Assembly (NCBI RefSeq): GCF_900156625.1
Contig: NZ_FTOB01000001.1
Span: 1 to 64,000, forward strand
Direction of reading: 5' to 3'
Source: Zobellia uliginosa
Lineage (GTDB): Bacteria > Bacteroidota > Bacteroidia > Flavobacteriales > Flavobacteriaceae
DNA length: 64,000 nucleotides
The notes below the pieces were generated by a model. The model was given only the letters and a program-made list of their open reading frames with translations, had not been told where the DNA came from and did no database searches. The position numbers and the translations under genes were made by a program. Below are positions 1 through 64,000 of this stretch, in pieces (position 1 is the stretch's first letter; each line of letters opens with the position of its first letter).

Positions 1-387
1 TTTGGCTATAGATGATAGTGAATCTGAAAGCATTTAACTTTTTGGATTCAAAGATCGGCCAATTTTAACCTCTCCACAACTTTTTGTGTTGAGCCATTGT
101 TACCTGTCTACTAATGCATTATCGTAAAGCCCCATCAACTTTTACACACCTTGTCCGTCAGCAATGGAATTACATTTAATACCAGTATCTAAATACGGAA
201 GGAGGTCAGAATGACGTACCATTATGAGAATCCCAATAAAGTAAGCTAAAATAATCATTGTTTAGCAACACAGGCACTTTTGGCTTCCTAACCAAAACGC
301 TTCTTCAAAATAAAAAAGAACTTCACCCCTTTAGTTAGCCTAGTAAGGTTTAGTCAGAAAAACACGTTGAATGCTTGATTTTACAAT

Positions 388-405
388 CTGAACAATACCT
401 GAACA
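388..405. promoter_or_regulatory. Tandem CTGAACA boxes upstream of susC
   Basis: Two CTGAACA heptamers start at 388 and 399, an 11 bp period that places them on the same face of the helix. On the minus strand they read TGTTCAG, the core of the element found upstream of the other transcription units of this PUL. They are probably a regulator binding site. The function is inferred from repetition and position only. Confidence 0.45.
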
Positions 406-583
406 TATCTATAAATCCGATAAACTTTGCTAAGGGTTAAGAAGGTTTCCGATTTCGCATAACCTTATTAAAATACAGGAATAGCTATGCATATAGCAAA
501 CCTTCGTCATGTTGAAATTCCAAATTCTCAAATTTTAAGAAAGCACATCCCCGAACCAACTTAATATTTACTGCTTTTTGGTT

Positions 584-633
584 AAAACTGACCAACGACT
601 AAAAATAGAAAAGCTATGTCCAGTTTTTATTGA
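584..633. promoter_or_regulatory. PUL element, susC copy with inverted half
   Basis: TGTCCAGTTTTTATTGA at 617-633 matches the copy at 14474-14490 with one change (TGTC for TGTT). An inverted relative, AAAACTGACCA, lies at 584-594. The pair is about 135 bp upstream of the susC start. It is probably an operator or activator site for the PUL. Confidence 0.5.
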
Positions 634-765
634 GGCCATATTTTACAACCCACATTTATAATCTGATAAATTTATCCCATGATTTTTTTCAATAATTAAA
701 TACTTAATCCATTTCAATGACATATTACTACTGTCATTTAAATGCCAACTACCTAATTCATTATT

Positions 766-3700
766 ATGAAAGGACAAAAACCAAGATTTATGAAAATGAA
801 CGCCCTCCTGTTCTACTTCCTATTAGGAATCAGCTGGGCGCACGCACAAGAAACCATTTCAGGTGTTGTAACAGATCAACAAAGAACTCCCTTACCAGGA
901 GTCTCTATTGTTGTAGAGGGCACTAACAAGGGTGCAGTAACAGATTTTGACGGTAAATATTCGATTACCGCCTCGGCGGGTGAAATATTGGTATTCTCTT
1001 ACTTAGGCTTTAAAACTGAAAAACGTTCGGTTTCTGCCAACAACAACACCATAAGCCTATCTATGGAAGAGGACTCTCAACTTCTAGAGGAAGTTGTTGT
1101 TGTAGGTTATGGAACACAAAAGAAAAAAGAGGTAACCGGGGCCGTTGCACAAGTTGCGTCTGAAGAATTGGTTAAAATTCCAGTATCCGATATTGGAGCT
1201 GCCATTCAAGGGAAAGTCTCCGGAGTAAACATTCAAGCTGTTAGTGGGCGGCCAGGAGAAGCTGCCAACGTTCAAATTAGAGGTTTGGTATCCATAAATG
1301 GCGGAGAGCCCCTTTATGTGGTAGATAATATTCCTCAAGAAGGAAATCCTAACCTTGCTCCAGAACAAATAGAATCCATAGATATCTTAAAAGATGGCGC
1401 TTCAGCTTCTGTTTATGGAGTTCGCGCCGCTGGTGGAGTAATCCTGATTACAACCAAAAGAGGTAAAAAGGGTAAAATGAAAATAGACCTAAATACCTTT
1501 ACTGGCATTCAAAACATTACTTCAGGAACACCTTTATCGAATACGGTAGATTTTCTTTACAACAGAGAAACTACTGCAGAAGTAGGAGGAGATGAGCCAC
1601 AGACATTTTTATTGGATGCAAACGCACTTGACTGGGATACGAATTTTGTCGATGAAGTCCAAAATGACAATGCCATAATTCAAAATGTATCTTTTAACTT
1701 ATCTGGCGGGGCAGAAAATTTAACCTATAATTTCAATACCACTTACTACAAACAAGAAGGGGTTTTAATAAGTTCCGATTTTGATCGATTAACAAATAGA
1801 ATTACCGGACAATTTACTAAAGGTAAATTTAAAGCTTTTGCTTCCGCTAGCTTAACTACCGAAAACAGAAAACAAGAACCATGGAATTTATTCGGTTTTG
1901 CCATACAAAATGTACCACATAGTGCCCCTTTTGATCAAATAAATAAAACCGGAGAAAATACCGTACTCATATCTGCTGCCAACGAAATCTTCTATGGTTT
2001 TCTTTCAAGGCAATTGGATAATGTTGATGAAAGAGAAAATAAGAGTAATAGTATATCTCTTAATTTAGAATATGAGGTTTTAGATGGTTTAAGTTATAAA
2101 TTAAATTTAGGTCGTAATGAAGGACAGTATTTTAGAAAGTTCTTTCAGCCACAATACCTTGCTTTAGATAGAAATGGAAATTTAAGTCCTGCAGCCTCTA
2201 CCCTTAATGCAGAATTAGACTATAACTATTGGTTCTCCAAAAGAGAAACCATTGAACATATTTTGAACTACAAAAAATCTTTTGGGCTACACAACTTTGA
2301 TCTTTTAGGAGCTGCTTCTTATGAAAAATATAGGTGGCGAAGTCTAAACGTAGGAACTGTATTTGCCGATGATGCGTCTAACGATGTTCAAGTATTAAAT
2401 GCAGGAGCAGACCCTAAATCCCCTAATGAATTCCAAAACGGTTATACGCTTGCCGGTAAATTGGCCAGATTACAGTACAACTATGATGGAAAATACTTAT
2501 TATCGGCAAGTTTTAGACGTGACGGTTCTTCTAAATTTTCCCCAGAGACAAGATATGGTAACTTTTATGGGTTTTCTGCCGGGTGGAATGTTACTGATGA
2601 AAAATGGTTTAATGTAGACGCCATTAATAATCTAAAAATTAGAGGAAGCTGGGCTCAAACAGGCTTTAACGGAATACCGGATTATGCCTTTATTCCATCT
2701 ATAGAAGCTGGTGTCAATTATCCCTTTGGTACAGACGAAAATCTTGTAAATGGTCAAATACAACGTAGGTATGCCAACCCAAATGTGGCATGGGAAACTA
2801 CCATTTCTAGAAACATCGGTTTTGAACTGGGGCTATTTAACAACAAGTTGAACATTACTGCAGACGTTTACCAGAACGATAAAGAAGACATGTTGATCAA
2901 CGAGCAGACCGCACCTTCTGCAGGTTTATGGCAACCACGTGCCCAGAGCACATATGGTAGCGTAGCCCTTAATGCCGGTAACATGGTAAATAAAGGTGTA
3001 GAGTTTGCTGCCAACTACAAAGGAAAAATAGGAGACAAGCTAAACTTTGGCATATCAGGAACATGGACTCTTAACGATAACAAAATTACCAATTTAAATG
3101 GCAAGACGCTTGGGCAATCCGGGGGGACTATTAATAGAGATAATACAACCTTCTTAGCCCTAAACAATCCGGCCGGTTCTTTCTTCTTATTACAAAACGA
3201 TGGTGTAATTAAAACTGAAGAAGAATTAACGGAATACCAACAGTTAGACTTAAGTGCTATAAGCTCTCCACAATTAGGTGATTTACGTTTTAAAGATATA
3301 AACGGAGATGGTGCTATCAATGACAAAGACCGTATATTCTCCGGTTCTGGTATTCCTCAATGGGAAGCGGGTCTAAATCTAAATCTAGATTATAATAATT
3401 GGGATTTATCCGTACAAAGCTATATGGCTTACGGTACTGAAGTGTACAATGGCAATAAAAATCTAGCCTATATAGGTGGGCGTCACCAAGATCAAGTTTT
3501 CCAATGGACACCACAAAACCCAGACTCGGACATTCCTACATTTAGACAAAATGAAGGACATTCCAATGTAAGAGGGTTTTCAGATTGGTTCTTAGAAGAC
3601 GGAACTTATCTACGAATCCGGTCAATGTCCTTAGGGTATACGATTCCAAACACCCAAGACTACGGAGTTGACAGAATAAGACTCTATTTAAACTCTGTAA

Positions 3701-3834
3701 ACCCTTTCACTTTTACGAATTATACGGGGTATGATCCTGAAGTAGGTGGTGACAGTCTATTTAACAGAGGTGTAGATAATGGCAACTATCCTATTGCTCG
3801 CCAGTTTATGCTAGGAGTTCAATTAAGTTTTTAA
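766..3834 (+). CDS. SusC/RagA-family TonB-dependent outer-membrane transporter
   Basis: This 1022-residue protein is the energised outer-membrane channel of a SusCD glycan importer. A signal peptide ends near AHA (25-27). A carboxypeptidase-regulatory-like domain follows (about 30-105, with VTDQQRTPLPGVSIVVEGT), then the SusC signature and plug beginning near GYGTQKKKEVTGAV, then the beta-barrel ending in an aromatic residue (LSF). The length is typical of the family. The start at 766 gives a slightly long n-region, and in-frame ATGs at 790 and 796 are possible. SusD follows after 10 bp, so the two are co-transcribed. Neighbouring GH117 and GH16 genes suggest agar-type oligogalactans as cargo, but the sequence does not fix the ligand. 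Confidence 0.95.
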   Translation: MKGQKPRFMKMNALLFYFLLGISWAHAQETISGVVTDQQRTPLPGVSIVVEGTNKGAVTDFDGKYSITASAGEILVFSYLGFKTEKRSVSANNNTISLSMEEDSQLLEEVVVVGYGTQKKKEVTGAVAQVASEELVKIPVSDIGAAIQGKVSGVNIQAVSGRPGEAANVQIRGLVSINGGEPLYVVDNIPQEGNPNLAPEQIESIDILKDGASASVYGVRAAGGVILITTKRGKKGKMKIDLNTFTGIQNITSGTPLSNTVDFLYNRETTAEVGGDEPQTFLLDANALDWDTNFVDEVQNDNAIIQNVSFNLSGGAENLTYNFNTTYYKQEGVLISSDFDRLTNRITGQFTKGKFKAFASASLTTENRKQEPWNLFGFAIQNVPHSAPFDQINKTGENTVLISAANEIFYGFLSRQLDNVDERENKSNSISLNLEYEVLDGLSYKLNLGRNEGQYFRKFFQPQYLALDRNGNLSPAASTLNAELDYNYWFSKRETIEHILNYKKSFGLHNFDLLGAASYEKYRWRSLNVGTVFADDASNDVQVLNAGADPKSPNEFQNGYTLAGKLARLQYNYDGKYLLSASFRRDGSSKFSPETRYGNFYGFSAGWNVTDEKWFNVDAINNLKIRGSWAQTGFNGIPDYAFIPSIEAGVNYPFGTDENLVNGQIQRRYANPNVAWETTISRNIGFELGLFNNKLNITADVYQNDKEDMLINEQTAPSAGLWQPRAQSTYGSVALNAGNMVNKGVEFAANYKGKIGDKLNFGISGTWTLNDNKITNLNGKTLGQSGGTINRDNTTFLALNNPAGSFFLLQNDGVIKTEEELTEYQQLDLSAISSPQLGDLRFKDINGDGAINDKDRIFSGSGIPQWEAGLNLNLDYNNWDLSVQSYMAYGTEVYNGNKNLAYIGGRHQDQVFQWTPQNPDSDIPTFRQNEGHSNVRGFSDWFLEDGTYLRIRSMSLGYTIPNTQDYGVDRIRLYLNSVNPFTFTNYTGYDPEVGGDSLFNRGVDNGNYPIARQFMLGVQLSF

Positions 3835-3844
3835 AAAATCAACT

Positions 3845-5572
3845 ATGAAATCAATGAACAAAATAATAACAAAGAGTCTTGTACTTCTTGCACTAATTAT
3901 TGCCAGCTGTAATGAAAGTACATTTTTAGACGAAGAAAATCCAAATGCTCTTACTGAGACAAACTTTTGGAAAAACGAAGGACATTTCAACGCTGCGCTC
4001 GCAGCCGTTTATGGCGCTTTACAATATCGTTCCGTTAGCGGTGCCGAATTAGTGCAGGAATTTGTGTTAGGAGATATTGCCGGCACAGAATCTTGGTATA
4101 GGCCTTATCCGTTTAGAAATTTAACCTATACAAATGGACAAATTCACTTAACGAACAAATGGGAAGAACTGTATGTTGGCATCTTTAGGGCAAATACTAT
4201 AATTTCTCAACTCGAGGTAGTAGATGAAGAAACTCTTGATGATGAAGCCAGAGCGCAAATAGAGGGCCAAGCTCGTTTTTTAAGGGCTTTCTTTTACTTC
4301 CAAGTTGTTCATACTTATGGAGGGGCTATGATACATGATGGTGTAGCGCAATCCATTGAAGAATTGAGTAAACCTATCTCTAGTATAGAAGAAGTAAATA
4401 CTCAAATAATCATTCCAGATTTAGAGTTTGCCATGAATAATTTACCAGAATCTTGGGAAGCTAACGATGTAGGTAGAGCCACTTGGGGTGCTGCTACTTC
4501 ATTATTAGGCAAAACATATCTCTATGATGAACAATGGGGGCAAGCAGCCAATTTGTTTAAAGAAGTAATTGATTCTGGAATATATAGCTTGACCAGAAAT
4601 ATTGAAGATAATTTTTGGCATGAAAATGAGTTTAATGAAGAATCAATTTTCGAGGTAAACTATTCTTTCGATATAAAACCTGGCAATAGCGGTTTTGCAG
4701 AAGATGATACCACTGTTGGCGGAGCAGGGGCCGAATCCACTACACTTAGCACCGAAGTTGGGCACCTACAATACGGAGCATTTAATACAGTAATAGCTTC
4801 TTACAACTTGCACGAAATGTTGGTATACGATGAAGTAGACCCTAACAACCCTATAAACGATACGAACTTAGAGTCTAGAAGAATGAATGCGACCATCGCA
4901 CCTAGAAATGGTGAAGGTGACTGGTACCTTGCCCCTTTTGCAGAAGCTAAAGCCAGTTGGGGGGGCGGACAAAGTGCCTATCTAAAAAAACACTCCAACT
5001 GGTACCATCTAGATGCAGAACCTCCAAGGGGCCGTAGTGGTATTAATTTTAGGCACATACGTTATGCAGATATTTTATTAATGTATGCAGAAGCTATTAT
5101 AAATGATAGCGGAGATTTTATGACTGCCATAGAATATATAGACATGGTAAGAAGTAGAGCCGGTGTTTATACATTACAACAATATATGGATATGAACGGT
5201 GGTATGTTTCCACAGCTCCACGTAAGTAAACAAGTTCATGGAAACCATCCTTTGGTCGCAGCAAATGCACAAACCGTATTAACGCATATTCAACGTGTGG
5301 AGCGCGCAATAGAATTATGTTTTGAAGGGCACCGCTATAAAGACTTAGTACGTTGGGGCATTGTTAAAGAAGTTTTTGATGAATTACGTGCCGATGAAAT
5401 TTGGCGTGAAGCTAATTTGGACGTGACCGGACAAGGTGAAGCCCCACTATTTATATCAGGAAGGGTTAGACCAGATTTCATTCAATCCTCACAAAATTAT
5501 CGCTCGGCGCAACATGACTACTTTCCAATTCCTACTGGAGAAGTATTAAACAACCCTAATTTAAACAACTAA
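3845..5572 (+). CDS. SusD/RagB-family outer-membrane glycan-binding lipoprotein
   Basis: This 575-residue lipoprotein forms the lid over the SusC channel and delivers oligosaccharides to it. The lipobox IIASC places the modified cysteine at residue 22. The family motif around RFLRAFFYFQVVHTYGG lies in the first third, in the helical TPR-like core. The C-terminal end YFPIPTGEVLNNPNL is typical of the family. It lies 10 bp after susC and 11 bp before the next lipoprotein gene, which indicates one operon. Ligand specificity cannot be read from the sequence; the surrounding enzymes suggest a red-algal galactan. Confidence 0.95.
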   Translation: MKSMNKIITKSLVLLALIIASCNESTFLDEENPNALTETNFWKNEGHFNAALAAVYGALQYRSVSGAELVQEFVLGDIAGTESWYRPYPFRNLTYTNGQIHLTNKWEELYVGIFRANTIISQLEVVDEETLDDEARAQIEGQARFLRAFFYFQVVHTYGGAMIHDGVAQSIEELSKPISSIEEVNTQIIIPDLEFAMNNLPESWEANDVGRATWGAATSLLGKTYLYDEQWGQAANLFKEVIDSGIYSLTRNIEDNFWHENEFNEESIFEVNYSFDIKPGNSGFAEDDTTVGGAGAESTTLSTEVGHLQYGAFNTVIASYNLHEMLVYDEVDPNNPINDTNLESRRMNATIAPRNGEGDWYLAPFAEAKASWGGGQSAYLKKHSNWYHLDAEPPRGRSGINFRHIRYADILLMYAEAIINDSGDFMTAIEYIDMVRSRAGVYTLQQYMDMNGGMFPQLHVSKQVHGNHPLVAANAQTVLTHIQRVERAIELCFEGHRYKDLVRWGIVKEVFDELRADEIWREANLDVTGQGEAPLFISGRVRPDFIQSSQNYRSAQHDYFPIPTGEVLNNPNLNN

Positions 5573-5583
5573 AACCGCTAGAC

Positions 5584-7182
5584 ATGAAAAAATATAATAT
5601 CCTAAGTGTACTCTTCATCCTAGCTCTGCTTGTCTTCAGTTGCGAAAAAGAAGAGGAGCTGAACATAAGTGATGTGAACCATAGAATTATCGTAACATCC
5701 GAAATGGATTTCCAAAATAAAGTAATCGTTGGAGGTCATATAGATTTTGGCGATATCTCTAGAGGAGTTAAAACTAGAACATGGACTTTCCCCGAAAACT
5801 CCCGTATTTCAGGAGAAAAAGGTAATACCTCTTCCAAAGAGGTAATAAAAGGTTTTTTTAATAAAGCCGGGGTATATGATGTTAAACTAAGCCAGACTTT
5901 TAAGGGCAATGTTTTTCGAAATGACGATAGTACAGTTCCAAGCGACTCTAAGCAGTTAGACACCACCATCGTGGTTACGGTAATTGATTCTATCAAATCT
6001 GTCTTAAAGGCTTATCATATAAATACAGATGGGAGTATAGGAGCTGAATTGGATTTGTCCAATGGAGCTGAAAATGAAATAGAAGCCAGTAACTCCATTC
6101 GATTAACCTACACCGCAATAGGCGAACCAGAAGCCATTACATGGTCTTCGGAAGGAGGAAAACCTGCCACTATAAATTCTGGGGCAGAAGAAGAGGTAGA
6201 CATGCGGTTCAATAGGCTAGGGTCTTGGGATCTTGAATTTATTGCCTCAAGGTTTAGACCCACCGATGCGGACACCCTTTCCTTTGAGAAAGTAATAAAA
6301 GTAATACCATCTTCCGCTCCGGTAACTCTGGACAGAGTGGCCGAACGTGAAGATAAGGTTGCTTTGGAATTCAGCCGTGAAATTGACGGAAGCACGGTAA
6401 ATCCAGCCGATTTTACCGTTAGAATAGAAAATAACAGAGATGCAATGAATCCTATCCTGATCAATCCTGTTATATCGGCAGCAACCATAGACAAGAACGA
6501 AGCCAATATTGTTATTCTTGATTTAAGTGGAGAACAACTTTACAATGATGATCAAGTTTATGTAAGCTATACTCCCGGAAAACTTACAACCGTAGATGAA
6601 GTGGAGTCAGAAGCATTTACCGATGTTCTATTGACAGATTTTGACCAGCTCGCCAACCTTTACCCTTCTACCTCATATGATTATGGATTAGAAACATCAA
6701 CTACTGATAATTGGGCTTACCTAGGCTGGGGAGGCCATTGGGGCGAATATGATTTGGATATTGGCGTGGTTAACACACGCACCGGAACCAAGAGCCTCGA
6801 TATCAATTTTAGACCCAACGGTGGTATGATTGTTGAACATAGAGATGCCGGGGGAAACCCTGTTGTTATAACCCTTGAGGAAGGTAAAAGATATGAGTTT
6901 GGCTACTGGATATATGTAGAAAGTGACTTATCAGGCGTTCCTTCAGGCACTGAATCCTCTGATATTAGGATATATCCTTCAAACTGGGCTTTTGAACTGA
7001 TTCCTACCGTATTCACTCCTGACCTACCTACCGGAGAATGGGTATATCAAAAACAAGAATTTGATGCTGGTTTTACAGGTGAAGTTAGTTGGTTCGTCAG
7101 AGGATATAATGAGTTTAACCCACAAGCTATTAAATTTTATATAGATGATATGTTCTTAGCAGAAGTACCTGTTAGACCATAA
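5584..7182 (+). CDS. SusE/F-position surface glycan-binding lipoprotein
   Basis: This is a 532-residue lipoprotein with lipobox VFSC (Cys20). The region after the signal looks like a PKD-type beta-sandwich (about 25-130). A second Ig-like or Big-type segment follows (about 235-345). The C-terminal third is rich in Trp and Gly (YLGWGGHWGEYD, then FGYWIYVESDL) and resembles a jelly-roll carbohydrate-binding module. It is the third gene of the susCD operon, where surface glycan-binding proteins usually sit. It probably captures polysaccharide at the cell surface. I see no catalytic motif, so the role rests on position and architecture. Confidence 0.75.
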   Translation: MKKYNILSVLFILALLVFSCEKEEELNISDVNHRIIVTSEMDFQNKVIVGGHIDFGDISRGVKTRTWTFPENSRISGEKGNTSSKEVIKGFFNKAGVYDVKLSQTFKGNVFRNDDSTVPSDSKQLDTTIVVTVIDSIKSVLKAYHINTDGSIGAELDLSNGAENEIEASNSIRLTYTAIGEPEAITWSSEGGKPATINSGAEEEVDMRFNRLGSWDLEFIASRFRPTDADTLSFEKVIKVIPSSAPVTLDRVAEREDKVALEFSREIDGSTVNPADFTVRIENNRDAMNPILINPVISAATIDKNEANIVILDLSGEQLYNDDQVYVSYTPGKLTTVDEVESEAFTDVLLTDFDQLANLYPSTSYDYGLETSTTDNWAYLGWGGHWGEYDLDIGVVNTRTGTKSLDINFRPNGGMIVEHRDAGGNPVVITLEEGKRYEFGYWIYVESDLSGVPSGTESSDIRIYPSNWAFELIPTVFTPDLPTGEWVYQKQEFDAGFTGEVSWFVRGYNEFNPQAIKFYIDDMFLAEVPVRP

Positions 7183-7216
7183 GCCCTCCCCCGAGTCTTA
7201 GCCTTTTTTTAATTGT

Positions 7217-7252
7217 AAAATGGGCAGTCTTTAAATAGGCTGCCCATTTTTA
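7217..7252. terminator. Terminator after the susCD operon
   Basis: AAAATGGGCAG (7217-7227) pairs perfectly with CTGCCCATTTT (7240-7250) across a 12-base loop, and T-rich sequence follows. Flanking A and T runs would let it work in both directions, closing the plus-strand susCD operon and the convergent regulator gene. Confidence 0.8.
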
Positions 7253-7314
7253 ATTAGAAGCTATATATTATTTCTTTTAGGTATTATTTATGGTTCATAT
7301 TCGATATAGTGTTT

Positions 7315-8898
7315 TTATATTGTGGACATAAAATCAATAAGATTTTCTCCTTTTTCTAATCCAAGTTTCTTTCTTAACCTATATCTCGACGTATGTACAC
7401 TTTCTATTGTGATACCCAATAACGAAGACATTTCTTTGCTAGAAAATCCTAACTTTACTAGAGCGCAAAGCTTTAGGTCTGTTTGTCCCAAGTCTGGATA
7501 TTTACTCCTAATTTTCTTGTAAAAATCCTGATTTATAGATGTAAATCTAGCCTCAAATTCCTTCCAATTTCCACCTGGGGAATTTTGAAAACCTTTGAGC
7601 ATATTATGAATGGCCTTTGCATCTATCGCATCACTTTTAGAAATATTCTGCTTTAATTTGGAAATAAACTCTTCTTTTTCAATCAATTGAAGAGCAGACG
7701 CCGTTAGCTCTCGATTTTTTAACATCATAACCTCATTGGTCTTTTGTTTTTCCAGTTTGTGTTTTCTCCTTAGGTTTCTAAAAAGAAGAACCCCGTACAA
7801 AAACATAAAAACCACTACTACGCCCATTAAGATATTTTGTAAGAAGCCAATTCTCTTTTGATCTTCCAACTTCGCTATACGGACCTCTTTAAGTAGCGCC
7901 TTTTCCTTTTCTTTTTGAAGTCTATAACGATCCTTTATTTCAAATAAATGCTTATGATTTTTACTTTTTCTTCCAAATATATTTTCGTTTAATTCTTGCG
8001 CTTTATTTTTATAAAAAAATGCTTCTTTGAAGTTGTTTTGATTATAGTACAACTCGGACAAAACCTCATAGTTGAATAGCTTGTAACCTAAATGCTTATT
8101 GTACATTTCCGAAAACCTAAGCGATTCTTTATAATACCCTAAGCTCTCTTCAAAATCTCCCTTTAGTTTGTGCACCTCCCCTATTAAAAAATAGACAATT
8201 GTAAGGTATGAAGGGCTCTTCTTTTCAAAAAAGAGTCTAGACTCGTTTAAGGTGTTCAAGGCGTTTTCATAATTTCCTGCAATGGCATCAAGATAACCCT
8301 TCTCCGTTTCAACGTAATACGATTTTTTATTGGGGTCAATTTTTTTTAAGGACAGTTCACAACTATCTAGATAGGTCTTTGCCATTATATAATTATGGTT
8401 TACCCTATAACAATTTACAATAGCAAAGTAGTTACTGACCAGATAATCCCGACTTATTTTTTTCTCTTTAAAAAGCTGTTTTTTGAGCTTAAGGGACATA
8501 TTAAAATAACGCAATGATTCTTCTTCCCTTCTATAAGCCGTATACAGCCAACCTAACTCTTGATAAATACGGGATTTTGAAATATCATCATTGGATAGAT
8601 CGGCTAAAATCAATGCTTCCCAATATCCATCATAAGATTTTCCATAATCCAATACATTATCATATACCGCAGATAACTGGCACAGATTGTTAATTAAATT
8701 TATGGTATCCTTTTGTTCTGCATAATAGTCAATTCCCGCTTTCAGGTAATAGATAGCACTATCTAATTTTTTTGCGGTGAGTTGGTTTGCCTTCTCTATA
8801 TACTTATTTGTTCCATAAGGTTCTTGGGCCTTGGCATACAAACTGATAAAAAGAAAAACCGTAATAAGCATTAGTGGCAATCTCGAACGCTTCATCAT
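7315..8898 (-). CDS. Membrane-anchored TPR sensor with C-terminal LuxR-type HTH
   Basis: A signal-anchor segment lies at residues 7-25, followed by an extracytoplasmic region of TPR-like helical repeats (about 30-310). Then come a coiled coil (about 320-350), a transmembrane helix (352-373), a second charged helix and a C-terminal helix-turn-helix (about 465-525, containing LGFSSKEMSSLLGITIESVHTSRYRLRKKLG). This architecture is common next to Bacteroidota PULs. It is probably the transcriptional regulator of this locus. It lies convergent to the SusCD operon and divergent from the GH117 genes, and the shared control region carries the TGTTCAG element. The inducer is not known. Confidence 0.85.
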   Translation of the reverse strand: MMKRSRLPLMLITVFLFISLYAKAQEPYGTNKYIEKANQLTAKKLDSAIYYLKAGIDYYAEQKDTINLINNLCQLSAVYDNVLDYGKSYDGYWEALILADLSNDDISKSRIYQELGWLYTAYRREEESLRYFNMSLKLKKQLFKEKKISRDYLVSNYFAIVNCYRVNHNYIMAKTYLDSCELSLKKIDPNKKSYYVETEKGYLDAIAGNYENALNTLNESRLFFEKKSPSYLTIVYFLIGEVHKLKGDFEESLGYYKESLRFSEMYNKHLGYKLFNYEVLSELYYNQNNFKEAFFYKNKAQELNENIFGRKSKNHKHLFEIKDRYRLQKEKEKALLKEVRIAKLEDQKRIGFLQNILMGVVVVFMFLYGVLLFRNLRRKHKLEKQKTNEVMMLKNRELTASALQLIEKEEFISKLKQNISKSDAIDAKAIHNMLKGFQNSPGGNWKEFEARFTSINQDFYKKIRSKYPDLGQTDLKLCALVKLGFSSKEMSSLLGITIESVHTSRYRLRKKLGLEKGENLIDFMSTI

Positions 8899-9431
8899 AT
8901 CTAAATATTCTTATTCCCTAATAAAAATCAACTAAACACCATGAAAGACAAGACTGAACATGTCTTTTGGTGCCGTAGTCCAACTCAATATAATATTTGA
9001 TGAGTTGTAATTCATGAAAATTGGGTCGGTTTTTAAGAATGTTCAGTTTTTATTCATTAGAAAATAGAAGTTTTTACCCGCTATTAACCAATATTTGTCA
9101 AAATACTTGAACGAAAATTATTGATACGTCAATTTTACATCAGGATTCCCCAAACGGAAAAAGTAGAACCAAAATACATGAATTGAAGAGAGAAGGTGAA
9201 ATAAGCACATCAAAAACCTAAAAAAGATAAATAGACCAACTGGTAAAGGATGCGCTAATTTCAAAACAAATGATGAAAAGCAACATTACCAAACAAAACA
9301 ACGCGAAAAATTAAAAAACTATTAACGCCTATAATGAAGCTGTTTTTTGCAAAGAAAAACAGGCAACCATTATGCCCCCCGACTTCGAATTAAACCACAA
9401 AATCCATATAAATTAAATAACACCCAATACA
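8899..9431. other. Divergent control region between regulator and GH117
   Basis: No gene was found in these 533 bases. The region carries an inverted CTGAACA at 8954-8960 and a full PUL element at 9040-9054. I see no exact TAnnTTTG box for either flanking gene. Confidence 0.5.
9040..9054 (+). promoter_or_regulatory. PUL element, GH117 copy
   Basis: TGTTCAGTTTTTATT here is identical over 15 bases to the copy at 14474-14488. It lies about 380 bp upstream of the GH117 start and about 140 bp upstream of the divergent regulator gene. It is probably a binding site for the PUL regulator. Confidence 0.55.
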
Positions 9432-10649
9432 ATGATTTCCAAAACCAAAACAATCTTATATCCGTTTCTTTTTTTCGCTATGCTATCATACCATAGCTAT
9501 GCCCAGGATACTACATATGACCAGAAGACACTAGACTCACTAGGAGTGACCCAATCTCAAATAGACCATTTGGGTATTACGGATATAAATCACTTAAGCG
9601 CCGCTTCTAAAAGGGCCTTAAAATGGCCTACCGATCTTGGCAACGAATGGTTTATTCAGTTTTCAAACTTAAAACCGCTAAAAGGAGATTTAGCCTATGA
9701 AGAAGGTGTTGTTCGTAGGGATCCCAGTGCCGTAATAAAGGAAAATGGCAAATATTACGTATGGTATTCCAAAAGTACGGGACCAACGCAAGGGTTTGGA
9801 GGCGATGTTGAAAATGACAAGGTCTTTCCGTGGGACCGTTGCGACATTTGGTATGCAACTTCAAAAGACGGCGAAACTTGGAAAGAAGAAGGACTAGCCG
9901 TACCTAGAGGCAAAGCTGGGGAATATGATGACAGATCTGTCTTTACCGTTGAAATCATGAAACATGAAGATAAGTATTATTTGAGCTACCAAACCGTTAA
10001 ATCTCCCTATACCGTACGTGTCAAAAATCAAATTGGCCTAGCTTGGTCCAATTCTCCAGACGGTCCTTGGACAAAAAGTAAGGAACCTATATTAAGTCCT
10101 GCCGATAATGGTATTTGGAAAGGCGAAGAACAAGATAGGTTTGCCGTTGAGCGAAAAGGTGACTTTGATAGCCATAAGGTACATGACCCTTGTATTATTC
10201 CTTTTAACGGCAAGTTTTATCTGTATTACAAAGGAGAACAAATGGGAGAAGAAATTACATTTGGCGGAAGACAAATACGTCATGGTCTTGCCATTGCAGA
10301 CAAACCTGAAGGACCTTACATAAAATCACCTTACAACCCAATTAGCAATAGTGGCCATGAAATTTGTGTTTGGCCATACAACGGCGGAATTGCGGCTCTC
10401 ATAACTACAGACGGGCCAGAAAAAAACACCATTCAATGGGCACCTGATGGTATTAACTTTGAAATAATGTCGGTCATTCCCGGAGTTAGCGCACATGCCA
10501 TTGGCTTAAACAGAACCGCGGACAATGAAAAAGAACCTACGGAAATATTACGTTGGGGACTATCTCATATGTACAATAGCTGGGATTACCAAAGTATTAT
10601 GAGCTTTACCTCGGAAAGAAAAACCCAACATAGGGCCAAAGGAGAATAA
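9432..10649 (+). CDS. ahgA: GH117 alpha-1,3-L-neoagarooligosaccharide hydrolase
   Basis: This 405-residue enzyme has a signal peptide ending near SYA (22-24) and then a five-bladed beta-propeller. It is expected to remove 3,6-anhydro-L-galactose from the non-reducing end of neoagarooligosaccharides in the periplasm. Acidic residues lie at Asp97 (RRDPSAV), Asp252 (VHDPCI) and Glu310, which follows His309 ([10 protein letters not shown]). These positions match the catalytic set I recall for Zobellia AhgA. An N-terminal helical region (about 30-65) fits the domain-swapped dimer element of the family. A strong terminator follows. Family assignment is secure, and clade A activity is well supported by the conserved residues. 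Confidence 0.92.
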
Positions 10650-10673
10650 AATACGAGTTGAGTTTAATTAGGC

Positions 10674-10710
10674 AAGGACAGTATGTTACATGTAGCTACT
10701 GTCCTTTTTA
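10674..10710 (+). terminator. Rho-independent terminator after ahgA
   Basis: AAGGACAGTA (10674-10683) pairs perfectly with TACTGTCCTT (10697-10706) across a 13-base loop, and a T run follows. The next GH117-like gene is therefore probably transcribed separately or only by read-through. Confidence 0.85.
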
Positions 10711-10805
10711 ATAAGTTAAATGTCCTTTAAACCTCATATTTACAAAAATGTAACACCCATTTGAACAAAAGATATCCCTAAGAAAATAATAAACCCCACT
10801 GTTTT

Positions 10806-12050
10806 ATGACAGCAAAGGCCATAATTATAACTGGAACAAAGATTGTTTTAGCACTGATAATAGTAAGTTTATCCTCATGCCAGCCCAGAGAACCAGAAAC
10901 CTACGAAAGCGCTTCTTATAAACGTTTTCGAGAAAATCAGATTTCTTACGAAAAGTACAACGAATTCAATACTCAATTTACATTTAAAAAACTGCAAGGA
11001 TTTGAAGACGGCGCAGAACGCTATTACCCGTCCAGTGTAATAGAAGCTGATAGTAAATATTACATGTGGTATTCAAAGCCCCAATCTAACAGTAAAGTGG
11101 TAGGCCCCAATGACGCTACCGATTCACTAAGGGCTTTTCACTGGGATTTGTGCGATGTTTGGTATGCAACCTCTACCGATGGCTTAAATTGGGAAGAACG
11201 GGGACTGGCAATTTCGCGTGGCACAGCTGGGCGTTACGACCACCGTAGCGTATTTAATCCTGATATTTTGTTCGTCAATGGCAAGTATTATCTAGTTTAT
11301 CAAGCTGCAAAAAGTATTGATGATGCACGTTGGTCAAAACAGTTCAAAACATCCGGAGATTTTACGCCCAACGTAATTGGCATGTCCGTAGCCAGCACTC
11401 CGGCAGGACCTTGGAAAGCATTGGACGAACCGATTCTAAAACCAGGTCCTGAAGAAAGTTGGGATGCCGAGGTTATACACGAACCCACCTTTTTTGTTAA
11501 AGGAGGACAATATTTTCTATACTACAAAAGTCATGGCCGCTTACCATGGACCCCCAATGTATCACCGGGTAAGTTTAATAAAGAGCACGCCGATATACCC
11601 TTAGCCACAGGGGTTGCAACAGCCAATGACCCCGAAGGCCCATACATTAAATCTAAATACAACCCTGTTTTAATGGGCGGACATGGTAGCATGATATGGC
11701 CATATCGCAACGGTGTATGCGCTACCTTACCAGAAGGACCTGAAAGAAATAGCATCTTATTTTCTGAAGACGGAATAAATTTTTACCCAAGAATCCAAGG
11801 TTTGACCATTCCCAAAGGTGGTGGAGCTTACCGCCCTGGAAATTTTACCGATGTAAACACAAGCCCTGGTCTGGGGATAACATGGGGAATTAGCCACGAA
11901 TTGTACCCCAATTATCATTTTGTGCGTTTTGAATGCGACTTGTCCTTAGAAAAAGGGAATAGGGTACGCGAAGAATATCAAATGGTCAAAGACTACATGG
12001 AAAATGACACCTATGACTATAATCCCAAATTGAATACCAGCACCAAATAG
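10806..12050 (+). CDS. GH117-like lipoprotein lacking the acidic catalytic residues
   Basis: This 414-residue protein is a paralogue of the preceding enzyme, sharing blocks such as DLCDVWYATSTDGLNWEE and [15 protein letters not shown]. It is a lipoprotein (lipobox LSSC, Cys25), so it is membrane-anchored rather than soluble. The three acidic positions differ: Tyr74 replaces the first Asp (RYYPSSV), Glu226 replaces the second Asp (IHEPTF) and Gly294 replaces the Glu after the conserved His293 (GGHGSMIWPY). It belongs to one of the divergent GH117 clades. It may act on another galactan unit by a different mechanism, or bind glycan without cleaving it. Hydrolase activity should not be assumed. 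Confidence 0.85.
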   Translation: MTAKAIIITGTKIVLALIIVSLSSCQPREPETYESASYKRFRENQISYEKYNEFNTQFTFKKLQGFEDGAERYYPSSVIEADSKYYMWYSKPQSNSKVVGPNDATDSLRAFHWDLCDVWYATSTDGLNWEERGLAISRGTAGRYDHRSVFNPDILFVNGKYYLVYQAAKSIDDARWSKQFKTSGDFTPNVIGMSVASTPAGPWKALDEPILKPGPEESWDAEVIHEPTFFVKGGQYFLYYKSHGRLPWTPNVSPGKFNKEHADIPLATGVATANDPEGPYIKSKYNPVLMGGHGSMIWPYRNGVCATLPEGPERNSILFSEDGINFYPRIQGLTIPKGGGAYRPGNFTDVNTSPGLGITWGISHELYPNYHFVRFECDLSLEKGNRVREEYQMVKDYMENDTYDYNPKLNTSTK

Positions 12051-12386
12051 GCACCCAACCACTTATTGCGTCCCTAACACTACACCTACTGTTTTATGCC
12101 CAATAAGCGGAATATTCAAAGCTTGAACCCTTACCTCTATTCTAAATGAAAAATGAATTTCCCTTAAGTCATTAGGAATATGGTGAACCCGTTTTCCCAG
12201 AAGGTATCAAACAAGAACAACAAAGGACGTGCAAAACATAGCTACAAAAAGTAATTAGAAAAGGAAGGGGCCTGGTTTTACCACGCCCCTGATCCATACT
12301 AAACTAACTGAAAACTAACTCAAATTAAACAAACTTTTTGCACATTATATTTAACATAGTCCTATACCCATAGGTGGTTAAGCTTA
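12051..12386. other. Intergenic region between convergent genes
   Basis: No gene is visible here. The only clear structure is the GC-rich hairpin at 12267-12289. Confidence 0.5.
12267..12289. terminator. GC-rich hairpin between convergent genes
   Basis: GGGGC, a C-C mismatch, TGGT, a 3-base loop, ACCA and GCCCC form a strong stem. There is no clean T run on the plus strand, while the minus strand is moderately T-rich after the stem. It probably helps end transcription between the convergent GH117-like and GH16 genes. Confidence 0.45.
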
Positions 12387-13376
12387 CTATTTTTCTTCAA
12401 GTTTCCAAGTACGCACCCAATCTACACGCATGGTATTCTTAGAATCGTCATTTAACTCTTCTTTTTGTGGCAAACCTCCTAGGTAACATTCTTCGGACGT
12501 CCATAAATCAAATATCAACTCTAGCTCTCTTGTAAAGTCTTGGTTAGTGGTAACGACACCAGCTGGTTCTCCGTTCAAATAAAATTGGACCGTTCTAGCA
12601 TCTTTCCACCAGGCACCAACAATATGATAGGTTTCATCCCACGTTTTTCCTTTATTGGGATTTGCATCCGATAACATTCTAGTATCAAAATTATCCTCAT
12701 GTCTTTCCGTAACACCATTTTTAGCAATAAAATACTGTGAGTTCATTTGGGTCGGAAAGTCCCACGGAGTCCATGGGTAGTTACTTGGTTTCGTAGTTTG
12801 GTCACTACACTCAGGAGTTGGGTTTGCATTGCTCTCTACAATGTCAATCTCATCCCTATCATTAATATCGCCATTGTTCAGCCAAAAGGTATTGAACGCA
12901 GAAATACTTGAGGTTTTCATACTACACTCCGTATACATAGGATAACTTATTTTAGTTTTAGAGTGAACCCTAGCCGTTTGAAACCATTGGGAACTATCCT
13001 CATCCAAGGTGGCCTGAATATTTAGTTTGCCATCTACCACGCTAGAGTTTTCACTTCGCATAGACACCGGAGTGTTTCCGTAATTCCAAAAAGAATTAAA
13101 CCACTTTTCCTCATTCCATGTATCAAACTCATCGGATAGGGCTTCCACCTTTACCCACTCCATTCCCTCCGGGGTATCATCAACTACAGAAACAAACGAA
13201 GGTAAATCAGGGTCCAAATCGGAAAGTTGAAAAGGTTCTATCTTGTCTTCCTCCTTATCGTCTCCCTGCACGGGATTTTCAAGATCCTCATCCATTTTCT
13301 CTTCATCGGGTGAATTTGACGAACATGCAATAAACGCACTTATAATACTACAAACCAGAAACACATTAATCTTCAT
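12387..13376 (-). CDS. GH16 beta-agarase/beta-porphyranase-like lipoprotein
   Basis: This 329-residue lipoprotein (Cys18) has an acidic linker at about 24-60 and then a GH16 jelly-roll domain. The GH16 catalytic signature is DEIDIVE, with nucleophile Glu176, Asp178 and acid/base Glu181. The C-terminal block GLPQKEELNDDSKNTMRVDW is typical of agarases and porphyranases. It is therefore an endo-acting galactanase that cuts the polymer at or near the cell surface, supplying oligosaccharides to SusCD and GH117. It lies 29 bp downstream of the DUF1080 gene and is probably co-transcribed with it. Agarose versus porphyran specificity cannot be decided by eye. Confidence 0.88.
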   Translation of the reverse strand: MKINVFLVCSIISAFIACSSNSPDEEKMDEDLENPVQGDDKEEDKIEPFQLSDLDPDLPSFVSVVDDTPEGMEWVKVEALSDEFDTWNEEKWFNSFWNYGNTPVSMRSENSSVVDGKLNIQATLDEDSSQWFQTARVHSKTKISYPMYTECSMKTSSISAFNTFWLNNGDINDRDEIDIVESNANPTPECSDQTTKPSNYPWTPWDFPTQMNSQYFIAKNGVTERHEDNFDTRMLSDANPNKGKTWDETYHIVGAWWKDARTVQFYLNGEPAGVVTTNQDFTRELELIFDLWTSEECYLGGLPQKEELNDDSKNTMRVDWVRTWKLEEK

Positions 13377-13405
13377 ATGATACTACCTTTATAATTAGTC
13401 TTAAT

Positions 13406-14314
13406 TTAGAAAAGTGCTTTTTGTTGCGTTGTCAGCGAATCAATCTGTCTTATCTTGATATCTTTAAAAAACACCTCTGCAGCTTCACTTTGTAATTGAA
13501 TTTTCCCTTGGATCAGCGGCACTTCCTTGCCATTTTCATCAATATATCTTGAGTTCTTCAAAATCATAACAACCTCTCCGTTCACGATATGAAGACTCTT
13601 ACCCTCATAACAGATTAGATCTAGCGTATTCCACTCGTCATGGGGTTTTTCATAATTTCCGCTTCGTAAACAATAGTTGTTATACGGACTACCCATACCA
13701 ATTGGTAAATACTCTTGCGACTCATGGGCCAATGGATCCATAACAGATTCCGGTTTGTACGCCCTGATGTCTATAGCAGAGTTAGCCTGACTCCAAAAAT
13801 CTCCCGTATGTCCCTCCATAATTTGGAACTCTTGGGAAAGCATCCATGAACGCCAGTACTCAACGGCCATTGGTCCCACAGAATGGTATAATATTCCTGA
13901 GTCTTTCAGTAAATCTTTTCGGTAGGCCCATTTTTTATCACCCCACTTGTACTTTAACTGAAAGTGATAATTTTTATACTCCTTTTTAGTTATAAGACAA
14001 CCATAGTACTCTCCCGTATTCTTGATAATGGTTTCCTCGCCCTCTTTCACCGTCGAAAAAACGGTGTACTCGCTATTATTTAAACCTATCGGGGCTATTT
14101 CTTCCCCATTTTCATCTAGTGGCACGGAACCGTCGTAACCGGGTTGGTGCTGATAACTCAAATAAGTGTCCCACTGGGTTAAATCCTCATCTATTAATTC
14201 TTCCCACTCGTATGTTTCGTCAAGATTTTTTTGCTCCTCATTTTTTACCTCAGAACAGGAAATCACTAGAAAGAAAAGTGGTAAATAAAGTGTAAAATGT
14301 TTCATAGTATTCAT
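13406..14314 (-). CDS. DUF1080 (3-keto-disaccharide hydrolase-like) lipoprotein
   Basis: This is a 302-residue lipoprotein with lipobox VISC (Cys20). The body is a concanavalin-like sandwich of the DUF1080 family (ending in KGKSLHIVNGEVVMILKNSR and VFFKDIKIRQI). Some members of this family are annotated as 3-keto-glycoside hydrolases. It is the first gene of a two-gene unit with GH16 and is divergent from the VOC gene. The control region between them carries two PUL elements. A role in processing galactan fragments is plausible, but no 3-keto-sugar-forming dehydrogenase is visible nearby. An alternative start lies at the fourth residue. Confidence 0.75.
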   Translation of the reverse strand: MNTMKHFTLYLPLFFLVISCSEVKNEEQKNLDETYEWEELIDEDLTQWDTYLSYQHQPGYDGSVPLDENGEEIAPIGLNNSEYTVFSTVKEGEETIIKNTGEYYGCLITKKEYKNYHFQLKYKWGDKKWAYRKDLLKDSGILYHSVGPMAVEYWRSWMLSQEFQIMEGHTGDFWSQANSAIDIRAYKPESVMDPLAHESQEYLPIGMGSPYNNYCLRSGNYEKPHDEWNTLDLICYEGKSLHIVNGEVVMILKNSRYIDENGKEVPLIQGKIQLQSEAAEVFFKDIKIRQIDSLTTQQKALF

Positions 14315-14473
14315 TGTTGGTTATTGCTGTTCGACCCATCACGTTTTCATCTGATTTCAAACGGTTAAAACCATTCTAACAAGTAGGATCTAGGCCTACA
14401 CAAAGCATGTAAGTATTGTAATTTTACAAAGAAATGTTTGCCCCAACCCATGAATTTCCGACCAATAGTTAAT

Positions 14474-14490
14474 TGTTCAGTTTTTATTGA
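14474..14490 (+). promoter_or_regulatory. PUL element, DUF1080/VOC copy 1
   Basis: TGTTCAGTTTTTATTGA matches the 9040 copy over 15 bases and the 617 copy over 17 bases with one change. It lies between the divergent DUF1080 and VOC genes. Confidence 0.55.
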
Positions 14491-14523
14491 AGCGCGGTGC
14501 AAAATGTCAAAGGTTGCGGTTCT

Positions 14524-14569
14524 TGAACATTGTAAATGTTCAGTTTTTGTTAAGCTATATTGAGCTTAA
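14524..14569 (+). promoter_or_regulatory. PUL element copy 2 within nested palindromes
   Basis: A perfect palindrome, TGAACAT-tgtaa-ATGTTCA (14524-14542), leads into TGTTCAGTTTTTGTT (14538-14552). A second perfect palindrome overlaps its end, TTAAGCT-ATATTG-AGCTTAA (14550-14569). The cluster lies about 45-90 bp upstream of the VOC start, a reasonable place for an operator. Function is inferred. Confidence 0.5.
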
Positions 14570-14612
14570 GATTATCCTATAATATCATAGTTTTAACAAA
14601 ACGATATTTATT

Positions 14613-15179
14613 ATGAAAGTTATTATGAAGGCCACTACTAATCACGGAACAAAAAAAAACCACAGTTCACTAAATCCACTTTATAAAATCTGCTTCCTAG
14701 TAGCTTTTGTATTAGCAAGCACTAATTATAGCTTTGCCCAAACCTCGGATTCGTCCCCTAAAAGTATTGAGGCTGCCGGTACGGAAGAAGCAAGGGTTAC
14801 AGGTTTAAAGTACATTAGTGTACACGTATTGGAGCTAGAAAAGACCCTAAAGTTATATCGTGAAATATTGGGTTTTAAAATGGCCGATGCAGAAGTACTT
14901 CACGGACCCGGACTTGAAGGAATGCTCGTAATGAAACTAAAAGCCGATGATTTGACCATTGGACTTTCGCTAACGGCTCCTGAATTTATAGACACCATAG
15001 GTCCAATAGGAAACACCAACCACAACCACTTTATGCTAAAAGTAAATGACATTGTACCAATTGGAGATAAGCTAAAAGAAGAAGGTTACGAACTGGAAAA
15101 TGAAAACTACGCTCGTGACAAATACACTTTTTTTGTAGGGCCAAATGGCGAAATTATAGGCCTTTCCGGTTGGGATTGA
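14613..15179 (+). CDS. Exported VOC (glyoxalase-fold) protein
   Basis: This 188-residue protein has a signal peptide (hydrophobic stretch about 25-41, ending near SFA). One vicinal-oxygen-chelate domain follows, starting at VTGLKYISVHVLELEKTLKLYREILGF in two pieces and ending in FFVGPNGEIIGLSG. VOC domains bind metal and act in isomerisation, dioxygenation or glutathione-dependent reactions; the substrate here is unknown. Export to the periplasm is unusual for this fold. The gene shares its control region with the DUF1080/GH16 unit and so probably belongs to the PUL. A second in-frame ATG lies at 14625. Confidence 0.75.
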   Translation: MKVIMKATTNHGTKKNHSSLNPLYKICFLVAFVLASTNYSFAQTSDSSPKSIEAAGTEEARVTGLKYISVHVLELEKTLKLYREILGFKMADAEVLHGPGLEGMLVMKLKADDLTIGLSLTAPEFIDTIGPIGNTNHNHFMLKVNDIVPIGDKLKEEGYELENENYARDKYTFFVGPNGEIIGLSGWD

Positions 15180-15618
15180 TTTCAATTCGATTGGATGCAA
15201 TGTGGTAAGTTGAGCACCTGAACAAGGTAGTTTCTATGTCACCCTATACTCATTTTTTAAGTGGGGTAAGATGTATTTCCGACGAATTCAATAGAACCTT
15301 CAAATATTTCTATGCGGTTTGTGAAACACTTTATCATTATGGTAGGAAATGATATCCGCTAAGATAAATTCGCTTTTCTTAACGTCGCCTAGGTATTTAA
15401 AGTAAACTTAATCAAGAACGAAAGCCAAATCACTCTTACCGTTTATTAAGCAGATTAAAATAAACAATTACAAAATATGGAGACATATGAAACCATGTTG
15501 ACCATTTCTGAACTGATCAGAATGATATCATAAGCTACCATTTGAAAGCTAAAAAATAATAAAACATTGATAATCGAAATACTATATAGCGTATAGCATC
15601 CGTTTGTAAGTCAAAAAG
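15180..15618. other. Gene-free stretch after the PUL
   Basis: No coding sequence, RNA gene or clear terminator is visible in these 439 bases between the VOC gene and tRNA-Arg. The stretch is AT-rich. Confidence 0.5.
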
Positions 15619-15690
15619 TGACCTCGGCAAGAATCGAACTTGCATCTAAAGTTTAGGAAACTTCTATTCTATCCATTGAACTACGAGGCC
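15619..15690 (-). tRNA. tRNA-Arg (anticodon CCT)
   Basis: Read on the minus strand, a full cloverleaf folds. Acceptor GGCCTCG pairs with CGAGGTC (one G-T pair). The anticodon stem GAAGT/ACTTT frames the loop TTCCTAA with anticodon CCT. The T-arm is GCAAG/CTTGC with loop TTCGATT. The discriminator base is A, and a short T run follows. The gene encodes no CCA end. It should read AGG codons. Confidence 0.92.
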
Positions 15691-15705
15691 AATTTAATAA
15701 GAGTG

Positions 15706-15713
15706 CAAAAATA
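15706..15713 (-). promoter_or_regulatory. Promoter -7 box for tRNA-Arg
   Basis: On the minus strand the box reads TATTTTTG, an exact fit to the Bacteroidota TAnnTTTG -7 element, 16 bp upstream of the tRNA. A T-rich -33 region lies about 20 bp further upstream, without a clean TTTG. Confidence 0.6.
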
Positions 15714-15905
15714 AATTTTTTTTGCGTGTGCCGAAAAAACTGGGCAACTAATTTTACATTGTTTTTAGATAAAATTGTTGACTTACCATTCTGATTTTTT
15801 CCTTTACAAAATTTACGGGCAAAGGCAATGCCGGATAAACCATAAGGTGACCATAGAGAAGGCACAAAAAATAAGATTTCTAATTGTCTTCATAAGGAAA
15901 TCGGT

Positions 15906-17180
15906 TTAATCCATGAATAAATTGGGTAAAACCAAGGAAAACCAAGGGAACAAGGTCACCAAGGTCAACACCATAAAACTGACCACCAAAAAGGGCAGTC
16001 CCGCCTTACTTACTTCCCCGATAGAGATCTTACCAATGCTTGAGGCTACAAACAGGCATACCCCAACGGGCGGAGTGGTCAAACCGATAATCAGGTTCAG
16101 CACGGCAATGACCGCAAAGTGAATGGGATCTACATCTACGGCCAAGGCTACTTTTAATAGGATGGGAAACAGGATCAAAAGAGCGGCAACGGTCTCCATA
16201 AAAGTACCCACCACAATCAAGAGAATATTGATCAACAGCAGCACCACATACTTATTATCGGTAAAGCCCAATATTTCACTAGATATGCTTTGCGGAATCT
16301 GCTCCGTGATCAAAATATAGCCGAATAAGTTGGCAAAGCCCACCAACACCATAAGTGAGGCCGAGGTTTTCATACTGTCGAGAAAAACAACCTGAATGTT
16401 TTTAAGGTTCAAGCGCTTATAGACGAACTTCCCGATAACCAAGGCGTAGACCACAGCGATGATCGAGGCTTCGGTGGGAGTAAAAATCCCCCCAATAATA
16501 CCGTACAAAATAATGAAAGTCATTAAAAGCGACCAAAAGGTATCTACAAAACCACGTGCCACTTGCTTAAAACTGCTTCGGGCATGTTTAGGATAATTTT
16601 TCTTTTTTGATATGAAATAAGCGGTCAACAATAATCCTATTCCTAAAAGTAATCCTGGCAGCGCGCCGGCAAGGAACAATTTGCCAACGGAAAGTCCGCT
16701 TAAAGTAGCGGCAATAATCATAGGCACACTAGGTGGTATAATCGGACCAATAGTCGAGGAAGCCGCCGTAACCGCACATGAAAAACCAGTATCATAACCT
16801 TCCTTTTTCATTGCAGGGATCATAATAGACCCCATGCTTGCCGTATCTGAAATAGCCGTACCGGAAATACCGGCAAAGAGCATTGAAGCCCCAATATTCA
16901 CTAAGGAAAGTCCACCTCTAATATGTCCCAACAAATGGTTACAAAAAGTGATGATTTTTTCCGTTAGCCCTCCCTGGTTCATAAGATTTCCTGCCATAAT
17001 GAAGCCAGGAACACTTAAAAGCACGAACACATCTATGCCTGCATACATTTTCATAGGAATGATAATCAATGGAATACCTTTCACCAAAATATAGCTTAAA
17101 CATGAAAGTCCCAGCGCAAAGGCTATTGGAAAACGCAGCACAAGACACACGATAAATACAATAACAAGAACCCAAATCAT
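15906..17180 (-). CDS. dctM: TRAP transporter large permease DctM
   Basis: This 424-residue membrane protein has about twelve hydrophobic segments and the DctM-like signatures GISGTAISDTASMGSIMIPAM and IGPIIPPSVPMII. It is the large, ion-coupled channel subunit of a tripartite ATP-independent periplasmic transporter. These systems usually import organic acids such as dicarboxylates or sugar acids using a sodium gradient. Its start overlaps the end of the DctQ gene by 4 bp, which indicates translational coupling. The substrate cannot be read from this subunit. Confidence 0.93.
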   Translation of the reverse strand: MIWVLVIVFIVCLVLRFPIAFALGLSCLSYILVKGIPLIIIPMKMYAGIDVFVLLSVPGFIMAGNLMNQGGLTEKIITFCNHLLGHIRGGLSLVNIGASMLFAGISGTAISDTASMGSIMIPAMKKEGYDTGFSCAVTAASSTIGPIIPPSVPMIIAATLSGLSVGKLFLAGALPGLLLGIGLLLTAYFISKKKNYPKHARSSFKQVARGFVDTFWSLLMTFIILYGIIGGIFTPTEASIIAVVYALVIGKFVYKRLNLKNIQVVFLDSMKTSASLMVLVGFANLFGYILITEQIPQSISSEILGFTDNKYVVLLLINILLIVVGTFMETVAALLILFPILLKVALAVDVDPIHFAVIAVLNLIIGLTTPPVGVCLFVASSIGKISIGEVSKAGLPFLVVSFMVLTLVTLFPWFSLVLPNLFMD

Positions 17181-17641
17181 ACTTTAGTATTTTTATAATT
17201 TTTTTGAATCCTTTTCCACAGGTAATAACTAATAGAAGCAGACATAATGAACATACTAAAAAACGCGATGCCCATATTAAATCCCATACTGGGGGACTTC
17301 TCAGGAATACCCAACACTACAAATTGTATAGAATAAATAGCCATGAGCACAAACAAAAGCAAGACTATTACGGGAATAACCTTAACCAACGTACGCTGCA
17401 TACGTACGGGAAACCTGCTAAAGAACATATCTAAATGCACATAATATTCGCTCTTCATGGCCAGACCGGCACCAAAAGATGTAGCATAGATAAAAAAGAG
17501 CCTTGAGGCTTCTTCCGTCCAAGAAGGAGTTGCAAGCGGGGTAAACCTGCAAAAGATTTGTAATAACACCGTGGCAATCAGCCCCCATGTACTTAATAAC
17601 GCACCCACTTTTAGAATACGTCCGATAGCTTTATGAAGCAT
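17177..17641 (-). CDS. dctQ: TRAP transporter small permease DctQ
   Basis: This 154-residue protein has four predicted membrane helices and the family motif around PSWTEEASRLFFIYATSFG. It is the small membrane subunit that links the periplasmic binding protein to DctM. It overlaps dctP by 11 bp and dctM by 4 bp, so the three are clearly one operon. Confidence 0.9.
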   Translation of the reverse strand: MLHKAIGRILKVGALLSTWGLIATVLLQIFCRFTPLATPSWTEEASRLFFIYATSFGAGLAMKSEYYVHLDMFFSRFPVRMQRTLVKVIPVIVLLLFVLMAIYSIQFVVLGIPEKSPSMGFNMGIAFFSMFIMSASISYYLWKRIQKNYKNTKV

Positions 17642-18641
17642 CTTTCTCTGTTTTCAGTTGATCGTAAATTTTTTGCATTTCAGGCGAAAGGCTGTTGTAA
17701 ATGGCTTCCTCACATTTTTGTTGAAAGGCTTCCTTGTCCACTTCTATAAATTCCATACCCTTGGCCTTTAGTTCTTTCTGAACACTTTTTTCGTTCTCCA
17801 AAAAAAGATGGTGTTCATAGGCCTGCATATCTTTGGCAGCTTCCATAAAAATTTTCTTTAAGTCAGGAGGCAATCTTTGAAACTGCTTTTCTCCTACTAC
17901 GGGATATACCCAACTTACGACGTGGCTCGTTAGGTTCAAGTACTTTTGTACTTCGGAAAAGCCTGCATTGTTAATTAATGCAAAAGGGTTTTCCTGTGCC
18001 TCTATAGTACCTTGTTGTAAAGAGGTAAAAACTTCGGAAAAGGCCATGGGCGTGGGTTTTGCCCCAAGGGCTTTCCATAGCGTAACAAAAGAAGGAACAT
18101 TGGGAATTCTTACGATGAGCCCGTTCAAATCGTCCGGATGCCGGATCGGACGGTTTGACGTTAAATGCCTAGGACCACGTTCAAAATGACCCAATGACCG
18201 TAGGCCGGCCTTGTTAATCATTTCTTCTTCCATCAATTTACCTATGGGGCCATTGATATACCGGTTCATATCGGTAGAATCTTGCATCAAAAAAGGAAGC
18301 TCACAGAAAGTGGCCACCTCAAACCAATTGGTTAGGATAGAACCCGTGGTGGTCATATCGATAACATCGGCCTGAATAAGCCTAATGGCCTCAACCTCTT
18401 TGGCCAACTGTTCGGAAGGGTATATCTCTACCTTGATTCGTCCTTCGGTTCGTTCTTCTAGAATCTGCCCGAAATACACAAAAGCTTTGTACCAGGTATG
18501 TTCTTCGTTTACCAAAAGGGCCGTTCGCAACAAAAATTCAGGTTCGGGTTTATCGGGTTTGCAGCTATTGAAACACAATAGGGCAAAAAAACATAGCACC
18601 GTCTTCTTTAAAATACAACTTAACACTCCTTGATTACGCAT
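17631..18641 (-). CDS. dctP: TRAP transporter solute-binding protein DctP
   Basis: This 336-residue extracytoplasmic binding protein has a probable lipobox (FNSC, Cys27), so it is likely anchored. The DctP fold shows in PSEQLAKEVEAIRLIQADVIDM and LRSLGHFERGPRHLTSNRPI, and in RIPNVPSFVTLWKALGAKPTP, which includes the arginine that normally binds a substrate carboxylate. It captures an acidic solute for DctQM. It starts 3 bp after the RidA-like gene ends, so the solute is probably handled together with that protein and the upstream redox-type proteins. Confidence 0.9.
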   Translation of the reverse strand: MRNQGVLSCILKKTVLCFFALLCFNSCKPDKPEPEFLLRTALLVNEEHTWYKAFVYFGQILEERTEGRIKVEIYPSEQLAKEVEAIRLIQADVIDMTTTGSILTNWFEVATFCELPFLMQDSTDMNRYINGPIGKLMEEEMINKAGLRSLGHFERGPRHLTSNRPIRHPDDLNGLIVRIPNVPSFVTLWKALGAKPTPMAFSEVFTSLQQGTIEAQENPFALINNAGFSEVQKYLNLTSHVVSWVYPVVGEKQFQRLPPDLKKIFMEAAKDMQAYEHHLFLENEKSVQKELKAKGMEFIEVDKEAFQQKCEEAIYNSLSPEMQKIYDQLKTEKDAS

Positions 18642-18644
18642 AAT

Positions 18645-19181
18645 TTAATCTTCTACCTCAACCACCATTTCTACTTCCACGGCAATATTACCGGGTAAGG
18701 AGCCCATGCCCACGGCGGCACGTGCATGTTTTCCCCTTTCACCAAAGACCGCTACCATTAAATCTGAATATCCGTTGATGACTTTGGGTTGATCGGTAAA
18801 ATCGGGAACGGCGTTTACCATACCGCGCACCTTGACGATACGCTTTACTTTTTTCAGGTCGCCCAACTCCGATTTTAAGACCGAAATTTGATTGATGCCC
18901 GTTACCCTAGCCGCCTCATAACCTTCTTCTATACTAAGGTCGGCCCCTAACTTTCCCGTAATATTTTTGCCATCGGTTTTGGTGGGACCTTTTCCGGACA
19001 AAAAGATAAGATTTCCGGTACGTACCGCATTTACATAATTGGCCATAGGTGCGGAAGGCTCCGATAGCTCTATACCAAGTTCCAAAAGTCTTGCTTCCGG
19101 ATCATACCCGGTCTCATTTTGGGCCAATGCGCTGAATGTAGTAAAAACTAAAATCGAGGCAATTAAAGAAAGGGCTTTCAT
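18645..19181 (-). CDS. Exported RidA/YjgF-family protein
   Basis: This 178-residue protein has a clear signal peptide (about 1-20, ending SALA) and then a RidA/YjgF domain (PMANYVNAVRTGNLIFLSGKG in two parts, later ARAAVGMGSLPGNIAVEVEMVVEV). Cytosolic RidA enzymes hydrolyse reactive enamines or imines. Here the arginine of the C-terminal motif is present (RAAVG) but the protein is exported. It is tightly linked to dctP (3 bp gap). A role in deaminating or detoxifying a periplasmic intermediate before uptake is possible. The substrate is unknown. Confidence 0.82.
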   Translation of the reverse strand: MKALSLIASILVFTTFSALAQNETGYDPEARLLELGIELSEPSAPMANYVNAVRTGNLIFLSGKGPTKTDGKNITGKLGADLSIEEGYEAARVTGINQISVLKSELGDLKKVKRIVKVRGMVNAVPDFTDQPKVINGYSDLMVAVFGERGKHARAAVGMGSLPGNIAVEVEMVVEVED

Positions 19182-19254
19182 GTCGTCTAAATTCTATCTT
19201 AAAGGCACAAGATAAGCATTTCTTACTTTCCCTAACCACCTAAAAAACAGAAAG

Positions 19255-19286
19255 CAAACGATAAGCCGACTGCTTCCAGTTTCAAA
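19255..19286 (-). promoter_or_regulatory. Possible internal promoter before the RidA-TRAP genes
   Basis: On the minus strand, TTTG (19283-19286) is followed after 19 bp by TATCGTTTG (19255-19263). This is a Bacteroidota-like promoter with one extra base in the -7 box. It overlaps a small hairpin (GTTTC/GAAAC, 19279-19294). It could drive RidA-DctPQM separately from the upstream genes. Confidence 0.4.
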
Positions 19287-19300
19287 TATGAAACCAGTTT

Positions 19301-20374
19301 CTAAACTCGATGTAACTTATAAGGGTAGACTCCACCGGCGTTCCATTGGCATACGTAAAGGTTTTTATCCCCATCGACACATACGTCATGGCAGTGTTTA
19401 AACACGGGACGATCTTGGAGCATTAGCTTCAATTTTCCGTTCTCGTAAGTGGGTTCCGTGCCGCCAGGATTTGAGACCACTTTGTTGTCTTTGTCCAAGA
19501 CCGTGACAAAGCCTTTGTTCGCCTGTAAATTATAATTGCCCTCTTCCATTCCGAAGCAAACCCCTGAATATACGTTATCTCCATCGATAACGGGCCGACT
19601 CACAAAAAGTCCCGGCATATAATAATCTTCAAGGAATTCCCCTTCAAGGGAAAAGCGTTTGAACGAGTTTTTTATGCGGGCCGTACACAGCAAGGTCGGG
19701 TTTGAAGGGTCTCTATTATCTAGGGCCACCCCATGCGCTTGTTTGAATTTTTCCTTGGAGAGAAAGCTATCTCCCCCAAATTTGCGAATGAAATTGCCCT
19801 TGGAATCGTACTGTAAAATATATTGCGAACCGTAGCCATCGGCCACATAGATATCCCCATTGGGACCTATGGCGGTTTCCGTTGGCCTGAACGGCGCGTG
19901 CTCTCCGTAAATTCCCGTCGATACGGGCGATGCCACCTCTAGTACTACCCTACCCTCTAAATCGGTCTTTACGACCCTCCCTAAAGAGGGGTCGGTGATG
20001 TATAAAAATTCCGCGCCACCTTCTTCGTGTATGCCCAGACCATGTGCACCCGGCAAATTGAGGGTCCAACTGTGCAACAACTCCCCCGATTTATTATAGA
20101 CCAACACATTGTTCTTGGCATGGTCGGTAAGCATAAAAACCCTGCCCTTTTTGTCTATTACCATTTCATGGCAATTATTGACAGGATGTTTTTTCGGATC
20201 TAGATCGCCCCAACCGACCTCTACCCTATACCTAAAATCTCCATGGCCAATAATTTCCTTGCTCAGGTCTGCCTTCGGATTGTTGATGTAGAATGGTACT
20301 GAAGACATGGCCAAAACGCCTCCCGTACCCATACCTGTCTTTTTTATAAAGTCTCTTCTCGTTGTCATACGCAT
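19301..20374 (-). CDS. Tat-exported NHL-repeat beta-propeller protein
   Basis: This 357-residue protein has a twin-arginine signal (TTRRDFIKKTG, Arg6-Arg7) and a hydrophobic stretch. NHL-type repeats follow (ENAIGPNGDIYVADGYGSQYILQYDSKGNFIRKFGG-like blades at about 50-355). Several conserved His residues and the general pattern recall peptidyl-hydroxyglycine lyase-like propellers. Tat export suggests that the protein folds, perhaps around a metal, before export. Its start overlaps the stop of the DUF1501 gene by one base. The reaction is unknown. A second ATG lies two codons in. Confidence 0.78.
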   Translation of the reverse strand: MRMTTRRDFIKKTGMGTGGVLAMSSVPFYINNPKADLSKEIIGHGDFRYRVEVGWGDLDPKKHPVNNCHEMVIDKKGRVFMLTDHAKNNVLVYNKSGELLHSWTLNLPGAHGLGIHEEGGAEFLYITDPSLGRVVKTDLEGRVVLEVASPVSTGIYGEHAPFRPTETAIGPNGDIYVADGYGSQYILQYDSKGNFIRKFGGDSFLSKEKFKQAHGVALDNRDPSNPTLLCTARIKNSFKRFSLEGEFLEDYYMPGLFVSRPVIDGDNVYSGVCFGMEEGNYNLQANKGFVTVLDKDNKVVSNPGGTEPTYENGKLKLMLQDRPVFKHCHDVCVDGDKNLYVCQWNAGGVYPYKLHRV

Positions 20375-21852
20375 TATGCTAATATATCTTTCACTACATG
20401 ACCATGAACGTCGGTCAGGCGGTATCTTCTTCCTTGGTGCTTAAAAGTAAGCTTTTCATGGTCTACCCCTAACAAATGCAACAAAGTAGCCTGAAAATCA
20501 TGTACGTGTACCCCATTTTGGGCAACGTTATAACTAAAATCATCGGTCTCGCCATAGACCATGCCCGCTTTAACCCCGGCACCGGCCATCCACATGGTAA
20601 AACAGCCTGGGTGGTGGTCCCTTCCGTAATTATCGGCCGTAAGCCTACCTTGGGAGAAGCTGGTTCTACCGAATTCCCCTCCCCAGACCACTAGGGTATC
20701 TTCTAAGAGTCCACGTTGTTTTAGATCGGTAATCAAACCAGCGGTGGCCTGGTCGGTACCCAGTGCCTGTCTTTTTATACCGTTGGGAAGTCCGCCATGC
20801 TGGTCCCATCCCATATGGTACAGTTGTATAAACTTCACATCTTTTTCGGCCAGACGTCTTGCCTGCAGGCAATTGGCCGCATAGGTCCCCGGAATTCTGG
20901 CATCTTCACCATATAACTCGTAAATATGATCGGGTTCATCAGAGGTATCTACGGCATCAGGCACCGAACTTTGCATACGGTAGGCCATTTCATACTGATT
21001 AATTTTAGATTGGATTTCGGGATCTTTCCAGATATCATATTGCTGATTGTTCAATTCCGAAATATGGTCCAATGCCCGTCTACGGTCGTGTTCGTGTACC
21101 CCATGTGGATTGTTTAAATACAATACCGGATCCTTTCCGGAGCGAAACTGGACCCCTTGGTGATGGGAAGCCAGAAAGCCATTACCCCAGGCTGCCGAAC
21201 TCAAGGGCTGGGCACCTCCTCCCTTAGAGAGCATCACAACAAAATTGGGCAGGTCTTTATTGTCGCTACCAAGCCCATAGCTCAACCAAGATCCGATTGA
21301 AGGCCTCCCGCTCAACTGTGATCCCGTTTGCATAAACATTACGGCGGGTTCATGGTTGATAGCCTCGGTATACATTGATTTAATGATACAAAGTTCGTCT
21401 ACCACCCCGGCGGTATGCGGAAAAAGCTCGCTCACCCAAGCCCCCGATTCACCGTATTGCTTAAAATCGAAAATAGATTTCACCAGAGGAAAGGTACTTT
21501 GTGAAGTCACCATACCCGAATTACGTTGCATTCCCCTTACGGAATCGGGAATTTCCTGACCGTGCCATTTTTCCAAGGCCGGTTTGTAATCAAACGTCTC
21601 GATTTGGGAAGGCCCGCCGCTTTGAAACAAATAAATAATCCGTTTTGCCTTGGCCGGAAAATGGGTTCCGCCCAATGCGCCCCCATTGGCGTTGACCAGT
21701 GGTGGGGTTTTGGCCATCAATAAATCATTGGCAAAGGATTCGGTAGGCCCCAATAGACTTGACAGGGCAATGGAACCAAAACCCAAGGACGCCTTCTTTA
21801 AAAAGCCCCTGCGGGTATCTTCAAACTTCTTTTGTTCTTGAAAATCTCTCAT
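20374..21852 (-). CDS. Tat-exported DUF1501 protein
   Basis: This 492-residue protein belongs to the DUF1501 family, which has an alkaline-phosphatase/sulfatase-like fold. The twin-arginine signal is DTRRGFLKKAS (Arg14-Arg15). Family hallmarks are AKRIIYLFQSGGPSQIETFD, INHEPAVMFMQTG, HMGWDQHGG, VWGGEFGRT and GRDHHPGCFTMWMAGAG, which are rich in candidate metal-binding His, Asp and Glu. These genes are paired with DUF1549/DUF1553 cytochrome genes in planctomycetes and many marine bacteria, as here (9 bp gap). The biochemical activity is not established. Confidence 0.88.
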   Translation of the reverse strand: MRDFQEQKKFEDTRRGFLKKASLGFGSIALSSLLGPTESFANDLLMAKTPPLVNANGGALGGTHFPAKAKRIIYLFQSGGPSQIETFDYKPALEKWHGQEIPDSVRGMQRNSGMVTSQSTFPLVKSIFDFKQYGESGAWVSELFPHTAGVVDELCIIKSMYTEAINHEPAVMFMQTGSQLSGRPSIGSWLSYGLGSDNKDLPNFVVMLSKGGGAQPLSSAAWGNGFLASHHQGVQFRSGKDPVLYLNNPHGVHEHDRRRALDHISELNNQQYDIWKDPEIQSKINQYEMAYRMQSSVPDAVDTSDEPDHIYELYGEDARIPGTYAANCLQARRLAEKDVKFIQLYHMGWDQHGGLPNGIKRQALGTDQATAGLITDLKQRGLLEDTLVVWGGEFGRTSFSQGRLTADNYGRDHHPGCFTMWMAGAGVKAGMVYGETDDFSYNVAQNGVHVHDFQATLLHLLGVDHEKLTFKHQGRRYRLTDVHGHVVKDILA

Positions 21853-21861
21853 AAGTTCGTC

Positions 21862-24800
21862 TTATCGTATGGTAAACCCTTCGGCTGTATTCATAATTCC
21901 GTTAATGACCGTGGCCAATGCGGCCACCTTGACCGGGTCAGAGCCACTCTTGATCTTGGTCTCACCCATATTCAAATAGGCTATGGCATCTTCCTTTTTC
22001 CCTGAAAACCGTTCCAGCTCTTCATCTAGAAATTTTTTCAATACGGCCATTTCCTTTTGTCGCGCCTTTCTTCCGGTACTCAACTGAAACGCCTTCTGCA
22101 ACTGTATATCGGCATTGCCGTTGTTTTCCTCCAAAAGATGCTCGGCAAGTATATATGACGCCTCTATAAATTGGGGGTCGTTCAGTAAGACCAAGGCCTG
22201 TAAAGGCGTGCTGGTCTCCCTTCTTTTAACGGTACACACACTTCTATCGCCAGCATCAAAAATTTGCATTGATGGCGGCGCGGAGGTTCGCTTCCAGATG
22301 GTATAAAGGCTCCTTCGGTACAAGCCTTCACCCGGTTCTTGCTTGTAGCGGTAGCGCCAAGGTTTGTTACTGATTTCATCCCACAGTCCTTCAGGTTGGT
22401 AGGGATAGGTACTCGGTCCTCCGATTTTAGGGACCAACAGTCCGCTAATGGCCAAGGCATTGTCCCTTACCATTTCTGCGGTCATACGTCTACTCGGCCC
22501 TCGGGCCAACCAAGTATTGTCCGTATCCATTTCCAACAATTCAGGAGTAAGTTCCGAGCTTTGTTGGTAGGTAGCGGACATCACCATCAGCTTGTGCATT
22601 TTTTTAATATCCCAACCCGACTCCATAAATTCTACGGCCAACCAATCCAATAATTCGGGGTGCGAAGGTAAATTGCCTTGGTTTCCAAAATCATCGGAAG
22701 TGGACACCAAGCCTTGACCGAAGTGCATTTGCCATAAACGGTTTACAAAGACCCGTGCCGTTAAAGGATTGTTTTTATCGAACAACCATTGGGTCAGTCC
22801 CAGCCTGTTTCGGGGCAAATCTTTATTAAAGGGCATAACCACTTCCGGCACATCGGGCTGTACTTCTTCCGTAGGGGCATCGTACATACCACGATCAAGT
22901 ATATAAGTGGGCCTGGGCTCCGGTAAATCGCCCAACACCATAATCTCCTTTATGGGCTCCAACTCATCGAGCTGCTTTTTACGCAGTTCCTGTATTTTTT
23001 TTCGTGTAGTTTCCGCATCCTTATCGATGCTTTGAAAATAGAAATCGGTCAATAAGGCTTCATTTTTTTTCTTTACCTCCTCCATGGCCTTATGAGGGGA
23101 AAGGCTGTAAAGTACTTCTAGATCGGATAATTGTCGCTCGTATATTTTAAGATTATCGACCCCACCGTCTTTAAAGGATTTAAACTTGCCACTTACTCCT
23201 AGCCTGAAACCTCCGAATGCGTAATTATGTAAATTTTTCTTAAACAGGATGGATTTGTACAAGTTGTCTATTTCAATCGCTACCGGTACTTTTCTTCCAT
23301 CAATATAGATATGCACCCCTTCCGCTTTACCCAGCCCATCATAGGAAACGGTTACGGTATGCCATTCCTTTTCGGGAACGGGATCCTTGGTTCTTAGTTG
23401 TATGGAATTAAAGGGCCAAGAACGGGCAATGATAAACTTGAGATGGTTATCCTCCAAGTGCATGGAATAGCCTTTCAACCCCTGTCTAGATTCTTCGCAA
23501 TGCGTAAAGATGGAGGCCTCTTCATAATTTCTACCCGGTTTAATGGCAACGGAAACCGTAAAGGGATCGGACTGGTCGAACCAACCTATTTTATCGGGCA
23601 TCCTCAGTGTAGTATAATCTCCCAAGAAAACAGCTTTTCCTTCCAGTCCATCTTCTATTATAGGTTCCCTCACCGCAACCGTTTGCCTATTTCCTCCGCT
23701 GTTTTGAACGTTGTACGACTTTTCATCCCGTGCCGCAAACGAATCAAAATTTAAACTGGCCTGCAGTCCCTTCCCTAACACCTTTTGTATTTCGGCCTCT
23801 ACCACCGAAGGATGGTTCGACCAGGCCTTCACTATCTCAGGTGTTTCCCTTTCAACGGATGCCAATTGCTCTTTGGTTTGATCAATATCCCTATCAATAA
23901 ACTCCAACACCTTCTTTTCCTCATCGTTAGTCAGTAAGAGTGAAGGTCCCGGCACTTGTCCCGGACCATAAACAGGGGTTCCGATTTCGTTGGTACTGTT
24001 AAAAAAGGCAAAAAGTTCATAATGGTCTTTTTGACTTATCGGGTCATATTTATGATCGTGGCATCTGGCACATTCCACACTCAAGCCTAAAAATGCCTTT
24101 CCAACCGACAAGGTCCTGTCGGCCACATACTCTACGCGGTATTCCTCAAAGACAATTCCCGCTTCGGAATTCTTTTTGTGCAAACGATTAAAGGCAGTTG
24201 CCAAAATACTTTCTTGAGATGGATTTTTAACAAGATCTCCCGCCAACTGCCATGTTACAAATTGCTCGTAGGACATGTTCTCGTTAAAGGCTTTTATCAC
24301 CCAATCCCTATACGGACTAAAATCGCGATGTTTATCATCCAAATAGCCATCGCTATCCGCATAACGGGCCACATCCATCCATTCGGCAGCCATACGCTCT
24401 CCATAGGCGGGAGAAGCCAAAAGCCGGTCTACCACTTTTTCGTATGCGTTGGCAGAAGTGTCATTTACAAAATCTTCGATTTGCCGTAACGTAGGTGGCA
24501 GGCCGATCAAATCAAAATTTAGGCGGCGGATCAAGTGTTCCTTTTCCGCTTTCTTTGACGGCTCTACGTTCATGGCCTCCAATTTGTCGACCACAAATCG
24601 ATCAATGTCGTTCTTTGCCCATTCCTTATGTTTTACTTTTGGCGCCGCTTCCTTTTCAGGAGGTATGAACGACCAATGCGGTTTGTATTCGGCTCCCTGC
24701 TCGATCCATTTGGTAAGGGTGGCAATTTCGTTCTTGCTCAAGGCCACGTTAAATTCCGGCGGCGGCATTTTCAGCTCGGGGTCATCGGACAAAATTCGGG

Positions 24801-25095
24801 CCACTACTTCGCTTTCCCCTGGTTGATGGGGAACAATAGGATGTTTCCCTGACCCGCTTAAAGCCTCGTAGGCACTTTCGGCTATATCGAGTCGAAGACC
24901 TGCTTTTTGATTGGCCATATCCGGACCGTGGCAAGCAAAACACTTATCCGATAATATCGGTTTTACATGGTAATTGAAATCCACCTTCTCCGGTAAACGA
25001 GTCATTGCTTCCTCGATTTCTTCAGGTGCATTCCATCCGCAACTGCTTAAACACAACAAACAGAGCGTTAAAATTAGTCTCGATAAAAATCGCAT
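21862..25095 (-). CDS. Planctomycete-type cytochrome c / DUF1549 / DUF1553 lipoprotein
   Basis: This is a 1077-residue lipoprotein (lipobox LSSC, Cys19). An N-terminal planctomycete cytochrome c domain carries heme motif CFACH (52-56). DUF1549 follows (about 170-370) with a second heme-type motif CARCH (342-346). Next come a LamG/concanavalin-like insert (about 490-650) and DUF1553 (about 765-1035). The protein is probably an electron-transferring component at the outer or inner membrane surface, working with the DUF1501 protein. It is the first gene of the minus-strand set. The LamG insert suggests carbohydrate binding, but no substrate is known. Confidence 0.9.
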   Translation of the reverse strand: MRFLSRLILTLCLLCLSSCGWNAPEEIEEAMTRLPEKVDFNYHVKPILSDKCFACHGPDMANQKAGLRLDIAESAYEALSGSGKHPIVPHQPGESEVVARILSDDPELKMPPPEFNVALSKNEIATLTKWIEQGAEYKPHWSFIPPEKEAAPKVKHKEWAKNDIDRFVVDKLEAMNVEPSKKAEKEHLIRRLNFDLIGLPPTLRQIEDFVNDTSANAYEKVVDRLLASPAYGERMAAEWMDVARYADSDGYLDDKHRDFSPYRDWVIKAFNENMSYEQFVTWQLAGDLVKNPSQESILATAFNRLHKKNSEAGIVFEEYRVEYVADRTLSVGKAFLGLSVECARCHDHKYDPISQKDHYELFAFFNSTNEIGTPVYGPGQVPGPSLLLTNDEEKKVLEFIDRDIDQTKEQLASVERETPEIVKAWSNHPSVVEAEIQKVLGKGLQASLNFDSFAARDEKSYNVQNSGGNRQTVAVREPIIEDGLEGKAVFLGDYTTLRMPDKIGWFDQSDPFTVSVAIKPGRNYEEASIFTHCEESRQGLKGYSMHLEDNHLKFIIARSWPFNSIQLRTKDPVPEKEWHTVTVSYDGLGKAEGVHIYIDGRKVPVAIEIDNLYKSILFKKNLHNYAFGGFRLGVSGKFKSFKDGGVDNLKIYERQLSDLEVLYSLSPHKAMEEVKKKNEALLTDFYFQSIDKDAETTRKKIQELRKKQLDELEPIKEIMVLGDLPEPRPTYILDRGMYDAPTEEVQPDVPEVVMPFNKDLPRNRLGLTQWLFDKNNPLTARVFVNRLWQMHFGQGLVSTSDDFGNQGNLPSHPELLDWLAVEFMESGWDIKKMHKLMVMSATYQQSSELTPELLEMDTDNTWLARGPSRRMTAEMVRDNALAISGLLVPKIGGPSTYPYQPEGLWDEISNKPWRYRYKQEPGEGLYRRSLYTIWKRTSAPPSMQIFDAGDRSVCTVKRRETSTPLQALVLLNDPQFIEASYILAEHLLEENNGNADIQLQKAFQLSTGRKARQKEMAVLKKFLDEELERFSGKKEDAIAYLNMGETKIKSGSDPVKVAALATVINGIMNTAEGFTIR

Positions 25096-25129
25096 TGGTT
25101 TGAAATTTTCATCAATATACGCCTCGATT

Positions 25130-25171
25130 TTAACTGTTAATCCGTTAAAAAACAGTTTTATTAACTGTTAA
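25130..25171. promoter_or_regulatory. Palindromic operators in divergent promoter region
   Basis: TTAACTGTTAA occurs at 25130-25140 and 25161-25171, 31 bp apart, about three helical turns. Each is a perfect TTAAC-N-GTTAA palindrome. Between them lies another perfect palindrome, AAAACAGTTTT (25149-25159). The right copy lies between a poor -33 and the TATCTTTA -7-like box (25182-25189) of the regulator gene. The left copy lies near the promoter of the cytochrome gene. They are probably binding sites for the divergent ToxR-like regulator. Confidence 0.6.
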
Positions 25172-25207
25172 TAATTTTAATTATCTTTAAAAAATTCCTT
25201 CTTTGAA

Positions 25208-26401
25208 GTGATGAACGCTAAGGATTACGGCAATTACGTTAACAAGATAATTTCGAGCAAGTCGTTCGGCAGCTCTACAACCTATGCCAATTTGTTGCGG
25301 TACTTGGTACAATGTACCCTCGAAAACGATGTACCAAAAGAAACGACCATTGCCACCGAGATCTTCGCCAAAAAGGAATTCGACCCTTCACAGAGCACAC
25401 TGATCCGAGTATATATTTACAACCTTCGGAAAAAGTTAAAAGTCTATTATCAGAAGGAAGGCCTGAAAGACCCCGTTCTTCTCTGCATCCCCAAAGGAAG
25501 CTATAAGGTCGAGTTCGAACACAGAAAGAAAGAACCTAAAGCCGCTAAAGAATTCCTCTCTAAAAAGCCTCTACTGATTCTTCTTGGCTGCCTACTGGCC
25601 CTATCTTTTATTGGAAACTGGTTATTATGGAGCGAAAACCGACAGGCAAACCCCTTTGCCGAATCATATATATGGCAAGATATTTTTAACTCTAAAAATC
25701 CGATGATACTCGCTTTGGGCGACCTTTTTATCTATCGTGAGATAGACACCGCTATCCATAAAGAAAAAGTAATCCGAAACTCCCTTATCAATTCGGAAGG
25801 CCAACTCTACAATACACTTCCCCAATTTGAGGTCCCAGGTTTTGCTTACGAACCCATGGAGTACAGTTTTTTAATACGGAACAGCATCGAATGGGTAAAA
25901 GACGTGAGCAAAGTACTCAACGCCAAAAACAAAGATTTCAACGTACGTACCATTTTACGCTTTAGTCCCAAAGAACTTCCAGAAAATGATTTTATGGTGG
26001 TAGGAATGACAAAAACCTTGGGTATTTTTAAAGACTACATCAAAAAAACAAGCATAAGCTACGATCCGGTCGAGGATACTTTTTCCCAAAAAGCCTCGGA
26101 CACCATATATAAGCCTAGCGGAGATGCCGAGGCTTACCATAAGGACTATGCCATCATTATTAAAGCGCCCGGTCCCAACAACAATACCATATACATTTTT
26201 ACTGGTTTGTGGGATACGGGGGCATCACAAAGTTTGAAAAACTTCACCAATCCGGTTTTGATCCAACGCTTAGAAACCCGAATGAAAACCGATTTAGGGG
26301 AAATACCCCGTTTTTTTGAGGTTTTTATGGAAGTAAGCGGTATAGACCGGATGGAGCTTAGCTCTAAAATACTTCACGTAAAGGCACTAGAACTCGAATA
26401 A
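25208..26401 (+). CDS. ToxR-like membrane-bound winged-helix regulator
   Basis: This 397-residue protein has an N-terminal winged-helix DNA-binding domain (about 6-105, with QSTLIRVYIYNLRKKLKVYY then IPKGSYKVEFEH, as in OmpR/ToxR-type wings). A single transmembrane helix (121-141) and a periplasmic domain of about 255 residues follow. Such one-component regulators sense a ligand outside the membrane and bind DNA inside. It is divergent from the cytochrome/DUF1501/NHL set and probably controls it through the palindromes between them. The periplasmic domain shows no family I recognise. Confidence 0.8.
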   Translation: MMNAKDYGNYVNKIISSKSFGSSTTYANLLRYLVQCTLENDVPKETTIATEIFAKKEFDPSQSTLIRVYIYNLRKKLKVYYQKEGLKDPVLLCIPKGSYKVEFEHRKKEPKAAKEFLSKKPLLILLGCLLALSFIGNWLLWSENRQANPFAESYIWQDIFNSKNPMILALGDLFIYREIDTAIHKEKVIRNSLINSEGQLYNTLPQFEVPGFAYEPMEYSFLIRNSIEWVKDVSKVLNAKNKDFNVRTILRFSPKELPENDFMVVGMTKTLGIFKDYIKKTSISYDPVEDTFSQKASDTIYKPSGDAEAYHKDYAIIIKAPGPNNNTIYIFTGLWDTGASQSLKNFTNPVLIQRLETRMKTDLGEIPRFFEVFMEVSGIDRMELSSKILHVKALELE

Positions 26402-26409
26402 GATTCGGT

Positions 26410-27912
26410 CTAGATGCCTTTTAGGCCATAGGCAGCATCGTTCCAACGCAGTTCTTGCTTAAAGCGATAGAGATCCGTTTTTTCATCTATCAATAAAAAC
26501 TCGATACCCATAATTTCCGCGAAGTCCTCCAATGATTCTGCGTCGATATTCTGACTATAACAAGTATGATGAGCCCCACCACCATAAATCCATGCCGCAG
26601 CAGCGGTCTGTAAGTCGGGCTTGGCCTCCCATAGTACACGCGCCACCGGAAGCTTAGGCATATCGTTTTTGATTTCGATAGCTTCAACCGAATTGACCAA
26701 CATTCGAAAGCGATTCCCCATATCAACAATAGAAGCGTTTAAGGCCCTACCCGCCCCGGCATTAAAGACCAGGCGAACAGGATCTTCCTTGCCCCCTATT
26801 CCCAACGGATGTATTTCACACGAAATATCGTCCTTGGCAATCGACGGACATATCTCCAACATATGGGAACCAAGTACCGTTGTATTTTGAGGATCGAAAT
26901 GATAGGTATAGTCTTCCATAAAGCTGTTACCGCCTTCGAGGCCGGCTCCCATAACCTTCATGGTGCGCACCAATGCAGCGGTCTTCCAATCGCCTTCGCC
27001 GCCAAAACCATAACCGCTGGCCATTAGTCTTTGTGTTGCTATACCCGGTAATTGTTTCATTCCATGTAAATCCTCAAAGGTATCCGTAAAAGCGGTATAA
27101 CCGCCCTCCTCTAGAAAAGCGCGCATACCCAATTCTATACGGGCCGCATCCCTTAAGGAACTGCGCATACTTCCATCGGACTGTATTTGTGCCGCCATGG
27201 TATAGGTATCCCCATATTCCTGTATCAAGGTGTCAATTTCCCTTTCGGAAATCCCGTCGATATACTGGACCAGGTCACCTACACCGTAACCGTTTACCTC
27301 GTAACCAAATTTCATCTGGGCGGAAACCTTGTTGCCTTCTGTGACCGCTACCTGGCGCATATTATCTCCAAAACGGGCCACCTTCATCCTTTTGGAATCG
27401 GCAACGGCAGAGACCACGCGGCACCAATTCGCCACTTTTTGCCGTACGCCCTCATTTTGCCAATGCCCTACCACCACCTTCCGGTTCAAACGCATCCTAG
27501 AGGCCAAAAAACCAAATTCCCGACCACCATGTGCCGACTGGTTTAGGTTCATAAAATCCATATCTATCGCATTCCACGGAATATCGCGGTTATACTGGGT
27601 ATGGAGGTGCAAAAAAGGTTTTTGAAGGGCCTGTAGTCCCGCTATCCACATTTTTGCAGGCGAAAAGGTGTGCATCCACATAACCAATCCGACACAAGCT
27701 TCGGTATTGTTCGCCTCTTTGCACAAAGCACTAATCTCGCCGGGGGTTTTTACCACAGGCTTAAAAATCACTTTAACCGGGATTGTTGGGTTGGCATTAT
27801 AATGTTTCGCGATTTCAGAAGAATGTTCCGCTACTTGGGCCAAGGTTTCCGGTCCGTATAGATGTTGACTACCCGTTACGAACCAGATTTCGTTCTTGCT
27901 TAAATCGATCAT
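26410..27912 (-). CDS. araA: L-arabinose isomerase
   Basis: This 500-residue enzyme, the same length as E. coli AraA, converts L-arabinose to L-ribulose in the cytosol. The metal-binding residues align by number with the E. coli enzyme: Glu306 (GFGGEGDWK), Glu333 ([10 protein letters not shown]), His350 ([11 protein letters not shown]) and His449 (GGAHHT). It is the last gene of the araB-araD-symporter-araA operon, 20 bp after the symporter gene. Confidence 0.98.
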
Positions 27913-27932
27913 TATTTTTTAAACTTTAATTC

Positions 27933-29498
27933 TTAAGAAAAATACACGTACATGCCCACGACAATGGAACATATTACAAAGCCAACGGGCTTGGCAAATT
28001 TCCATGGGGTTATATCCACTTGCTCCGTATACACCTGAACATACGCACTCTCTCTTGGCCAAAACTTGCCGATAACGAACATCAATAGCACCACCAAAAC
28101 GAACAAAATGCCCATAACATGTAGGAAGCTAATGTCTGGTTTAACGATATAAAGCGTGACCAAATAGGTCACCACGGCGAAAACAATACCGATGTTCGCT
28201 GCGATACCCGGAACTTTTTTGGTAAGGTAACCCACTAGGATAATGGCCAAGATCGGCACACTGTACGATCCGTTCAATTCTTGGAGGTAATTGAATATGC
28301 CCCCTTCGACACCGAACAACAAGGGTGCGATGACCATGGATATAATGGCAAGGAACATCCCGAAGATCTTACCTGCCTTTACCACCTGTTTCTCGGTAGC
28401 ATCCCTATTGATATATTCTTTGTAAAAGTCAAGTCCGAACAAGGTAACCGAACTATTGAGCGCACTGTTGAAAGAACTAAGTATAGCTCCAAAAAGAACA
28501 GCTGCAAAAAAGCCGATAAAAGCGGTTGGCAACACCTTTTTAACCACCATGGGATAGGCTTGGTCCGCATTGGTCAATTCACCATTAAAAATTTGAAAAG
28601 CAATAATACCCGGCAATACTACAATGAAAGGACCTAAAATTTTCACGAATGCGGCAAGGCTTAAGCCTATTTGCCCCTCACGTAAGTTCTTGGCACCAAG
28701 TGCTCTTTGAATAATTGCCTGGTTGGTTCCCCAATAATAAAAGTTTACAATGACCATACCTGTGAAAAGCGTCCAGAAAGGCACCGAAGAATCAGGTCCC
28801 CCCAAGATATCGAACTTTTCAGGGAAATTGGTCGTCAACACGTTCATACCGGTAGTCAGGCTTCCATCACCCACGTACAACAATCCGAATATAGGGATGA
28901 GCGAACCACCGATGATCAAACCAATGGCATTAATGGAATCGGACACTGCAACCGCTTTCAGTCCCCCGAAAATGGCATAGATACTTCCGATGATGCCGAT
29001 GCCCCAAACGGTGACCCATAGGGCCCCCTCTTCTCCCAAGCCCATAGCTTCAGGCAAGTCGAACATTGTATTGATGGCCAAGGCACCTGAATAGAGTACG
29101 GTAGGCAGCATGGAAATGGCATATCCTCCTAAAAAGAGAAGGGATACCAAGGTCTTTGTCGATTTTCCATATCGCTTTTCAAGGAATTGGGGAATCGTGG
29201 CAATACCTCCCTTTAAGTATCTGGGCAACAATACCAAGGCCGTAAACACCATAGCTATGGCCGCCAAGACTTCATAGGCCATGATAAGGATACCTTCACT
29301 ATAGGCGATACCGTTCATACCTACGATCTGCTCGGTCGATAGATTGGTCAAGAGCAATGAGCCGGCAATAACCGGTCCGGTAAGGCTACGGCCTCCCAGA
29401 AAATAACCATCGGAAGAGGTTTCGTCGGTTTTTCGGGTGGCCAAATACGCTATGATGGCCACGAGAAGCGTAAAGCCGATAAATGATGCAATTCCCAT
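27933..29498 (-). CDS. Sodium/solute symporter, probably for L-arabinose
   Basis: This 521-residue membrane protein of the SSS (SGLT/PutP) family has about 13-14 transmembrane helices. Family features include LLLTNLSTEQIVGMNG near the N-terminus, YAIFGGLKAVAVSDSINAIG, and GFFAAVLFGAILSSFNSALN in the sodium-site region. It lies inside the arabinose operon between araD and araA. By context it imports L-arabinose with sodium, as expected for a marine bacterium. Other sugars are possible. Confidence 0.9.
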   Translation of the reverse strand: MGIASFIGFTLLVAIIAYLATRKTDETSSDGYFLGGRSLTGPVIAGSLLLTNLSTEQIVGMNGIAYSEGILIMAYEVLAAIAMVFTALVLLPRYLKGGIATIPQFLEKRYGKSTKTLVSLLFLGGYAISMLPTVLYSGALAINTMFDLPEAMGLGEEGALWVTVWGIGIIGSIYAIFGGLKAVAVSDSINAIGLIIGGSLIPIFGLLYVGDGSLTTGMNVLTTNFPEKFDILGGPDSSVPFWTLFTGMVIVNFYYWGTNQAIIQRALGAKNLREGQIGLSLAAFVKILGPFIVVLPGIIAFQIFNGELTNADQAYPMVVKKVLPTAFIGFFAAVLFGAILSSFNSALNSSVTLFGLDFYKEYINRDATEKQVVKAGKIFGMFLAIISMVIAPLLFGVEGGIFNYLQELNGSYSVPILAIILVGYLTKKVPGIAANIGIVFAVVTYLVTLYIVKPDISFLHVMGILFVLVVLLMFVIGKFWPRESAYVQVYTEQVDITPWKFAKPVGFVICSIVVGMYVYFS

Positions 29499-29525
29499 AT
29501 ATATTCAATATTTGTTAGTTAAAAA

Positions 29526-30230
29526 TTAACAGCCTTGGCCGTAATAGGCATCCTTACCGTGTTTACGCTCAAAATGCTTCTTTTTCAAGGCCTCCTTCAA
29601 AGGGGCAGCGTTCGGGTTTATCTGCAAGGTCAAATGGGCCATCTTGGCCACTTCTTCACATACGGCACTATTATAAACCGCCTTGGCCGCAGTCGCACCC
29701 CAAGTAAACGGGGCATGACTCCCTACCAGTACCATCCCGATCTCGTTATAGTCGAGGCCTCTTTCCTTTAGGCAATCGATAATCTGATAGCCCGTCATAT
29801 GTTCATAATCGCCCGCAATATACTCGTCTTTCATGGGTGGCGCACAAGGAATATTGGAAATTAAATGGTCGGCATGGGTCGTCCCAAAAATAGGAATATC
29901 ACGCAGGGCCTGTGCCCAAGCGGTCCCATAAGTGGAATGTGTATGAACCACCCCCCCGATCTTATCCCATTCCTTGTAAAGAACGGCGTGGGTCTTGGTA
30001 TCGGAGGAAGGTCGCATTTTACCCTCCACGATCTTGGCGTCAAAATCGCAAATGACCATATCCTCGACCTTTAGTTCGGCGTAGGGTACACCACTAGGCT
30101 TTATGGCGAACACGCCCTTATCCCTATCAACGGCACTCGCATTGCCAAAGGTAAACAGTACCAGCCCCAATTCGGGCAATTGCATATTGGCCGCATAGGC
30201 CTCTTCTTTTAACGATGAATACTTACCCAT
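29526..30230 (-). CDS. araD: L-ribulose-5-phosphate 4-epimerase
   Basis: This 234-residue class II aldolase-fold enzyme (E. coli AraD: 231) converts L-ribulose 5-phosphate to D-xylulose 5-phosphate for the pentose phosphate pathway. The zinc ligands are visible as His96 and His98 (VVHTHSTYGTAWAQ) and His172 (GSHAPFTWG), with Asp77 in SSDTKTH. Its start overlaps the end of araB by 8 bp. Confidence 0.97.
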   Translation of the reverse strand: MGKYSSLKEEAYAANMQLPELGLVLFTFGNASAVDRDKGVFAIKPSGVPYAELKVEDMVICDFDAKIVEGKMRPSSDTKTHAVLYKEWDKIGGVVHTHSTYGTAWAQALRDIPIFGTTHADHLISNIPCAPPMKDEYIAGDYEHMTGYQIIDCLKERGLDYNEIGMVLVGSHAPFTWGATAAKAVYNSAVCEEVAKMAHLTLQINPNAAPLKEALKKKHFERKHGKDAYYGQGC

Positions 30231-31917
30231 TGTTCTTGATTTGGTTCATGATATGTTTTTCCATGGTATCGCATAGCCGACCGTATCTTTCATACACCTC
30301 GGCATAAGCCCCCACATTGGCCTGGTTCGGTTCGTAAACGACCTCAAAGGCACTTCCCATACGCTCCATGGCTTCGGGAACATTGCCATAGACCTCGGCC
30401 GCTACGGCACCGAAGATTGCGGCCCCCAAGGCACAGGCCTGCTCTGAAGCGACCACTTTGATGGGCATGTTAAGCACGTCGGCCATCATTTGCATAATAA
30501 AGGGGGATTTTTTGGCCACCCCGCCCAAGGCGATAACCCCTTTAATGGGGATACCTTCCGAGAGAAAGCGGTCTACTATCTTTTTGGCCCCGAAACACGA
30601 AGCCTCGACCAATGCCCGAAATATTTTTGGCGAGGTACTGCCCAGGTTGATCCCGGCAATGACCCCTTTTAAGTTCTGATTGGCATCAGGCGTCCTTCTT
30701 CCGTTCATCCAATCCAATGCCAATTCACCCGATGCACCTATGGGCTCCTTGCTTGCGGCATTGCTCAACTCAGGAATGAGGTTGCCAAGGGCCTCTTCTA
30801 TCAATTTTCTTTTGGTAGCCTCGTCGATCAAGCCAGACTTTGAGATCAATTCCTCAATGGGCCATGCCAATACCCTTTGGTACCACGCATAGATATCACC
30901 GAAAGCCGATTGCCCCGCTTCAAGCCCTAACATTTGGGGGATTACGGAACCATCTACCTGTCCGCATATTCCCTTGACCAATTTTTCCTCACCTTCTACG
31001 GGTGCTACCAAGACATCACAAGTGGAAGTCCCCATAATCTTGGTCAAATAGTAAGGTTCGATCTTCGCCCCTACCGCCCCCATATGGGCATCGAAGGCCC
31101 CTACGGAAACCGTAAGGTTTTCGGAAAGCCCTAATCGTTCGGCCCATGCAGCGCTCAAGTTACCGACCGAAACATCGGAAGTGTAGGTTTTATCGAACAG
31201 ACGCTCCCTAAGTCCATCTAAAAGCGGATCAAGGGCCACAAAAAACTCGTTGGGCGGCAATCCGTTATAACTTTCATGCCAAAGGGCCTTATGCCCTGCA
31301 GCGCATCTACTGCGTTTCATTTGTCGCACATCTTCGCCTCCGGTCAACAGAAATGGTACCCAGTCACAATGCTCCACCCAAGAATAGGCGGCCTTGTGTA
31401 CCGCGGCATCGGCTCTAGACACATGTAATATCTTGCTCCAGAACCATTCGGAGGAATAGATGCCGCCTTCATATTGTGAATAATCGACATCCCATTTTGT
31501 GCACAGTTCGTTGATTTCCTGCGCTTCCTGAATGCCCGTATGGTCTTTCCACAGTACGAACATGGCATTGGGATTCTCTTGAAAGCCTTCCAAAAGGGCC
31601 AAGGGAGTTCCGGTGGCATCGACCGCTACAGGTGTACTTCCCGTAGTATCAACGCCTATACTGACTATCTGTGCGGCAATCTCCGGGCCTACTTGGGCCA
31701 CCACGGACCTGACTGTAGCTTCTATACCCTCGATATAATCCAGGGGATGCTGGCGGAAACGGTTTTCGGAAGGACTACAGTATTGGCCCTCCTTCCATCG
31801 CTTATAGTAATGTACGGCAGTAGCAAGCTCTTCGCCCGTTTGCGTATTGACCAATAGGGCCCGGACCGAATCCGAACCAAAATCTAAGCCGAGGCTATAG
31901 GTGGTTGATGACTTCAT
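30223..31917 (-). CDS. araB: Ribulokinase
   Basis: This 564-residue FGGY-family kinase phosphorylates L-ribulose. The N-terminal ATPase fold begins SLGLDFGSDSVRALLV. Asp in GAFDAHMGAVGAK is the likely catalytic base, and ALGGVAKKSPFIMQMMADVL is the C-terminal FGGY signature. The length is typical of AraB. It is the first gene of the operon, with a promoter and palindromic operator about 60-90 bp upstream. Confidence 0.97.
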   Translation of the reverse strand: MKSSTTYSLGLDFGSDSVRALLVNTQTGEELATAVHYYKRWKEGQYCSPSENRFRQHPLDYIEGIEATVRSVVAQVGPEIAAQIVSIGVDTTGSTPVAVDATGTPLALLEGFQENPNAMFVLWKDHTGIQEAQEINELCTKWDVDYSQYEGGIYSSEWFWSKILHVSRADAAVHKAAYSWVEHCDWVPFLLTGGEDVRQMKRSRCAAGHKALWHESYNGLPPNEFFVALDPLLDGLRERLFDKTYTSDVSVGNLSAAWAERLGLSENLTVSVGAFDAHMGAVGAKIEPYYLTKIMGTSTCDVLVAPVEGEEKLVKGICGQVDGSVIPQMLGLEAGQSAFGDIYAWYQRVLAWPIEELISKSGLIDEATKRKLIEEALGNLIPELSNAASKEPIGASGELALDWMNGRRTPDANQNLKGVIAGINLGSTSPKIFRALVEASCFGAKKIVDRFLSEGIPIKGVIALGGVAKKSPFIMQMMADVLNMPIKVVASEQACALGAAIFGAVAAEVYGNVPEAMERMGSAFEVVYEPNQANVGAYAEVYERYGRLCDTMEKHIMNQIKNNG

Positions 31918-31973
31918 TCATATTATCTTTAAAATTTAGGCAGACCAAGTAAAAACCACCCTTGAAAAAGAGA

Positions 31974-32011
31974 CTAATATAGAACTTTTTACAAGTGTTT
32001 CAAAAACACTT
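31974..32011 (-). promoter_or_regulatory. araB promoter with overlapping palindromic operator
   Basis: On the minus strand, TTTG (32001-32004) is followed after 19 bp by TATATTAG (31974-31981), a Bacteroidota promoter with one mismatch in the -7 box. A perfect palindrome, AAGTGTTT-N3-AAACACTT (31993-32011), covers the -33 element. A protein bound there would block RNA polymerase, so this is a good candidate for the AraR operator. The lack of a T run argues against a terminator for araR. Confidence 0.72.
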
Positions 32012-32016
32012 ATTAC

Positions 32017-32694
32017 CTAAATTGTAAAGTTTTTTGATTTAGCGTATTTTTTTTCGTCAAAACGGTATAGAAATGCCCCTTTTTTTGACTCCGACATATC
32101 CTTTTCGTTGAGTTTTACGAGAAAATCCATTGTCGCCAGTTTTTTCCGGAAGTTGCGCTTGTCCATTTCCTCCTGAAAAATACCTTCGTACAACTTTTGC
32201 AACTGGGGCAGGGTGAACTTCTCCGGAAGCAGATTGAACACAATAGGAAAGGTTCGCACCCGTCTTTGAAGCCGTCGAATGGCCGACTCTACCATTTCCT
32301 TATGATCAAAAATAAGATCGGGGAGTTCATCTATGGGAAACCATTTGGCCCGATACTCCTCTATCAGTTCTTTATTGTATTTCTCCTTTAAGATCAATGC
32401 ACTGTAGGTAGTCGACACCACGCGCTCATAGGGATCACGTTTGGCCTTCCCGAAGGTCCTTACCTGTTCCATATAGACATCCTCAAGACCGGACAAGTCT
32501 TTTAAGATTCGATTGGCCGCATCGTCTAAATCTTCGTGATTGCCCACAAAACCACCCATAAGGGACCATCTATCCTTTTCGGGCTCAAATCCCCTGTGCA
32601 CCAATAGCACCTCCAATCTATTATCATTAAAACCGAATATGATACAATCTACGGCCAGCGTTATTTGCTGTATATCTTTATATGTTCTGTCCAT
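32017..32694 (-). CDS. araR: NUDIX-family arabinose regulator AraR
   Basis: This 225-residue protein has an N-terminal NUDIX fold (about 8-145) and a C-terminal winged helix (about 150-225, with PEKFTLPQLQKLYEGIFQ). This is the NrtR/AraR architecture of Bacteroidota. The Nudix box is degenerate: it starts GFVGNHEDLDDAANR, but the catalytic glutamates of REUxEE are replaced (RILKDL). The domain therefore probably binds ligand rather than hydrolysing it. It is most likely a repressor relieved by L-arabinose and acting on the palindrome before araB. Confidence 0.88.
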   Translation of the reverse strand: MDRTYKDIQQITLAVDCIIFGFNDNRLEVLLVHRGFEPEKDRWSLMGGFVGNHEDLDDAANRILKDLSGLEDVYMEQVRTFGKAKRDPYERVVSTTYSALILKEKYNKELIEEYRAKWFPIDELPDLIFDHKEMVESAIRRLQRRVRTFPIVFNLLPEKFTLPQLQKLYEGIFQEEMDKRNFRKKLATMDFLVKLNEKDMSESKKGAFLYRFDEKKYAKSKNFTI

Positions 32695-33088
32695 TTTAAA
32701 CTTAAATAATAGTTAACGCTTCCTTCAAAAATACATAAACAAATCGGGTATAAGTGTATCTCTAACGTTTTCAAATCTATCTTACACGGACTTTCATCGA
32801 TTAGCTCCTGCCCTACATACCGTAACAAAGAAGGCGCAATGTCACTTTTCAATTTACCCCCACCTTTTCACCAACAGTTTCGGTGCATTTCACGCTCATT
32901 AAAATCATGACCATACTGGACGGATTTTTCGGAAAAACGCCTTCGAAATAGAATCCGCCCATAAATTTTCGATATTAGGTCTCTTTTTATCCACCAAACA
33001 CGGAAAACCCATTTTACCAACCTGTTTTATTGGGGTATCTTGCACACCCTAAACCATTTCCATATTTCTTTCAATCAAACCTAACCAT
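32695..33088. other. Divergent region between araR and the EPS plus block
   Basis: No gene is visible in these 394 bases. A weak -7-like TATCTTG lies at about 33036-33042 ahead of the epimerase gene. I see no palindrome matching the araB operator, so autoregulation of araR is not supported here. Confidence 0.45.
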
Positions 33089-34087
33089 ATGATTACGGAG
33101 AAAAAGAAAATTCTCATTACCGGTGTAGCTGGTTTTTTAGGCTCTAACTTTTTAGTAAAATGTTTGAGCCAAGGCCATGAAGTTGTAGGTATCGATAATT
33201 TATCGATGGGTACACTCGACAATATTGAAAAAAGCCTTGACCATCAAAACTTCCATTTTATAAAGGGTGATGTACTAGACAAAACCTTAATTGACAATTT
33301 AGACGACGACTTTGATGTTATCGTCCATTTGGCCGCTTTTAAAATACCACGATACGGCAATGCGGTCGATACTTTAAAGATCAACACCAAGGGTAGCGAA
33401 AACATGCTCGAACTGGCCAGAAAACTAAAATGTAAATTTGTTTTAGCCTCAACTTCAGACGTATACGGCATGAGTCCGGATATCCCGTTCAAGGAAGACG
33501 GCAACTGTCTTATAGGTGACTCAAAAGTACCGCGATGGGCCTATGCTGTTTCAAAGCTTTTTGACGAACATTTAGCCTTGGCCTATATGGAAGATTATGA
33601 CTTTCCGGTCGTTATCTTGCGATTTTTCGGTTCTTACGGTCCAAACCAAAACCTTTCTTGGTGGGGTGGTCCGCAATCGGTCTTCATTGACTGTATATTG
33701 AACAATAAGGAAATCCCTATACATGGGGACGGAATGCAGACTAGAACCTTTACCTTCGTTGACGACACCGTAGCGGGAATTTATGCCGCTACCATGAAAC
33801 CGGAGGCCAACGGTGAAATCTTCAACATTGGGGCCAATCAGGAAATCACCATTATTGAACTGGCCAATATGCTAAAGCGCATATCGGACGAGCCTACCAC
33901 ATCTAAAATCAAATTGATTCCATATAACGAAATATCGGCAGGCCGTAAATACCAAGATGTTATGCGTCGCGTGCCCGACACTAGAAAAGCCGAAAAAATA
34001 TTGGGCATCAAGGCACAGACTTCTTTAGAGGAGGGCCTACGAATTACATTTGATTGGCAGAAAAACGTTTCTTTACAAAAAGTATAA
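33089..34087 (+). CDS. NAD-dependent sugar epimerase/dehydratase (extended SDR)
   Basis: This 332-residue extended short-chain dehydrogenase has Rossmann motif GVAGFLGSNF (near residue 12), the catalytic YxxxK in WAYAVSKLFDE and the serine motif LASTSDVYG. It resembles UDP-glucose/UDP-glucuronate 4-epimerases and related nucleotide-sugar enzymes and probably makes a sugar precursor for the polymer of this cluster. It is the first gene of the plus-strand block. The substrate cannot be fixed by eye. Confidence 0.85.
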   Translation: MITEKKKILITGVAGFLGSNFLVKCLSQGHEVVGIDNLSMGTLDNIEKSLDHQNFHFIKGDVLDKTLIDNLDDDFDVIVHLAAFKIPRYGNAVDTLKINTKGSENMLELARKLKCKFVLASTSDVYGMSPDIPFKEDGNCLIGDSKVPRWAYAVSKLFDEHLALAYMEDYDFPVVILRFFGSYGPNQNLSWWGGPQSVFIDCILNNKEIPIHGDGMQTRTFTFVDDTVAGIYAATMKPEANGEIFNIGANQEITIIELANMLKRISDEPTTSKIKLIPYNEISAGRKYQDVMRRVPDTRKAEKILGIKAQTSLEEGLRITFDWQKNVSLQKV

Positions 34088-34092
34088 TTTTT

Positions 34093-35427
34093 ATGAAAAT
34101 AGCTATAGTAGGAGGAGGTTTTATGGGCCTTGTTTTAGCCCATAAGATTTCAACCACCACTAATGCCACCGTTAAAGTAATAGAGCGCGACTCTTTACCT
34201 GGCGGCCTCTCTACATATCACAACTATGGTGATTTCACTTGGGATAAGTTTTACCACGCCATTACACCTACAGATACCGATTTAATCGACTTCCTTACAG
34301 AAATAGGGCTAGAGAAACAAATACAATGGCGACGGTCGCTTACGGGGTTCTACGAGAACAAAAAATTCCACTCCGTAAGTAGCTCCCTTGAATTTTTGTT
34401 ATTTCCGCTTCTTGGCCCAATTGATAAAATGAGGTTAGGTTACACCATATTAAAAGGTTCCAGAACCGACGATTGGAAATCACTTGAAAAAATCCATGTA
34501 ACCGATTGGCTTATTAAACTTGGTGGCAAAAAGACCTATGACAAATTCTGGGCCCCTATGTTGCACGCTAAATTAGGAGAAAATCACAAAAAGGTTTCGG
34601 CTGTCTTTATCTGGACTTACATCAAGAGATTGTTCAAGGCTCGTAGCTCTGCTTCTAAAAAAGAGCATATGGCCTACGTTAATGGTGGATACAAGACCAT
34701 TTTTGACCGTCTCGAAGAAAATCTAAAACAGAAAGGTTCAGATTTGCTTTTAGACAGCAAAGTGGAAAATATATCCCCCGATCCTAACGGAGGAATGAAC
34801 ATTAGCTACAATGGCACTACCGAACATTTTGACAAGGTAGTATTTACCTCCCCGTTAAACGTAATGGAAAAGGTCACCGCTCCTGAACTCTATAACATCT
34901 CGAAGAGTACCAAACCTATAGATTACCTCGGCGTGGTCTGCCTTATTCTGGTCACAAAAAAACCGATCACCCCGTTTTACGTGCTAAATATAGGAGACAA
35001 TGACACCCCGTTCACAGGAGTAATCGGCATGAGTTCCCTTGTAGATTTAGAGGAAACCGCTAACCAACACATTACGTATTTTCCAAAATATGTTGGTCAA
35101 GACAATGAGCTTTGGTCAAAATCGGATGAAGAAATTACAGCAGACTTTCTAAAGGGCGTTAAATACCTTTACCCAGAATTTGATGAGGCCGATATGATTT
35201 CATCTCACGTACACCGAGCATTTAAGGTGCAACCTATGCAGGTACTAAATTACTCTGAAATCGTTCCAAAAGTGAACACACCCCATCCCGATTTTTATGT
35301 TCTTAACACTTCGCAATTTGTGAGCGAGTCGGTAAACAACAATTCGGTAGTTACACATGTAGAAAAATTCATGAAGAGTTTCAAAAGCGATATAGAATCA
35401 TATCCTGAAAAAAGCATAGCCCAATAA
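34093..35427 (+). CDS. FAD/NAD(P)-dependent amine-oxidase-like oxidoreductase
   Basis: I start the protein at 34093 (MKIAIVGGGFMG), because the dinucleotide-binding beta strand begins there. A longer frame would overlap the epimerase gene. The 444-residue product has the FAD-binding motif IVGGGFMGLVLAH and a flavin amine-oxidase/protoporphyrinogen-oxidase-like body. Proteins of this type in polysaccharide clusters may oxidise or reduce a lipid-linked sugar, but the reaction is unknown. It follows the epimerase by 5 bp and precedes the deacetylase by 1 bp. Confidence 0.8.
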   Translation: MKIAIVGGGFMGLVLAHKISTTTNATVKVIERDSLPGGLSTYHNYGDFTWDKFYHAITPTDTDLIDFLTEIGLEKQIQWRRSLTGFYENKKFHSVSSSLEFLLFPLLGPIDKMRLGYTILKGSRTDDWKSLEKIHVTDWLIKLGGKKTYDKFWAPMLHAKLGENHKKVSAVFIWTYIKRLFKARSSASKKEHMAYVNGGYKTIFDRLEENLKQKGSDLLLDSKVENISPDPNGGMNISYNGTTEHFDKVVFTSPLNVMEKVTAPELYNISKSTKPIDYLGVVCLILVTKKPITPFYVLNIGDNDTPFTGVIGMSSLVDLEETANQHITYFPKYVGQDNELWSKSDEEITADFLKGVKYLYPEFDEADMISSHVHRAFKVQPMQVLNYSEIVPKVNTPHPDFYVLNTSQFVSESVNNNSVVTHVEKFMKSFKSDIESYPEKSIAQ

Positions 35428-35428
35428 T

Positions 35429-36397
35429 ATGAGTAAACCCTATTTGAGTCTTTCACTGGACATGGACAACCAATGGTCTTACATGAAGATTCATGGTGAA
35501 GAGGGCTGGGAAAGCTACCCTTCTTACCTCGATATTTTTGTGCCCCATGTTCTGAAAGTTTTGGATGAGCTAAACTTGAAAATCACTTTTTTTATCGTTG
35601 GTCAAGATGCGGCTTTTGATAAAAACCACAAATATCTACGGGATATTGCAGAGGCCGGTCATGACATAGGAAACCACTCTTTTGTACATGAAACATGGCT
35701 TCACCTCTACTCTAGAGAAGAAATGACGGCTGAAATAGACAAGGCGCATAATATCATCGAAAAGGTTACCGGAAAATCCCCCACAGGCTTCAGGGGGCCA
35801 GGGTTTAGTTGGAGTCCTACCTTGCTCGAAGTACTTGCCGACAAAGGATACGTTTATGACGCCTCAACCCTGCCGACCGTCATCGGGCCCTTGGCCCGGC
35901 TGTACTATTTTAGCACCAGTAATCTTTCAAAAGAAGAGAAGGAAGATCGAAAGGAAATCTTTGGAAAATTCTCGGATGGATTCAAAAAGTTAAAACCCTA
36001 CCTGTGGAAAACTAAAAAAGATCAGCAGCTATTGGAAATACCGGTGACGACCATGCCGGTATTTCGGATACCTTTTCACCTTAGCTATCTTCTTTACATT
36101 AGCAACATCTCTAGCCATTTGATGATCCTGTACCTAAACATAGCCATTTTCTTATGTAAAATTACCAAGACCCAACCTAGTTTTTTGTTACATCCACTCG
36201 ATTTGATCGGAGGGGACCAGATTACCAGTTTGGCCTTTTTCCCCGGAATGAATATTTCCAGTGACAGAAAAGTGCTCATTTTCAAAAAAGTGATGAAAAA
36301 ACTTGGGAAGCATTTTACTTTGACCGACATGAACGGCCATGTAGAGAGTATACTTGCCAAGGGTAATCTAAAAAATGTGACCGTACCTAAAAACTGA
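35429..36397 (+). CDS. NodB-type polysaccharide deacetylase
   Basis: This 322-residue protein has NodB features: Asp11 and Asp13 (LSLDMDN), the metal-binding His83-x3-His87 (GNHSFVHETW), RGPGFSW as motif 3 and LLHPLD near the end. It has no signal peptide, which suggests cytosolic action on a lipid-linked sugar rather than on the finished polymer. It lies directly after the FAD oxidoreductase gene. It would remove an N- or O-acetyl group. Confidence 0.85.
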   Translation: MSKPYLSLSLDMDNQWSYMKIHGEEGWESYPSYLDIFVPHVLKVLDELNLKITFFIVGQDAAFDKNHKYLRDIAEAGHDIGNHSFVHETWLHLYSREEMTAEIDKAHNIIEKVTGKSPTGFRGPGFSWSPTLLEVLADKGYVYDASTLPTVIGPLARLYYFSTSNLSKEEKEDRKEIFGKFSDGFKKLKPYLWKTKKDQQLLEIPVTTMPVFRIPFHLSYLLYISNISSHLMILYLNIAIFLCKITKTQPSFLLHPLDLIGGDQITSLAFFPGMNISSDRKVLIFKKVMKKLGKHFTLTDMNGHVESILAKGNLKNVTVPKN

Positions 36398-36674
36398 TTC
36401 CAGAAAACAAAAACACCACATAAAGCGACTATTTTTATTACGTTAATTACCATACTCCGGCAGATTGGTCGATACTAGTGCCCGCTTTAACGCCCTTCAT
36501 GCCGAGATAGTCTTTAATTTTAATAATTTTGAAGTAGTTGACACTAGTTTTGTGTTTCGAAAAACCTATTTACCAGGGTACAATTTGTCGTTTAGCCGTT
36601 TAAACCGTACGGCCAACACAAGATTACCTACAGCACCGTGCAACCGAAACGCTTATCAAAACCAAACGACCTAA
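36398..36674. other. Intergenic stretch before the GT2 gene
   Basis: These 277 bases hold no convincing gene. Two exact TAnnTTTG boxes occur at 36524-36531 (TAATTTTG) and 36545-36552 (TAGTTTTG), without a well-spaced TTTG. An internal promoter for the GT2 and ArnT-like genes is possible. Confidence 0.35.
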
Positions 36675-37739
36675 ATGACACAGACAATCAGCAAGAACGG
36701 TAAAGAAAAGCCCCTTGTTTCTATTATCTTGCCCGCATTTAATGAAGAAGCCATACTAGAAAAAAACGTATCGCTTTTATACGATTATTTGCAAACACTT
36801 GATAATTCATACCTGTGGGAAGTTCTAATCATAAATGATGGAAGCACGGACAAAACCAAGGCCATAGCCGATTCATTGGCCGAATCGATAAGCAATTTAA
36901 GGGCCTATCACCACATTGTGAATAGAAACCTAGGCACGGCTTTAAGAACAGGGTTTCAACACAGTAAGGGCGATTATGTTATAGTATTGGATATCGACCT
37001 CAGCTATTCCCCAGACCATATTGGAAAGCTCTTGTCTGAGATAGAGACTACCCAAGCGGATATGGTAATCGCATCTCCTTATATGAAAGGCGGCAAAAAC
37101 ACCGATGTACCCTTATTAAGACTTTTGCTCAGCAAAACGGTAAACTTTATGATGCGCAAAGCATCACGACTGAATATATACACCTTTACCGGTATGGTAA
37201 GAGCATATCAGGGGAATTTTATACGGTCTTTAAATACCAAATCGAGCACCTTCGACATTAACTCCGAAATTATCCTTAAGGCCTATATCTTACGGGCACG
37301 TGTGGTTGAAATACCCGCCCACCTCGATTGGTCGGAACAAAAAAAAATGGGCAAGGTACGTACATCGAGTCTGCGTATTGTCATGGGCATATTCAATGGA
37401 TTGGCCAATAGCTTTATGTTCAGGCCGTACATGTTTTTTTGGGTTTTGGGATTGACGATTTTTATATTATCGCTATATATTATCATCTGGATTTTCATCA
37501 ACACCTATAATGTATACCCTATGACGGCCGAAATGGCACAAGGTTTTGAAAATCGTTTTTCCCTGGCAGTATCGGAAGTCTTTAGACAACGGCCTTACTC
37601 ATTCATCGTTGGAGGTACTACCATGATCATTTCCATACAATTATTAGGACTTGGCTTTATATCGTTGCAAAAGAAAAGGTATTTTGATGAGCTATTTCAT
37701 TTAAATTCGGCCATTCTAAGAAAAACTAAAGGAAACTAG
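36675..37739 (+). CDS. GT2 polyprenyl-phosphate glycosyltransferase (DPM1-like)
   Basis: This 354-residue protein has a GT-A domain (VSIILPAFNEEAILEKN, LIINDGSTDKT and the DxD motif in VLDIDLSYSP). Two or more C-terminal membrane helices follow (about 255-285 and 310-335). This matches enzymes that load a sugar onto a polyprenyl phosphate. The next gene encodes a membrane transferase of the kind that uses such a donor, so the two probably work as a pair. Confidence 0.87.
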   Translation: MTQTISKNGKEKPLVSIILPAFNEEAILEKNVSLLYDYLQTLDNSYLWEVLIINDGSTDKTKAIADSLAESISNLRAYHHIVNRNLGTALRTGFQHSKGDYVIVLDIDLSYSPDHIGKLLSEIETTQADMVIASPYMKGGKNTDVPLLRLLLSKTVNFMMRKASRLNIYTFTGMVRAYQGNFIRSLNTKSSTFDINSEIILKAYILRARVVEIPAHLDWSEQKKMGKVRTSSLRIVMGIFNGLANSFMFRPYMFFWVLGLTIFILSLYIIIWIFINTYNVYPMTAEMAQGFENRFSLAVSEVFRQRPYSFIVGGTTMIISIQLLGLGFISLQKKRYFDELFHLNSAILRKTKGN

Positions 37740-37751
37740 AGTTTTGTTCAT

Positions 37752-39041
37752 ATGCACAAACCATTGATACTCCAAAATATAATTCGACTATTACCCCTGT
37801 TAGTAGTTTATATAGCTGTTGTTTTCATTTTCTCGTCGAACGATTTTTTCGGTGACGAAAGCAGACATTACCATTATGCGTTGAATATAAGTCAGGGGTT
37901 TTATGAGAACGCAGACAACCCTAGCTTTAGAAACGGACCGGGCTATCCCATGATACTTGCCCCCTTTGTGGCATTGGATATGGGTTTTATTGGGGCCAAA
38001 CTTGTAAATGCGCTATTGCTTTTTTTGGCCCTCGTATATTTCAAAAAAACCATCGACCTTTTTACAAAAAGCCGTTTTAGTCTTGTCTTTGTGTATATGT
38101 TAGGGCTTTACCCCCCCATTATAAGATATGTTCCCTTGCTCTATTCGGAACCCTTAGCTTATTTTACTTTTTGCGGCTTGGTCTATCACTATTGCAAAGT
38201 ATGCCTTACAAAGCAATTCGACTGGAAACAGATAGCCATAGCTTCTGTCTACCTTGGTTTTTTGGTCTTGACCAAAATCATATACCTACAAGTTATTTTA
38301 GCGAGCTTTTTCATTTTGGGGGTCGTTTCCGTATGGAAGCGAAACCATGAAACCAAAAAATCAATCTTGGTCCTTTGTGGCGGCTTTTTGTTCATTACCC
38401 CTTACTTGTTTTATGCTTATAGCTTAACAGGAAAGATGCTGTATGTGGGCACTGGCGGAGGTGAAATTCTATATCACCGATCTACCCCATTTGAAAACGA
38501 ATTGGGAAACTGGTTCTCTGAAGAAGATGTGCTCAACGGACAAGACCCCAACTACAAACCTTCCTCCAAGGTTTATCGCGATTTAAGTGAGCTATCAAAA
38601 AACCACAGGGACTTTTACCTATCGATAGGACCAATGAGCCATATCGAACGAGATAGCGCCTTTAAAGCCGCCGCAATAGAAAACATGAAAGCCCACCCTC
38701 TCAAATATTTAAAAAATACAGTGGCCAATGTGGGACGCTTCACCTTGCACTACCCCTTTTCATATAGATCGCAAAACCTCAATACTTATGGTTTTATGCT
38801 TCCGAATGTCTTTTTAATATTTCTTTGGATGCTAAGCTTATACCCATTTTTTGTTGCCCGAAAAAACTTTCCCTTTGCTATACAAGCACTAATGGTTTTT
38901 AGTCTTATCTATGCAGGAGGTATCATACTCCTAGACGGCCGGGCAAGAAACTTTGTGATCATGGCCCCGATGCTCATCTTATTTTTCAGCTATGTATATA
39001 CCCGGGTTTTAAAAATCGAGATTAATTTTGGAACGAATTAG
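37752..39041 (+). CDS. ArnT/PMT-like membrane glycosyltransferase (GT-C)
   Basis: This 429-residue multi-pass protein has about ten hydrophobic helices. The first periplasmic loop carries FFGDESRHYHYALNI, where Asp35-Glu36 match the acidic catalytic site of the ArnT/PMT superfamily. It probably moves a sugar from a polyprenyl-phosphate donor (made by the preceding GT2) onto the polymer or a lipid on the outer face of the membrane. Its end overlaps the convergent GT4 gene by 20 bp. Confidence 0.82.
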   Translation: MHKPLILQNIIRLLPLLVVYIAVVFIFSSNDFFGDESRHYHYALNISQGFYENADNPSFRNGPGYPMILAPFVALDMGFIGAKLVNALLLFLALVYFKKTIDLFTKSRFSLVFVYMLGLYPPIIRYVPLLYSEPLAYFTFCGLVYHYCKVCLTKQFDWKQIAIASVYLGFLVLTKIIYLQVILASFFILGVVSVWKRNHETKKSILVLCGGFLFITPYLFYAYSLTGKMLYVGTGGGEILYHRSTPFENELGNWFSEEDVLNGQDPNYKPSSKVYRDLSELSKNHRDFYLSIGPMSHIERDSAFKAAAIENMKAHPLKYLKNTVANVGRFTLHYPFSYRSQNLNTYGFMLPNVFLIFLWMLSLYPFFVARKNFPFAIQALMVFSLIYAGGIILLDGRARNFVIMAPMLILFFSYVYTRVLKIEINFGTN

Positions 39042-40113
39042 GAACGAGCCGATTAAAAATATCTTGCCATTTCTGACCAATTTTATCTATCGAGAATTTC
39101 TCTACATCTTTTGTAGCATTTTGGCCCAATTCTTTTCTCAAAGTCCTATTCTCGATTAGAATGTTCGTTTTCCGAACCATATCATCTACATCTTGATTAT
39201 TGACCAATAGCCCCGATCTTCCGTCTTGAATTATCTCCGAAGGACCGGAAATACAATCGTACGCAATACAGGCAATCCCTTGGGAAGCGGCTTCCATCAA
39301 AACCATGGGTAACCCTTCATATCTCGAGCACAACATAAAGATTTCAGATGTCTGCAAAATCTCTTTTATATCAGATCTGTACCCCGCAAATTCAATCGCT
39401 TCCGCAACCCCCAATTCTTCAGCTTTAGCCCGAAGAATAGACAAGCCTTTTGCTCCATCCCCAACAATTTTAAATTGCCAATCCGCGTGTTTCTTTACAA
39501 CACCGGCCACTATATACATCAGATTGTCAAAACCCTTATGATGAAATCGGTCAAGATTACCAGCTACAACTATGGTCTTATCGCTCCTGTCCTCTAATCC
39601 TAAACTCGGCTCGAACGATAAAGGGTTGGGCATGACAATCACATTTTTGTTTCTCTTTTCAAAAAAGGCTTTATCAAAAGAGGTAAGGATCGTAACGGTA
39701 TCAGGAAACCTATATAAGAAATCCCATAGAATCCTTTTTTTCAAAGAGACTTTAGTAGCTTGGAAATTATTATGTTCCGAAACCACTAATTTGATTCCAT
39801 ATAACCGAGAAATGGGTATAGTGACCAAACCCATAGTGTGAATATGCGAGCTAATAATATCAGGTCTATTAGACTTTTTTCTGTAGAAATCGCTTAAATG
39901 CCATGCTGCACGAACCAAATTAGAGTCAAAAATCATAAGAGTATCGTGCAATCTTACCCGTTCCACAGAGGGATTTAATTGATATCTATCCCCTTCCCTA
40001 AAAGTAATTATTCGAATTTTATGCCCTTTTTCAGAAAAATAATTTGCCAATGTAGCTACAACCCTTTGTGCCCCATCACTCCCTAAGTTGCTAATTACAA
40101 AATCTATCCGCAT
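39022..40113 (-). CDS. GT4 glycosyltransferase
   Basis: This 363-residue GT-B fold enzyme has the GT4 N-terminal pattern FVISNLGSDGAQRVVATLANY. The nucleotide-sugar region includes VAGNLDRFHHKGFDNLMYI and CSRYEGLPMVLMEAASQGIACIAYD split across the E-x7-E motif. It adds one sugar to the lipid-linked repeat unit on the cytosolic face. It is the last gene of the minus block and overlaps the ArnT-like gene at its 3' end. Confidence 0.9.
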   Translation of the reverse strand: MRIDFVISNLGSDGAQRVVATLANYFSEKGHKIRIITFREGDRYQLNPSVERVRLHDTLMIFDSNLVRAAWHLSDFYRKKSNRPDIISSHIHTMGLVTIPISRLYGIKLVVSEHNNFQATKVSLKKRILWDFLYRFPDTVTILTSFDKAFFEKRNKNVIVMPNPLSFEPSLGLEDRSDKTIVVAGNLDRFHHKGFDNLMYIVAGVVKKHADWQFKIVGDGAKGLSILRAKAEELGVAEAIEFAGYRSDIKEILQTSEIFMLCSRYEGLPMVLMEAASQGIACIAYDCISGPSEIIQDGRSGLLVNNQDVDDMVRKTNILIENRTLRKELGQNATKDVEKFSIDKIGQKWQDIFNRLVPNSFQN

Positions 40114-40239
40114 GTCATTTTTTCAAACTAAAGTTTACACATAATTCCTTTGCCAGCGTGAAAATAACACACTACAAATCAATCACTACAGTTTTTTTAT
40201 AGAAATTTATCATACAACATAAACGGGCAGCTTACGACC

Positions 40240-43161
40240 CTAATTTGGCGCTACCCGAGAATAAGAATCAGCACCGTAATTTAGATCCCCAGGTTTTCTT
40301 GTTATTATCCTCAAGTCGCTCATGTAGGTTTCCAAATAGCCTATACCTTGGTTCTTCGAAGCTTCTACATTTCCACTATTGGCCCAGGGCCATTTGTAAA
40401 TTCCCCATTTAGCATTTCCACCCCATGGATAACCCGATAACATGGTCGACACCTGCCTATCATACACTTTCTTGCCATCTATCCAAACTTGTAAGAGGCC
40501 ATTGGACGAATTTCCCCAAATGGCATGAACGACCACATCTATAGTTTGCCCGGCTCTTGGGACAATTCCCGTTGGATTGAACTTTTCTCCACCTGCCGCG
40601 TTGGTAACATAGATTTCACCTGCTTCATGACCTATAAATTGCCCTCCATGAATAATTTCCAATCCAATCTGAGGAGCTTTTCCAACAATACCGTTATGAA
40701 CTTGAAAGAATTTCCATTGCGAGTTCTCATCTATGATATAATTGTCTCCGAAAGTATAGCTCCAACCAAACCATTCTTCAGTACCACTTTCGTGGCGCAC
40801 GTCCCAAGGCCCCGTTCGAATTTCGGCCCGCAAATTAAAATCTCTTGAACACCAATCTTCCGTATCGGGTACCGTCGGGTCGACCTTAAATTTTATCCTA
40901 TTGCCGCTTTTGGTTACTTGTCGTTCGTAGCACTCAGAGTCAATATGCAATTCCCCATTGCTAAAGGCCGCCCCCTTACTTCCTGAATAGCTTGGGATAT
41001 CAATATTTGCCCAGCACCAAATTTTTTCACCCGAATCGTTGGCAAAACCACCTCTCACACTACAATCTATATTACCAATCGGCACCTGTGCTACCGTAAT
41101 TGTAAGATTATCGGTATTGACAAGCCCCTCTTCATCGCGTACCGTAAGGTTTACCATATACGTTCCCGGATTATTAAAAGTATGGGAAGGGTTGGTGCTT
41201 GATGACGTACCGTCACTGAAATCCCAAGAATAACCCACGATCCCCTTGTCATCGCTCGAATCTCCTCCCGTAAAATCAACTTTTAGTGGGGCTTGACCTG
41301 AGAGGACACTTGCCGAAGCTACCGCAGTCGGAGCCTCATTTTGCGGGGCAGTTACTGTAATACTTATATGCTCCACGTCTTTTAGTCCGCCTTTATCGAC
41401 CACCTCCAATTTAACTGAATATGTTCCCGGAGTATCAAAGGTATGCTTAGGATTCGCTTCAGTGGAAATCGCCCCATCACCAAAGTCCCACTTATAACCG
41501 ATAATTTCATTATCATCCGTTGAATTGCTACCCGTAAAACGAATTTCTACCGGAGCTTCACCCGATTGGGAACTGGCAGAGGGTTTTGATACCGGGGGAT
41601 CGTTTTTAGGCTCTTCTACTGTTATCGTAACAGTCTTTTTGTCGATAAGCCTTTCTTCGTCGCCTACCGTAAGTTCGACTACAAAAGTTCCGGCCTTGGC
41701 AAAAGTATGGACTGGATTTGCGGTACTTGCCGTTTTTCCATCCTTAAAGTTCCAAGCGTACGTTTTGATTCCTTGGTCATCACTTGACCCACTTCCTGTA
41801 AAGCGAACCTCTAGAGGAGCTTCTCCCGACTTTGTATTAGCACTAATTTTTGCGGTAGGCGCTTCATTTTTAGGTGCTGAAACCTTAATGGTAAGTTTAC
41901 CCGAAGAGGATAATCCTTCTTCGTCCCTTACTTGCAATACAATGTCATAAGTGCCGGCCTCTGTAAAAGTGTGCTCGGGGTTTTTAGAGCTAGCCGTTTC
42001 CCCGTCCTTAAAGTCCCACTGGTACGAAACCACGGCTTTATCATCCGATGAATCACCCCCATTAAAACTGACCTTCAACGGCAAGGTCCCTTCCTTGGGA
42101 GTGGCACGGACAACGGCGACAGGAGCTTCGTTCGCCGGACTTGTAGGAGGTTCGGGAACCTCGGGGTTTTCCTCCACCGGTTCTTCTTCTGCGGGAGTTT
42201 CTTCTTCAACGGAATCATCAATCGGTTCTTCCTCTTCTACAGGAGTCTCTTCCTCACTGGGAGTTTCAACAGGCTCCCCCTCTACAGGAGCCTCTTCCCC
42301 AACGGGGTCATCAACAGGTTCTTCCTCTCCTTCTTGTTCGGTATCGTTACCCTCTGGATCCTGACCCTGCCCTTCAGTGGTATCTTCCCCTGGTTCGTCA
42401 TTTGAGTCCAATTCGCTTTCTTCATTGGCGCCTAGGTTTTCCAATTCCAAAATTTTAGTTCCGACAGGTACTTCATAAGACACGACCAACTTACTCCCTC
42501 CTATAGCACTTTCCTTTGAGGCAAAGGCCAAATCGTCCCCATCTTTATGATCTAACACAAGGCTTGTATACCCTGTAGACAGATAGCTTTCATTTAAATC
42601 GATACGCACCTCTGAATTAACTCTAAATTCTTGCTCGACCACACCTAAAATATGTTCTATCTCAGGAGCAGATTCTTTGGTAAGATCAGTCTCACTCCAA
42701 TCATTTGAGCTTCCCTTATAAACATCTATTTCCCCATTCCCATCATCGGAATTTACCACAAAAACCAAATTTGCTTCAGTAATTTTGCCCTTAATAGAAT
42801 CTATCGGACTTAAATCAAACATAAGATAACTTGTTCTCCGATTTTCCTCAAGCCTCATCAATGGTTCATTATAACCAATTCCGTTTTGAAGATAAGCATC
42901 ATTGATAGGGTGAAAAACCACCGTTCGAATCTCAGTCTCTTCCTCTGTTAATTGACCCTCTTGCTGACCTTCTCCCAGGTTTTCTTCAATTTCAGACTCC
43001 TCACTATCTATTACACTGTCGTCATCAATAGGAATTATGGGCTTGCTAAAAACAGCATCTTTTAAGTGGTCTACGTCTTTACTACAAGCAAGATTCAATA
43101 AAAAAGTTACGCCTAAAAAAAAGAAAACAAAGACGAACGTTCGTTTGGGGATAGTGTTCAT
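40240..43161 (-). CDS. Multidomain lipoprotein with PKD repeats and polysaccharide-lyase-like domain
   Basis: This is a 973-residue lipoprotein (Cys26). A DNRLRE/CBM96-like carbohydrate-binding domain (about 78-232) comes first. An acidic Glu/Pro/Thr linker follows (about 241-344), then four PKD domains (about 345-695; core motifs QWDFKDG, AWNFKDG, KWDFGDG, SWDFSDG). The C-terminal domain (about 700-973) is of the heparin-lyase-I-like type (PF14099), with RAEIRT, WKFFQVHNG and KWGIYKW. It is probably displayed at the cell surface, where it may bind and cleave a uronic-acid polymer. Two shorter genes in the same block encode the same catalytic domain. Lyase activity is inferred from family resemblance. 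Confidence 0.82.
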   Translation of the reverse strand: MNTIPKRTFVFVFFFLGVTFLLNLACSKDVDHLKDAVFSKPIIPIDDDSVIDSEESEIEENLGEGQQEGQLTEEETEIRTVVFHPINDAYLQNGIGYNEPLMRLEENRRTSYLMFDLSPIDSIKGKITEANLVFVVNSDDGNGEIDVYKGSSNDWSETDLTKESAPEIEHILGVVEQEFRVNSEVRIDLNESYLSTGYTSLVLDHKDGDDLAFASKESAIGGSKLVVSYEVPVGTKILELENLGANEESELDSNDEPGEDTTEGQGQDPEGNDTEQEGEEEPVDDPVGEEAPVEGEPVETPSEEETPVEEEEPIDDSVEEETPAEEEPVEENPEVPEPPTSPANEAPVAVVRATPKEGTLPLKVSFNGGDSSDDKAVVSYQWDFKDGETASSKNPEHTFTEAGTYDIVLQVRDEEGLSSSGKLTIKVSAPKNEAPTAKISANTKSGEAPLEVRFTGSGSSDDQGIKTYAWNFKDGKTASTANPVHTFAKAGTFVVELTVGDEERLIDKKTVTITVEEPKNDPPVSKPSASSQSGEAPVEIRFTGSNSTDDNEIIGYKWDFGDGAISTEANPKHTFDTPGTYSVKLEVVDKGGLKDVEHISITVTAPQNEAPTAVASASVLSGQAPLKVDFTGGDSSDDKGIVGYSWDFSDGTSSSTNPSHTFNNPGTYMVNLTVRDEEGLVNTDNLTITVAQVPIGNIDCSVRGGFANDSGEKIWCWANIDIPSYSGSKGAAFSNGELHIDSECYERQVTKSGNRIKFKVDPTVPDTEDWCSRDFNLRAEIRTGPWDVRHESGTEEWFGWSYTFGDNYIIDENSQWKFFQVHNGIVGKAPQIGLEIIHGGQFIGHEAGEIYVTNAAGGEKFNPTGIVPRAGQTIDVVVHAIWGNSSNGLLQVWIDGKKVYDRQVSTMLSGYPWGGNAKWGIYKWPWANSGNVEASKNQGIGYLETYMSDLRIITRKPGDLNYGADSYSRVAPN
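42130..42441 (-). repeat. Low-complexity acidic linker coding repeat
   Basis: This segment encodes about 100 residues dominated by Glu, Pro, Asp and Thr with imperfect repeats of EEEP and EETPVEEE type. It separates the N-terminal binding domain from the PKD repeats. It is probably an extended spacer and may vary in length between strains. Confidence 0.7.
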
Positions 43162-43279
43162 AAGTAGTTCTGGGGTAGTTGTATTTTAATCCATAAGTTC
43201 GCCGCTATATACGATAAAAACACATAGTTTGGTCGACAAAAGGTTCAAAATAACCGATTAACAGATAAAACCAACAACT

Positions 43280-44101
43280 TTATTCACTAGTGTTCAGAAC
43301 TTCCTTTAATTGTTCAGGCCTATTTTTAGAATACAGTTCCGGGTCTTTATGATGTAAGCCGTCCTTACTAAACCCATTAGGGTAATATGTAATAGAACTA
43401 AAATACTCGCTTAACAACTCCCCTCCCCTATTTACCTCCATTTTTTCAACATAATCTTTATTTGAAACAGGAAGCGGAGGAGAAACTATCTTAAAGTCTA
43501 TATTATTTCTTCTACAAATCGAATCCATTTTAGCCAAGTACTTAAGGTTGACCTTCGATATATTATAGGGGGCAGCTAAAGTATCGTTCAAAATATCGAA
43601 TGCATTTTGTAATTCAAAATTGGAAAACTTATACTTTAACAGGTCACGATCAGGAAAAATATGTTCAATATATTTTTTTTCTTCTCTATCTAAGTTTTTG
43701 AGAAGTGGACGAAAAGGCTTAATAAAGTAATTATATGTATATGGTTGATTTAGTGACGAAATTAAAGTACGAGGATTGATAACCAATACCAAATTTTGGA
43801 ATTTAGACTTACGTTTTAGCAAATTCAGCAGAAGCAGATAGTTCCCAGGTATCTCATAACTCTGATTTTCACATAAACAATAAACATCATCATCTTTCAG
43901 ATTGCCAAAAAACTGGCGACAAACAGAATCACCCAAAAGGATTGTAAAACTATCGACATTATTTTTTTCGGTTTCTTCAACAAGATCATATACCTCTTTC
44001 GATTCATTTAAATACAAAGCATATTTCGTATTAAAAAAAACGATTACCAGCCCCATTGGTATGAGAAAAAAAATGAAAATATGTTTAAAAAAATTTTTCA
44101 A
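43280..44101 (-). CDS. SGNH-hydrolase-like membrane protein, MBOAT partner
   Basis: This 273-residue protein has an N-terminal membrane anchor (about 7-27) and a periplasmic domain with a GDSV motif (Gly57-Asp58-Ser59) resembling the SGNH nucleophile block. A possible Asp/His end lies in SKDGLHHKDPELY. Its start overlaps the MBOAT gene end by 4 bp, so the two are coupled. In alginate and similar systems an MBOAT protein passes acyl groups to a periplasmic SGNH-type transferase. I infer the same here; the SGNH assignment is moderate. Confidence 0.68.
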   Translation of the reverse strand: MKNFFKHIFIFFLIPMGLVIVFFNTKYALYLNESKEVYDLVEETEKNNVDSFTILLGDSVCRQFFGNLKDDDVYCLCENQSYEIPGNYLLLLNLLKRKSKFQNLVLVINPRTLISSLNQPYTYNYFIKPFRPLLKNLDREEKKYIEHIFPDRDLLKYKFSNFELQNAFDILNDTLAAPYNISKVNLKYLAKMDSICRRNNIDFKIVSPPLPVSNKDYVEKMEVNRGGELLSEYFSSITYYPNGFSKDGLHHKDPELYSKNRPEQLKEVLNTSE

Positions 44102-45519
44102 AACTGAAAATATATAAATGATTTTTCCCCTCCGAACTTAGCCGTTATAAAAACTAATAAAACAATAGTCAAAACGAACCAAAATGATTTGCTCACATGT
44201 GCTAAACGTTCATCTCTTCGAAAAATCCATTCTAACAAAATCAAGGGCACTATGTAATAAACAAAATAATATTTATAGGATACGTGAAACGAAAAATCCG
44301 TGAAAATCCTTCCAATATAATCAAACGCCTGTAAAGCGTTTTCACTTCTAAAAAAAACCCAGGCAATAACTACGAAAAAAAAGTTTGTACCCATCTGCCA
44401 AATTTCTCTCAAAGATGGGAAAACCCTGTTCTCAGCCACTACCTCACTTAGGTACTTCCTATTAGTTTTCAGAACAAACGAGGGTATATATAATATAGCG
44501 TGAATCAATCCCCATATCACAAACGTCCAATTTGCTCCATGCCAAAAGCCACTGACCAAAAATATCACAAAAACATTCCTAAGAGACTGCCACTTCCCTG
44601 CCCTAGAGCCCCCTAACGGAATATATAGATAATCTCTAAACCAAGTAGACAAGGAAATATGCCATCTTCTCCAAAACTCCCCGATATTACGAGAGAAATA
44701 AGGGAATTTAAAATTTGACATGAGTTCAAATCCGAAAAGCTTAGACGTCCCAATGGCCATATCGGAATAACCGCTAAAATCACAATATATTTGAAAAGCA
44801 AAGTATACCGCTCCAAGAAAAAGTGTGCCTCCATCAAAAGAGGAGTACCCCGTAAAAATGTTATCGACTATTGGAGCAAGAGAATCGGCAATAACAACCT
44901 TTTTGAACATCCCCCAGAGTATTAAACGAAGGCCTTGTTCCGCAGTACGATAATCAAAAACCCTTTTCTTTAGAATTTGAGGAAGCAAATTAGTGGCCCT
45001 TTCTATTGGACCAGCAACCAATTGAGGGAAAAAAGAAACAAAAGACGCAAAGGAAACAAAGTCTTTGGTGGGCTTTAGGTTACCCCTATACACATCAATA
45101 GTGTAAGACATTGTTTGAAAAGTATAAAAAGATATACCTACAGGCAAAATAATATTCAGCGTCCATTTACTCTCTAGTTGATATCCGAAACCTCGAATGA
45201 GGTCAACCCAAGAATCAACAAAAAAGTTATAATATTTAAACACTCCCAAAACCCCTAAATTGAATAAAACACTTATCCAAAGGAATATTTTTTTCATTTT
45301 AGGAACTGTCTGCTTTTCAACTTCCAACCCTACGTAATAATCTATAACTGTAGATAGAAATATGAGAAATAGAAAACGATAATCCCACCAGCCATAGAAC
45401 ACATATGAACTGACAAGAACCAACAAGTTCTGATACCTTAGTTTATTACTGAAAACGAACCAATAAAGTAAAAATACTATTGGTAAAAAAATGAGAAATT
45501 CTATCGAATTAAATAACAC
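44098..45519 (-). CDS. MBOAT-family O-acyltransferase (AlgI-like)
   Basis: This 473-residue membrane protein has the AlgI/DltB-type core: FPQLVAGPIERA, FWRRWHISLSTWFRDYLYIPLGG (His287, in two parts) and the catalytic-type His327 in SGFWHGANWTFVIWG. It probably carries acetyl groups across the inner membrane for O-acetylation of the exopolysaccharide. It is translationally coupled to the SGNH-like gene and flanked by lyase-like genes. Confidence 0.92.
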   Translation of the reverse strand: MLFNSIEFLIFLPIVFLLYWFVFSNKLRYQNLLVLVSSYVFYGWWDYRFLFLIFLSTVIDYYVGLEVEKQTVPKMKKIFLWISVLFNLGVLGVFKYYNFFVDSWVDLIRGFGYQLESKWTLNIILPVGISFYTFQTMSYTIDVYRGNLKPTKDFVSFASFVSFFPQLVAGPIERATNLLPQILKKRVFDYRTAEQGLRLILWGMFKKVVIADSLAPIVDNIFTGYSSFDGGTLFLGAVYFAFQIYCDFSGYSDMAIGTSKLFGFELMSNFKFPYFSRNIGEFWRRWHISLSTWFRDYLYIPLGGSRAGKWQSLRNVFVIFLVSGFWHGANWTFVIWGLIHAILYIPSFVLKTNRKYLSEVVAENRVFPSLREIWQMGTNFFFVVIAWVFFRSENALQAFDYIGRIFTDFSFHVSYKYYFVYYIVPLILLEWIFRRDERLAHVSKSFWFVLTIVLLVFITAKFGGEKSFIYFQF

Positions 45520-45744
45520 TTCTTAATTGTTAGGACTTCGCCAAACTCCATTTCAAAACAAATTATATTCTGTTTTAAAACTACAAATGGGAGAACATAT
45601 TTCAAGTGTCAAAACTAAGGCTAATTTCTAAGCTTTTTTATGTAGACACCTATATTTTAATAATAAAACCTTTCCTATCAACTTGTCATATTTGCAAAAC
45701 ATTCGAGCCAATTCAAGGTATTTCAAAAAACTTTTAATTCAACG

Positions 45745-46713
45745 CTAATTCGGGTCTACCAAAGAATATGCATCCTCCAAATAATCTGAATCACCCGGTT
45801 TCCTAGTTACAATTCGCAATGCTCCCATGTAAGTATCCAAACGTTCGATTCCTTGTTGTATAGATTTATCGACCCCTTCCGAGTTTGCCCAGGGCCACTT
45901 ATAAATACCCCATTTTGCATTACCGCCCCAAGGATGCGAATTCACAATTGTAGATACTTGCTTATTAAAGACAGGCTTGTCGTTAATCCAGACCTGCAGC
46001 AGCCCAATTTTCGCGTCGCCATAAACCACATGAACCACTATATTTATAGTTTCTCCCGCTTTTGGCAAAACACCGGTAGGATTGTAATTCGCCGATTCGT
46101 CAGCAACAGTAACATAAATTTCCCCAGCTTGATGCCCTTTAAATTGGTTAGCATTAACAATCTCAAGCCCTATTTGCGGAGATTGTCCTACAACACCGTT
46201 ATGTACTTGAAAAAATTTCCATTGGTTATTCTGGTCAATGATATAGTTATCGCCAAATGTGTAACTCCAACCGAACCACTCTTCCGTACCAAGTTCATGG
46301 CGAACATCCCACGGAGCAGTGCGAATCTCGGCCCTCATATTATAATCTCTTGAACACCAATTATTTACAGCAGGGTATATTGGGTTAACAGAGAACTTTA
46401 TCCGGTCATTTTCAATTATAACCTGTTTTTCATAACATTCCGAATCTACATGAAGATAACCATTACTAAGAGCGACCCCTTTTTTACCCGTATAACTAGG
46501 TATGTTTACATCTTGCCAACACCACGATTTTAGTCCTTTATCATCTGCAAACCCACCTTGGGTAAAACAGGGTGTGTTTTTTGGAACAGATATGGTTTGT
46601 GTATCTGGAGTCGCCTGCTCTTTATTTTGTAGCAAAGAAGCATCTTTAGAACAGGATACAAACTGTACCATACACAGGGTCAACAGCCCCAATTTCCCGA
46701 AACGTACCACCAT
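45745..46713 (-). CDS. Polysaccharide-lyase-like lipoprotein
   Basis: This 322-residue lipoprotein (lipobox FVSC, Cys21) has a single heparin-lyase-I-like domain (PF14099 type, about 48-320). Motifs are RAEIRTAPW, EEWFGWSYTF, WKFFQVHNG, LLQVWIND and KWGIYKWPW. Over one 59-residue stretch I count 52 identities to the C-terminal domain of the 973-residue protein, so the two are recent paralogues. It probably cleaves the same polymer, perhaps the exopolysaccharide made by this cluster. Catalytic residues are not assigned. Confidence 0.78.
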   Translation of the reverse strand: MVVRFGKLGLLTLCMVQFVSCSKDASLLQNKEQATPDTQTISVPKNTPCFTQGGFADDKGLKSWCWQDVNIPSYTGKKGVALSNGYLHVDSECYEKQVIIENDRIKFSVNPIYPAVNNWCSRDYNMRAEIRTAPWDVRHELGTEEWFGWSYTFGDNYIIDQNNQWKFFQVHNGVVGQSPQIGLEIVNANQFKGHQAGEIYVTVADESANYNPTGVLPKAGETINIVVHVVYGDAKIGLLQVWINDKPVFNKQVSTIVNSHPWGGNAKWGIYKWPWANSEGVDKSIQQGIERLDTYMGALRIVTRKPGDSDYLEDAYSLVDPN

Positions 46714-47064
46714 AGAAATATGCCGACAAAGTGCGAAAAACTTTATCTAAATTGATATTCGACCGCTACAACTAAATAGCTATCGAACAAGGTTAAGTTT
46801 ATGTGTGAAAATCAACCAGAAAACCATTTAATCTTCTTGGCCAACCCTTAATTTGGTACTATTTAAACGAAGTCGTGTGTGGTTTATTATCTTTCTTCCT
46901 ACATATAAAATTAAAGGAGGTGTAGATTACATGGCAACTAGCTTAGTAACTATAAAACCGAAACAACCAACGGTCGGAACGATTTCAAAGAAGTCTAATT
47001 CTATATTAAAAAAAATCGGAATCCCCCCTCTAAACCAATATCGACCAAAAGAAAGTCGTGAAGG
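46714..47064. other. Intergenic region between two lyase-like genes
   Basis: There is no minus-strand gene in these 351 bases. A plus-strand open frame of 51 codons (46931-47086) starts after a strong AAGGAGGTG and is listed separately. I see no clear minus-strand promoter. Confidence 0.45.
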
Positions 47065-47086
47065 TCAGTCTGGCATTACCTCATGA
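46931..47086 (+). CDS. Possible small protein behind a strong Shine-Dalgarno
   Basis: ATG at 46931 follows AAAGGAGGTG after about 8 bp, close to a perfect anti-Shine-Dalgarno match and unusual for this phylum. The 51-residue product is basic (several Lys) with no membrane helix. It is antisense to the spacer and overlaps the 3' end of the lyase-like gene by 22 bp. I do not recognise it, and it may be chance. Confidence 0.2.
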   Translation: MATSLVTIKPKQPTVGTISKKSNSILKKIGIPPLNQYRPKESREGQSGITS

Positions 47087-48111
47087 TAAGACGGCTTGAG
47101 GTAATCTTTGTCTAGGGGCTTCCTGGTAATTATACGAAGAGCCCCCATAGAGGTACTCAAAGAAGTCACCCCTTGCACTTTCGACTCTTCAATTTTATCG
47201 GCATGGGTCCAGTTCCATTTATAAATACCCCATTTTGCATTCCCCCCTACAGGGTTGCCCGCCCTTACGGTTCTTTGTTTTTTGTTGAGGACCATTATTC
47301 CATTTATCCAGACTTGCAACAGCCCTCCCGTATGGTCTCCCCATATTACATGAACAACAATCCTAAGTGTATCTCCAGCTTTCGGTATAAAGCCAGTAGG
47401 ATAATAAAAACTTTTTGAGGCATAGGCATTATTTACCACATGAATCTCGCCCCCTTTTGAACTACCCGGGCCACCTTGGTTCATACTCCATAATGCAATA
47501 AGAGGAGGCTTCCCCCATGTTCCTTCATGTACCTGAAAAAAAAGCCAAGGATTTTTTTTATCAATAATATAATCTTCATCAAAGGAATAATCCCATCCAA
47601 ACCATTCTTCCGTACCCATGGGGTGGTTGACCAACCAAGGAGCAGTCCTTATTTCAGCCCTCATGTTATAAGGCCTTTCACAATTATCGTTAGAAATAGG
47701 CTCTTGGGGATTTATATGAAACCTAAGCCGCCCCTCATAAATACTGACCTGATCTGCATTACACTCTGTATCGATTTTCAAGTGATGTTCACCAAGAAAT
47801 ATCTTTTTGCTTCCCACACTACTGAGCGAACATGACATATCCGCCCAACACCAAATTTTACACCCACTTTCATCAGCACGTCCCCCTTGGGTTACGCATC
47901 TCGATTTTTCTGTTGAATCGATACCAATGGGTCCCTTTCCATCACTTTCCTTTACCATACCCATATAATCTTCGCTGCCAGAATAGGTCAATTCCCCTAT
48001 AAGCCCCGATGTTTGCCTTACTCCTTTTTTTCGTATCGAAGTGTCCCCATATTGAAGCGAAAACGATACAAACACAGTTACCACGAATACATAAGCCCAA
48101 TTCTTTGACAT
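47065..48111 (-). CDS. Polysaccharide-lyase-like exported protein, divergent paralogue
   Basis: This 348-residue protein has an N-terminal signal peptide or anchor (about 6-19) without a lipobox cysteine, so it is probably soluble in the periplasm or secreted. The domain (about 75-347) is of the same heparin-lyase-I-like type (RAEIRTAPW, EEWFGWDYSF, LFFQVHEG, KWGIYKWNW) but clearly diverges from the other two copies. The cognate of QIGLEI reads LIALWS, so the substrate cleft may differ. It lies 27 bp downstream of a GT4 gene in the EPS block. Confidence 0.75.
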   Translation of the reverse strand: MSKNWAYVFVVTVFVSFSLQYGDTSIRKKGVRQTSGLIGELTYSGSEDYMGMVKESDGKGPIGIDSTEKSRCVTQGGRADESGCKIWCWADMSCSLSSVGSKKIFLGEHHLKIDTECNADQVSIYEGRLRFHINPQEPISNDNCERPYNMRAEIRTAPWLVNHPMGTEEWFGWDYSFDEDYIIDKKNPWLFFQVHEGTWGKPPLIALWSMNQGGPGSSKGGEIHVVNNAYASKSFYYPTGFIPKAGDTLRIVVHVIWGDHTGGLLQVWINGIMVLNKKQRTVRAGNPVGGNAKWGIYKWNWTHADKIEESKVQGVTSLSTSMGALRIITRKPLDKDYLKPSYHEVMPD

Positions 48112-48138
48112 TCTACTTCGGTATAGTTAAAAAGAGAA

Positions 48139-49251
48139 TCACATATTTTGGTACAGGCGCTTATATTCAAGCACAATCTTATCCCAAGTATAACTAGAAG
48201 CTACTTTTTTTTGAGCATTAAGTCCCAGCTTATCAAAAGAAGCCCTGTTATTTTCTATCCATTTAATCTTATCCGCCAAGTCACCTACATTTTTATTCTC
48301 AAAAAAAAGGACTTCCTCTTGACTAAAGACCTGTGTATTTTCAGGTATATCGCTGGCTAAAATAGGCTTACCCGTCGTGGCCACCTCAAGAAGCATAATA
48401 GACATACCTTCCGTTTCCGAAGGAAAAACAAAATACTCACTTCGTTCTACCAAAGCTAACAAGGGAGACAAAGGGCTCACAAAACCCAAAAAATGAACCT
48501 TTAGGCCAGTAGCCAGTCTTTTTATTCGTTCTATATATGCGGGATAATTATCCAATTCTCCTGCGATAAAGATATGCCCTTTATAATCCATTTTCTTATA
48601 TGCCTCAAGCATAGTGTGCAACCCTTTCGTTCCCATAATCCTTCTCGCAGCAAATAACACATAAGGAGTGTCTTGAGGCAGGCCAACAGGCCAAAACTCA
48701 ATGTCTCCCGAATGTTGTTTTCCTTCGGTAAGATTAATTCCGTTGGGAATAAACAACACATCGACATTGTTTTGTTCTTTATAAAAATCGCAAAGGGGGC
48801 GTGAGATAGCCGTTTTTACTCCTTTAAAATTCAAAAACCTTCGTTCGCATACTTTGAAAAAAAATTTTGCCAGTTTACCCCATTTATCTCTTTTATAAGG
48901 AGCTTCATGCGCCGTAGCTATAACCTTAGCACTTTTCGACAAACCATTCAAGAAAAAGAAACTATCTATTTTATGCGCATGGACAATATCATACTTGCCC
49001 AAAAAACGAATATGTAAATAACACAGAAAATAATATAAGAAAACACCAAAATTGCCAAATTTAATTTCCGGAAATTGAACCACTTCAACCCCTTTTATAT
49101 GTTTCTTAGCCTGCTCATTTTTGTAACAATAGATAGTAATGTGGTAATCGTCGACCAAGTTTAGTATAATATTTTCAGCTACCCGGCTAGTACCCCCTCG
49201 AGAAGGGAAATATTTTATTCCGAAAAAGGCAATTCTTTTCTTGTCTTTCAT
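48139..49251 (-). CDS. GT4 glycosyltransferase
   Basis: This 370-residue GT-B enzyme begins RIAFFGIKYFPSRGGTSRVAENI, a common GT4 N-terminus. The donor-binding region includes YVLFAARRIMGTKGLHTMLEAY and FPSETEGMSIMLLEVATTGKP with the E-x7-E pattern. It probably adds one sugar to the repeat unit in the cytosol. It lies 28 bp after the next upstream GT gene. Confidence 0.9.
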   Translation of the reverse strand: MKDKKRIAFFGIKYFPSRGGTSRVAENIILNLVDDYHITIYCYKNEQAKKHIKGVEVVQFPEIKFGNFGVFLYYFLCYLHIRFLGKYDIVHAHKIDSFFFLNGLSKSAKVIATAHEAPYKRDKWGKLAKFFFKVCERRFLNFKGVKTAISRPLCDFYKEQNNVDVLFIPNGINLTEGKQHSGDIEFWPVGLPQDTPYVLFAARRIMGTKGLHTMLEAYKKMDYKGHIFIAGELDNYPAYIERIKRLATGLKVHFLGFVSPLSPLLALVERSEYFVFPSETEGMSIMLLEVATTGKPILASDIPENTQVFSQEEVLFFENKNVGDLADKIKWIENNRASFDKLGLNAQKKVASSYTWDKIVLEYKRLYQNM

Positions 49252-49279
49252 TTTATTTAATCTCTAAAAAGATCTATCA

Positions 49280-50416
49280 TCAGACCGTTTTTGAACAGGC
49301 GTCAGTTTGATTCCTTACCAACATACACCCTTCCTTGATTTCCAAATTGTCAATATGATCGATCAATTTTAGATAATTCGAGCGAAAGGTGTTATAACTA
49401 AAATTCGCAGTTAAATGTTCAAGACTCGATTTGCCCATTTTAGATCTCAATGAAGGAGAAAGCACCAATTCCTTGAGATAATTGCTTAGTTTCTCAACAT
49501 CATCAACTTCTGCTACAAAACCATTCTTGCCATGCAGCACCAACCTTTCATTATCTCCCGCATCGGTAGTTACTATCGGCAACGAACAGTTCATTGCCTC
49601 CATAATCGCATTACTCACGCCTTCAAAGGAGGAAGTACATAAATAAATATCGGCAGAAAGCAATAGCTCGAAAATATCCTTAGGCTCGGTAATAAGTTCG
49701 ACTTCTTGTTCCAAATTTTGTTTTTTTATCTCTGTGCGTATTATTTCTTCACCCGGCCCTTGACCTACAATGGTATAACTAATACTCTTATCAGTGTCAC
49801 CAAGGTTCTTTTTTAAACGAGCTATGCATTTTAAAGCAACGTCGTACCTTTTTTGTTCAACAAGCCTTCCCAAGCTAATAACCTTAATAACACTTTCTTT
49901 TTTTTCGCGATTAGGCACCAGCTTCAATTCTATTCCATTGGAGATAACAAAAACCTTTTTCTTAAAACCGAATTTCAAAGCCGCCCTGTAAGCAGCAAAA
50001 TTATTGGCTATCGTATAGTCAAGAATAAAATTGTTTGCCCATTTTAGACCTATGAACTTTGCACGGGCTAAATAACTGTTTCTGATACCACCTATTACAT
50101 ACGGAACCCCTACAATTTTCCCTAAAATTGCCGAAAAAATACTATCCGTAGGTAAAAATGAAAAAATTATATCTATCTCATTACACCTTAAAAAACGAAT
50201 GAAACTCAAACTTTTCAAAACAATGTTAGCTGGCAAAAAAACGTGTTCAATACTTTCCTTTTCGATAAAAGAAATATGCGGCCCATGTATTGGCTTATCA
50301 CTTAGAACGACAACAGTAACATTATGATTTCCTCTTAAAGCTTTGGCCAACAACAAACATTGCTTTTCTGCTCCTCCCCGGTTAAGTGAGTTGATCGTAA
50401 TGCAAATATTTTTCAT
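49280..50416 (-). CDS. GT4 glycosyltransferase
   Basis: This is a 378-residue GT-B enzyme. ITINSLNRGGAEKQCLLLAKA is the acceptor-side glycine-rich start of GT4 enzymes. KVISLGRLVEQKRYDVALK and SSFEGVSNAIMEAMNCSLPI form the donor site with E-x7-E. It assembles the lipid-linked repeat unit on the cytosolic face. Donor and linkage cannot be predicted. Confidence 0.92.
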   Translation of the reverse strand: MKNICITINSLNRGGAEKQCLLLAKALRGNHNVTVVVLSDKPIHGPHISFIEKESIEHVFLPANIVLKSLSFIRFLRCNEIDIIFSFLPTDSIFSAILGKIVGVPYVIGGIRNSYLARAKFIGLKWANNFILDYTIANNFAAYRAALKFGFKKKVFVISNGIELKLVPNREKKESVIKVISLGRLVEQKRYDVALKCIARLKKNLGDTDKSISYTIVGQGPGEEIIRTEIKKQNLEQEVELITEPKDIFELLLSADIYLCTSSFEGVSNAIMEAMNCSLPIVTTDAGDNERLVLHGKNGFVAEVDDVEKLSNYLKELVLSPSLRSKMGKSSLEHLTANFSYNTFRSNYLKLIDHIDNLEIKEGCMLVRNQTDACSKTV

Positions 50417-50532
50417 ATGTACCTTAACTTTTCAGAATACAAACGAGCAACTCGATTTTCAAATAGAATTACCCGTATAACTTATTTAAATCTTGACGTA
50501 AATAGATACGCATGTAAACAGCTTGTCCGACG

Positions 50533-51741
50533 TTATGTGGCTGATATATTTTCAACAAATTTCCACATGTTTCCACCAAGGGTCCTATAGTCAAATTCTC
50601 TACGCCCCATTTCTTGACCCCGCAAGCCTATTTCCTTTGATTTTATCGGGTTTTCAATTATAAATTTCATCTCCTTTGAAAAGGCATCCATATTGTAACT
50701 ATTAGCTATCAACGCTGTTTTTCCATGTTCAAAATAGTTTTTCACCTCCCCTATATTCGTTGTAATAACCGGATTTCCTGAGGCCAAATACTCCCCTATC
50801 TTGTGTGGGAAACGTGCCCTATCTTGAACGGTTGGCCTTAAGGGTATTAATAAGGCTATAGCATTAACGTACAGCTGCACCAATTCAGAATAAGGTATAT
50901 TGGAAAATAATTTTATGGGCGCAGTTTTATATTGCTTATTGACTTCTGCCTGTAAGTCTTCCGTTTCTTTTACGCTACCTCCGCTTACAATCATGTACAA
51001 TTTAGTTTCTTCGTTATCGGCTATACGCTCATAAGCGCCAATAACGAAATCGCGCACTTCTTTGTACCTGAAACTACCACAATAAAGGAAGTAAGGCTCG
51101 CTATCCTTCCTTTTTACACTAAACTTGTCAAAATCACAAATAATGGGCACTTTCATGTTTGGCTTTCCAGGACAAACTTTGGCATAATACTCATGTAATT
51201 TATCACTGATTGGCAATGCTCCTTGATACAATTTAATCACCCAATTATCAAGAAAGAAATCGTTGATTCTTCGAAAAATAGAGGTTCTATGCTGCATTGA
51301 AGAAGCCATTTCCACCAAGTTCACAGCCATCGGCACATTCAACAACCTAGAAAATATCCAATAACGCAAAATGTGGACCACTTTCATCTCAGAGACAATA
51401 ATCATATCTATACCTTGGGACGACTTAAGCGCTTTCAACGTGCGAAACTCACCCAATATACCGGCAATCTTCTGTAAGTTTCTCCTGAGAAAACCTTTCG
51501 GTTTAAAAATACTTTGTGAAGTATAGCAATAATCTATTCCTTCAAATTCCCCCCGTAAAGGAAAGTTTGCATTGCCATCTTTAGAATGCACCCCTTTTCT
51601 ACAAATAACCGTAGACTTAGCCCCAACATGAACAAAGGCCCTAGCCATTAGGGTCAACCTTTGAATTGTTGCCAATCCCAAGGGAAAACCAGATTCCCCC
51701 AAAAAAACAATATGTTTACTACCAAGCTTCTTGTTGTGCAA
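50533..51741 (-). CDS. GT4-like glycosyltransferase
   Basis: This 402-residue GT-B type enzyme has an N-terminal GESGFPLGLATIQRLTLMA loop, and its C-terminal donor half contains YFLYCGSFRYKE and HKIGEYLASGNPVITTNIGE. It is more divergent than the two neighbouring GT4 genes but has the same fold signals. It lies 57 bp after the Wzx gene. It probably contributes to repeat-unit assembly. Confidence 0.82.
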   Translation of the reverse strand: MHNKKLGSKHIVFLGESGFPLGLATIQRLTLMARAFVHVGAKSTVICRKGVHSKDGNANFPLRGEFEGIDYCYTSQSIFKPKGFLRRNLQKIAGILGEFRTLKALKSSQGIDMIIVSEMKVVHILRYWIFSRLLNVPMAVNLVEMASSMQHRTSIFRRINDFFLDNWVIKLYQGALPISDKLHEYYAKVCPGKPNMKVPIICDFDKFSVKRKDSEPYFLYCGSFRYKEVRDFVIGAYERIADNEETKLYMIVSGGSVKETEDLQAEVNKQYKTAPIKLFSNIPYSELVQLYVNAIALLIPLRPTVQDRARFPHKIGEYLASGNPVITTNIGEVKNYFEHGKTALIANSYNMDAFSKEMKFIIENPIKSKEIGLRGQEMGRREFDYRTLGGNMWKFVENISAT

Positions 51742-51798
51742 AACACGAAATATTAAATTAATACTAACTAGCCTTCACACCTTAAATAGGTATTCTTG

Positions 51799-53163
51799 CT
51801 ATCTCGCCCATATACCCTTGTCACTTTTTGACAAAATTTTACCAACCTGAACAGGTGATACGATGGCCACTGGGATTAAACTAGCTATTGTTCCCAATAT
51901 GATACCTACTACGCCCAGATCCAATACTTTTACAAAAAAGATAGATGCAGGTATATTAATACATGCCGCAAAAACCCAGGCATACATCTGTAGTTTTACC
52001 TTACCTGTACCGTTTAGAACAATGTTAAATATATTCACCCATGTAGTCAGGCTGACCGAAATCGCAACTGCCACTGAAACAACAATAGGAACTTCCAAGT
52101 GATCTTGCAACCATAACTTGTACACATACGGTGAAACAACTACCATAATTATTGCAATGACCAATGTACCTACCCAAACCTTCAGTACCGTCTTCAACGA
52201 TTTTCGCATCCATTCAAAATCCCCTTTAGCATATGCCTCTATATTCGAAGGCCACAACTGATTTGTAATTATAACAAAGAGCATTGTAAAGACGGAAAGA
52301 TATTTAAATGCTGCCTCGTACTGAGGTACACCTTCCAAAGAGACAAAACTGGCAATTAATATGTTATTGGTTTGATGTATGACAAGCATTGCCATTTTAA
52401 TGACAAAAAACTTGGTCCCCAAGGAAAATATATCTTTAAAATATTCGCGTTTTGCGTGTTTAAAGGAAGGCCTATACTTAATGAATTTACGTCTAAAATA
52501 AAAGATTCCTACCCCTAAAGGAACCAAAGCGAACGTAAGGGCTTTTGCCGATCCAAACAAAAACAAAGAATCCGATTGGATAAAAGGTAATATAAGAATC
52601 AGTACCAAAAATGAAAACTTCGTAAGAAAGGTGAAATATTCCACATATGCCATTTTTTGTAGGGCATAAAATATTTCATATACATTTCCTGCAATGAACC
52701 GTATACCGAAAGCTACGATAATCACCGCACCAAGCCATTTTACTTCGGGAACAAGAGAACTTTCTATGCTTAACCAATCAGTCCAAGGAAATGCAAAATT
52801 AATAATTAACAAAACGGCCACCACAAATACAATTATCATGGCTAGCGCAAAGTATGCCGTACTTACGTATGCAACAGCTTTTTCATCATCATTTTTAGCA
52901 ACGGCTTCACCGAATTTATTTCTGAGACCTAGGCCAATTCCAATATCAAAATTCAAGAACCAATCAACAACCGACAAAAGGGTAAGATAAATACCAAATT
53001 TAACGGCTCCTAAATAATCTAAAGACAATGGAAAATAAAGAAAGCCGATCAAGATACCGAGCCCCTTAATTAAAATAGTAAAAAATATATTCTTTTTAGC
53101 CTTTGCAGACCTACTCTTACCTTCTTTTCCAACTAGAGCTTTTACCTTTTCAAATAACTTCAT
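51799..53163 (-). CDS. wzx: Wzx-type repeat-unit flippase
   Basis: I start the protein at 53163 (MKLFEKVKALVGKEG). A longer open frame reaches 53418 but overlaps the Wzy gene by about 240 bp, and its extra residues look non-coding. The 454-residue product is a polysaccharide-export flippase (MATE/MVF-like) with about 12-14 membrane helices. Examples are ILIKGLGILIGFLYFPLSL and VGIILGTIASLIPVAIVSPV. It flips lipid-linked repeat units to the periplasmic face. It lies between Wzy and the GT genes. Confidence 0.88.
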   Translation of the reverse strand: MKLFEKVKALVGKEGKSRSAKAKKNIFFTILIKGLGILIGFLYFPLSLDYLGAVKFGIYLTLLSVVDWFLNFDIGIGLGLRNKFGEAVAKNDDEKAVAYVSTAYFALAMIIVFVVAVLLIINFAFPWTDWLSIESSLVPEVKWLGAVIIVAFGIRFIAGNVYEIFYALQKMAYVEYFTFLTKFSFLVLILILPFIQSDSLFLFGSAKALTFALVPLGVGIFYFRRKFIKYRPSFKHAKREYFKDIFSLGTKFFVIKMAMLVIHQTNNILIASFVSLEGVPQYEAAFKYLSVFTMLFVIITNQLWPSNIEAYAKGDFEWMRKSLKTVLKVWVGTLVIAIIMVVVSPYVYKLWLQDHLEVPIVVSVAVAISVSLTTWVNIFNIVLNGTGKVKLQMYAWVFAACINIPASIFFVKVLDLGVVGIILGTIASLIPVAIVSPVQVGKILSKSDKGIWAR

Positions 53164-53177
53164 ACGTGAATCTTGAC

Positions 53178-54563
53178 CTATTTTAGATGCTCGGTTTTTG
53201 AGGTAAATACTCGACTCTCTTCTATTTTGTGTATTCCCATGCCCATACCGATATGTACGGCATAAAGGACGGACAAATAAGATAAGAATAGAAACGTATT
53301 GGTCAGGTTTCCAATCATAAATATGATACTTGCCAAAAACGGTATCACAAAATATAGGTTTGTATGAAACGAGCGAGAATAATAATACGCGGACAAAATC
53401 ACAAATAAAGCAAAACAAACAGCTGCCGGAATACCATATTCAAACAAAGACGAGAAATAACCGCTGTGCAAACTACCAGTTTTGGCGGTTGCCCGGTCAC
53501 GGTCTTGGGTTATTCTCAGCAAATTAACGTAATAAACTTCGTTTTTGAGCCCTCCAAAGCCTAGCCAAGGTTTCTTGTCGATATTGTCTAAAACCATTGT
53601 ATAGTAGCCCTTTCTTCCCCCTACCGAATCTGCTAAACGTTCTTTCACCAAGGAACTATTCATAATATCCTGATAATAAAATATTGAAAGAGACAAAACA
53701 ATTGCCAAACCGGTCAGACCTGCAAATAAAAGTTTTTCCAACGCCACTTTATTAATGAAAATTAAATAGGTCACCAATACCAAGGCTAGTATAATCCAAC
53801 TCATTCTCATAAACGAGGTTATCACGCCTATAGAAAACAATATGACCAAACCGGTTTTCCATATATTTTTTTTGATGGTAGTAAGCACCCAGACAATCGC
53901 AATAATCAAGAAATACGAATTATAATATTCTGCAGTAAAGAGGCCATTTGACCTTAGAACATCACCAAAAGCCAGTCTTTCATCTCCGATTCTAAGAAAA
54001 TAAGGGTCATAGGCAAATTGAATAATCGCCACAATACTATTAAAAATAGCCCCTATAACAATCGATTTTCCGATCAAATCATAGGTTGGCTGATCGGCCA
54101 TAAGTTTTAATCCAAAAAGGATGATCACAAAAGCAAATGACTCGAGAACCGTTTTTAAAGCATCGCCCATACCTACATCTTCAATATTGACGCCAATGGA
54201 AATGGTCAGCAATATGATGTATAACACTAGAGGAATAATGAACAAAGGTGTTTTTCGGGTGGCTGGAGACGCTAACTTTTCTTTTGACAACCATGTCTTT
54301 CTCACAATAAAAAAGAGCAACAGAAGGTATATAAGCCGAAGAGGCTGTATCTCAAAAAAACTGAAGCCGGGAATCTTTATGGTTAACAGGTCATTTATGT
54401 TTCCGGTCAAAAAATAAAACGACAACAACAAGCCTTCCAGTTTGTATTTCGACTCGCTTTTATAAGTCAAATAAGAAGCTATGATTCCTGCAATTACAAA
54501 GTAGATGTAAAAGTGATGAATCTGAACACCGGTCCAATTAAAATGTTGTTCGTAATTACCCAT
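53178..54563 (-). CDS. wzy: Wzy-type O-antigen polymerase/ligase family protein
   Basis: This 461-residue protein has about eleven membrane helices and a large periplasmic loop near residues 305-370. That loop includes GGRKGYYTMVLDNIDKKPW and the conserved HSGYFSSLFEYG typical of Wzy/WaaL proteins. It polymerises repeat units delivered by Wzx on the outer face of the inner membrane. The gene lies between Wzc and Wzx with short gaps. Confidence 0.88.
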   Translation of the reverse strand: MGNYEQHFNWTGVQIHHFYIYFVIAGIIASYLTYKSESKYKLEGLLLSFYFLTGNINDLLTIKIPGFSFFEIQPLRLIYLLLLFFIVRKTWLSKEKLASPATRKTPLFIIPLVLYIILLTISIGVNIEDVGMGDALKTVLESFAFVIILFGLKLMADQPTYDLIGKSIVIGAIFNSIVAIIQFAYDPYFLRIGDERLAFGDVLRSNGLFTAEYYNSYFLIIAIVWVLTTIKKNIWKTGLVILFSIGVITSFMRMSWIILALVLVTYLIFINKVALEKLLFAGLTGLAIVLSLSIFYYQDIMNSSLVKERLADSVGGRKGYYTMVLDNIDKKPWLGFGGLKNEVYYVNLLRITQDRDRATAKTGSLHSGYFSSLFEYGIPAAVCFALFVILSAYYYSRSFHTNLYFVIPFLASIIFMIGNLTNTFLFLSYLSVLYAVHIGMGMGIHKIEESRVFTSKTEHLK

Positions 54564-54615
54564 TCCTATATATTCGGTTCAAAAGTGAGCAAAGTGCTTA
54601 TAAAGGAATTCAACC

Positions 54616-57135
54616 CTACACCGAAAAAGACTTATCTATCAATTGTTTTTCCTTGTTCAAACCATATTTTGCCTCGTAACCATATTTATGGTCTTCTTTA
54701 AGGGCATCGTTAAAAATGATATAGCTCTTTTTCTTTTTATCCCGAGGAATCAAATTCTCAAGATCCTCTAAAAATTCCACTTTAGAGATATTCCTACGTA
54801 CCACAAAAAGATTGATATCCATAACATCTAAAAGCAACAAAAAGTCGGACACCAAACCTACTGCCGGAGTATCTAAAATCACATAATCGTATTCTTCCCT
54901 GAGTTGCGCTACAATGGTCTTCATTTTATCGCACGACAACAACTCATGAACATTACCTTCTACAATCGATGTTGGTATAAATTTGAGGTTATCGAGTTTA
55001 TCGTGGGTATAAATTACATCTTGAACTGACTTCACCTCTCCTTTAAGATAATTTGAAAGTCCCCTCCCTTTCACCTTACCTACATGGTCGACCAAACTAG
55101 GATTTCGCAGATCGGCATCGATTATAATAGTCTTTTTTCCTGCTTCCGCAAAGGTTATACCCAAGTTGATGGCACTGTAGGTCTTACCCTCTTCAGGCAA
55201 AATCGACGTAATGCCAATGACACCTTTATCTTCCGAGTTAACAAGCTTAAGGTTGGTACTTAAGTCTCTAAACGATTCTTTTAGTTTCCATAATGCCACC
55301 TCGGAGTCGGCATCGGTAGGTTTCAGATTTTCATTTACAAAATCGAACAGCTTGCTCGTTCCTTTAAATTTTCTGATCCATTTTTCAACCGCCACACCCA
55401 AAAAAGGAATGCCGTGGGATTTATCGGTCGAACTATTGTCATAGTGAACAATGCTGGCAATAATAGGCATATCGCTATTGGCCATTACCTGATGAACGTT
55501 CTCTATGGTATCGTCAGGAGAAAAGAATATCATCCATCCAAGAGGTATGAGCATACCAAGAACCATGGCCAAGGCCAGCAAAAGTGACTTTTGTGGTGCC
55601 ACGGGGCCGTTCCCGACCATTCTAGCTTCATCCAATACCCGTGTATCCGAAGTGCTTTCCGCCCTTGCTATACCTGTTTTTGCCAACTCTTGACTTAAGT
55701 ATTTATACAAGTTTTCATAAAGGGTGTTCTGTCGTTGAATATTGAGGAGTTGTATTTCCCGGGTTGGCAAAGAACTGATTTCCTCATCAATGCTCGAGAG
55801 CTGTGAGGTAATCCCTCCCAATGCCGCCTGTGATGACCTTACGGCACTTCTTAAGTTGTTCAATAATAATTCGGTCGCCTCTTGTATCCGCCCATTTAAA
55901 ATGGCCATTTCCTCATTGTTACTGGTCACATAAAACTTCTTTCTTGAACGTTCGGCATAAAGTTCTTTTAGCTCAAGAATGTTTTGGTTGATAAGTGGGT
56001 CTTCTATGCCTATACCCGATGGCATGATAAAATCATCATTATTCCTATTATTTCTTACACTACGCATGATAGAATTATAATAGTTAATGTTCATTTTTAT
56101 CTTGGCCGCCTCAACTTGTAGATTGTTCGTCTGATCAAGCGCATTAGAAGCCGTAGCCCCAAGATCAACCGCCTTTTTATCAATTTTAAACGCTTCCAAT
56201 TCTACTTCAAACCGAGTTAAGGAATCCGATATGATCCTTAATTGGTTTCTAATAAAGGCCTCTTTTCCGGCAGCGATTTCATTTCTCGAAGAAAGTTCGT
56301 TTTGTACATAGTTTTCAGTCAGCTTCTTAAGAAAATCAACTTCTTTGTTAACGATAGGCCCCGAAGACACAATTTTAAATATACTGGCCTGTATATCAAT
56401 ATTGTCAGCTTCAAGCTTACCCATATAGCCCTTGGCTACATTTTCAATATTGCTAATGACAAAAGTAAAGTCATCCCCATCAAAGTCCTCTATATTGACA
56501 CTATACTCGGGACGATTAAGGGTAAATGTAAAATACTCGTGTTCGACCATGTCCCCGAATTTATACTCTTGCGAAAAGTCAAAGCTTCTTTCAACCTCAC
56601 GAACCGAACCGTTCTGTGGATTGGAAACCGCAAATTCATCATCGGCCTCAATAGTCAACCTATAATTATCGCCCCCAAGCAACTCCACTTCAAAAGGAAT
56701 TCCATAAAGTTGGGGCTTAGACCTGTTTAAAGTGACTTCAAACGGAAAATAGCCATACTTCTCTTGTGAAGAAAACAGACTTTCGGTGTGGTAAGACACG
56801 TCAAAATCAAGGTCTTCTATGGTCTGCCTGATAAGACTGAACGACTTTAAAATACCTATTTCATTATATAGGTTCTTCTCCATCTCGATGAGGCTTACAC
56901 CACCATCAACATACTTACTGTCACCTAAAACACGGTTTCGGCCTTTAGAATCGATCAGTACCGAGGTAGACACTTCATATATAGGCGTTGCTGCAGCTAT
57001 ATAAACCAATGCCAAAAGCAGGAAGAAACCAATACTGGCCATAAAGAACATTTTGTTCTTATATATCTTCCTAAAAAATAATTTTAGGTTAATCTCTTGC
57101 TGAGGGTTAACTTGATTATTCTTTTTCTCTTTCAT
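54616..57135 (-). CDS. wzc: Wzc-type tyrosine autokinase / chain-length regulator
   Basis: This 839-residue inner-membrane co-polymerase has a Wzz domain with the first transmembrane helix (about 32-52). A long periplasmic coiled-coil region and a second helix (about 525-545) follow, then a cytosolic BY-kinase domain. The kinase has Walker A EEGKT (648-652), Walker A' IIDADLR (near 673) and Walker B DYVILDTP (750-757). A short C-terminal Tyr cluster (Tyr818, 820, 824) is the likely phosphorylation site. It controls chain length and couples polymerisation to export through Wza. Confidence 0.94.
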   Translation of the reverse strand: MKEKKNNQVNPQQEINLKLFFRKIYKNKMFFMASIGFFLLLALVYIAAATPIYEVSTSVLIDSKGRNRVLGDSKYVDGGVSLIEMEKNLYNEIGILKSFSLIRQTIEDLDFDVSYHTESLFSSQEKYGYFPFEVTLNRSKPQLYGIPFEVELLGGDNYRLTIEADDEFAVSNPQNGSVREVERSFDFSQEYKFGDMVEHEYFTFTLNRPEYSVNIEDFDGDDFTFVISNIENVAKGYMGKLEADNIDIQASIFKIVSSGPIVNKEVDFLKKLTENYVQNELSSRNEIAAGKEAFIRNQLRIISDSLTRFEVELEAFKIDKKAVDLGATASNALDQTNNLQVEAAKIKMNINYYNSIMRSVRNNRNNDDFIMPSGIGIEDPLINQNILELKELYAERSRKKFYVTSNNEEMAILNGRIQEATELLLNNLRSAVRSSQAALGGITSQLSSIDEEISSLPTREIQLLNIQRQNTLYENLYKYLSQELAKTGIARAESTSDTRVLDEARMVGNGPVAPQKSLLLALAMVLGMLIPLGWMIFFSPDDTIENVHQVMANSDMPIIASIVHYDNSSTDKSHGIPFLGVAVEKWIRKFKGTSKLFDFVNENLKPTDADSEVALWKLKESFRDLSTNLKLVNSEDKGVIGITSILPEEGKTYSAINLGITFAEAGKKTIIIDADLRNPSLVDHVGKVKGRGLSNYLKGEVKSVQDVIYTHDKLDNLKFIPTSIVEGNVHELLSCDKMKTIVAQLREEYDYVILDTPAVGLVSDFLLLLDVMDINLFVVRRNISKVEFLEDLENLIPRDKKKKSYIIFNDALKEDHKYGYEAKYGLNKEKQLIDKSFSV

Positions 57136-57236
57136 TATATTATCATTATTTTTCTCTCAATACCGTACAACTTTGTCCACACCCGGTTTGGGATGTAATT
57201 CCCACCCTATACCCTATAATTAAAGCAACATTGCAG

Positions 57237-58058
57237 TTAGTTCGAATTGAAACTCAACACCAAAATAGTTGTCGATATAGCAGATAAGACCAGACTGAAG
57301 ACGCCCAGATTCCTTTGGAAAAGATTTTCTTTTGAAGTCTCTACATACAACACGTCGTTCGGATGCATGAAATAGTAGGGCGACCTTATAATACTTGGGC
57401 TAGTCAGGTCTAGATTTACAACAATTGACTTATCCCCTTGTTGGCGAATTAATTTTACATTCTTTCTTTTTCCGGAAATATTAAGGTCTCCTGCAGCACT
57501 CAGGGCTTCAAAAATTGTTGCCTGTGTATTATAAATGTAAGTAGTGCCCGGGTTTTTGACATCTCCTAAAACAGAAATCTTGAAACTGGTAAGCTTTACG
57601 GAGACCACCGCATTCAACAAGTACTTATCAATTTCACTCTGTACCATATCCCTGATTTCCTCCACGGTCAGATCTTGCACTTTTACCTTGCCCACCACGG
57701 CCAAGGTTATAGTACCCTCTTTATCTACCGTATAGCCGTTCAAGAACAAAGACGCAGGGTTCGCCTGTAAATTCTTGTTCTCCACCATTGAATTATTGAA
57801 ATACATGACTTGATCGGGATCTCTACTTTGCACCTTTACACTTAACACATCATTTGGCTGTACCCCGTATTCGGTGGGACGCAAACGAATGGTCAATTCC
57901 TCATCAGGACTTTGCAAATAATTAACCCCTTTTGAGGTATAACAAGAAGTCAACGATAAAGTAAGTAATACTACCATGGTACGCTGTACCGATAATGTGA
58001 AAGGCCTACATTTAAAAAAAGTGAACGCTGATTTTCTAATGCTTGGTTTGATTGTCAT
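57237..58058 (-). CDS. wza: Wza-type outer-membrane polysaccharide export lipoprotein
   Basis: This is a 273-residue protein with a lipobox SLTSC (Cys39). The signal would be normal in length if translation began at the internal Met28, so the true start may be about 57977. A polysaccharide export (Poly_export) domain follows (about 60-150), then one SLBB domain (about 153-235, KISVLGDVKNPGTTYI). The C-terminal hydrophobic helix (about 248-270) is typical of Bacteroidota Wza proteins. It forms the export channel with Wzc. Confidence 0.92.
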   Translation of the reverse strand: MTIKPSIRKSAFTFFKCRPFTLSVQRTMVVLLTLSLTSCYTSKGVNYLQSPDEELTIRLRPTEYGVQPNDVLSVKVQSRDPDQVMYFNNSMVENKNLQANPASLFLNGYTVDKEGTITLAVVGKVKVQDLTVEEIRDMVQSEIDKYLLNAVVSVKLTSFKISVLGDVKNPGTTYIYNTQATIFEALSAAGDLNISGKRKNVKLIRQQGDKSIVVNLDLTSPSIIRSPYYFMHPNDVLYVETSKENLFQRNLGVFSLVLSAISTTILVLSFNSN

Positions 58059-58156
58059 CTCTTGAATTTTACTTGGTCTTTGTTTTATTGCATTTCAGAT
58101 GGTATAGAACATACGTTTACAACAAGGTTCTTGATCTATTAAGAAGTAGTTTATTC

Positions 58157-59548
58157 CTAAAACGCTTTTTTATGATGGCTTCCGAAAATGGTCAAAAAAA
58201 TAATTTTTGCATCTAACCATGGACTCCAATTTTCAATATACCACAAATCGTGCTTTACACGTTGGCTTTTTTGTTCGTCGGTTATGGTTGGGCCTCTCCA
58301 CCCGTTTACCTGTGCCCATCCGGTAATACCAGGCTTCACATAGCCTCTTACCATATAATCGTTAACGCTCTTTCTAAAATCGTCTTGAAGATTCACTCGA
58401 TGTGGTCTAGGACCGATAACACTCATATCTCCCCTGAGCACATTATAAAACTGGGGCAGCTCATCAAGGTCCGTCTTTCTCAAATATTTGCCGATTCGAG
58501 TTATACGGGGGTCATTAACCACTGTAGACTTAGCGTTGTGCAAAGGATCTTCGGTTACCGACATGGTTCTAAACTTATAACACTTAAAAGTATCCGCGGC
58601 CTCGCCTTTGCGGTAAGGGGTATAAAAAATAGGCCCCTTAGAGTCTAGCCGTATTAAAATGGCAATTATTAAAAAAACAGGAGATAACAAGATGAGTGTT
58701 ACCAAGGCAAAACAAAAGTCGAACAAACGCTTCAATATGGCCGTACTAAAATGATCTAGCGGAGACTCCCTTAATTTAAAAACCGCCAAATCTCCCATAG
58801 CAACGGCTTTGTAGTTTTTCGACATCAACAAGGGGTTGGCAGGAATCAATTTCACCCGTACCCCAAAACTATCCGCAATTTTTATGGTTGCCAGGATCTT
58901 TTCATGCTCGACCCCTGACATGGCAATAAATATCTCATCTATCTTTCTATCTTTTAAAATCTTAGAAAGGTCGTCAACAGCCCCAAAAACACTCATATCG
59001 AGTTCGTTCTTTACCAGCTTTTTCTTATCTTCAAGATAGCCGATTACATTATAACCATATTGGGTCATAGCATTTGTAAAACCCTTGAGGTTCTCACTAT
59101 CATAGCCAGAACCAATCAGTAAAGTGTCGGAAAAAAGGTGAGAAGCCCTCTTCTTTAAGTAATGTAGTAAGTATTTATGACTGATCAGATTGAGATATGA
59201 AAAGATAAATATGGGAATAATAAAAGTAGATCTCGGAAAATACCTGATCTTCAACAAAATAACCACACTCATTACAAATCCTACGAAGAAAAAGAGCGAC
59301 GTGACAATGCTCTTAAAATATCCATAATCAGGATTAAAATAAAATTCGTTGTTCCTGATGTAGAGAATTATCACCAACCAAGTTAGGTTGTAAATCCCTA
59401 TTAACCTTACCATATTTAAAAGTATGGCCGTATCGCTAAACGAAAAATCGGGAAGCCTAAACATAAGGCACACCACTAGCACCACATTTAGCAGAATAAA
59501 TTCAAACGCTAATAAATTAATAAGTACATACCTATTTTTCGAATTCAT
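58157..59548 (-). CDS. Initiating polyprenyl glycosylphosphotransferase (WcaJ/WbaP-like)
   Basis: This 463-residue membrane enzyme starts repeat-unit synthesis by moving a sugar-1-phosphate onto undecaprenyl phosphate. N-terminal helices (about 8-130) and a CoA-binding-like Rossmann segment come first. The C-terminal bacterial sugar transferase domain follows (about 265-460), with KRLFDFCFALVTLILLSPVF, YKFRTM and LDELPQFYNVLRGDMSVIG. It is the first gene of the large minus block, 68 bp downstream of a TATCTTTG box. Confidence 0.94.
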   Translation of the reverse strand: MNSKNRYVLINLLAFEFILLNVVLVVCLMFRLPDFSFSDTAILLNMVRLIGIYNLTWLVIILYIRNNEFYFNPDYGYFKSIVTSLFFFVGFVMSVVILLKIRYFPRSTFIIPIFIFSYLNLISHKYLLHYLKKRASHLFSDTLLIGSGYDSENLKGFTNAMTQYGYNVIGYLEDKKKLVKNELDMSVFGAVDDLSKILKDRKIDEIFIAMSGVEHEKILATIKIADSFGVRVKLIPANPLLMSKNYKAVAMGDLAVFKLRESPLDHFSTAILKRLFDFCFALVTLILLSPVFLIIAILIRLDSKGPIFYTPYRKGEAADTFKCYKFRTMSVTEDPLHNAKSTVVNDPRITRIGKYLRKTDLDELPQFYNVLRGDMSVIGPRPHRVNLQDDFRKSVNDYMVRGYVKPGITGWAQVNGWRGPTITDEQKSQRVKHDLWYIENWSPWLDAKIIFLTIFGSHHKKAF

Positions 59549-59615
59549 GGGGGAAATTTAGTTGGCGATTTGCATAAAATTAACGACTATCACTTATGTG
59601 GTGACCAACGACCAT

Positions 59616-59623
59616 CAAAGATA
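59616..59623 (-). promoter_or_regulatory. Promoter -7 box of the EPS minus block
   Basis: On the minus strand the box reads TATCTTTG, an exact TAnnTTTG match, 68 bp before the initiating transferase gene. The nearest TTG upstream is 24 bp away rather than the usual 19-21, so the -33 is poor and an activator may be needed. Confidence 0.5.
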
Positions 59624-60085
59624 GGAATGAAATAAATAACATTTCGTCAATACAAGCCCATCAAAGACAATCAACCAAATTATTAGTTAATCGACATTTT
59701 ATCAAACTAATCTATATCAGATATTCAAGCTGTTCGAGCCAATTCTACCCAAATCACTCCATTCTTCCCTTATTCGGAATAACAGCTATCGATACTTCGT
59801 AATTGGCAACTGAACAAGATAGAACAAATATTTTCCATTACAGATTATTAATGAGCCATTTACACTTCAAAAGCTAAAAAACAAACCGTACATTCCTAAA
59901 CAACAGTGTATTTACTAGACTATTCTACCCTACTCAATCTATAAATCACATCACCCTGATTATCAGTCAATATATTCCTGTAAAAATACTACAATTTTAC
60001 AAAGGAAAAATACTACTTCTATTATTGGGGCTTAATCGCCCCATTCTACTTGCAAAATTTGAATCGAACCTCTTTGCTCCAAAGA

Positions 60086-60112
60086 AAAAGGGAAGCCATT
60101 AGCTTCCCTTTT
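60086..60112 (-). terminator. Rho-independent terminator of pckA
   Basis: AAAAGGGAAGC (60086-60096) pairs perfectly with GCTTCCCTTTT (60102-60112) around a 5-base loop. On the minus strand a T run follows. It lies about 97 bp after the pckA stop. Confidence 0.85.
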
Positions 60113-60208
60113 ACCCTATTCAGGTTTCCCTTAATCACATTTTTTTTGTCGCGCCCATCTGTAAAGGCTACGCCATATCATTTATAGCTTCAAACCATAA
60201 GAACCTAA

Positions 60209-61843
60209 TTAAATATGATGATCTATGACCTGGTGGGCATCAATTAGTGGCCCACCGTGTATGACCTCGTCCGAAGCCTGGTTAATGAACTTATCGAAAT
60301 TCAAATGAAAGGAATGGGCCAATTGTATCGCCTTGCTGATATAAGCGCCTTTCTGAAGCCAAGTATTCATAGGGTCCAACAATTCAGTAGGCACATTATG
60401 ACAATACTTAGGCATGTGCAAACCAAAAATAGGATGCTGTTCATAATCTACCCTTTCCAACTCCCCTTCTAAAATAGAGGAAATCATGGCCCGCGTATAT
60501 TTCAATTTGATCCTGGAGCCTACCCCATAAGGACCACCGCTCCAGCCTGTGTTCAAGAGCCAGACGTTCACATGGGCCTCGGTCATCTTTTTACTGAGCA
60601 TTTCGGCATAGACCGTAGGATGTAAGGGCATAAAGGGCTCCCCGAAACAGGCCGAAAAAGAAGGCACAGGTTCGTTGATTCCCGCCTCGGTACCCGCAAC
60701 CTTCGCCGTGTAGCCAGAAATAAAATGATAAGCGGCCTGCCCCGGTGTAAGCTTCGATACCGGTGGTAAGACGCCAAAGGCATCACAGGTCAAAAAGAAA
60801 ATGTTCTTTGGGTTACCTCCGTAAGAAGGCACCTGTATGTTGTCGATATGATGGATCGGATAACTCACCCTTGTATTTTGTGTAATGGAACTATCGGAAT
60901 AATCGACCTCTTTGGTTCCTTCCTTAAATACTACATTTTCCAAAAGTGCCCCAGGTCGTATGGCACGGAAAATATCAGGCTCTTTTTCTTCGGTCAGGTC
61001 GATAACCTTGGCATAGCACCCTCCTTCAAAATTAAAAATAATGTTATCGGCAGTCCAACCGTGCTCGTCATCGCCTATAAGCTTACGGTTTGGATCGGCG
61101 GACAAGGTTGTTTTACCCGTCCCCGAAAGACCAAAGAATATGGCCGTATCACCGTTCTCCCCATAATTGGCGGAACAATGCATGGGCAAAACGTTCTTCT
61201 CGGTGGGCAGAATGAAGTTCAGGGCCGAGAAAATTCCTTTTTTAATTTCACCAGTATAAGCGGAACCCGCTATCAAGACCGTTTTCCTCGTAAAATCAAG
61301 AACGGAAAAATTTCCCGCCCTTAGACCACTATTGGCCGGGTCTTTGGCTTCATAGCCGGGAGCACAAATGACCAGCCATTCTTCCTCAAAATTTTCTATT
61401 TCATCATCGGCCAGCTGAATGAACATGTTCTTTACAAAGTAATTCGACCAAGGGTATTCCGTAATCGTACGTACGTTCATTCTATACTCTGGTGCCGCAC
61501 CTACGTAGGCATCACGCACGTACACTTCCTTATTCGACAAATACGCTACCACCTCGTCGTAAAGCTTTTGGAAGTTTTCCGGATCTATCGGTTTGTTTAT
61601 ACGCCCCCACCATACCTTATCCTCGGTATAATTATCCTTTACGATAAAACGGTCTTTTGGCGAACGCCCTGTAAACTTACCTGTATTGACACAAAGCGTA
61701 CCATTGGCGGTCTCGGTCCCCATACCTTTTTCAAGGGTCAATTTTTGAAGGGTCTCCCCGTCGAGGTTCCAATTGGCCTTTACATTTTTGAGTCCGTATT
61801 TTTCAAGATTTGCATTCTTGGGCTTTCGAGATAGTGTTTGCAT
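60209..61843 (-). CDS. pckA: ATP-dependent phosphoenolpyruvate carboxykinase
   Basis: This 544-residue enzyme (E. coli: 540) interconverts oxaloacetate and phosphoenolpyruvate in gluconeogenesis. Visible motifs are the P-loop GLSGTGKTTLS, the metal/substrate block RSPKDRFIVKD, FEGGCYAKVIDL and the R-loop. The gene stands alone, with a promoter about 145 bp upstream and a strong terminator. It fits a marine bacterium that also grows on organic acids. Confidence 0.97.
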   Translation of the reverse strand: MQTLSRKPKNANLEKYGLKNVKANWNLDGETLQKLTLEKGMGTETANGTLCVNTGKFTGRSPKDRFIVKDNYTEDKVWWGRINKPIDPENFQKLYDEVVAYLSNKEVYVRDAYVGAAPEYRMNVRTITEYPWSNYFVKNMFIQLADDEIENFEEEWLVICAPGYEAKDPANSGLRAGNFSVLDFTRKTVLIAGSAYTGEIKKGIFSALNFILPTEKNVLPMHCSANYGENGDTAIFFGLSGTGKTTLSADPNRKLIGDDEHGWTADNIIFNFEGGCYAKVIDLTEEKEPDIFRAIRPGALLENVVFKEGTKEVDYSDSSITQNTRVSYPIHHIDNIQVPSYGGNPKNIFFLTCDAFGVLPPVSKLTPGQAAYHFISGYTAKVAGTEAGINEPVPSFSACFGEPFMPLHPTVYAEMLSKKMTEAHVNVWLLNTGWSGGPYGVGSRIKLKYTRAMISSILEGELERVDYEQHPIFGLHMPKYCHNVPTELLDPMNTWLQKGAYISKAIQLAHSFHLNFDKFINQASDEVIHGGPLIDAHQVIDHHI

Positions 61844-62253
61844 AGTTCATGTTTTAAGGTTCTCTTCTTTTATAGGCCGATAGGGGAAAAAGCTATTACA
61901 TCAAGCTCTTTATTCCCTGTCCTAGAAAAATCAAAAGCGATGAAAACGGTCTTTGTTTCGGTTTATGATTTTATAATCGTTCCCTACCAAAGTTAAATAG
62001 AGCCTACCGTAAAAAACATGATAGTCGTCATGTATACAAAAATCGAATGGGCAGAAACCGTAATTTACCTTACCCTTTATTAAAAAGGGCCATAAAGGTC
62101 AAATGGGTCTTGAAGAAAAATGCTTATCGGGAGCGGAAGCCCTCCCTAGACAGGACAAAAAAAACTTTACAGTTCCGCAAAGCCCTCCTTTTACCTCACC
62201 TATTGGACCTCTCGCTATCGCGGGATAGACTCTCGCCCAAGCCCTTGACACAA
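61844..62253. other. pckA leader and spacer
   Basis: No supported gene is present. The region holds the pckA -7 box (61988-61995) and an inverted repeat, CATGA-TAGTCG-TCATG (62017-62032). A Lys/Arg-rich open frame of 77 codons from 62047 has no recognisable features, and I do not call it a gene. Confidence 0.5.
61988..61995 (-). promoter_or_regulatory. Promoter -7 box of pckA
   Basis: On the minus strand the box reads TAACTTTG, an exact TAnnTTTG match. A T-rich stretch lies about 20 bp upstream without a clean TTTG. The leader would be about 140 bases long. Confidence 0.55.
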
Positions 62254-62287
62254 ACAAAAAAAGCCCATACATTTCTGTAAAGGCTTT
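62254..62287 (-). terminator. Terminator after tRNA-Asn
   Basis: On the minus strand AAAGCC (62282-62287) pairs with GGCTTT (62260-62265) around a 16-base loop, and a T run follows (62256-62262). It ends the tRNA-Asn transcript just after the gene. Confidence 0.7.
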
Positions 62288-62294
62288 CTTTTTG

Positions 62295-62368
62295 CTCCCC
62301 CTCTTGGGCTCGAACCAAGGACCCTCTGATTAACAGTCAGATGCTCTAACCAACTGAGCTAAGGAGGA
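62295..62368 (-). tRNA. tRNA-Asn (anticodon GTT)
   Basis: The minus strand folds as a complete cloverleaf. Acceptor TCCTCCT pairs with AGGGGGA (one T-G pair). The D-arm contains AGCTCAGTTGGTTAGAGC. The anticodon stem TCTGA/TCAGA frames CTGTTAA with anticodon GTT. The T-loop is TTCGAGC. The discriminator base is G, with no encoded CCA. It has its own promoter and terminator. Confidence 0.95.
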
Positions 62369-62374
62369 AAATAT

Positions 62375-62431
62375 ACCCGCTTTGTTTATCAAAGCGGGTG
62401 CAAATATAATTGTTTTTTTTATTGTCCCAAA
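62375..62431 (-). promoter_or_regulatory. tRNA-Asn promoter followed by a leader hairpin
   Basis: On the minus strand TTTG (62428-62431), 19 bp and TATATTTG (62401-62408) form an exact Bacteroidota promoter. Immediately after it, ACCCGCTTTG and CAAAGCGGGT (62375-62399) form a perfect 10-bp hairpin that ends 6 bp before the tRNA. The hairpin could end rseP transcription, or it could be the 5' leader removed by RNase P. Confidence 0.72.
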
Positions 62432-62444
62432 TAAATTTTGCAAT

Positions 62445-63803
62445 CTATTTTCCGGTTAAATATCTATACAGGTCATTTCCGTTGGCAAATAGTATCAAAG
62501 CAAGCAATAAAAAGAAGCCGATCATCTGTGCATATTCCAAAAATTTATCGCTTGGTTTTCGTCCGGAAACTATCTCATATAGCAAGAACATTACATGTCC
62601 ACCATCTAAGGCGGGTATGGGCAAGAGGTTCAACACGCCCAACATTATCGACAAGAAAGCCGTAGTACCCCAGAACACTTCCCAGTTCCAAGTATTCGGA
62701 AAAAGTCCGCCAATGGCCGCAAAACCACCTACACCTTTATATGCGCCCGTATCTGGGTTGAAAATTTTCTTCAATTGTTTTAGGTAGCCGGTAAATTTAC
62801 TCACCCCTTTATTGATTCCTGCAGGAATAGACTGTGCAAAAGTGTATTTTTCCGTTTCCACACGTAAAAGTCCCCTTTGCTCCATATCCTTCATAGAGAG
62901 CGACATCGGCCGAACACCTATTTGGGCGGAGTCATTGATCACTACAGGTATCACTTTACGTTCGTTGTTCCCACGAACAACGGTCAAATCTATTTTTTCT
63001 CCCTTATGGTTTTCCAGAATAGGTTTTACCTCATCAAAATAGGCTACCTTTTTTCCTGCGATCTCCACCACTTCGTCTTGAGGTTGAAGTCCGGCTTCTT
63101 TGTTCAACGACTCGGGCGAAACCTCCCCTATGATAAAGGGAATACGAGGTCCTAAAAACAAAGCACGGTCTTTATCCTCCATCAATGTAGCAATAAAGTC
63201 TACTGGAATGGCCTGTTCTATCGTTTGGCCGTCACGCTCTATCGTAATCGAGTTCCCCTCGATTATACTCATAAAGATTCCGTTGAAATCCTTCACTTTG
63301 TTCCCGTCAACGGCAAGAATCTTATCCCCTGTCTGAATACCCAGTTCATCACCTATCGTTTTCTCGATGACGTGAACCCCATCTTTCAAACTGTCCGCAG
63401 GAATGTATTGGTCACCATACCCATAGGCCATACCGATATAAATGACCAAGGCCAGGATAAAGTTTACCGTTACCCCGCCCAACATAATGATCAGGCGTTG
63501 CCAGGCTGGCTTACTTCTGAACTCCCATTCCTTGGGTTCTTCCTTCATTGCCTCGGTATCCATACTTTCGTCGATCATACCGGCTATTTTCACGTAGCCC
63601 CCTAACGGAAGCCAACCGATCCCGTAAACGGTCTCACCGATCTTCTTTTTAAATAGGGAAAACTTAACATCAAAGAAGAGGTAGAATTTCTCTACCCGGG
63701 TCTTAAATAATTTAGCTGGAATAAAATGCCCCATTTCGTGAAGCACTATCAATAACGAAAGGCTTAAAAGGAATTGTATAGTCTTAATAAGTAACGGACT
63801 CAT
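62445..63803 (-). CDS. rseP: RIP metalloprotease RseP (site-2 protease family)
   Basis: This 452-residue inner-membrane zinc protease has HEMGH in the first helix (LHEMGHFIPAKLF) and two PDZ-like domains in the periplasmic part (about 130-330). LLPIPALDGGHVMF near the end holds the third zinc ligand, and further membrane helices complete the protein. It cleaves anti-sigma factors and signal-peptide remnants within the membrane. It is a housekeeping gene with its own promoter about 45 bp upstream. Confidence 0.95.
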   Translation of the reverse strand: MSPLLIKTIQFLLSLSLLIVLHEMGHFIPAKLFKTRVEKFYLFFDVKFSLFKKKIGETVYGIGWLPLGGYVKIAGMIDESMDTEAMKEEPKEWEFRSKPAWQRLIIMLGGVTVNFILALVIYIGMAYGYGDQYIPADSLKDGVHVIEKTIGDELGIQTGDKILAVDGNKVKDFNGIFMSIIEGNSITIERDGQTIEQAIPVDFIATLMEDKDRALFLGPRIPFIIGEVSPESLNKEAGLQPQDEVVEIAGKKVAYFDEVKPILENHKGEKIDLTVVRGNNERKVIPVVINDSAQIGVRPMSLSMKDMEQRGLLRVETEKYTFAQSIPAGINKGVSKFTGYLKQLKKIFNPDTGAYKGVGGFAAIGGLFPNTWNWEVFWGTTAFLSIMLGVLNLLPIPALDGGHVMFLLYEIVSGRKPSDKFLEYAQMIGFFLLLALILFANGNDLYRYLTGK

Positions 63804-63847
63804 CTATAGTTTTCTATAATTAAAGAACTCATCTTGAATTCAGCCGA

Positions 63848-63855
63848 CAAAAGTA
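63848..63855 (-). promoter_or_regulatory. Promoter -7 box of rseP
   Basis: On the minus strand the box reads TACTTTTG, an exact TAnnTTTG match, 45 bp before the start codon. The -33 region is T-rich without a clean TTTG. Confidence 0.55.
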
Positions 63856-63939
63856 CACTTTTACGGCCGCTTAAAAAAAATTACTAGTCAACCTCAATTA
63901 TTTTTAAGAAAGATTTAGCAGCACTCCGAGGGGTCTAGT

Positions 63940-63971
63940 GTTGAATGCTCGTAATGTCTAACGTATCTTTG
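63940..63971 (+). promoter_or_regulatory. Outward promoter at the right edge
   Basis: GTTG (63940-63943), 20 bp and TATCTTTG (63964-63971) fit the Bacteroidota promoter on the plus strand. It points out of the window to a gene that is not visible here. Confidence 0.65.
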
Positions 63972-64000
63972 CTAAAAAGATTATGCGCTCTTTTTTCGCC

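Follow-up and report, generated by a model that had tools for sequence, protein, structure and literature searches.

Three PF14099 lyase-like proteins in a Zobellia uliginosa exopolysaccharide cluster, and a modular flavobacterial kit that may cut the maker's own polymer

The window analyzed here, a 64,000-nucleotide stretch of the Zobellia uliginosa genome, contains three minus-strand open reading frames encoding PF14099 lyase-like proteins, designated PL-A (40240..43161, 973 aa), PL-B (45745..46713, 322 aa) and PL-C (47065..48111, 348 aa). The initial annotation had described one lyase domain shared by three proteins, and all three indeed score above the curated Pfam cut-off for PF14099 Polysacc_lyase of 29.9 bits (47.1, 39.1 and 46.5 bits across the three frames). 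These are the only PF14099 matches in the 5.3 Mb genome, and all of them fall within a Wzx/Wzy exopolysaccharide (EPS) cluster. Over 270 positions, the head domains of PL-A and PL-B are 66% identical, those of PL-B and PL-C 50%, and those of PL-A and PL-C 49%.

With respect to domain organization, PL-A begins with a lipoprotein leader bearing a lipobox Cys, followed by an acidic linker, a CBM96-type module (approximately residues 76-232, 42466..42936), a second acidic linker, a stalk of four Pfam-assigned PKD domains (approximately residues 345-692, 41086..42129) and the lyase head (residues 704-973, 40240..41052), all on the minus strand. The CBM96 module scores 32.7 bits against a Pfam cut-off of 26, and its fold matches 8wab (E 4.4e-9) and 7vbo (E 9.7e-7); a PDB search with the A6 sequence profile gave no match at 0.1. 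PL-B likewise carries a lipobox Cys, in the leader SCSKDASLL, such that the earlier description of one large PKD-bearing and one small lipoprotein holds. PL-C has no lipobox Cys, with Cys absent from residues 1-70 and an N-terminus that is merely hydrophobic. The earlier designation of the third protein was probably soluble; PL-C could be periplasmic, secreted or tethered to the inner membrane, and tethering is as plausible as a soluble state. Among the three proteins there are thus at least two kinds of N-terminus.

The surrounding cluster, also on the minus strand, comprises a WcaJ-type priming glycosyltransferase (58157..59548), a Wza-type export protein (PF02563, 57237..58058), a Wzc-type chain-length kinase (54616..57135), a Wzy-type polymerase (PF04932, 53178..54563), a Wzx-type flippase (51799..53418, a frame that is probably over-long at its 5′ end as listed) and three glycosyltransferase genes spanning 48139..51741 (48139-49251, 49280-50416 and 50533-51741). 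An MBOAT O-acyltransferase assigned by Pfam (44098..45519) is accompanied by a partner gene (43280..44101) for which the Pfam scan gave no match; the GDS and DGLH motifs found in it by eye we take to be an SGNH-like signature. This pair (43280-45519) had been placed at one flank of the trio, whereas it actually lies between PL-B and PL-A, and it is a GT4 glycosyltransferase (39022..40113) that follows PL-A. Converging on the cluster is a plus-strand cassette of five genes (33089..39041) encoding an NAD-dependent epimerase/dehydratase, an FAD oxidoreductase, a polysaccharide deacetylase, a GT2 and a 429-aa membrane protein. EPS glycosyltransferase genes or this flanking cassette are found at 17 of 18 loci from other records, and a homologue of the cassette's last gene at 14 of the 18. 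Together with the confinement of the genome's PF14099 matches to this cluster, this linkage upholds the earlier view that the lyases belong to an EPS maker. Scans for promoters and terminators gave results at about shuffle level.

The nearest solved structure to the lyase heads is the PL20 glucuronan lyase 2zzj, both by profile (E 6e-5) and by Foldseek (E 3.5e-10, TM 0.48/0.63, rmsd 7.1, 14% identity), with PL7 and PL36 alginate lyases next in the Foldseek order. These matches suggest a relation of the heads to PL20, from which membership of the same CAZy family does not follow. Of 1154 PDB matches, the 50 listed include no heparin lyase I, and the term 'heparin-lyase-I-like' used in the initial annotation is therefore loose. 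The head motifs RxE, Qx(H/Y) and KxGxY, when compared by eye, occur in the same order as the RxEL, QIH and YFKxGxY of PL7, and an hhalign comparison with the three PL7 proteins of the same genome was not significant (probability 0.1%). In PL-B, the conserved set consists of R127, E129, Q169, H171, K267 and Y271. All 40 heads compared retain the lyase-type residues R, E, Q, K and Y, while H171 is replaced by Tyr in 2 of the 40 and R131 by Ser in 13. A search of a viral fold library added nothing, and we found no described activity for this PF14099 subfamily in the open-licence PMC literature.

Taken together, the glucuronan and alginate lyase neighbors of the heads and the relatives of the CBM module lend indirect support to a uronate as the polymer of the cluster. 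Nucleotide-sugar dehydrogenases were considered as further support. The window's cluster contains none, a point against this reading, the genome's two strong ones being on contig C13, and such enzymes were detected in 12 of the 13 carrier genomes searched (L005 left out). We dropped their presence as evidence because the family also matches 13 of 14 control genomes.

Beyond what had been noted for the trio itself, a wider pattern of a common leader and exchangeable heads was observed. PL-A and PL-B both start with a CSKDxDLL-like lipoprotein leader, and the combination of leader and CBM96 anchor seen in PL-A recurs in Flavobacteriaceae on unrelated heads of jelly-roll, beta-helix and alpha/alpha fold. 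Counting a window as EPS when it held at least two EPS markers, EPS genes were present in 21 of 21 leader-plus-CBM96 windows outside the profile training rows and in 4 of 4 held-out windows with leader and cadherin-like anchor, as compared with 0 of 19 windows in which CBM96 occurs without the leader and 2 of 21 PF14099 loci without it. Some of these loci are not independent, as L204 looks nearly identical to L015 (an A6 row), and L212 and L021, like L224 and L012, are on contigs of equal length and seemingly represent the same clusters. As for the comparators, four of the six rows first picked as 'CBM96-only' turned out to be anchors, of the leader or N-terminal kind, at EPS loci (L218-L221), leaving L222 and L223 as genuine comparators; of 18 further CBM96 places, one, L224, pairs the leader with CBM96 at an EPS locus, and the other 17 (L225-L241) lack the leader and show at most one EPS marker, a single one being present at L235. 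G225:C33 and G050:C11 are left out of this comparison. Zero EPS markers were likewise found for L167 and L168 (cadherin-like but not of the leader type), L119 and L083.

The separation was achieved by the protein profiles A3 and A6 only, unlike the bare CxKDxxLL DNA pattern, which is unspecific as a stand-alone test. That pattern has three exact matches in the genome, the PL-B leader codons (46631..46653, minus strand) among them; in 149 genomes its matches are about as numerous as those of a reversed control (judged by eye from an untotalled per-genome table), and only 1 of 30 drawn loci (L111) is a genuine lipoprotein start. Among ten places with the narrower pattern C[ST]KDx[DE]LL, picked by eye from the matches listed, nine are leaders in EPS loci, the exception being L119, which does not represent a leader. 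A3, run on 345 genomes of the class, matched the window's genome alone, with about 11 candidates scored per genome and most known carriers undrawn. Two weaker A3 matches run against the rule that the leader marks an EPS cutter. L164 (G037, E 2e-13), the top match beneath the gap, has the sequence SCEKDNDLMTEYV and is a headless 154-aa frame of leader and cadherin-like anchor on an 8.8 kb contig without EPS marker; L243 (G075:C15), with the leader SCAKDTDLV, is a headless 114-aa protein of the same build with no EPS marker nearby. A third weak match, L242, has no open frame with the leader. Within the open-licence PMC literature, we found no description of either the leader or the lyase trio.

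Leader proteins were present in 44 of 47 clusters inspected (none in L005, L006 or L013), and the tally of 71, which leaves out L015, L008/L014 and L020, yields 68 heads once three proteins cut at an end are subtracted. Of 27 leader-protein pairs within a cluster, 18 carry the same head family, compared with a shuffled mean of 5.7 (0 of 20000 shuffles), although such shuffles take no account of relatedness. Once near relatives and PF14099 clusters are removed, the excess is weaker (9 of 18 pairs, mean 4.06, 261 of 20000). Head family 0 had itself served in part to find the clusters that carry it, and their removal leaves 11 of 20 pairs matching (mean 4.38, 51 of 20000). Fourteen of the 18 matched pairs sit on different anchor types and four on the same type (the genome's own C13, G018, G129 and G283). 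Across anchors, the last 300 residues are 90% (G050), 87% (G224a) and 91% (G302) identical. Four clusters combine heads of two families, and in G129 there are three. In AU tests on groups that were named after inspection of the tree, the heads of PL-A and PL-B sort with the type of cluster rather than with position (p 0.0127 and 0.011), while orthology of PL-C across Zobellia was not rejected (p 0.286), so that PL-C may have a history of its own, apart from that of PL-A and PL-B.

Several accounts of the trio deserve consideration. A foraging role, in which the lyases would break down uronate polymers of algal or other foreign origin and lie near EPS genes by accident, could draw on the three PL7 alginate lyases of this genome, on a SusC/D-like pair in the window (766-5572, named by reading) and on a PF14099 protein of G001 (L065) that adjoins SusC/D. 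Nonetheless, the window's pair lies 35 kb from the lyase genes, whereas a polysaccharide utilisation locus has SusC/SusD adjacent. SusC/D occurs in 0 of 20 windows inspected, linkage to EPS genes is conserved across loci, and the genome's PF14099 matches are all in the EPS cluster, rendering foraging improbable. We regard it as somewhat less improbable, though still unlikely, that the heads bind EPS without cutting it and that the proteins keep the capsule attached to the cell, a role to which the jelly-roll fold that lectins share, the CBM96 module and PKD stalk of PL-A, and the Tyr at position 171 in 2 of 40 heads would all be suited. The invariance of five motif residues in all 40 heads speaks against it, and cutting fits better than binding because the same anchors also bear pectate-lyase-like, other beta-helix and glycosidase-like heads. 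Defense against kin or rivals, in which surface lyases would cut the same-type EPS of neighbors or prevent gluing-in rather than serve synthesis, strikes us as the least probable of the three and very unlikely; the leader, CBM and long stalk of PL-A are in keeping with it, and similar anchors bear different heads from cluster to cluster, as social conflict could yield, but PL-C lacks a lipid anchor and heads tend to match inside a cluster.

Judging from gene content, linkage, conserved residues, common leader and anchors, and head matching, we infer the activity, substrate, cell locations and order of action of the three proteins, and consider it probable that they are endo-lyases cutting the maker's own uronic-acid-containing EPS, within a modular kit shared by EPS clusters of Flavobacteriaceae. 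One catalytic head would be displayed on different N-termini: PL-C would be exported with no lipid attached and work either in the periplasm or on the inner membrane, PL-B would be a short lipoprotein at the outer membrane, and PL-A a lipoprotein whose uronate-binding-type CBM96 module and PKD stalk may reach into the capsule or matrix. Jointly, they could remove polymer that has stalled, determine chain length or liberate chains at export, and release polymer from the surface. The earlier suggestion of self-trimming finds partial support, insofar as these are enzymes of an EPS maker on at least two kinds of N-terminus. In the kit, the lipoprotein leader and two main anchors, cadherin-like and CBM96, would be kept and the head swapped to fit the polymer, each cluster supplying its own polymer-specific cutter on at least two anchors. 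Whether this amounts to an addressing system we consider an even question. In such a dedicated system, a self-EPS cutter would be tagged by the leader (CSKDxDLL continued by, for example, xEYV or xEAVL) together with a CBM96/PKD or cadherin-like anchor. The leader would be recognized by the EPS export apparatus or kept in its vicinity, and heads of three unrelated folds would be swapped among anchors and copied between those of one cluster, giving the same cut at two or three different spacings from the membrane. Makers of capsule and EPS need to stop, trim and release their polymer, and a varying head on a constant anchor offers natural swaps for testing where cutting is needed. The family also supplies a sequence tag that may reveal polymer-specific EPS cutters from genomes, including heads for which no Pfam family passes its cut-off; there is demand for enzymes of this sort in oligosaccharide production and biofilm disruption.

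In terms of known systems, the top solved match of the window's heads by profile and by fold, the Trichoderma reesei PL20 enzyme TrGL (2zzj), is a fungal enzyme at 14% identity, and we know of no EPS cluster, lipoprotein leader or stalk associated with it. VexL (6fi2), a Vi-antigen depolymerase encoded with a capsule locus, is unrelated to the window's PF14099 heads; VexL (E 8.1e-11) and a pectate lyase are PDB matches of another head family, the pectate-lyase-like one, on the same kind of leader. The two fold matches of the PL-A module belong to an alginate lyase (the alginate-binding CBM96 of 7vbo) and a chondroitinase (the chondroitin-sulfate-binding CBM of 8wab), whereas the PL-A module stands behind an EPS-cluster lipoprotein leader. 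AlgL (PL5) is a lyase encoded with the Pseudomonas alginate operon that clears the periplasm; the role of lyases in synthesis clusters, AlgL included, has been disputed (PMC8829089). AlgL resembles the window's lyases in that its gene sits among the synthesis genes of its polymer, but is a single-copy, periplasmic enzyme described as an (alpha/alpha)5 toroid (PMC8829089), in contrast to three copies, two of them with lipoprotein leaders. The welan lyase WelR acts on its producer's own EPS (PMC7899989), as does the lyase RbmB of Vibrio cholerae, and the accessible accounts of both describe no anchor series or common leader. Closer in lineage, Maribacter dokdonensis 62-1 has a PL12 within an EPS-related cluster, for which a link between degradation and synthesis was proposed. 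This enzyme shares the placement of a PL inside a flavobacterial EPS cluster; it differs in not being PF14099 and has no predicted signal peptide (PMC8072126).

The leader itself bears some likeness to the lipoprotein export signal (LES) of Bacteroidota, having Lys at +3 and Asp at +4 after the lipid Cys. Neither PL-B (C-S-K-D-A-S) nor PL-A (C-S-K-D-V-D) carries the minimal LES C-x-K-(D/E)2, a surface-export signal with acidic +5 that was tested in Capnocytophaga (PMC5080379). The second acidic position of the consensus leader is +6 rather than +5, PL-B having no such residue there, and the downstream LL is not part of the LES as described in that text. The F. johnsoniae LES consensus, SDDFE, is S-initial, as is the leader (PMC5080379).

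The window forms part of contig C16 in a 5.3-Mb genome whose nearest named relative in homologue searches is Zobellia russellii. Its EPS cluster occupies minus-strand positions 59548 down to 39022. From a Pfam scan and reading of the open reading frames, its gene order is a WcaJ-type priming enzyme, Wza, Wzc, Wzy, Wzx, three GT4-type glycosyltransferases, PL-C (47065-48111), PL-B (45745-46713), an MBOAT protein, its SGNH-like partner, PL-A (40240-43161) and a last GT4. This bears out the three-lyase cluster described in the initial annotation, except that the MBOAT pair, placed there beyond the lyases, actually lies between PL-B and PL-A. All three lyase-like proteins score above the PF14099 cut-off, and a whole-genome search returned no PF14099 match beyond them. 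Converging on the cluster from the other side is a cassette of five plus-strand genes (33089-39041; epimerase, FAD oxidoreductase, deacetylase, GT2 and membrane protein), whose products could decorate the polymer itself or a glycan linked to it.

With respect to catalytic chemistry, the top fold match of the AlphaFold2 model of PL-B (mean pLDDT 86.4) was the PL20 glucuronan lyase 2zzj (E 3.5e-10, TM 0.48/0.63, rmsd 7.1), followed by PL7 and PL36 alginate lyases and, further down the list, lectins. A profile of 32 relatives compared with solved proteins also returned 2zzj (E 6e-5), together with one chance-level match. Residues R127, E129, Q169, K267 and Y271 of PL-B are identical in 40/40 heads (C-terminal catalytic-type domains), and H171 is kept in 38, with Tyr in the other two. 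By eye, three PL7 enzymes of this genome have the motif order of the PF14099 heads (RxE, QxH, KxGxY), but a profile comparison between the two was not significant. Beta-elimination of uronate is thus the likely chemistry of these heads.

Searching other records with PL-B yielded 18 loci, 17 of which encode EPS glycosyltransferases or carry the convergent cassette; in most of the 18 this cassette adjoins the lyase genes. No EPS gene was found near the sole exception, a 515-residue member of the same lyase subfamily (L020:9281-10828) in a gammaproteobacterial MAG (Granulosicoccaceae), which may have arisen by transfer or a binning error. The loci carry one to three PF14099 copies, with three in L004, L007, L015 and L018, and likewise in L008 and L014 together if these are both ends of one cluster. 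A genome of the same genus (G001) has three PF14099 proteins together and a fourth elsewhere beside SusC/D, a likely catabolic member of 1809 residues (domain at G001:C1:304439-304969, L065). No nucleotide-sugar dehydrogenase was found within the window's EPS cluster; the genome's two strong ones are both in a second Wza/Wzc cluster, and genome G011 has one (L062:210-1514) inside a cluster holding two PF14099 lyases. Such genes are near universal, so their presence says little. The G011 cluster also encodes a heparinase II/III-type protein (L062:5242-7218).

After the signal peptide, PL-A (CSKDVDHL) and PL-B (CSKDASLL) both start with C-S-K-D. Across the whole genome, a DNA pattern for this leader, CxKDxxLL, matched exactly three times (reversed control, 0), each time in a lipoprotein of an EPS locus: PL-B and two proteins of the second Wza/Wzc cluster (G000:C13 ~622000-660000; L081, L082). 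That cluster holds two nucleotide-sugar dehydrogenases, a DUF2264 protein and two paralogous pectate-lyase-like lipoproteins. The latter have in common a CSKDxDLL leader and a cadherin-like module, and their head family matches pectate lyase 9buj (E 1.8e-42) and VexL 6fi2 (E 8.1e-11) in the PDB. Unlike the bare pattern, which is unspecific across genomes, a profile built on the leader and the cadherin-like module is specific: in 149 Flavobacteriaceae genomes it gave 15 places in 9 genomes at E 2.4e-35 or better, followed by a gap to 2e-13. Ten of the 15 are training rows, and the five outside the profile (windows L159, L160, L161 and L163) all lie in EPS loci. The first match under the gap is a headless leader-like frame of 154 residues (L164:4839-5303), on a small contig with no EPS genes near the frame; a similar 114-residue leader plus cadherin frame (L243:9691-10035) also lacks a head, with no EPS genes found nearby. 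These may be leader modules that have been orphaned or broken, or a small protein with a different role. The leader resembles, but falls short of, the minimal Capnocytophaga surface export signal, given in excerpts of PMC5080379 as K-(D/E)2, with KD alone insufficient; that PL-A and PL-B are displayed on the cell surface is therefore a prediction.

The N-terminal 300 residues of PL-A comprise this leader, an acidic linker and a CBM96 module, and are 35-53% identical to those of 11 other proteins, five of which bear quite different heads. A profile of leader plus CBM96 found 20 places in 14 of 299 genomes; six are training rows, and the remaining 14 are all in EPS loci, as are seven further such proteins (L165, L166, L218-L221 and L224). 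Outside the training rows, leader plus CBM96 thus fell in windows with at least two EPS markers in 21/21 cases; the corresponding figures were 0/19 for CBM96 without the leader (L222, L223, L225-L241) and 2/21 for PF14099 proteins without it. The three best PDB matches of the CBM96-module model (mean pLDDT 75.4 over 240 residues, most fold blocks >85) were a chondroitin-sulfate-binding CBM (two chains) and an alginate-binding CBM, both of whose ligands contain uronic acid. For the founding CBM96 module, PMC9971899 gives internal alginate chain as the ligand.

Across 47 clusters, 44 contained leader-bearing proteins, 71 in total, and the heads of the 68 that were uncut sorted into five sizeable families plus two singletons. 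These families are the PF14099 type (24), a pectate-lyase-like type (14), an alpha/alpha type (10), a beta-helix group (9; all three members scanned exceeded the Pfam cut-off) and another with beta-helix matches in 4/9 members. The alpha/alpha heads, found on leader proteins of EPS loci (L214, L205, L217, L124, L125, L121, L165), gave no Pfam match above cut-off and are weakly GH76- and GH127-like. The same head family recurred in 18/27 within-cluster pairs (shuffle mean 5.7; 0 of 20000), in 11/20 with PF14099 clusters left out (mean 4.4; 51 of 20000) and in 9/18 with near relatives dropped as well (mean 4.06; 261 of 20000), a step that controls for relatedness among clusters only in part. Fourteen of the 18 matched pairs sit on different anchor types. 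Counter to this matching, a pectate-lyase-like head is combined with one of the beta-helix type in four clusters (G001b, G249b, G224b, G202), and the four leader proteins of G129 span three head families. G050, G224a and G302 each have two proteins that agree over their last 300 residues (90, 87 and 91% identity, respectively), one protein having a CBM96 anchor and the other lacking it. Such identity across differing anchors suggests that a head was recently copied from one to the other.

The heads follow the type of cluster they belong to. In a 40-head tree, one group, without strong support (85/68), unites PL-A and PL-B from the window with those from Z. russellii, and a separate group (98/92) holds their counterparts from three other Zobellia genomes. 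AU tests across five Zobellia, with groups named after inspection of the tree, rejected a single clade for PL-A (p-AU 0.0127) and for PL-B (0.011) and did not reject one for PL-C (0.286). These two cluster types differ in further genes too: the window and L004 have the MBOAT gene, that of its partner and the last GT4; an additional glycosyltransferase takes their place in L007, L008 (whose sequence ends inside PL-A) and L066.

Lyases encoded within EPS clusters, or acting on their producer's own EPS, are already known, VexL being a further example. Excerpts of published accounts describe AlgL as such a lyase (PMC8829089), WelR (PMC7899989) and RbmB as acting on own EPS, and a PL12 in a Maribacter EPS cluster (PMC8072126). 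In open-licence PMC we found no description of one head on different anchors within one cluster, of a leader and anchor common to unrelated heads, or of head copying between anchors.

The simplest account would be that each such EPS cluster has its own cutter, produced at two or more positions. PL-C, which by its sequence lacks a lipid anchor, is predicted to act in the periplasm, paralleling AlgL, which acts there according to excerpts of PMC8829089. The predicted site of PL-B is the outer membrane; PL-A would work in the capsule, its CBM holding it to the polymer. By analogy with alginate, in which acetyl groups shield the polymer from lyase, acetylation by the MBOAT pair may protect parts of this polymer against the lyases described here.

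Elsewhere in the window, a SusC/D-like pair (766-5572) lies near two related secreted proteins (9432-10649 and 10806-12050), which we take to be GH117-like in appearance, and a secreted protein without a Pfam match (12387-13376); together these probably form an algal-polysaccharide utilisation locus.
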